DNA of 24,022 bases. Origin: Streptomyces sp. MUM 178J. Lineage in GTDB: Bacteria; Actinomycetota; Actinomycetes; Streptomycetales; Streptomycetaceae. Under the pieces are notes generated by a model, which saw only the letters and a list, made by a program, of their open reading frames with translations, had not been told where the DNA came from and searched no databases. Each line of letters begins with the position of its first letter. Position 1 is the stretch's first letter. A program made the position numbers and the translations under genes. Of the stretch, positions 1 to 24,022 are shown piece after piece. The stretch is from the NCBI RefSeq assembly GCF_022414575.1, contig NZ_JADWYQ010000066.1, positions 1-24,022 on the forward strand, written 5' to 3'.

Positions 1-92
1 TGGTCCGCTTTCCCCTCGACCGCACCGCCGACGCGCACCGGGCGGTGGAGGGCGGTGCGGTCGGCAAAGTCCTGGTGGACGTCAGGCCCTGA
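1..92 (+). CDS. C-terminal end of a medium-chain dehydrogenase/reductase (partial)
   Basis: Reading from base 3 to a TGA at 90-92 gives a 29-residue tail beginning VRFPLDRTADAHRAVEGG and ending VLVDVRP. A hydrophobic-Pro-Leu start, an 'AxxAHRAVE' helix and a 'GKVLV' final strand are the usual C-terminus of zinc-type alcohol dehydrogenase/quinone oxidoreductase (MDR) proteins. The rest of the gene lies left of the window, so substrate and cofactor cannot be judged. It converges on the SARP gene and is probably outside the cluster. The call rests on a short tail, so family-level assignment is only moderately secure. Confidence 0.65.
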   Translation, partial: VRFPLDRTADAHRAVEGGAVGKVLVDVRP

Positions 93-209
93 CGTCCAGT
101 CGGCAACCGCGCGCCCACCCGGCCGCCCCGGGGAAACTCAAGAGTGGTCCGGACCCCCTACTGGGACCTGCCTTCCCAAGGGCCTGCCCGAGCCGTGCGG
201 TACGGACGG

Positions 210-1025
210 TCAGTGGGCGAGCGGCGCCACGCCCGCCGTGTCGAGGAAGGCCGCGTCGGCGCGCAGGATGGCTTCCTGGGCGCGGCGCAGCCCGGGGCCC
301 GGTTCGACGCCGAGCTCCTCGCGGATCACGCGGCGGGCGCTGCGGTACACGTCCAGGGCGTCGCCCTGACGGCCCGCCCGGTACAAGGCGATCATCAGCT
401 GCCGGTAGAACGGTTCGCGCAGCGGATGCCGGACGACGAGGCCCATCAGATCCTCGATCACCTCATGGTGACGGGCGAGCTCCAGGGCCGACGCGATGCT
501 CAGCTCGGTGCAGTTGAGCCTTTTCTCCTCCTCGATCGCGGCGAAGGAGTCTGTGCCGCAGGAGCCGGAAATTCCGTCCAGCACGGGTCCGCGCCATATT
601 TCGAGTGCCCGTTGGAGCAAGTCCGAGGCGAGCGCGAAGTCCCCGGCGGCATAGTGCACCCGCCCGATTTCATAGAGCTTCTCGAACTCCGCGGCATCGA
701 GCGTCGCCGTGCTGACGTCGAGGATATAACCGGGCGGCGCCGTCAGGATCGGCGAGCAGCCGCCCGGATGGTTGAGCAGCTTGCGCAACTGCGACACATA
801 CACCCGCAGGCTGGCGGTCGCGCAGCGCGGCGGATCCTGCTCCCACAACTCCGTCACCAGCCGGTCACCGGGGATGGTCTCGCCCGAGTGCACGATCAGC
901 AGGGCGAGCAGCTTGGCGATCTTGGGCGGGGCGGGCGTCAGGTCGACGCCGCCCCGGGTCACCCGGAGGGGACCCAGCACTTCGTATCGTATTGGACGGT
1001 CGGCCTGCGCGGAGGACCGGGACAC
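210..1025 (-). CDS. SARP-family pathway activator
   Basis: This 271-residue protein has the two-part build of a small Streptomyces antibiotic regulatory protein. An OmpR-like winged helix covers roughly residues 13-102, with 'RYEVLGPLRV' opening the fold, 'PPKIAKLLALLIVH' and the recognition segment 'ASLRVYVSQLRKLL'. A bacterial transcriptional activation domain (BTAD) of helical repeats covers about 108-260. There is no NB-ARC or TPR extension, so it is a small SARP rather than an AfsR. Such proteins bind direct repeats near the -35 of biosynthetic promoters and recruit RNA polymerase. The GTG start at 1025 is preceded by AGGGGG (1031-1036 on the complement). Being nearest the cluster's left edge, it is the likely activator of the tetronate operon. 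I did not find a convincing SARP heptamer repeat before the FAAL gene. Confidence 0.9.
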   Translation of the reverse strand: MSRSSAQADRPIRYEVLGPLRVTRGGVDLTPAPPKIAKLLALLIVHSGETIPGDRLVTELWEQDPPRCATASLRVYVSQLRKLLNHPGGCSPILTAPPGYILDVSTATLDAAEFEKLYEIGRVHYAAGDFALASDLLQRALEIWRGPVLDGISGSCGTDSFAAIEEEKRLNCTELSIASALELARHHEVIEDLMGLVVRHPLREPFYRQLMIALYRAGRQGDALDVYRSARRVIREELGVEPGPGLRRAQEAILRADAAFLDTAGVAPLAH

Positions 1026-1035
1026 GTGAACCCCC

Positions 1036-1056
1036 TGAATGCGTGCTGCGCATTCA
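1036..1056. promoter_or_regulatory. Inverted repeat just upstream of the SARP ribosome binding site
   Basis: TGAATGCG (1036-1043) and CGCATTCA (1049-1056) are perfect 8-bp arms around a 5-nt centre, TGCTG. The left arm abuts the SARP Shine-Dalgarno sequence. It could be an operator for a repressor of the SARP gene or a 5'-leader hairpin that affects ribosome access. The sequence alone does not decide between these. The rest of the 1026-1301 gap is noticeably AT-richer than its surroundings, as expected of a promoter region. Confidence 0.5.
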
Positions 1057-1248
1057 CATAGAGCATCATTCCCCCGTCGGCTCCTAAGCGTAGCGGCAGA
1101 CAGTGAATGTGTGGCGGATCGGTCGTTATTCCCAAGCTATCATCGGTCGGCGACGTCCGGCTCACGGGCTGTTGCAGGCCGGTTAAGTGATGGGAAAATG
1201 GCCTGCTTCAATTCAATTATTGAGGTGGGCAAAGGTGGCTGAAAAGCG

Positions 1249-1277
1249 GTTCAGGCCGGCAGGGCGCCGGCCTGAAC
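1249..1277 (-). terminator. Rho-independent terminator after the alpha/beta hydrolase gene
   Basis: GTTCAGGCCGGC (1249-1260) and GCCGGCCTGAAC (1266-1277) form a perfect 12-bp stem with a 5-nt loop. It begins 24 nt past the hydrolase stop codon. In the direction of that gene the stem is followed by CGCTTTTC, a short T-run. This ends the leftward exporter-TetR-hydrolase block and isolates the SARP gene. Confidence 0.75.
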
Positions 1278-1301
1278 GCAAGTTGTGCGACCCGACATAC
1301 G

Positions 1302-2519
1302 TCAGGCGGCGCCCGTCCTGAGGGGGCCGAGCGTCTGCGACAGCCATGAGAACAGCCGGTCGTGGTACAGATGCATGGCCCCGGAGTGGCAGTGCGCCCC
1401 ACCGCCTTCCTCACGGGTGAAGACATGCAGGGTCTTCGGGGAGTTCAGCGCCGCGTACACCTTCTTGGCGTGTTCCAGCCCGGCGAAGAACATGTCCTCC
1501 TCGGCGTCGAGCACCAGCACGGGGCAGTCCACGGCGCCCAGGACCTCGGAGAGGCCGAACGCGGGCAGCCTGCGCAGCAGTTCGGCGGGGGTGTCCGCGC
1601 CGAAGGTCCACATCGCCTGACGCAGCAGCCAACGGGTGAACGTCTGCTGCGCGGCTATTCCGTACATCACCGGGTTGGCGAAGTCGTCGCAGCCCTGCTC
1701 GACCCATTCCAGCACGAAGGGCGGCAGGGCCACCACATCGCCGAGCTGCCAGACCGCGTCATGGGCGACGCATCCGGCCAGCCGGTGCTCGAACGCCGCG
1801 GCCCGCAGGCACAGCAGGCCGCCCAGGCTGGTGCCGACCAGCGCCAGCCGGGAGGCGTCCACCCCCGGGAGAGTCAGCGCGTAGTCCACTGCCGGCCCGA
1901 CCACCTCCTCCCAGTCCGGGCGGAAGGTGAGCCCCTGGTCGCGCAGGACCGACCCCTGGCCGGGCCCCTCGAAGCACAGACAGTGGTAGCCGCGCGCCAT
2001 CGCGGCGGCGGCGATGAAGAAGTAGCCCTCCTCCAGCGTCGAGTCGATTCCACCGTGGTGGATGATGGTCGGCCGGGGGACGCCGGAGTCGTCCGCCCGG
2101 TAGAAGTGACCCGGAAGCGAGGTGTTCTCGTACGGGATGCGCACCGGCTCGGGCGGCCGCTCCAGCAGCACGGCGGCCTGTGAGAAGACGTCCTTCGACG
2201 CCTTGAACAGACGCACCGCCGCGGCGTCCCGGCCGGGGTCGTCGCGCAGGAAGAACTCCGCCGTGCGGTAGTAGTTGTGGGCGCGCAGCAGCGAGGCGCG
2301 CGCGTCGGCGGTCCGGTCCTCGTCCAGCGCGTTGTAGCCCAGCCGGGCGACCCGCTCGGCCAGGGCGGACCACTCGCGGCACCAGGAGTCGGTGTCGCCT
2401 TCCGGGACGCGCGAGGTGACCGCCATGACCTCGCCGAGCTGCGCGCCGCCGAAATCGGCGTATCCGGCCGTGCGCAGCGCCTGGTAGTCAAAGGCCGGGT
2501 CGTCGAAGAGGAATTTCAT
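1302..2519 (-). CDS. Alpha/beta-hydrolase with N-terminal helical region
   Basis: This 405-residue protein has a complete serine-hydrolase triad: nucleophile Ser231 in GTSLGG, an acid in 'LVLDAEED' (Asp342 or Asp338), and His376 in 'GGAHCHSG'. 'TIIHHGGIDS' (151-160) is the oxyanion-loop segment of peptidase S9/dienelactone-hydrolase-like folds. Residues 1-125 form a helical domain, as in the 2,6-dihydroxypseudooxynicotine hydrolase/FrsA-like group. The ATG at 2519 has AGGAG 9 nt upstream. It lies downstream of the TetR gene and before a terminator. It could be a resistance or housekeeping esterase. Alternatively it could be a tailoring enzyme, since tetronate pathways such as abyssomicin and agglomerin use an alpha/beta-hydrolase-fold protein (AbyA5, Agg5) to eliminate acetate. 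The acetyltransferase partner is absent here, so that role is unproven. Confidence 0.85.
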   Translation of the reverse strand: MKFLFDDPAFDYQALRTAGYADFGGAQLGEVMAVTSRVPEGDTDSWCREWSALAERVARLGYNALDEDRTADARASLLRAHNYYRTAEFFLRDDPGRDAAAVRLFKASKDVFSQAAVLLERPPEPVRIPYENTSLPGHFYRADDSGVPRPTIIHHGGIDSTLEEGYFFIAAAAMARGYHCLCFEGPGQGSVLRDQGLTFRPDWEEVVGPAVDYALTLPGVDASRLALVGTSLGGLLCLRAAAFEHRLAGCVAHDAVWQLGDVVALPPFVLEWVEQGCDDFANPVMYGIAAQQTFTRWLLRQAMWTFGADTPAELLRRLPAFGLSEVLGAVDCPVLVLDAEEDMFFAGLEHAKKVYAALNSPKTLHVFTREEGGGAHCHSGAMHLYHDRLFSWLSQTLGPLRTGAA

Positions 2520-2773
2520 CGGTGCGGCTCCTGACATCGATGTGTGCCGTGAGGCAGGTGTGCTGCCTGCTGGGGCATGGGGCATGGGGCATGGGGCCGT
2601 GCGGTGGTGTGGGGCTGGTGGTGCCGTGCATACCCGTACGCGTCGTGGCGTTTGTGCCGTGCGTACGCGTGGTGCTGATGGTGCTGTCCGCGTGTGTGGT
2701 GCCGGTGGACCCGTCCGTGCGCGTGGCGTTGGTGGTTCCGGTCGTGCGTGCCGGGCGCCGTCGGGCGGGGCCG
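2520..2773. repeat. Strand-skewed GT-rich low-complexity spacer with a GGGGCAT tandem repeat
   Basis: This 254-nt gap separates the TetR stop from the hydrolase start. On the plus strand it is dominated by G and T, with recurring degenerate GTGCCGTGCGTACGCGTGG-like words between about 2620 and 2755. At 2572-2592 GGGGCAT is repeated three times and followed by a fourth partial copy. Apart from the hydrolase ribosome binding site at its left end I see no gene or clear promoter in it. Confidence 0.7.
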
Positions 2774-3403
2774 TCAGCGGCCGGGGCGGCTCCGTGTGCC
2801 GTTGAGGAACATGTCGACGACGGACTCCGCGAAGGCCGCAGAGTCCACCGGCCGCTGCCGGAGGATCAGCCGGGAGAGCATGGGCCCGGTGAGCATCTCG
2901 ATCGCCTGGTCCACATCCAGGTCGGCGCGGAGCTCTCCGCTCTCGACGCCTTCGGACAGGGCCTGTTCGAAAGCCCTGCGCCGCTGGGCCACCACCGTCT
3001 CCTCGAAGCGCTCGACGAGATGAGGGCGGCGCGCCGCCTCGCCGACCAGGCCGGCGAGCAGCCGGTGCAGCAGGGTGTCCTGGCCGCGGTGCCGGATCTG
3101 GTCCACCAGCGCCACCAGCTTGTCGCGCAGGGGGAGCCCCTCCAGGTGCGGGACGGGCAGGTCCAGGCTGCCCAGGGCCGCAAGCACCAGCTCTTCCTTG
3201 TTGCGCCAGCGCCGGTAGACGGTGGCCCGGGCCACCCCCGCACGCTGGGCCACCAGGTCCATGGACAGATCGGCGAAGCTGCAGCCCTCCCCGAGCAGGG
3301 CCAGGGCCGCCTCCAGGATGGCGCGGTCGGCGGCGGGATCGCGTCGGCGGCCGCCCCGGGACGGGTGTCCCGGGGCGGCCGCCCGATGAACGTGCGGTGG
3401 CAT
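2774..3403 (-). CDS. TetR-family repressor, exporter-linked
   Basis: The 209-residue protein has a TetR N-terminal helix-turn-helix at about residues 27-73, including 'DLVAQRAGVARATVYRRW'. An all-helical ligand-binding domain resembling the TetR_C_11-type regulators follows. A basic, probably disordered stretch precedes the HTH. The ATG at 3403 lies 3 nt after the exporter stop codon, with GGAGG 8 nt upstream, so the two genes are co-transcribed and probably translationally coupled. The natural reading is an autoregulated efflux repressor that releases DNA when it binds the cluster product or a precursor. A matching operator sits in the exporter promoter (5150-5164). Confidence 0.9.
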   Translation of the reverse strand: MPPHVHRAAAPGHPSRGGRRRDPAADRAILEAALALLGEGCSFADLSMDLVAQRAGVARATVYRRWRNKEELVLAALGSLDLPVPHLEGLPLRDKLVALVDQIRHRGQDTLLHRLLAGLVGEAARRPHLVERFEETVVAQRRRAFEQALSEGVESGELRADLDVDQAIEMLTGPMLSRLILRQRPVDSAAFAESVVDMFLNGTRSRPGR

Positions 3404-3406
3404 CAG

Positions 3407-5017
3407 TCAGACCTCCGTTGGCTGGGTGGCGGGGGATGTGCGCTCGGCGGCCCCGCGTCCCGCGCTCGTACGGGGAGGCAGGAGCAGCAGGCTGACCAGG
3501 GCCCCGAGCAGGGTGGCCGCGGCTGCGGCCAGGGCGGTGGTGTGCATGGCCGATACAAAGGCGTCGACGGCCGAGTCGGCGAGTGCCTCGCCGCGGGGGC
3601 CGAGCGACTCGGCGGCGGTGAGCGTTCCCTCGACGGACTGCAGTGCCCGGTCCCGTGCGCCCTCGGGGAGGCCGACGGGCAGCCCGGCGAGCCGGTCCGT
3701 CATGTCCGAACGGTAGGCGCTGGTCAGGACCGAGCCGAGCACGGCCACCCCGAGCGCCCCGCCGACCTGGCGGAAGGTGGTGTTGACGGCGGATCCGACG
3801 CCCGCGCGCTCCTGGGGGAGGGAAGCCATCACGGCGGCTGTCGCGGGCGGCATCACACAGGCGATGCCGACGCCCATCATGAAGAAGACGGACTCGACCG
3901 CCCACAGGGGGGTGTGCTGGTCCACCGCGGCCATCGCCAGGAGCGACAGCGTGGCCAGCAGCATGCCGGCACAGCACACCGGGCGTGTGCCGATCCGCCG
4001 GGCGGCGAGGCCGGCCGGGAGAGCGAACGCCAGCTGGGCGACGGCCAGCGGCAGCAGCCGCAGCCCGGCCTGCAGGGGCGACCAGCCGCGCACGCTCTGC
4101 AGATAGAAGACGAGGAAGAACGTCGCCCCGAGCAGCGCGAAGAACACCAGGCCGATGACCGTCACTGCGGCCGAGAAGCGGGGGACGCGAAAGAGGCCGA
4201 CGTCCAGGGCGGGTAGGGCGGTGCGGCGTTCCCAGGACACGAACCCCGCGAGCACGGCGATTCCGCCGAGCACCGGCGCCCACACTTCCCGTTCCGTCCA
4301 GTCCGCGGCTTCGCCGCCCTTGACGACCCCGTACACCACGAGCGCGAGGCCCGTGACCGACAGCAGGACGCCGACGGGGTCGAAGCCGCCGCGGCAGGGG
4401 TTCGCCGACTCGGGCACCACGAGGAGGGCGGCGACGATGCCGACGGCCACGATGGGGATGTTGATCAGGAAGACCGAGCCCCACCAGAAGTGCTCCAGCA
4501 GCGCGCCGCCGACAACAGGCCCCACGGCGACGGCGAGTCCGGCCGCACCGGCCCATACGCCGACGGCCTTGGCGCGCTCGTCCGGCGGGAACACCCGCAT
4601 GATGATCGCCAGGGTGGCGGGCATCACCAGGGCCGCGCCCACGCCCAGTGCGGCGCGTGCCGCGATCAGTTCGGCCGTGCTGTCGGCGTAGGCGGACCAG
4701 AGCGAGGAGAGCCCGAAGACGGCGAGGCCGGTCACCAGGGTGCGTTTGCGTCCCCAGCGGTCGGCGAGCACGCCGGTGCTGATCAACAGCGCAGCGAAGA
4801 CGAGGGTGTAGGAGTCCACCGCCCACTGGAGGCCGCTGGGCGAGGCGTCCAGACCGATGGGCGCGGGCTCGGCGAGCGTCTTCAACGCGACATGGAGGAT
4901 CGATGTGTCGAGGACGACGAGCAGCAGGCTGACCAGCAGGACGCTCAGCACCAGCCAGCGGCGCGGATCGGCTTGGCGGGGTTGCTCGGCGGGACGAAAT
5001 CGGGTCTGGGACGTCAC
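3407..5017 (-). CDS. DHA2-family MFS exporter (14 TM)
   Basis: The 536-residue length and hydropathy fit the 14-helix drug:H+ antiporter-2 family (EmrB/QacA type). Seen in the sequence are the first-helix signature 'VVLDTSILHVAL' (34-45), motif A 'GVLADRWGRKR' (82-92) in the first cytoplasmic loop, and antiporter motif C 'GPVVGG' (166-171). It should export a small hydrophobic or amphipathic compound using proton motive force, and the cluster product is the obvious candidate. I chose the GTG at 5017 because GAGGAG lies 8 nt before it and the signature helix follows at a normal distance. The open frame extends to 5113, but that extension is Arg/Ser-rich and unlike the family. It is first in an operon with the TetR gene. 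Confidence 0.9.
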   Translation of the reverse strand: MTSQTRFRPAEQPRQADPRRWLVLSVLLVSLLLVVLDTSILHVALKTLAEPAPIGLDASPSGLQWAVDSYTLVFAALLISTGVLADRWGRKRTLVTGLAVFGLSSLWSAYADSTAELIAARAALGVGAALVMPATLAIIMRVFPPDERAKAVGVWAGAAGLAVAVGPVVGGALLEHFWWGSVFLINIPIVAVGIVAALLVVPESANPCRGGFDPVGVLLSVTGLALVVYGVVKGGEAADWTEREVWAPVLGGIAVLAGFVSWERRTALPALDVGLFRVPRFSAAVTVIGLVFFALLGATFFLVFYLQSVRGWSPLQAGLRLLPLAVAQLAFALPAGLAARRIGTRPVCCAGMLLATLSLLAMAAVDQHTPLWAVESVFFMMGVGIACVMPPATAAVMASLPQERAGVGSAVNTTFRQVGGALGVAVLGSVLTSAYRSDMTDRLAGLPVGLPEGARDRALQSVEGTLTAAESLGPRGEALADSAVDAFVSAMHTTALAAAAATLLGALVSLLLLPPRTSAGRGAAERTSPATQPTEV

Positions 5018-5145
5018 GTTTTCCGCTCCTCGGAAGAAGAGGGTGCTGCGTGAACGGATGGACGGGGCGCTGCATGCGCGGATGGAGCGGCATGCGCGGG
5101 TGAGACGAATCAAGCGACGGCGTGGAACCGAGGGCCGTGCGCCCG

Positions 5146-5174
5146 AGGTTAGACCCGCCGTCTAGTCGAGTCAA
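5146..5174 (-). promoter_or_regulatory. Promoter of the exporter-TetR operon
   Basis: On the minus strand TTGACT (5169-5174) and TAACCT (5146-5151) are separated by exactly 17 nt and match sigma-70/HrdB-type -35 and -10 boxes. The -10 box overlaps the stop codon of the upstream phosphopantetheinyl transferase gene and the -35 box lies within its coding end. The leader to the GTG at 5017 would be about 120 nt. Confidence 0.6.
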
Positions 5175-6009
5175 TGCTGTATCGAAACATCCCTGTCTCG
5201 TAACTCGACGCCCGTCTCTCCGACACCTCCCCTGGAGGCGGCGGTGTCCGCTGGCCGGCCGGTCCGACCGCGCAGGCGACCACGAATCGCCGCGCCGCCG
5301 TGCCGCTGACGAAGCACCAGCCCGGCGCGGCGGGTGAGCGCCACCGCCTGCCGTCCCCCCGCGCCGCACCGCACGCCACGAAGGGCACACCCGACAGATC
5401 CAGCCGCAGCCCCACCCCCAGGGCCTTGGCATACGCCTCCTTCAGCGTCCAGCGGTGCACCAGCGCCCGGTTGCGCTCCGCGGCGGGCAGCCGCGCGAGC
5501 CGCGCCAACTCCTCGGGGTGACAGAACCTCTCCGGCAGCGGCGGCATCGACAGCGGCCGGTCCCGGTGCTCGGCGTCCACACCGATCCGCCGTCCACGGG
5601 CCACCCCCACCACCAGCAGATCCCCGGTGTGGCTGATGCCGACGTCGAAACCCGCGGGGGCACACACGGCAGGGCGGCCGCCCGCGCCGCGCACCAGCTC
5701 CACCAGCGAGGGGTCCGCATCCGCGGCCGCCGCCACCGCATGGCGGGCCAGCAGCCGCGAGCCGAACAGCCGTCCGCGCACCGCCGGTTCCCGCGCCGAG
5801 CGGTACCGGGCCCAGTCCGCGCCCGACAACTCCCGTGCGGGGGTTCCCGGCGCGGCGGCCCAGTCGGTCAGCAGTCCGTGGCACACGGCGTGCCCGTCGC
5901 TCAGCACACGGCCGCGGACATACCGCCACCCATGGTCCGAGCCGTCCGTCCCACTGCTGTGAGCGGCTGGATGAGGGGGCGGCAGCGGGCCGATCGAGAT
6001 TCCGGTCAT
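5149..6009 (-). CDS. Sfp-type 4'-phosphopantetheinyl transferase
   Basis: The 286-residue protein carries the core Sfp motifs: 'FDVGISHTGD' (121-130), the Mg2+-binding 'IGVDAEH' (142-148, Asp145 and Glu147) and 'WTLKEAYAK' (187-195). It transfers the phosphopantetheine arm of CoA to carrier-protein serines. Three acceptors lie in the adjacent operon: Ser72 of the first ACP, Ser961 of the PKS and Ser45 of the second ACP. The ATG at 6009 has AAGGAG 6 nt upstream and is preferred to an upstream in-frame start at 6030. The protein is about 50 residues longer than Sfp. The additions are a Pro/His-rich N-terminus and an Arg-rich C-terminal tail of about 35 residues, and that tail contains the exporter promoter. 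The gene is divergent from the biosynthetic operon. Confidence 0.92.
   Translation of the reverse strand: MTGISIGPLPPPHPAAHSSGTDGSDHGWRYVRGRVLSDGHAVCHGLLTDWAAAPGTPARELSGADWARYRSAREPAVRGRLFGSRLLARHAVAAAADADPSLVELVRGAGGRPAVCAPAGFDVGISHTGDLLVVGVARGRRIGVDAEHRDRPLSMPPLPERFCHPEELARLARLPAAERNRALVHRWTLKEAYAKALGVGLRLDLSGVPFVACGAARGDGRRWRSPAAPGWCFVSGTAARRFVVACAVGPAGQRTPPPPGEVSERRASSYETGMFRYSIDSTRRRV
5150..5164. promoter_or_regulatory. Probable TetR operator between the -35 and -10 boxes
   Basis: TAGAC (5150-5154) and GTCTA (5160-5164) are perfect 5-bp arms around CCGCC. The palindrome lies between the -35 box and the -10 box and slightly overlaps the latter, the usual place for a TetR-type operator. 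The co-transcribed TetR gene is the expected ligand-responsive repressor. Confidence 0.55.
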
Positions 6010-6225
6010 AGAGGCTCCTTCACAAGGCACCGCGTGTCAGGCAGCGGGTGGAAGACCGCTCGCGAAGCCGAGTCTGCCGCACCGCCCAGCGCCGCGACGT
6101 GCACCCCAAGTCGTGCTTTACGCGGCCTTTTCAGAGCACCCGAACGATGAGGAAAGCCGGTGGCACCACGTGCCGCTCCGGCCCTCGCACCACCCGGGCA
6201 CCACCCGAGACAGAGAGGACGTGCC
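6010..6225. promoter_or_regulatory. Divergent intergenic region between PPTase and FAAL genes
   Basis: These 216 nt must hold the promoter of the long biosynthetic operon and probably that of the PPTase gene. The least GC-rich part, around 6110-6135 (GTGCTTTACG...CTTTTCAGAG), is the best place for a -10 region. I cannot assign convincing -35/-10 boxes or SARP-type direct repeats. An in-frame GTG at 6160 also has a purine-rich GAGGAAAG before it, so an N-terminally longer FAAL cannot be excluded. Confidence 0.4.
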
Positions 6226-8079
6226 GTGGCACTGCCACCCCAGCACCGGACGTTGACGGACGCCGTACGCGCCGGCGTGGAGCACTGCCCCGAACGGGCC
6301 GCGTTGGTGTATCTGCACGAAGACGGCAGCGGAATGCGGCCCGAGCGGCTCAGCTACGCGGAACTGGACCGCCGGGCCCGGTCGATCGCCGTCCGGCTCC
6401 GCGAGGCGACCTCCGCCCGCACCGCCCGCCCCGTTCTGCTGCTCTTCCCGCCGACCGTGCAGTTCGTCACCGCCTTCCTCGGCTGCTTCTACGCCGGGCG
6501 CACCGCCATCCCCGCCCCGCTTCCCGACGAGCCGGGCGAACGCCTCGCCAGGGTCAGCGCCATCCTGCGCGACGCCTCGGCCGGCGCCGTGCTGACGCTG
6601 CCCGAGCACCGGCAGGCGCTCGCCGCCTGGCTGGCCGCCTCCGGAGAAGGCGACGTGGCATGCCTGGCCGTCGGCGGCGACGGCGAGGACCCGGCAGCGG
6701 CCGGGATGTGGACCGCGCCACGTGTGCGGGACACGGACGTGGCCTTCCTCCAGTACAGCTCGGGCTCCACCAGCGAACCCAAGGGCGTCATGGTCACCCA
6801 CGCCAATCTCGCCGCCAACCAGCAGGCCATAGGCCGGGCCATGGCCATCCCGCCGGGCGTCGTCGCCGGCAGCTGGCTGCCCCTGTACCACGACATGGGG
6901 CTCATCGGGATGACGCTGCACCCGCTGTGGATGGCGGGCACCAGCGTCCAGATGTCTCCCGTCTCCTTCATCAAGCAGCCGCACCGCTGGCTCCGCATGA
7001 TCCATGACTTCCGCGTCCAGGGCACCGCCTCGCCCGACTTCGGCTACGAACTGTGCACCCGGCGCGTCACCGAGGAGCAGTCCGCGGGGCTGGACCTGTC
7101 CAGCCTCCATGTGGCCCTCAACGGCGCGGAGCCGGTGCGCTCCGACACCCTGCGCGCCTTCACCGCCCGCTTCTCCGCCCACGGGCTGCGCCCGCAGGCC
7201 CTGGTGCCCAGCTACGGCCTCGCCGAGAACACCCTCCTGGTCTCGGGCGCGGTCACCGGGCGGCCGCCCGGCGAGCTGAAGGTCGACGCACACGCCCTGG
7301 AGCAGGACGAACTCCGCGAGCCCCGGCCCGGTCGCACCGTCAGGACCCTGGTGTCCTGCGGCACGCCGCAGGACACCGAGATCCTCATCGTGGACCCGAT
7401 GACGCTGCGCTCCCTGCCGGACGGGCGCGTCGGCGAGATCTGGCTGCGCGGCCCCTCGGCGGCCGCCGGGTACTGGAACCGGCGGGAGCTGTCCGCCGAG
7501 ACGTTCCACGCCGAGACCGCGGACGGCCGCGCCGGGTATCTGCGCACCGGCGACGTCGGCGCACTCCACGACGGGCAGCTCTACGTCACCGGACGCATCA
7601 AGGAGATGCTCATCCACTGCGGCCGCAACCTCTACCCCCAGGACCTTGAACTGGCAGTCCAGGAGATGGGCCCCGCCTTCCGGCGCGGCGGCGGCGCGGT
7701 GTTCACGGTCGGCGACCCGCATGCCGGCCGGACCGGCGTCGTCGTGGTCCAGGAACTGCGCCCCCGGTGCTATGACGAGGCGGGCCTCCCGGCGCTCGCC
7801 GTGTCGGTGCGGGCGCTGCTCAGCCGCGAGTTCCAGCTCTCCGGGGCCAGCGTGGTGCTGGTGCGCCCCGGAGCGATCCGCAAGACCACCAGCGGCAAGA
7901 CACAGCGCACGCTGATGCGGCAGCTCTTCCTCTCGGGCGATCTGCCCGTCCTCCACCAGAGTCTGGAGCCCGCCGCCGCGGCGCTGGCCGACGAACACCC
8001 GCGGGAGCCGACGGCCGCGGCAGGGCGGGCCGCGCACTCCGCGGCCACCGTGATCCCGCCGGCCGGCCCCGGCCGCTGA
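6226..8079 (+). CDS. Fatty acyl-AMP ligase (FAAL), starter loading
   Basis: This 617-residue adenylating enzyme of the ANL superfamily has a phosphate loop 'YSSGSTSEPKG' (177-187), 'WLPLYHDMGLIG' (218-228), 'YGLAENT' (330-336), 'YLRTGD' with Asp443, and the C-terminal catalytic Lys558 in 'TTSGKTQR'. 'YHDMGLIG' and 'MSPVSFIKQP' are typical of FAALs rather than acyl-CoA ligases. FAALs form acyl-adenylates from free fatty acids and pass them to an ACP rather than to CoA. The GTG at 6226 follows GAGAGGA at a good distance. An ACP gene lies directly downstream, so the enzyme should prime the pathway by charging it. The chain length accepted cannot be read from sequence. Confidence 0.9.
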   Translation: MALPPQHRTLTDAVRAGVEHCPERAALVYLHEDGSGMRPERLSYAELDRRARSIAVRLREATSARTARPVLLLFPPTVQFVTAFLGCFYAGRTAIPAPLPDEPGERLARVSAILRDASAGAVLTLPEHRQALAAWLAASGEGDVACLAVGGDGEDPAAAGMWTAPRVRDTDVAFLQYSSGSTSEPKGVMVTHANLAANQQAIGRAMAIPPGVVAGSWLPLYHDMGLIGMTLHPLWMAGTSVQMSPVSFIKQPHRWLRMIHDFRVQGTASPDFGYELCTRRVTEEQSAGLDLSSLHVALNGAEPVRSDTLRAFTARFSAHGLRPQALVPSYGLAENTLLVSGAVTGRPPGELKVDAHALEQDELREPRPGRTVRTLVSCGTPQDTEILIVDPMTLRSLPDGRVGEIWLRGPSAAAGYWNRRELSAETFHAETADGRAGYLRTGDVGALHDGQLYVTGRIKEMLIHCGRNLYPQDLELAVQEMGPAFRRGGGAVFTVGDPHAGRTGVVVVQELRPRCYDEAGLPALAVSVRALLSREFQLSGASVVLVRPGAIRKTTSGKTQRTLMRQLFLSGDLPVLHQSLEPAAAALADEHPREPTAAAGRAAHSAATVIPPAGPGR

Positions 8080-8127
8080 GGCTCCATGGCGGACTCCATG
8101 TCAGGCACCATCCAGGGAAGGGCATCC

Positions 8128-8499
8128 ATGCGCACCGACACCGACACCGACACCGTCGCCGACAGCGTCAACGACGCCTTCACCGTCGGCGGGTCCCGCA
8201 CCGACGCCCCCGGCCGGGCCAAGCCCGGCCACACCGCACGGGAACTCGAGAGCTGGCTCACCGAACGCGCGGCGTTCCACCTCCACCGCACACCCCGCGA
8301 CGTCGACCCCGGCACACCGCTGGCGGACTACGGCCTCGACTCGGTCGCCGCGCTCAGCATCTGCGGAGAGATAGAACAGCATCTGATGCTGCCCGTCGCC
8401 CCGACGATCGTCTACGACTTCCCCACGGTCCGGGCCATCAGCGCCCACCTCGCCGAGCGGCTCGGCGGCCCGGCGCATGACGCGGGGACGCCGTCATGA
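8128..8499 (+). CDS. Discrete acyl carrier protein (acyl starter ACP)
   Basis: The 123-residue protein has one carrier domain at about residues 38-112, with the phosphopantetheine site 'YGLDSVAAL' (Ser72). It should receive the acyl group from the FAAL and present it to the KS of the next protein. I prefer the ATG at 8128 because GGAAGGG lies just upstream. In-frame ATGs at 8086 and 8098 would add 14 or 10 residues with weaker sites. The N-terminal ~37 residues are low-complexity, starting with a (Thr-Asp) run encoded by ACCGAC repeats at 8134-8151, and are probably a flexible tail. Its stop overlaps the PKS start in ATGA (8496-8499). Confidence 0.88.
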   Translation: MRTDTDTDTVADSVNDAFTVGGSRTDAPGRAKPGHTARELESWLTERAAFHLHRTPRDVDPGTPLADYGLDSVAALSICGEIEQHLMLPVAPTIVYDFPTVRAISAHLAERLGGPAHDAGTPS

Positions 8500-11400
8500 C
8501 GGCACGCGAACCGATCGCGGTCGTCGGGCTCGACTGCCGCTTCCCCGGCGCCCGCGACCCCAAGGAGTACTGGGACCTGCTGATCCAGGGCAGGGACGGC
8601 ACCGGCCGGGTGCCGCAGACCCGCTGGGACGCGGCCCGCTACCACCGCACACCCTCGGCCGACGGCCCGCAGCCCGGGCGCGCCAACACCCTGCGCGGCG
8701 GCTTCATCGACGACCCCGACGCCTTCGACCCCGGCTTCTTCGGCATCTCCCCGCGCGAAGCGGTCGCCATGGACCCCCAGCAGCGGCTGCTGCTCCAGTG
8801 CTCCTGGCGCGCCGTCGAGGACGCCGCCCTGGCCCCCGCGGACCTGGCCGACACCGACACCGGCGTCTTCGTCGGCGTGATGGCCAACGAGTGGGCCTGT
8901 CTGCATCTGACGGACTACGAGAACATCACCGCGCGCCACGGCTCGGGCAACGGCTACTTCATGGGCGCCAACCGGGTCTCGTACCACCTCGACCTCAAGG
9001 GCCCCAGTCTCGCCGTCGATACGGCCTGCTCCTCGTCCCTCGTCGCCGTGCACCTCGCCCTCGCCGCCCTGCGCTCCGGCGAATGCGACTACGCCCTCGC
9101 CGCCGGCACCAACCTGATCATGACCCCGGCCATCAACATCTTCTACACCCAGGCCGGACTGTCGGCCCCCGACGGCCGCTGCAAGCCGTTCAGCTCCGCG
9201 GCGGACGGCATCGGCCGCGCCGAAGGCGTCGCCGTGCTGCTGCTGCGCCGCCTCGGCGACGCCCTCGCCGACCGCCAGCCCGTCTACGCGGTGCTCAACG
9301 AGACGAGGGTCAACCAGGACGGCCGCAGCAACGGCATCACCGCACCCAGCCGCTGGTCCCAGCAGCGGCTGATCGAGAGCGCCTGGCGGGCGGCCGGCGT
9401 CACAGCCGACGACATCCGCTTCATCGAGGCGCACGGCACCGGAACGGTCCTCGGCGACATGATCGAGGCCCAGGCCCTCGGCCGGCTCACCGCGGAGCGC
9501 GGCGCGGGCGGCAGCATCGCGCTGGGCTCGGTCAAGGGCAACTTCGGACACGCCGAAGGAGCGGCCGGCCTCGCCGGGCTGGTCAAGGCCGTGCTCGCGC
9601 TGCACCACCGCACCGTGCCGCCCAGCCGATACGCCGACGAGGAGAACCCCGAACTCCAACTGCCCACACGGAGGCTGGCACTTCTCAAAGCCCCGCAGCG
9701 GCTGCCGTCGGGCACCGTGCACGCGGCCGTCAGCAGCTTCGGCATGGGCGGCACCAACGCCCACGCCGTCCTGTCCTCGCCGCCCCGCACCCCGCACCGG
9801 TCATCCGGCCGCGCCCCCGGAGTCTTCACCCTCTCCGCCCGCACCCCCGAGCGGCTGCGGCCCAATCTGCTGGCCCAGGCCGACGCCCTCGCCCGCCAGC
9901 CCGCCGACCGGCTCGCACAGCTGTGCTGGACCAGCAACCGGGTCAAGTCCCGCCTCCCGCACCGTGTCGCCGTCGCCGCCCATGACCTGCCCGGTCTCGT
10001 CAGAGGCCTGCGCGCCGAGGCGGAACGCCACGGCCGGACGCAGAGCGGCGAGAACCCCGGCCGGGGCACGGCAGCCGCACCCGCCGTTGCCTTCGCCTTC
10101 ACCGGGCAGGGCGCCCAGCACGCCGCCATGGCCGCTGCCTGGTACACCGCCTCACCCGTGTACGCACGACTGCTCGACGAGGTCGACGAGCTGCTCCGGC
10201 CCCATGTCGGGCGCTCGCTGCGGGACGCGATCCTCGAAGGCGACGAGGACTTCCGCCGTACCGCCCTGGCCCAGCCCGCCCTCTTCGCCGTCGAGTACGC
10301 CATGGCGGGCGCCCTGGCCGATTCCGGAATCACCCCCTCCTTCGTGATCGGGCACAGCATCGGCGAGTTCGCGGCCGCCTGCACGGCCGGAGCGCTGGAC
10401 GCGGCCGACGCCGCCCGGCTCGTCGCCCGCCGCGGAGCGCTCATGGACGCCCTGCCCGACGGCGGCGGCATGCTCGCCGTGCCCCTGGACGCCGCCGAGG
10501 CCGGCAGGCTGCTCCAGGGCCGGCCGCGCCTCGGACTCGCCGCCGTCAACGCCCCCGGCCGCACCGTCGTCGCCGGCGACCTCGCCGAACTCGCCGCGCT
10601 GCGCGCCGCACTGGCCGGGCGGGGGGTCACCGCCCGCCCCCTGGACGTCTCCCACGCCTTCCACTCCCCGCTGATGCTGCCCATCGTCGACGCCTTCCGC
10701 CGCGAGAGCGCGCAACTCGTCCCGCGTACGCCGGGACTGCCCTTCTACTCGACCGTCCACGGCCGGCGCAGCGCCGCCGGCGAGCCGCTCGACGCGGACT
10801 ACTGGGCGCGGCAGATCACCGCGCCCGTGCGGTTCGCCGACGCGGCGGCGGAACTGCTGGCCGCGGGCCCCACCCACATCGTGGAGATCGGGCCGCGTGC
10901 GGTCCTCACCCCGCTGCTGGCCCGGCTGCGGCAGGACGACGCCGACGGCGCCGCGGTGAGCTGCCACGCCGCCCACCCGGGGGAGCACGCCGCCCGCTGC
11001 CGACCGCAGCAGCTCCTCGGCGAGCTGTGGTGCGCCGGCCTCAGCCCGCGCTGGGACGCGGTGTACACGGCGGAGGACCAGGTGCCCCGCAGGCTCCCCC
11101 CGTACCTCTTCGACGACACCTTCCGCGCCTGGCGCTCCGCCGCGCCGCCGCGCACTGCCCCCGAACTGACCGCGTCCACCCCCGTCATCCCGCAGGGCGC
11201 GGCAGCCGCGGCCCCGCCCGGCAGGGGCCGCGGAGAGTCGTGCCCGCCGGCGACGGCCGACGACCTCCCCCATTCGGTCGGCGAACTGACGCACCGACTG
11301 GTGTGTCGCGTCGGCGGGCACGAACCGGCCGCCGTGCACCGCGGCTCCCGGCTGCACGAGGACCTCGGGTTTGACTCCATCCAGGTCATGGAACTCAAGG

Positions 11401-11639
11401 CGCGCATCGAGAAGGAGCTGCCCCGGCTCGGCAGCCTGCCCGTCGAGGACCTCCTCGCCAGCCTCAGCACGCTCGGCGACCTCATCGACTATCTGAGCGA
11501 ATGCCTCCTCACGGACCCCGGCGACGTCACGGCAGACCGCCCCACCGCGGACGGCGCCGCGAGCACCGCTGCGGACCGCGCCCCGGACCCGCCCGTGGAA
11601 CGGCTCAGGGACTCCCTTCCGGAAGGAACCCCCTCATGA
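8496..11639 (+). CDS. Type I polyketide synthase, KS-AT-ACP, non-reducing single module
   Basis: This 1047-residue single module has three domains. KS (about 4-427) has active-site Cys178 in 'VDTACSSSL', His313 in 'EAHGTGT' and His352 in 'GNFGHAEG'. AT (about 530-815) has 'GQGAQ', nucleophile Ser621 in 'GHSIGE' and 'HAFH' (720-723), the malonyl-CoA signature. The ACP (about 925-1003) has Ser961 in 'LGFDSIQVMEL'. There is no KR, DH, ER or thioesterase domain. The module should take the fatty acyl chain from the free ACP, add one malonyl unit and leave an unreduced beta-ketoacyl thioester on its own ACP. That is the substrate tetronate-forming KAS III enzymes use. A 44-residue Ala/Pro/Asp-rich tail follows the ACP. 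ATGA overlaps couple both ends to neighbours. Confidence 0.93.
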   Translation: MTAREPIAVVGLDCRFPGARDPKEYWDLLIQGRDGTGRVPQTRWDAARYHRTPSADGPQPGRANTLRGGFIDDPDAFDPGFFGISPREAVAMDPQQRLLLQCSWRAVEDAALAPADLADTDTGVFVGVMANEWACLHLTDYENITARHGSGNGYFMGANRVSYHLDLKGPSLAVDTACSSSLVAVHLALAALRSGECDYALAAGTNLIMTPAINIFYTQAGLSAPDGRCKPFSSAADGIGRAEGVAVLLLRRLGDALADRQPVYAVLNETRVNQDGRSNGITAPSRWSQQRLIESAWRAAGVTADDIRFIEAHGTGTVLGDMIEAQALGRLTAERGAGGSIALGSVKGNFGHAEGAAGLAGLVKAVLALHHRTVPPSRYADEENPELQLPTRRLALLKAPQRLPSGTVHAAVSSFGMGGTNAHAVLSSPPRTPHRSSGRAPGVFTLSARTPERLRPNLLAQADALARQPADRLAQLCWTSNRVKSRLPHRVAVAAHDLPGLVRGLRAEAERHGRTQSGENPGRGTAAAPAVAFAFTGQGAQHAAMAAAWYTASPVYARLLDEVDELLRPHVGRSLRDAILEGDEDFRRTALAQPALFAVEYAMAGALADSGITPSFVIGHSIGEFAAACTAGALDAADAARLVARRGALMDALPDGGGMLAVPLDAAEAGRLLQGRPRLGLAAVNAPGRTVVAGDLAELAALRAALAGRGVTARPLDVSHAFHSPLMLPIVDAFRRESAQLVPRTPGLPFYSTVHGRRSAAGEPLDADYWARQITAPVRFADAAAELLAAGPTHIVEIGPRAVLTPLLARLRQDDADGAAVSCHAAHPGEHAARCRPQQLLGELWCAGLSPRWDAVYTAEDQVPRRLPPYLFDDTFRAWRSAAPPRTAPELTASTPVIPQGAAAAAPPGRGRGESCPPATADDLPHSVGELTHRLVCRVGGHEPAAVHRGSRLHEDLGFDSIQVMELKARIEKELPRLGSLPVEDLLASLSTLGDLIDYLSECLLTDPGDVTADRPTADGAASTAADRAPDPPVERLRDSLPEGTPS

Positions 11640-12658
11640 CCGCACCCGCCGTGCACCTCGCCTCGGTCGGCACCTGTCTGCCGGGGGACCCGGTGGACAA
11701 CGCGACGCTCGCCAAGCTGGTCGGCATCGACGAGCAGTGGGCCGAGATGTTCATCGGGAACGCCGCCCGCCACTTCGCCGTCGACCTGGCCACCGGCCAG
11801 GTCCGCGACACCCTCGCCGACATCGCCGCCGCGGCCGCCGACCGGGCCCTGGCCCAGGCCGGACTCGAGGCCGCCGACATCGACTGCGTCGTCATGGGCA
11901 CCGCCACCCCCGACCAGCTGATGCCCGCCACCGTGAACCTGGTCGCCGACCGGCTCGCCATCGACAACGTCCCCACCTACCAGCTCCAGTCCGGCTGCGC
12001 CGGCGCCTTCCAGGCACTCGACGTGGCCCGCTCCCTGCTGCTCGCCGAACGCTGCGCCACCGTGCTCGTCATCGGCGGCGACGTCTGCGCCAAACACCTG
12101 GAGACCGACTACGACCCCGCCTCCCGAAGCTCCGCCGAACTCGTCAACTACGCCCTGTTCGGCGATGGAGCCGGGGCCGCGGTGCTGACCGCGGACCCCC
12201 TCGGCGAGTCCCTCGCCGTCCACCAGATCCTCAACCGGCTGGTGGGCCTCGGCAGGGAGCCCGGGCAGGTCATCGACTGGTTCGGGCTCGGCGACCGGCA
12301 CAGCGACCGCACCGCCGTCTTCGAGGACTACAAGGCGATCGAGTCCGCCGTGCCCCTGCTGGCCCGGCAGATGTTCTGGGAGCTCCTCGACGACGTCGGC
12401 TGGCGTGCGGAACAGGTGGACTATCTGCTGCCCCCGCAGCTCTCCGCCCGGATGAGCGAGAGGATCTCCGCCGCCATGCCCGCCCCGGACGCCGTACGCG
12501 TCAACGTCGTCGGCTCCGTCGGCAACAACGGCAACGCCCTGCCGTTCCTCCAACTCGCCGAGCTCCTCCAGCGGTGGCGGGGGCCGGGACGCGTCGCCGC
12601 CGTCGCCGTCGAGTCCAGCAAATGGATCAAGTCAGGTCTCGCCCTGGAGCGCATATGA
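11636..12658 (+). CDS. KAS III-like tetronate-forming condensing enzyme (RkD/AbyA1 type)
   Basis: The 340-residue protein has the thiolase fold of 3-oxoacyl-ACP synthase III. Cys121 in 'LQSGCAGAFQAL' is the nucleophile, and 'LFGDGAGAAVL' (174-184) is the conserved central loop. In RK-682 biosynthesis the family member RkD joins a beta-ketoacyl thioester to glyceryl-ACP, forming the C-C and C-O bonds of the tetronate ring. The neighbours here (FkbH, glyceryl ACP, beta-ketoacyl-producing PKS) match that role. One oddity is clear: where FabH has 'PHQAN' with catalytic His244, this protein has 'PPQLS' (266-270). Asn297 in 'VGNNGNA' keeps the exact 30-residue spacing seen between FabH His244 and Asn274. 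The C-terminal 'GGG' of FabH is also missing, replaced by 'ESSKWIKSG'. GGAAGGA precedes the ATG, which overlaps the PKS stop. Confidence 0.88.
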   Translation: MTAPAVHLASVGTCLPGDPVDNATLAKLVGIDEQWAEMFIGNAARHFAVDLATGQVRDTLADIAAAAADRALAQAGLEAADIDCVVMGTATPDQLMPATVNLVADRLAIDNVPTYQLQSGCAGAFQALDVARSLLLAERCATVLVIGGDVCAKHLETDYDPASRSSAELVNYALFGDGAGAAVLTADPLGESLAVHQILNRLVGLGREPGQVIDWFGLGDRHSDRTAVFEDYKAIESAVPLLARQMFWELLDDVGWRAEQVDYLLPPQLSARMSERISAAMPAPDAVRVNVVGSVGNNGNALPFLQLAELLQRWRGPGRVAAVAVESSKWIKSGLALERI

Positions 12659-12682
12659 CCCTCAGAGCGCATATGACGACGA
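12647..12682 (+). repeat. 18-bp tandem duplication across the FkbH start codon
   Basis: GAGCGCATATGAC occurs at 12647-12659 and again at 12665-12677, giving a period of 18 bp. Each copy contains an in-frame ATG (12655 and 12673) preceded by an (A/G)GAGCGCAT-like sequence, so the FkbH gene has two equivalent starts six codons apart. Only the first overlaps the upstream stop codon. Confidence 0.75.
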
Positions 12683-14664
12683 CCGAACACGACCATGCGC
12701 CGCCCCCCTCCGCGCCCGCCCCCGGATCCGACGCCGCCGGACCCCCGCGCACCGGCGGCGACGGCATCGGCGACCACAGGGGCGGCGACGCACTCGCCGC
12801 GCTGCGCGCCGCCTACGCCGCGGGACGACTGGAGGCCGAGTACGACACCGTCCGCACCCTCCTCGCCCGTCTGCCCGAGCGCCAACTGGCCGCCGCCGGA
12901 CAGCTGCTGGCCCGCCTCGACCGCTCGCTGGTCCGAAGCCGCCACCCCGCGACCCCGACGCTCGCCGTCCGCATCACCGGCCAGTCGACCGTCGGGCCCC
13001 TCGTCGCCCCGCTCACCGCACAGCTCGCCCGCCACGGGATCCTCCTCGCCCCCGTGGTCTCCCCGTACGGCTCCTGTCTGCACGATCTGCTCGCCCCACG
13101 GGCAGCCGCCCCGGACGCCCCCGGACTCACCCTCTGCCTTCTCGACGCCCACACGGTGTTCGAGGAAGTCCCCTCGCCCTGGCGCGTCGCCGACGTCGAA
13201 GCCGCGGTCCGCTCCCGGCTCGAACTGCTCGGCAGAGCCGTCCGCACCCACCAGGAAGGCGACGGCGGGCCACTGGTCCTCAACACCGTGCCGCTGCTGC
13301 GCGACCACACCCACCAGCTCGTCGACCTGCGGTCCAGGGCCGCCCTCGGCGCGGTGTGGCGCGAGTTCAACACCGGTCTGCTCGCCCTCGCCCAGCACCA
13401 CCCCGGCCTGGTCGTCATCGACCTCGACCCGCTGATCGCCCAGGGAATCCCCGCGTACGAGCCGCGCACCGCCGTCTACGCCAAGGCGCGGCTCGGCGAC
13501 CGGCTGCTCGCCGCCTACGCCCGCGAAGCCGGGCACCTGGCGCGCGCCCGGCTGGGAAAGACCCGCAAATGCCTGGTGCTGGACCTCGACGGCACACTGT
13601 GGGGCGGCGTCCTCGGCGACGACGGACCCGACGGGATCGAGATCGGCTCCGGGCTGCGCGGCGAGGCGTACGCGGAGTTCCAGCGGACGCTCAAACAGCT
13701 CTCCTCACAAGGGGTGCTCCTGGCCGTCAGCAGCAAGAACGACGCGGACAACGTGCTCAGGGCACTGCGCGAACACCCCGCCATGCCGCTGCGCGAAGGC
13801 GACTTCATCCAGATCAACGCCAACTGGCGGCCCAAGCACGACAATCTGCGGGACATCGCCGACAGCGCCAACCTGGGACTCGACGGCTTCGTCTTCGTCG
13901 ACGACAGCTCCTTCGAACGCGGCCTGGTCCAGGAGCGGCTGCCCGAGGTCGCGGTCGTCGCGGTCGACGAGGAACCCGCCCTGCACACCCCCGCGCTCCT
14001 GGCCGACGGCTGGTTCGACGTCACCGATCTCACCGAGGAGGACCGGGAGCGCACCGCCCGCTACCGCACCGAGGCCAAGCGGCGCGAACTGCGCGAGGAC
14101 GCCCCCTCGTACCAGGAGTACCTGAACGGCCTCGACATCGAGGCGTCCCTGTCCCCGCCCACCCCGTCGGAGCTCACCCGGGTCGCCCAGCTCACCCTGC
14201 GCACCAACCAGTTCCACCTGGCCACCGAGCGGCTCCGGGCAGACGACGTCCAGCGTCTGTGCGCCCGGCCCGGCCACCGGGTGCTCGCGGTACGGGCCCG
14301 TGACCGCTTCGGCGACCACGGCCTCGTCGGCGTCGTCTTCCTGCGCCGTGACGGGGCCGTCCTGCGGATCGACAACTATGTGCTGAGCTGCCGGGTGTTC
14401 TCACGCGGCATCGAGAGCGCCTGTCTGACCGCGGTCCTCGAGCACGCACGCGCCACCGGCGCCCGCAGTGTGCTCGCCCGCTATCTGCCCTCCCCGCGCA
14501 ACGCCGCCTTCGCCGGCTTCTACACCGACCACGGCTTCGCCTCCGAGGGCGCCGGTCACGCCGACGACGACGCCTGCTTCTTCCGGCACGGTCTGCACAC
14601 CCTCCCGCCCCCGCCCGCGCACATCCGTCTGCACGCCGACTTCGAACAGGAACACCAGCCATGA
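12655..14664 (+). CDS. FkbH-like glyceryl transferase/phosphatase
   Basis: The 669-residue protein is a full-length FkbH-family enzyme. After a disordered Pro/Gly-rich start (1-45) there is an N-terminal domain of about 100-295 that resembles an SGNH-hydrolase fold. A HAD domain follows, with motif I 'LDLDGTLWGG' (309-318, Asp310 and Asp312), motif II in 'VSSKND' (358-363) and the acidic motif 'FVDDS' (414-418 region). A GNAT-like C-terminal domain lies at about 505-645. Family members dephosphorylate 1,3-bisphosphoglycerate and transfer the glyceryl unit to an ACP. Here the acceptor is the ACP encoded immediately downstream. Translation can start at either of two duplicated ATGs (12655 or 12673). 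The first forms an ATGA overlap with the KAS III stop and has GGAG 5 nt upstream. Confidence 0.93.
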   Translation: MTLRAHMTTTEHDHAPPPSAPAPGSDAAGPPRTGGDGIGDHRGGDALAALRAAYAAGRLEAEYDTVRTLLARLPERQLAAAGQLLARLDRSLVRSRHPATPTLAVRITGQSTVGPLVAPLTAQLARHGILLAPVVSPYGSCLHDLLAPRAAAPDAPGLTLCLLDAHTVFEEVPSPWRVADVEAAVRSRLELLGRAVRTHQEGDGGPLVLNTVPLLRDHTHQLVDLRSRAALGAVWREFNTGLLALAQHHPGLVVIDLDPLIAQGIPAYEPRTAVYAKARLGDRLLAAYAREAGHLARARLGKTRKCLVLDLDGTLWGGVLGDDGPDGIEIGSGLRGEAYAEFQRTLKQLSSQGVLLAVSSKNDADNVLRALREHPAMPLREGDFIQINANWRPKHDNLRDIADSANLGLDGFVFVDDSSFERGLVQERLPEVAVVAVDEEPALHTPALLADGWFDVTDLTEEDRERTARYRTEAKRRELREDAPSYQEYLNGLDIEASLSPPTPSELTRVAQLTLRTNQFHLATERLRADDVQRLCARPGHRVLAVRARDRFGDHGLVGVVFLRRDGAVLRIDNYVLSCRVFSRGIESACLTAVLEHARATGARSVLARYLPSPRNAAFAGFYTDHGFASEGAGHADDDACFFRHGLHTLPPPPAHIRLHADFEQEHQP

Positions 14665-14915
14665 ATCCGAACGCGAACACCGTCAGCGTGGCCGATGCCG
14701 CCGAGTTCTGCGCCCTGGTCACGGAGGAGCTCGGAGTGGCCCTCACACCACAGGACCTGGACCGGCCCCTGGACGACTTCCCGGAGTGGGACTCCGTGTA
14801 TCTGCTGCGCCTGGTCACCGTAGTGGAGAGCGTCACCGGCCGGCGCATCCCGGTGGCCGATCTGATCGAGGCCGCCACCTTCCGCCAGATGCACGAGGCG
14901 GCGGTGCGCGCATGA
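14661..14915 (+). CDS. Discrete acyl carrier protein (glyceryl-ACP)
   Basis: This 84-residue single-domain carrier protein has Ser45 in 'PEWDSVYLL' as the phosphopantetheine site. The 'EWDS' context differs from the 'GLDS/GFDS' context of the other two carriers in this operon and suits recognition by a different loading enzyme. It follows FkbH directly, as glyceryl-ACPs do in tetronate and glycolate-extender loci, so it most likely carries the three-carbon glyceryl unit that forms C-4, C-5 and the hydroxymethyl carbon of the ring. ATGA overlaps join it to FkbH (14661-14664) and to the next small gene (14912-14915). Confidence 0.92.
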   Translation: MNPNANTVSVADAAEFCALVTEELGVALTPQDLDRPLDDFPEWDSVYLLRLVTVVESVTGRRIPVADLIEAATFRQMHEAAVRA

Positions 14916-15094
14916 CCGCCGTCGACCGGCATCTCGTCGACCGCCGCACCGGTGCGCCGGGACGCTGCCTGTACCTCAGGGCGCTCTTCCTCGACACCCC
15001 GCTTGTCCTGGTCTGGGACCCCGGGCTGGCGCGGCGGGCGGCCGGGGCCATGGGGCGGCTGGTGCGCAGGGCCGGAGCCAAGGGGGGCCGATGA
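14912..15094 (+). CDS. Unrecognised 60-residue protein in the tetronate operon
   Basis: This small gene is supported by its position. Its ATG overlaps the glyceryl-ACP stop (14912-14915) and its TGA overlaps the thioesterase start (15091-15094), both as ATGA. The protein starts MTAVDRHLVDRRTG and has a central hydrophobic stretch, 'LYLRALFLDTPLVLVW' (20-35). A short amphipathic, Arg/Ala-rich helix follows and ends 'RRAGAKGGR'. The hydrophobic stretch is interrupted by Arg, Asp and Pro, so a transmembrane helix is doubtful. I recognise no family. It may be a small partner of an operon enzyme, or a coupling cistron that keeps ribosomes moving to the thioesterase gene. Confidence 0.6.
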   Translation: MTAVDRHLVDRRTGAPGRCLYLRALFLDTPLVLVWDPGLARRAAGAMGRLVRRAGAKGGR

Positions 15095-15912
15095 CCGCCG
15101 CCGCATCCGCCGAGCCGGCGTGCGCGGCCCGAGCGACGCCCGCCTGCCTGGTGCGCGCGCCCCGTGAGAACGCCCCGCTGCGCCTGCTCTGCTTCCACCA
15201 CGCGGGCGGCGGCGCGTCGTTCTTCGCACCGTGGCCCGGCCGGGTCGTGCCATCCGTCGACGTGCTGCCCGTCCAGCTCCCGGGGCGCGAAGCCCGCTAC
15301 CGGGAGCCGCGGTTCGACGACGTCGGGCGGCTCGCCGAGGCGCTGGTCCGCGAGCTGGAGCCCTGGCTCCGGGAACCGTACGCCTTCTACGGGCACAGCA
15401 TGGGGGCCCTGGTTGCGTTCGCGGTCGCGGCGGCCCGGGAGCGCGCGGGCGGGCGCGCGCCGTCGGCCCTCTTCGTCGGCGCGTACGCGGCGCCGCACCG
15501 CACACCGCCGCTGCCGCCCGCCGACCGGTACGGGGACGCGGAGCTCGCGCGCTTCCTCGTCGACGTCGGGGGGCTGAGCCCCGAGTTCCTGGGAAGGGAC
15601 GAGTGGCTGAGCGCGCTGCTGCCCGTCGTCCGCGACGACCTGCGCATCTGCGCCAGCCATCGGAAGGCCGGGCTCGTCGTGCCCGCACGGCCTTCGCTCG
15701 ACGTCCACGCCTTCGCGGGCGCGGACGACACGCTGGTCGACCCCGAGGCGGTACGCGCCTGGGAGCGGTACGCCCGCACCTTCCGCCTCACCCGTGTCCC
15801 CGGCGGGCACTTCTTCCCCCGTGAGGCGCCGGCTCCCTTCTTCCGGGAGCTCAACGCCGCGCTCGTACGGCTCATGCCGGGGCGGGCGGGGCGATCCGCG
15901 AGACCCGGCTGA
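15091..15912 (+). CDS. Type II thioesterase
   Basis: The 273-residue alpha/beta-hydrolase is of the GrsT/TesA type. It has 'LCFHHAGGGASFF' (33-45), the nucleophile elbow 'YGHSMGAL' with Ser103, 'GADDTLV' with Asp213, and His240 in 'PGGHFF'. Free-standing enzymes of this type remove wrongly loaded or stalled acyl groups from carrier proteins. Here they would serve the PKS ACP and the two free ACPs. It is unlikely to release the product, since ring closure by the KAS III-like enzyme already frees the chain. It is the last gene of the operon. Its final 41 bp overlap the tail of the convergent lactonase gene, so there is no intervening terminator. Confidence 0.92.
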   Translation: MTAAASAEPACAARATPACLVRAPRENAPLRLLCFHHAGGGASFFAPWPGRVVPSVDVLPVQLPGREARYREPRFDDVGRLAEALVRELEPWLREPYAFYGHSMGALVAFAVAAARERAGGRAPSALFVGAYAAPHRTPPLPPADRYGDAELARFLVDVGGLSPEFLGRDEWLSALLPVVRDDLRICASHRKAGLVVPARPSLDVHAFAGADDTLVDPEAVRAWERYARTFRLTRVPGGHFFPREAPAPFFRELNAALVRLMPGRAGRSARPG

Positions 15913-16732
15913 TCCGGCGGGCGATCTCCTGGGCGTTCTTCTCGTACAGCGCGGGCTGGCCCCCGATGCCCGGCATGATCCACTCGGTCCCGTGCTCCGA
16001 GCGGTCGGCGAAGGTCAGGCCCCGGGCGTCGGGGCGCAGCCCGGTCACGGTGAGGCAGAACGGCTCCACATACTCGATCTCCCTGCGGGAGGTCAGCCGG
16101 AACGGCCGGTCATGGCCCGGGTAGATGACGTCGGCCAGGTCCACCACCCGGTCGATGCTGCGTACGGCCTGCTCCACATCCCAGAACACCAGCGGGTTGC
16201 GGCGGGTCCTGGCGACCTGGGCGAAGTGCAGCGCATCGCCCGTGATCACGCTCCGGCCGGCGTCGGTCTCGACGACCACGCCGACGCTGCCCGGTGAATG
16301 GCCGGGCAGGGCGAGGATGTGCACGCCGGGTATCACCTCGTGGCCGTCCCGCACCTCGCGGATGGGCAGCTGCTCCAGGAGCAGCCCCGTCCAGGAGGGC
16401 GTGGCCCAGTCGTTGGCGTGGGGCGTGTGGGCGTAGCGGCGTTCGGCCGCGTGGATCAGCAGCGTCGCATGCGGGAAAAGATCGATGTTCTGCACATGGT
16501 CCCAGTGGGCGTGAGTGAGCACCACGGTGTCGATGTCCGGGGCGGCGAGCCCGTGCGAGGCGAGCGCCTCCCACAGGAAGGGCCGCCGCCCGACATGGGC
16601 GGCGTCGACGAGGATGTTCCGGCGCTCGCCCGTGCCGGCGCGCCCCCGGATCAGGAACACTCCGCAGAAGGCCGGATACCCCTGGTCGGTGTCGATGGCG
16701 TAGCCCGGCAGCAGTATGTCAACGGTGGGCAT
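15872..16732 (-). CDS. Metallo-beta-lactamase-fold lactonase (AHL-lactonase-like)
   Basis: The 286-residue protein has the dinuclear metal site of the AiiA/AttM group: 'THAHWDH' (73-79; His74, His76, Asp78, His79), His145 in 'PGHSPGS', Asp166 in 'TGDALHF' and His207 in 'YPGHDRP'. Relatives open lactone rings such as N-acyl homoserine lactones and gamma-butyrolactone. The ATG at 16732 has AGGGGAG upstream. It starts 27 nt after the CoA-ligase stop, so it is the last gene of the leftward transporter-thiolase-ligase operon. Its substrate is not readable from sequence. A signalling lactone, the cluster's own tetronate or a dietary lactone are all possible. The 3' end overlaps the thioesterase gene by 41 bp. 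Confidence 0.87.
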   Translation of the reverse strand: MPTVDILLPGYAIDTDQGYPAFCGVFLIRGRAGTGERRNILVDAAHVGRRPFLWEALASHGLAAPDIDTVVLTHAHWDHVQNIDLFPHATLLIHAAERRYAHTPHANDWATPSWTGLLLEQLPIREVRDGHEVIPGVHILALPGHSPGSVGVVVETDAGRSVITGDALHFAQVARTRRNPLVFWDVEQAVRSIDRVVDLADVIYPGHDRPFRLTSRREIEYVEPFCLTVTGLRPDARGLTFADRSEHGTEWIMPGIGGQPALYEKNAQEIARRISRVSRIAPPAPA

Positions 16733-16759
16733 GGGTCTCCCCTCTTGGTGTGGCTCGGT

Positions 16760-18739
16760 TCATCTGGGCTGCGAACGCACCGCGGCCAGGATCGCCTCCA
16801 TGACGCGGGCATCGACGAGCGAGGACAGGTCGCCGGGCGGGTCGCCGCTGATCAGGTCGCGGATCAGACGGCGCATCACCTTGCCGTTGCGTGTCCTGGG
16901 CAGGCCCGGAACGGCCACCACGCGGCTGGGCCGGAAGGCCGGGCCGAGGGCCGCCGCCACCCGCTCGCGTATGCATGCCGACTCCGCCTCGGCGAGCGGC
17001 CCTTCCCGGGTCACGACGAAGCACCAGAGCGACTCGCCCTTGACCGGGTGCGGCACGCCCACCGCGGCCGCCTCCACGACGCGGGGGTGGCCGAGTACCG
17101 CCTGCTCCACCTCGGCGGGGCCCAGGCGTTTGCCCGCGACCTTGATGACGTCGTCCATACGGCCGTGTACGAACCACTCGTCGCCGACGCGAGAGGCGAG
17201 GTCCCCGTGGGACCACAGGCCCGGCCGCCGCCGGAAGTAGGTGTGGGCGAACCGCCCCGGGGCACGCCACAGGCCCCGGGTCATGCCGGGCCAGGACTGC
17301 TTGACGACCAGTTCGCCCTTCTCGCCTTCGGCCGCCGGCTCGCCCGCGGCGTCCACGATCGCGGCGTCGACGCCCAGGCAGGGTCCGGAGAAGCTGCACG
17401 GGGACTGCGGCAGGGTGGGCGCCGAGCCCAGCAGGGAACCGCCGACCTCGGTGCCGCCGCTGATGTTGATGACGGGGCACCGTTTGCCGCCGAACTCCGC
17501 GGAGTACCAGTGCCAGGCGTCCTCGGTCCACGGCTCGCCCGTGGAGCCGAGGATGCGCACGCGGCGCGGCGCGGCGGCGTCCGGCAGCCGGCGGCCCATC
17601 AGGGACCGCGACAGGCTGGGGGAGCTGCCGAAGACGGTGACGGCGTGGTCCTCCAGCAGCCGCCACAGCCGGGTGGGGGCAGGGTGGTCGATCGCGCCGT
17701 CGTACGCGAGGACGCTCGCGCACGCCAGCGTGCTGCCCACGGCGACGAGCGGGAACATCACCCAGCCCGGGTCGGTGACCCAGAACACCACGTCGCCGGG
17801 TCTGACGTCGAGGTTGTAGCGGACCTCGGAGCCGACCTGCACCGGGAACCCGCCATGGGTGTGCACGGCTCCCTTGGGCCGGCCCGTGGTGCCGGAGGTG
17901 TGCAGCAGCAGAAACGGCGCGGCGGCGGGGAGAGACACCCGGGGACACGGCGGTGACGCGGTGAGCTCCTCCCAGCGCACGGTCTCCGGCCGGGGTGCGG
18001 CCCGGCCGGAGACCGGCCTGACTCCACCCGGGCTTTCCGGGAGGCTTTCCGCGCCGTCGCGGCCGACGACGACGAGATGCCTGACCGTGGTCGCCTCGGC
18101 GGCGGCCCGGCGGGCGATCGCCGCCATGTCGTGCCGTACGCCGCGCCGTGCCGTGGCGTCGGCGGTGACGAGCACCTTGGCCCGGGCGTCGGCCAGCCGC
18201 TCTGCCAGCGCGGCGACGCCGAAGCCGGAGAACATCGGCACCAGCACCGCGCCCATGTGCGCGCAGGCGAAGAGCAGTTCGAACGCCTCGCGCCCCGGCG
18301 GCAGGTAGGCGCCGACCCGGTCGCCCACGCCGATGTGCAGCGCCCGCAGCCCCGAGGCGATCCTGGCGCAGCGCTGGGCCAGCTGCCGGTAGTCGAGGAG
18401 CCCTCCGGTCCCGTCCTCGGTCTCCCAGCGAAAGGCGATCGAGTCGCCGCGGCCCTCGCTGATGTGGCGTTCCAGGCAGGAGTCCACCAGATTGGTGCGG
18501 CCGCCAGGGAACCAGCGGGTGGTCGCGATGCGGCGGTCCTCGCCGCGGATCCGGAGCGGCGGGACATCCCAGACGACGCCGATGTCCCGCATGGCGTGCG
18601 TCCAGAACCAGTCCGGGTCGGCGACGGAGCGCCGCTGCAGTTCGCGATAGCCGTCGACGCCGAGTTTCCGGCACAGCACGGCGACGTTGCTGTGCTCCAG
18701 CAGCTCCTGCGTCGGATGCCAGGCGTGGTCGGGCGCCAT
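16760..18739 (-). CDS. Acyl-CoA synthetase, acetoacetyl-CoA-synthetase-like
   Basis: The 659-residue ANL enzyme has an acetyl-CoA-synthetase-type N-terminal segment ('YRELQRRSVADPDWFW', 31-46). It also has the phosphate loop 'TSGTTGRPKG' (281-290), 'SGGTEVGG' (427-434), 'WSHGDLA' (509-515) and catalytic Lys620 in 'PRTRNGK'. Length and N-terminal domain place it with acetyl/propionyl/acetoacetyl-CoA synthetases rather than long-chain ligases. It should convert a small carboxylic acid, quite possibly a beta-keto acid, to its CoA thioester. Its start overlaps the thiolase stop as TGATG (one shared base), so the two genes are tightly coupled and probably consecutive in one route. Exact substrate is inference. 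Confidence 0.88.
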   Translation of the reverse strand: MAPDHAWHPTQELLEHSNVAVLCRKLGVDGYRELQRRSVADPDWFWTHAMRDIGVVWDVPPLRIRGEDRRIATTRWFPGGRTNLVDSCLERHISEGRGDSIAFRWETEDGTGGLLDYRQLAQRCARIASGLRALHIGVGDRVGAYLPPGREAFELLFACAHMGAVLVPMFSGFGVAALAERLADARAKVLVTADATARRGVRHDMAAIARRAAAEATTVRHLVVVGRDGAESLPESPGGVRPVSGRAAPRPETVRWEELTASPPCPRVSLPAAAPFLLLHTSGTTGRPKGAVHTHGGFPVQVGSEVRYNLDVRPGDVVFWVTDPGWVMFPLVAVGSTLACASVLAYDGAIDHPAPTRLWRLLEDHAVTVFGSSPSLSRSLMGRRLPDAAAPRRVRILGSTGEPWTEDAWHWYSAEFGGKRCPVINISGGTEVGGSLLGSAPTLPQSPCSFSGPCLGVDAAIVDAAGEPAAEGEKGELVVKQSWPGMTRGLWRAPGRFAHTYFRRRPGLWSHGDLASRVGDEWFVHGRMDDVIKVAGKRLGPAEVEQAVLGHPRVVEAAAVGVPHPVKGESLWCFVVTREGPLAEAESACIRERVAAALGPAFRPSRVVAVPGLPRTRNGKVMRRLIRDLISGDPPGDLSSLVDARVMEAILAAVRSQPR

Positions 18740-19911
18740 CAGCGGCCGTCCGGGTTCTCGATCAGGGCGGCGATGCCCTGGCCGCCGCCGATGCACATGG
18801 CGACCACGCCGAACCGGCCGCCGGTGCGCTGTAGTTCATACGCGGCCTTGAGCAGCAGGATCACGCCGGTCGCCCCGACGGGGTGGCCCAGCGCGATGGC
18901 GCCGCCATTGGGATTGACCACGGCGGGGTCGAGTTCGAGGTCGTCCATGACGGCCAGCACCTGGGCCGCGAACGCCTCGTTGAGTTCGATCACATCGATG
19001 TCGTCGGGAGTCAGTCCGCTGCGCCGCAGCAGGCTCCGGATCGCCCCGGCGGGCGCGAACCCCATGATCTCCGGCTCCAGAGCGGTCACCGCCACGTCGC
19101 GCAGCCGGCACAGGGGAGTGACGCCCGGGCTCAGCGCCGTACCGCGCTGCAGCACGACGGCTGCCGCGCCGTCGTTGACGCCCGACGAGTTGCCCGCGGT
19201 GATCGTGCCGTCTGCGGCGAAGGCGGGCTTGAGCGTGGCGAGGATCTCCACGGTCGTTCCCGGGCGGGGGTGTTCGTCGCGCTCCACTGCGCCGTCCGGA
19301 GTGATCACGGGCACGATCTGGCCGCTGAACCTGCCCTGCTCCATGGCCGCGGCGGCGCGCCGCTGGCTCTCGGCGGCCCAGGTGTCCTGCCGGATCCGGG
19401 AGACGCCGAACCGGTCCGCCACGATCTGGCCCGTCGTCCCCATCGGATAGCAGCCGAACGGGTCCCAGGTCAGCGAGGCTGTGCCGTCGATCCGGGCGGC
19501 GCCTTTCAGTTCGTCGGGCGCGCGCTCGCCGTAGTCGAGCAGCGGCTGACGGGTCATCGACTCATTGCCGCCCGCCACCGCTGTCTCGGCCCCGCCCAGG
19601 GCCAGGCTCTGGGCGGCCGACCACACGGCCTGCAGCCCGGAGCCGCACAGCCGGTTGACGTTGTAGGCGGGCACCTGGACCGGCAGTCCGGCGGCCAGCG
19701 CCGCCCGCCGGGCGTTGAACGCCTCCGGGCCGACCTGGCCCACGCACCCCATGACGACTTCGCCGACGCTGTGCGGATCGACGCGGGCGCGGATGAGCGC
19801 CTCCTGGACGGCGAGCGCGCCCAGCCGGTGGGCGGGCAGCGAGCGCAGCGCGCCGTTGTAGCGGCCGACGGGGGTGCGGGCACCCTGGACGACGGCGATG
19901 TCGGAGAGCAT
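18739..19911 (-). CDS. Acetyl-CoA acetyltransferase (thiolase)
   Basis: This 390-residue thiolase is complete and has all active-site elements: Cys89 in 'NRLCGSGLQA', 'NEAFAAQ' (311-317), His343 in 'ALGHPVGATG' and Cys373 in 'CIGGGQG'. It can cleave a beta-ketoacyl-CoA with CoA or run in reverse to condense two acetyl-CoAs. Next to an acetoacetyl-CoA-synthetase-like ligase and an uptake-type transporter, the degradative direction is more likely. I place the start at the ATG at 19911, with GAAGGAG 9 nt upstream. The GTG at 19917 is too close to that site. The stop/start junctions on both sides are TGATG. Confidence 0.93.
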   Translation of the reverse strand: MLSDIAVVQGARTPVGRYNGALRSLPAHRLGALAVQEALIRARVDPHSVGEVVMGCVGQVGPEAFNARRAALAAGLPVQVPAYNVNRLCGSGLQAVWSAAQSLALGGAETAVAGGNESMTRQPLLDYGERAPDELKGAARIDGTASLTWDPFGCYPMGTTGQIVADRFGVSRIRQDTWAAESQRRAAAAMEQGRFSGQIVPVITPDGAVERDEHPRPGTTVEILATLKPAFAADGTITAGNSSGVNDGAAAVVLQRGTALSPGVTPLCRLRDVAVTALEPEIMGFAPAGAIRSLLRRSGLTPDDIDVIELNEAFAAQVLAVMDDLELDPAVVNPNGGAIALGHPVGATGVILLLKAAYELQRTGGRFGVVAMCIGGGQGIAALIENPDGR

Positions 19912-21317
19912 CAGCACTCACTCCTTCGTGGCGGGGAGAGCGGGGAGGCGGCCGCCCGCCGGAGAGCGGCGGCGTCGCGGTCCGGGCGGATCAGCAGCGC
20001 CGAGACGACCGCGCCCGCGATCAGCAGGCAGGCCGCGACGTCGAAGGCGTGGGCGTATCCGGCGGCCTCGTGCGGCGCGGCGTCGATGATCCGTCCGGTC
20101 ACATAGGGGGCGAGCAGGCTGGAGAGCGCGGCGGCGGCGTAGGAGAGCCCCAAGGCGGCGCTGCTCCGTGCCGGCGGGCAGACGTCCGCGATGGCCGCCT
20201 GGGTCAGCGGGGTCTGTCCGTTGCCCGCGGAGAACGCGATGACGACCAGCGGCAGCAGCAGCGCGGCCGCTGTGACGCGGGTGGTGAGCAGCAGACACAG
20301 CCCTGCGGCGAGCGGCAGCAGCGCGCCGACGAGGCCCTGGGCGAGCCGTGCGGTCGCGCCGCGCCGCAGCAGCCGCTGGGCGACGGCGCCCGCGGTCAGC
20401 ACCAGGACGGCCATGGACAGGGCGGGCAGTCCGATGATTCCGCCGATGGCCGCGTCGCTGAAGCCCGCCTGCTCCTCCAGGAAGAGCGGCAGCCAGGCGA
20501 AGCCGAGCGCCAGGGTCCACATCACGGCGAAGGCGGAGAAGGTGGCGCCCAGCCAGGTTCCGGTGGTGACGATCCGCCAGAGGCCGACGTCGGTCGCCCG
20601 GCCGGGCGCCCGGCCGGTGCCCGCGACGGCGTCGCTGCCGGTCTCGGCGGCGGTGTCTTCGGCGGTGTTTTCGGCGGGCGCGGGCCCGGCGACGTCGAGG
20701 GAGCCCGTGTAGGGCCCGCTGCCGCCGACCCTCAGCCAGACGAGCGCCCAGACGACGCCGACTGCGCCGAGCAGGCCGAACGCGGCCCGCCAGCCAAGGG
20801 TGTTGCTCACCAGGATCACCAGCGGGGCGGCCACGACCGTGCCGCCCGCGGCCCCGGCCATCACCACGGCCGAGGGGAGTGCCCGCTCACGCTCGGGGAA
20901 CCAGGTGAAGGCGGTGTGGTTGGCGAGTGGATAGCCCGGACCCTCGCCCGCGCCGAGCACCACCCGGGTGGCCACCAGAGCCCCGAACCCGGCGGCCGGC
21001 AGCAGGATCGGCAGCTGGGCCGCGGCCCACACCAGTGCGAGCGCCGCGAGCAGCGGACGGGCGCGGATCCTGTCGCCTAGGAGGCCGACCAGTACCGCCG
21101 AGACGCTGAACAGCAGGTAGAAGCTGCTGGCGATGGTGCCGAACTCGGTGGCGCTCAGCCCCAGATCGTCCTTGATGGGATCGGCGGTCAGCCCCAGCAC
21201 GGCCTTGTCCGCGGCGTTGATCACGATGAACAGCGCCAGGACGACCAGGACGACCCGGGCCCGGTGCGGCGGCACGTTCGCGGCGTCCGTACGAGCGGCG
21301 GCGGGCTCGATCCCCAT
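19911..21317 (-). CDS. MFS transporter, anion:cation symporter-like (12 TM)
   Basis: The 468-residue protein has the 12-helix major facilitator pattern. A first helix lies around residues 21-43 ('FIVINAADKAVLGLTADP'), a motif A-like loop 'GLLGDRIRARP' is at 78-88, and 'GAGEGPGYPLANHTAF' lies at about helix 4-5. The latter resembles organic-anion symporters (ACS family) rather than drug exporters. It probably imports an organic acid or lactone. The central cytoplasmic loop is acidic and repetitive ('AENTAEDTAAET', encoded by short repeats near 20641-20680). ATG 21317 is the best start; an upstream extension to 21416 would run through the operator region. First gene of the four-gene leftward operon. 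Confidence 0.85.
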   Translation of the reverse strand: MGIEPAAARTDAANVPPHRARVVLVVLALFIVINAADKAVLGLTADPIKDDLGLSATEFGTIASSFYLLFSVSAVLVGLLGDRIRARPLLAALALVWAAAQLPILLPAAGFGALVATRVVLGAGEGPGYPLANHTAFTWFPERERALPSAVVMAGAAGGTVVAAPLVILVSNTLGWRAAFGLLGAVGVVWALVWLRVGGSGPYTGSLDVAGPAPAENTAEDTAAETGSDAVAGTGRAPGRATDVGLWRIVTTGTWLGATFSAFAVMWTLALGFAWLPLFLEEQAGFSDAAIGGIIGLPALSMAVLVLTAGAVAQRLLRRGATARLAQGLVGALLPLAAGLCLLLTTRVTAAALLLPLVVIAFSAGNGQTPLTQAAIADVCPPARSSAALGLSYAAAALSSLLAPYVTGRIIDAAPHEAAGYAHAFDVAACLLIAGAVVSALLIRPDRDAAALRRAAASPLSPPRRSEC

Positions 21318-21354
21318 GGTGTCACCGGCCCCTCGGTAGACCCCGCAACAAGAA

Positions 21355-21372
21355 CGGAACGGTACCGTTCCG
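21355..21372. promoter_or_regulatory. TetR operator O1: perfect 18-bp palindrome
   Basis: CGGAACGGTACCGTTCCG is a perfect palindrome. It lies a few bases downstream of the proposed transcription start of the transporter operon, where a bound repressor would block initiation. It is the first of two similar sites in the divergent region. Confidence 0.8.
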
Positions 21373-21387
21373 CCTTCCTTGGCCGGG

Positions 21388-21416
21388 AAGCTACACCCGG
21401 GAAGAGCGAAACGCAA
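21388..21416 (-). promoter_or_regulatory. Promoter of the transporter-thiolase-ligase-lactonase operon
   Basis: On the minus strand TTGCGT (21411-21416) and TAGCTT (21388-21393) are separated by 17 nt, matching sigma-70/HrdB-type boxes. Operator O2 overlaps the -35 box and operator O1 lies just past the expected start point. Confidence 0.55.
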
Positions 21417-21429
21417 CGGTTCCGTTCCG
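21412..21429. promoter_or_regulatory. TetR operator O2: second copy of the 18-bp site
   Basis: Read on the minus strand, CGGAACGGAACCGTTGCG matches O1 at 16 of 18 positions. The two centres are 57 bp apart. O2 covers the -35 box of the leftward promoter and lies 16 bp before the TetR start codon, so it should repress both genes. Confidence 0.75.
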
Positions 21430-21445
21430 TGTTACTCTCTGGATC

Positions 21446-22063
21446 ATGGCCATGCGCAGCGAGACCTCGCCCAGCCGGCGGCCCGCGGGCTCCGCGGTCC
21501 TGCGGGAGTCGGTCACCGCGACGATCAGGCACGCCGTCTTCGAGGAACTCGCCGAGTCCGGCTACGCCCGCATGTCCATGGAGGCGGTGACCCGCCGAGC
21601 CGGCGTCGGCAAGGCGGCCCTCTACCGCCGCTGGCCCTCGAAGGAGGCCATGGTGCTCGACCTGGTCTCCGAGGTGGCGGAGGAACACCTGCCCACCACT
21701 GAGGACTCCGGATCGCTGCACGGCGACATCGAGCGCTTCATCAGGGACGCCATGGACGCACTCCGGCATCCCCTCGTCGCCCGAATCGTCCCCGACCTGC
21801 TCGCCGAGTCGACGCGCAACGGCCGGCTGGGCAAGGGCCTGCACGAGTCGGTCATCGTGCCCCGCAGAGTGGCGGTGGCAACCGTGCTGCGCCGCGCCGT
21901 GGATCGCGGCGAACTGCCCGCCGACATCGATCTGAGCCTGGCCATCGATCTGTTCGGCGCGCCGCTGTACTTCCGCGTGTTCGCCGCGGGCGGGGCCACC
22001 GACGACGCCTATGTCACCCGCCTGGCCAACGCCGTCCTCGCCGGAGTGAACGCCAGCCGCTGA
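21446..22063 (+). CDS. TetR-family repressor, divergent from the transporter operon
   Basis: The 205-residue protein has a TetR helix-turn-helix at about residues 24-70, including 'AVTRRAGVGKAALYRRW', followed by a helical ligand-binding domain. It resembles the exporter-linked TetR in both halves, but their putative operators differ completely. Divergent placement and two palindromes in the shared region point to autorepression and control of the transporter-thiolase-ligase-lactonase genes. An inducing lactone, acid or acyl-CoA is plausible. The ribosome binding site is weak (GGA 4 nt before the ATG at 21446). An ATG two codons further in is an alternative. Confidence 0.9.
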   Translation: MAMRSETSPSRRPAGSAVLRESVTATIRHAVFEELAESGYARMSMEAVTRRAGVGKAALYRRWPSKEAMVLDLVSEVAEEHLPTTEDSGSLHGDIERFIRDAMDALRHPLVARIVPDLLAESTRNGRLGKGLHESVIVPRRVAVATVLRRAVDRGELPADIDLSLAIDLFGAPLYFRVFAAGGATDDAYVTRLANAVLAGVNASR

Positions 22064-22412
22064 CCGCCCAGGACCGGCCGCCGGCCCTCGGCCGGCCCCC
22101 GAGCCCCTGCGTCGGGCGCAAGAGGAGCGCGGGGGCCCGGTGCAGAACAACTACTGCCCCTCCCGGCGGACTTTTGCCCCCGTCGCGCCGCCCTGCACGC
22201 TCCTCCACGGCCTCCGGCGTGGGCGGGACCCCCCACCCCCTGGGCCCTGCGGGCCCGGGAGGCGTCCCCACGTTGCGTCGGCCAAAAGCCCTCGTAGCGG
22301 AGCTATGAGGGCTTTTGGCCGTCTTGCGATCTCCCCGCAGCCCTTCGGGCGCGGGGGCGCCCGAAGGCGCCGGACGGCGCTCCTTGACGGGCAGACATCG
22401 CCGGTCGCGGCA
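22064..22412. other. Convergent intergenic region without a recognisable gene
   Basis: These 349 nt lie between two converging genes. They contain the strong hairpin at 22280-22320 and a weaker GC-rich hairpin centred on a TGC loop at 22248-22250 (GGGCCC arms). The short open frames here have no ribosome binding sites and no family resemblance. Otherwise I see nothing. Confidence 0.5.
22280..22320. terminator. Strong bidirectional terminator hairpin
   Basis: GGCCAAAAGCCCTC (22280-22293) and GAGGGCTTTTGGCC (22307-22320) are perfect 14-nt arms. The inner GTAGC and GCTAT extend the stem by five pairs, including one G-U, around a GGA loop, for about 19 pairs in all. The A-run and T-run inside the stem make it work from both sides. 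It serves both the rightward TetR and the leftward LuxR gene. Confidence 0.88.
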
Positions 22413-24022
22413 TTAGCCCGGGACCGGCGTCGCACGAGGCGCCCCGCGCCCCCCGGGCCGGGCGCTCAGCGCCGTAGCCAGCTGCGCACGGGAGCGTACG
22501 TCCAGCTTCTGGTAGATCCGGGTGAGCCGGGCCTCCACCGTCTTCACGCTCAGGTACAGCCGAGCCGCCGCCTCCTGGTTGCTCGCCCCCTGGCCGACCA
22601 GCTGCGCCAGCCGCAACTCGGCCTCGGTCAGCAGCGACAGCGCGCTGCCGTCCGCGGACGCGGCGGCCTCGGCGCGGGCCGCCCGCGAAGGACGCGACGG
22701 GCCCTCCGCGGCCAGCTCCAGCCAGGGCGCGGCCCCCGCCCGCTCGAAGACCCCGGCCGCCGACTGCAGCGCCTGCTGCGCGGCCGACCGCCGCCGCCGG
22801 CGCCGCTCCACCCGGGCCAGCGCGATCAGACAGCGCCCCTGCTCCAGCGGCAGACCGTGCGCGGCGAACTTCTCCGCCGTCTCCGCCAGCAGCCCGGCCG
22901 CCTCCTGGGGCTTGCCGCCCGCCGCCAGACACAGCGCGTACACCCGGTCGAAGCCCAGCAGCACCGTCGTACGGCCCAGCCGTTCGGCCACCGGGCCGAC
23001 GTCCGCGAGCAGTTCCTCGGCCTCCTGGAGGGCGTCGTTCGCCAACAGCGCCTCCGCCAGCTCCTCGTGCCAGCGCAGCATCGACGGGTCGGCGGTCCCA
23101 TGGGCGCTCTCTCCCTCCTGCACCCGGCGCAGCGTCTCCAAAGCGCCCGACACATCCCCCACCGCCAACTGCACCCGGCCCAGCGCGTACAGACTGCGGG
23201 AGAGAAAGACATGGTCGCCCTCCTCCTCCGACGCCTGGGCGCTGCGTCGGGCGTAGCTCGCGGCGCGGGCGAAGCTGCCGCCCGCGGTCTCGGCCACCGC
23301 CAGCGCGAACCACGCGGGCCCCGGCGACAGACCGGCCTCCAGCGTCAGGGCCAGCGATCGCCCGGCGTGGGACAGCGCCGCCGTGCAGTGGCCGCGCCGC
23401 GACTCCACCTCGGCCAGTGTGCGGAACAGCTCGATGGAGTCCTCGACCGGGCCGCGCCGCTCCACCAGCGGCAGCAGCGCGTGCAGCCGGTCGCGGGCGT
23501 CGTCCAGACGGTCGTCGAACAGGGCATGACGGATGGTCAGGATCTGGGCCGTGTTGCGGATGCCGAGCGGCCGGTCCGCCATCTCCAGCGCACGCGCCTC
23601 GGTGAGCGTCTCCTCGGCCTCCGGCGCGCCGAGCACCCGGTCCATCCGGGCCTGCTGCGTCAGCGCCTGCGCGGCGGTGTGCCGGTCGCCGGCAGAGGAC
23701 GCGAGCCGGGCGGACTCCACGGCGGCGGACCGCGAACGCACCGGATCCCCGTCGGCCAGCACGTACTTGATCGCGAGCCGCAGCAGCACCGCCGCACGCA
23801 GCCCGGGATCGCCCTCGGAGTCCTCCATCGCGTGCACATAGAGCTCGTCGAGATCCGTCAGACCCTGCCCCGCCGTGTCCAGCACGGCGAGCCGTGCGCG
23901 CACCCGGTCTGCGGGCTCGGCGTCGCGGGCCAGCAGATCGCCGGCCGCGCGCAGCGCCAGATCGGCGCGTGCGGCGCGTGCGGCCTCCTGCGCGGCGTCC
24001 GCCAGCCGGGTCAGCCGCCGGC
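22413..24022 (-). CDS. LuxR-family regulator with helical-repeat domain (partial, 5' end outside window)
   Basis: About 535 residues are visible, and the frame stays open to the window edge with no clear start. The last ~65 residues are a LuxR/GerE helix-turn-helix, with 'LTEAELRLAQLVGQGASNQE', then 'LYLSVKTVEARLTRIYQKL' and 'RSRAQL'. The rest is Ala/Leu/Arg-rich helical repeats of TPR type, as in the C-terminal half of LAL (large ATP-binding LuxR) regulators. An N-terminal ATPase domain would lie outside the window and cannot be confirmed. It ends in TAA at 22413, with the bidirectional terminator 93 nt beyond. It could be a cluster activator or unrelated. Confidence 0.85.
   Translation of the reverse strand, partial: RRLTRLADAAQEAARAARADLALRAAGDLLARDAEPADRVRARLAVLDTAGQGLTDLDELYVHAMEDSEGDPGLRAAVLLRLAIKYVLADGDPVRSRSAAVESARLASSAGDRHTAAQALTQQARMDRVLGAPEAEETLTEARALEMADRPLGIRNTAQILTIRHALFDDRLDDARDRLHALLPLVERRGPVEDSIELFRTLAEVESRRGHCTAALSHAGRSLALTLEAGLSPGPAWFALAVAETAGGSFARAASYARRSAQASEEEGDHVFLSRSLYALGRVQLAVGDVSGALETLRRVQEGESAHGTADPSMLRWHEELAEALLANDALQEAEELLADVGPVAERLGRTTVLLGFDRVYALCLAAGGKPQEAAGLLAETAEKFAAHGLPLEQGRCLIALARVERRRRRRSAAQQALQSAAGVFERAGAAPWLELAAEGPSRPSRAARAEAAASADGSALSLLTEAELRLAQLVGQGASNQEAAARLYLSVKTVEARLTRIYQKLDVRSRAQLATALSARPGGRGAPRATPVPG

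Follow-up and report, generated by a model that had tools for sequence, protein, structure and literature searches.

A FAAL-primed, single-module operon in Streptomyces sp. MUM 178J predicted to make an RK-682-like 3-acyl tetronate

What is made by an operon that joins a fatty acyl-AMP ligase (FAAL) to a single polyketide synthase (PKS) module, a KAS III-like enzyme and an FkbH protein? This question was raised by a window of 24,022 bases, which is one entire contig of the genome. Starting from an ordinary fatty acid, the cluster most likely builds a small ring compound that belongs to the same tetronate family as RK-682. Its predicted product is an RK-682-like tetronate with a 3-acyl chain and a 5-hydroxymethyl group, a reading to which we assign a probability of roughly 0.8. 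Within this reading, the starter, its single extension and the mass of the product are predictions; the sequence fixes neither the chain length nor how often the KS acts.

The operon comprises eight genes, all on the plus strand, in the order FAAL-ACP-PKS-KAS-FkbH-ACP-small ORF-TE. This agrees with the first-pass annotation; all the genes but the small ORF were assigned to a family. The extent given there, 6226-15912, turned out to be too small, as the operon belongs to a larger conserved block of about 210-22063. From the PKS onward, with the start codons chosen here, each start codon overlaps the end of the preceding gene by no more than 4 bases, which suggests that these genes are translationally coupled. 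The small ORF (14912-15094, plus strand) encodes a 60-aa protein without a family match in Pfam and NCBIfam profile searches. By tblastn it is matched in 9 of the 11 sister loci (other loci of the same clade, described below) that show this region, with short or weak matches of 45-86%.

Among solved structures, AbyA1 comes nearest to the KAS III-like enzyme (11636-12658, plus strand): it is the best match by sequence and also by fold, the structural match showing 52% identity. The enzyme is not a canonical FabH (KAS III): the HQAN motif of the Cys-His-Asn triad is replaced by PQLS, so the FabH His is missing, and the score against the canonical FabH model is 115.7 bits, below the cut-off of 292.1. 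Sequence, fold and residue pattern place it, as a putative tetronate synthase, in the AbyA1/RkD type, the comparison having been made with AbyA1 and not with RkD. The next gene encodes an FkbH protein (12655-14664, plus strand), a predicted glyceryl transferase/phosphatase which carries the DLDGTLW motif and passes TIGR01686 with 299.8 bits (cut-off 146.65). It is adjoined by a discrete ACP, the presumed glyceryl carrier (14661-14915, plus strand; EWDS), whose 24.3 bits lie barely above the PF00550 cut-off of 20.8. The operon thereby shows the KAS-FkbH-ACP adjacency, a cassette reported for tetronate clusters (PMC4979870). Among its seven genes assigned to a family in Pfam or NCBIfam, none is a dehydrogenase or methyltransferase that would point to methoxymalonyl-ACP. 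The AbyA1 match, the cassette and the lack of such genes among those assigned together support the tetronate route that had been proposed from the first reading of this DNA.

The first gene of the operon (6160-8079, plus strand; alternative GTG start at 6226) gives 207 bits with the AMP-binding family, and fatty-acid--AMP or fatty acyl-AMP ligases account for 7 of its 10 best NCBIfam models, all below their cut-offs. In a PDB sequence search its best matches include FAALs, and the nearest solved relatives are variously named (polyketide synthase, saframycin synthetase, acyl-CoA synthase, FadD32). The stretch between YGLAE and VGEIW, which we take to be the site of the FAAL insertion, spans 67 residues in this protein, whereas the equivalent stretch of the CoA ligase encoded in the window has 41, a difference that such an insertion would produce. 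The protein appears to be of the FAAL type and not of the CoA-ligase type. It is followed by a discrete ACP (8086-8499, plus strand; PF00550 48.4 bits, GLDS), the presumed fatty-acyl acceptor, and by a PKS (8496-11639, plus strand) which is a single KS-AT-ACP module (293, 205 and 35 bits, respectively) without reductive domains. Its KS carries DTACSS and its AT carries GHSIG and HAFH, a malonyl-type signature; DS is present at each of the carrier-protein sites. The last gene encodes a type II thioesterase (15091-15912, plus strand; PF00975 129.1 bits, GHSMG).

Judging from these families, the FAAL would activate a free fatty acid as the adenylate and pass it to the 8086 ACP, and the KS-AT-ACP module, from its domain order, would add one malonyl unit without reduction to give a beta-ketoacyl thioester, the single round being the likely one. 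FkbH proteins are described as transferring a glyceryl unit from 1,3-bisphosphoglycerate, here probably to the 14661 ACP, and the AbyA1/RkD-type enzyme would then join the beta-ketoacyl and glyceryl units via C-C and C-O bonds, the reaction known from the literature for its type, and release the tetronate. The thioesterase may clear stalled carriers. The tetronate could also arise in another way than by extending a simple fatty acid once, if the KS iterates or if the FAAL takes another carboxylic acid such as a branched, aryl or short one. Neither starter nor rounds are fixed by sequence, and the varied names of the nearest solved FAAL relatives would suit such a case; however, a single module without reductive domains, in a clade where none of 12 loci has an acyl-CoA dehydrogenase gene, fits a saturated chain extended once, and we consider these variants improbable.

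The clade has 12 further loci, of which 11 keep the gene order FAAL-ACP-PKS-KAS-FkbH-ACP-TE, and the twelfth (L020), a 6.5-kb contig, shows ACP-PKS-KAS-FkbH only. The clade's synthase occurs in 11 of 392 genomes of the genus. The genomes that have a C-C-hydrolase-like gene are these same 11, and so are those that have a window-type thiolase at 74% or more; 10 of the 11, with no others among the 392, hold the MBL hydrolase at 72% or more. No window-type MBL, CoA-ligase or thiolase gene was seen in the fetched stretches of 75 other loci. FAAL-bearing loci outside the clade, found in Streptomyces and relatives (e.g., L076 of S. fildesensis), share the FAAL, ACP, single PKS and KAS, as well as FkbH and the second ACP where these are in reach; in contrast to the clade, which has neither gene in any of 12 loci, an acyl-CoA dehydrogenase is present in 39 of these 40 and an Agg4-type gene in 31. 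When loci were labelled B, D, F or M by gene content, D formed a clade in the synthase tree (100/100), while B and M did not (8 changes each), the label M including some loci that fall under it just because they are truncated. Long branches make the position of the Methylosinus and Pseudalkalibacillus synthases in this tree unsure.

The 5-hydroxymethyl group would be retained in the product, because the acetylation-elimination branch appears to have decayed in the clade. No Agg4/AbyA4-type E2 acyltransferase was found in the window or in any of the 12 sister loci, and a search of the window for an Agg5/AbyA5-type dehydratase with Ser-Asp-His gave no match at a threshold of E 1e-3. In the sister clusters the Agg5-type copies have lost the catalytic His in nine of nine cases, with the catalytic residues of AbyA5 assigned by motif position. 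These His-less genes are intact ORFs in the 9 sister loci, and their proteins may have a non-catalytic role instead of reflecting simple decay. A further match to the Agg5 query, between E 1e-6 and 1e-3, was seen in locus L027.

The first-pass annotation had held that no acetyltransferase of the AbyA4/Agg4 type is present. That stands for the window and the 12 sister loci, but the genome has one elsewhere: contig C4 carries another tetronate cluster, which includes Agg4-, Agg5-, acyl-CoA dehydrogenase- and FMO-like genes and where the Agg4-type gene matches at E 6.1e-37 and the Agg5-type copy keeps Ser, Asp and His. The agglomerin enzymes Agg4 and Agg5 were reported to accept RK-682 as a substrate (PMC4979870), so the C4 pair could act in trans on the hydroxymethyl group, acetylating the 5-hydroxymethyl tetronate made by the window and eliminating acetate to give an agglomerin-like 5-methylene tetronate. 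C4 holds both genes, and the nearest relative, PR69, likewise has an Agg4-type gene on a separate contig. Nevertheless, co-expression of the two clusters is not a given, and the clade overall has lost this branch, including 9 host genomes in which no Agg4-type gene was found; we regard such cross-processing as quite doubtful, and the unmodified 5-hydroxymethyl tetronate as the expected product.

That FkbH instead supplies a hydroxymalonyl- or methoxymalonyl-ACP extender and the KAS III enzyme starts the chain, with no tetronate formed, is hardly credible: FkbH proteins do serve in methoxymalonyl-ACP formation (PMC7489565), but the two dehydrogenases and the O-methyltransferase of that pathway are not found beside FkbH among the seven family-assigned genes of the operon, the eighth encodes only 60 aa, AbyA1 is the nearest match of the KAS, in which the FabH His is missing, and the AT motif is of the malonyl type. 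Two other cluster types were set aside. Foxicin clusters are common across Streptomyces and contain FkbH, but they are PKS/NRPS giants with a fused FkbH, and the available portion of their gene table lists no KAS III gene (PMC5318452). The chain fusion described for malleicyprol (PMC12304814) does not suit the window, which has no C or reductase domain.

The route is RK-682-like. In Streptomyces sp. 88-682, roles of RkD and RkE in RK-682 formation were reported (PMC5819245) and RkF was described as an ACP (PMC4979870); compared by these published gene roles only, both systems have a KAS III-like enzyme, an FkbH protein and an ACP. A six-gene 'minimal set' for RK-682 is mentioned second-hand (PMC3625739), and FAAL-ACP-PKS-KAS-FkbH-ACP are also six, which may be a coincidence. 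In the abyssomicin cluster, FkbH-like and ACP genes come after AbyA1, the protein that is 52% identical to the window synthase, but the chain comes from a large modular PKS and AbyA4 and AbyA5 are present (PMC3625739), whereas the window has a FAAL with one module and neither of these genes. Agglomerin, from a seven-gene cluster of Pantoea PB-6042 (HF565364.1) with homologues in Dickeya, bears a simple acyl chain on the tetronate (PMC11350110), as predicted here, yet its exocyclic olefin is made with Agg4 and Agg5 (PMC4979870), both lacking in the window. A cluster of S. fildesensis So13.3 was reported with more than 50% gene similarity to RK-682 (PMC6522549), and L076 is probably that cluster. 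Our literature search, which covered few subscription journals and allows nothing firm on priority, found no paper that brings a fatty acyl-AMP ligase together with a tetronate; PMC10951976 was dismissed as prior art, since in the part available the matched terms concern different compounds.

3-Acyl tetronates like RK-682 inhibit phosphatases and other enzymes, RK-682 itself being described as a protease, kinase and phosphatase inhibitor (PMC6522549). A compact, intact operon with a FAAL and one module, whose synthase is firmly tied to AbyA1, would be a tractable source of analogues via the choice of starter. The clade is also a natural test of ring decoration, as the 5-hydroxymethyl group should remain where Agg4 is absent and Agg5 is damaged or missing.

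The conserved block includes further hydrolase and thiolase genes. A two-domain alpha/beta hydrolase (ABH; 1302-2519, minus strand, its start at 2519 placed from the 405-aa protein P0240) has the two-domain fold with Ser-Asp-His of C-C hydrolases of the DHPONH/AntI/Ayg1 kind, and is likened to the C-C cleaving 2,6-dihydroxypseudooxynicotine hydrolase, AntI and Ayg1p. AbyA5 shares this fold at a lower Z (30.8), but by sequence the ABH is no Agg5 homologue, as AbyA5 is absent from its 6 hits, unlike in the search with the L011 gene. The Asp and His motifs were unmatched in some loci: the gene is truncated in L017, L019 and L022, whose sequence stops within it, and L021 is one pattern letter off. 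In the L018 host, the ABH match has one in-frame TGA, outside the stretch of the locus match. Of 11 sister hosts, 7 have a second C-C hydrolase copy next to the operon.

Downstream of the thioesterase, four genes lie on the minus strand. The first encodes an MBL-fold hydrolase (15872-16732; PF00753 76.3 bits, HAHWDH), whose HxHxDH motif is found in 12 of 12 cases, the window included; its best NCBIfam model is the AiiA lactonase, at 58.6 bits far under the cut-off of 375. An acyl-CoA synthetase resembling acetate/acetoacetate--CoA ligases (16760-18796; PF00501, PF13193, PF16177) reaches 480 bits with PRK00174 and 378 with PRK03584, each below its own cut-off. The BktB-like beta-ketothiolase (18739-19917) has 423 bits with TIGR01930 (cut-off 240.55) and, with its best NCBIfam model PRK09051 (BktB), 438 bits, below the cut-off of 565. 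The fourth is an MFS transporter (19911-21416; PF07690 150 bits) resembling organic-acid uptake systems, its best NCBIfam models TIGR00893 and TIGR00881 both falling under their cut-offs. This operon is possibly a module for product turnover. That these genes and the C-C hydrolase give the clusters of the clade a system dedicated to turning over the compound they make is a tentative proposal which we hold to be unlikely. The C-C hydrolase would cleave the 3-acyl tetronate, either intact or with its ring opened, the MBL hydrolase would open the lactone, and the uptake-like transporter, CoA ligase and thiolase would convert the fragments back into acyl-CoA and acetyl-CoA. If so, the bacterium would keep the tools to make and unmake its tetronate side by side, and the compound, being made, exported, recaptured and recycled, would behave like a signal or a reversible lipid store and not like a one-way antibiotic.

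The remaining flanking genes concern regulation, export and carrier-protein activation. Upstream, on the minus strand, lie a SARP-type regulator (210-1025; BTAD 149.9 bits), with 67-71% identical copies in 5 sister loci while the flanks of other loci may end earlier, and a TetR-like regulator (2774-3403), named so from a 31% match to the window's second TetR and found at 70-95% in sister loci. They are accompanied by a DHA2/EmrB-type MFS exporter (3407-5113; TIGR00711 251.8 bits, cut-off 230.2) and an Sfp-type phosphopantetheinyl transferase (5149-6030; PF01648 63 bits, cut-off 25), which matches Sfp in the PDB at 1.3e-6 and has WTLKEA at the usual place. At the other end, the second TetR regulator (21446-22063, plus strand; PF00440 and PF16859 above cut-off) is divergent from the MFS operon.

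The eight-gene operon proposed in the first-pass annotation was confirmed at 6160–15912 (FAAL, ACP, KS-AT-ACP, KAS III-like synthase, FkbH, ACP, small protein and type II thioesterase, TE, in that order), on a window that is the complete 24,022-base contig C66 of a 6.63 Mb genome. With the starts chosen, every gene from the PKS on overlaps the preceding stop by 4 bases. A Pfam scan of the operon returned AMP-binding, PP-binding, KS-AT-PP-binding, KAS III, PP-binding and thioesterase; the FkbH gene had no Pfam match but passed the FkbH model of NCBIfam with 299.8 bits (cut-off 146.65). Active-site motifs were found in the operon proteins, and the closest named synthase is that of Streptomyces sp. 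PR69 (96% identity), which places the genome in Streptomyces. The small protein (14912–15094, 60 aa; 68–83 aa in sister loci, among the ORFs listed) gave no match in a family search and has a conserved stretch around 'ALFLDT'.

We compared 87 related loci: the second cluster of the window's own genome, six loci found in plasmid records and, from named genomes, the best 80 of the 98 loci found there. By gene content, 12 form the window's clade, 30 carry FAAL, acyl-CoA dehydrogenase (ACAD) and Agg4-type acyltransferase genes, nine FAAL and ACAD only and one FAAL and Agg4-type, and 35, of which some are cut short, had no FAAL match in their stretch. FkbH was present in 64 of the 87, with none seen within the fetched stretch of the other 23. 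In the clade, ACAD and Agg4-type genes were each found in 0/12 loci, and FAAL, MBL-fold hydrolase, CoA ligase and thiolase each in 11/12; the locus missing these four, L020, lies on a contig of just 6.5 kb. At the cut-offs used, the last three matched 0/75 fetched stretches outside the clade.

The interpretation as a tetronate route is supported, with added strength at the synthase and in ring decoration. Agg4 and Agg5, the acetylation-elimination pair of agglomerin, accept RK-682 as a substrate, according to excerpts of PMC4979870. Searched with Agg4-, Agg5- and ACAD-type queries, the window, said earlier to lack an acetyltransferase of this kind, indeed gave no match at E 1e-3 or better. Of the 11 clade loci in which the stretch from ACP to TE is visible, nine (L011, L018, L019 and L021–L026; 1.5e-76 to AbyA5 for the L011 copy) carry a gene of AbyA5/Agg5 type there. 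It is absent between small ORF and TE in the window's nearest relative, L017, and is missing together with the small ORF in L027. AbyA5 itself carries the histidine motif, and the histidine is kept in 50/50 other AbyA5-type proteins of the set and lost in 9/9 of the clade, two of which have lost the serine as well. These nine genes, free of stops and devoid of the catalytic histidine, are either conserved pseudoenzymes or decaying genes. The search for Agg4-type genes in the hosts covered 11 clade loci (ten genomes, plus the plasmid record alone for L011): ten hosts had no match at E up to 1e-10, and only PR69 had one, on a contig other than that of its clade cluster. We take the lost histidine or missing Agg5-type gene, together with the missing Agg4-type gene, as decay of the acetylation-elimination branch in the clade, so that the product is predicted to keep its 5-hydroxymethyl group.

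The window's own genome does hold an Agg4-type gene, within a second tetronate cluster on contig C4 (about 178.8–195 kb; loci L009 and L010). This cluster matched FAAL, ACAD, ACP, KS-AT-ACP, KAS (52%), FkbH, ACP, Agg4-type E2, PPT, FMO and an Agg5-type hydrolase, and its predicted product is a modified tetronate resembling the agglomerins; its Agg4/Agg5-type pair could act in trans on the window's product.

The operon genes are in place as annotated, but the cluster is wider than was described. Of 392 sampled genomes of the genus, 66 contain the synthase at E up to 1e-60, and 11 have it in the form of the window's clade (78% identity or more). The hydrolase at 1302–2519 (75% or more) and the thiolase (74% or more) occur in the same 11 genomes, and the MBL hydrolase (72% or more) in 10 of them and in no other; copies of the first at 48–52% are found in other genomes, and MBL matches at 41–42% in two further ones. 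The exception among the 11, G168, carries these genes on separate contigs. Thus, within this sample, the three genes travel with the operon. Across sister loci, the identities of the linked genes track those of the biosynthetic ones (MBL 73–93%, thiolase 74–93%, synthase 78–96%). In seven of 11 sister hosts a second DHPONH-like hydrolase (50–53% to the window's; e.g., L011:22848–23879, L027:17997–19022) adjoins the MFS/thiolase operon, and none was found in the window's genome. The product and its chain length are presumptive, and a turnover role for the linked operon is a possible one.

An FkbH-ACP-FabH-like set is common to tetronate clusters, according to parts of PMC4979870, PMC5819245 and PMC7489565. 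Excerpts of two reports describe an S. fildesensis cluster with over 50% gene similarity to RK-682 (PMC6522549) and one in Streptomyces sp. HM190 highly similar to one of 88-682 (PMC7333363). RK-682-like clusters have therefore already been met by genome mining, and the window's route belongs to a known kind of pathway. For the RK-682 cluster, the roles of RkD, RkE and RkF are taken from second-hand accounts; the clade with its linked operon is either a distinct variant or the RK-682 cluster itself.

Near the contig end, 22413–23903 (minus strand) holds a 496-aa frame of coding-like composition. Elsewhere in the genome, a fabH-like match interrupted by a single in-frame TAG (C32:32050–32613, L105) is probably a gene remnant. 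Beyond Actinomycetota, the FAAL-tetronate layout was seen in a Xenococcaceae cyanobacterium MAG (L074), with matches to FAAL, ACAD, ACP, PKS, KAS (53%), FkbH, E2, FMO and Agg5-type genes.
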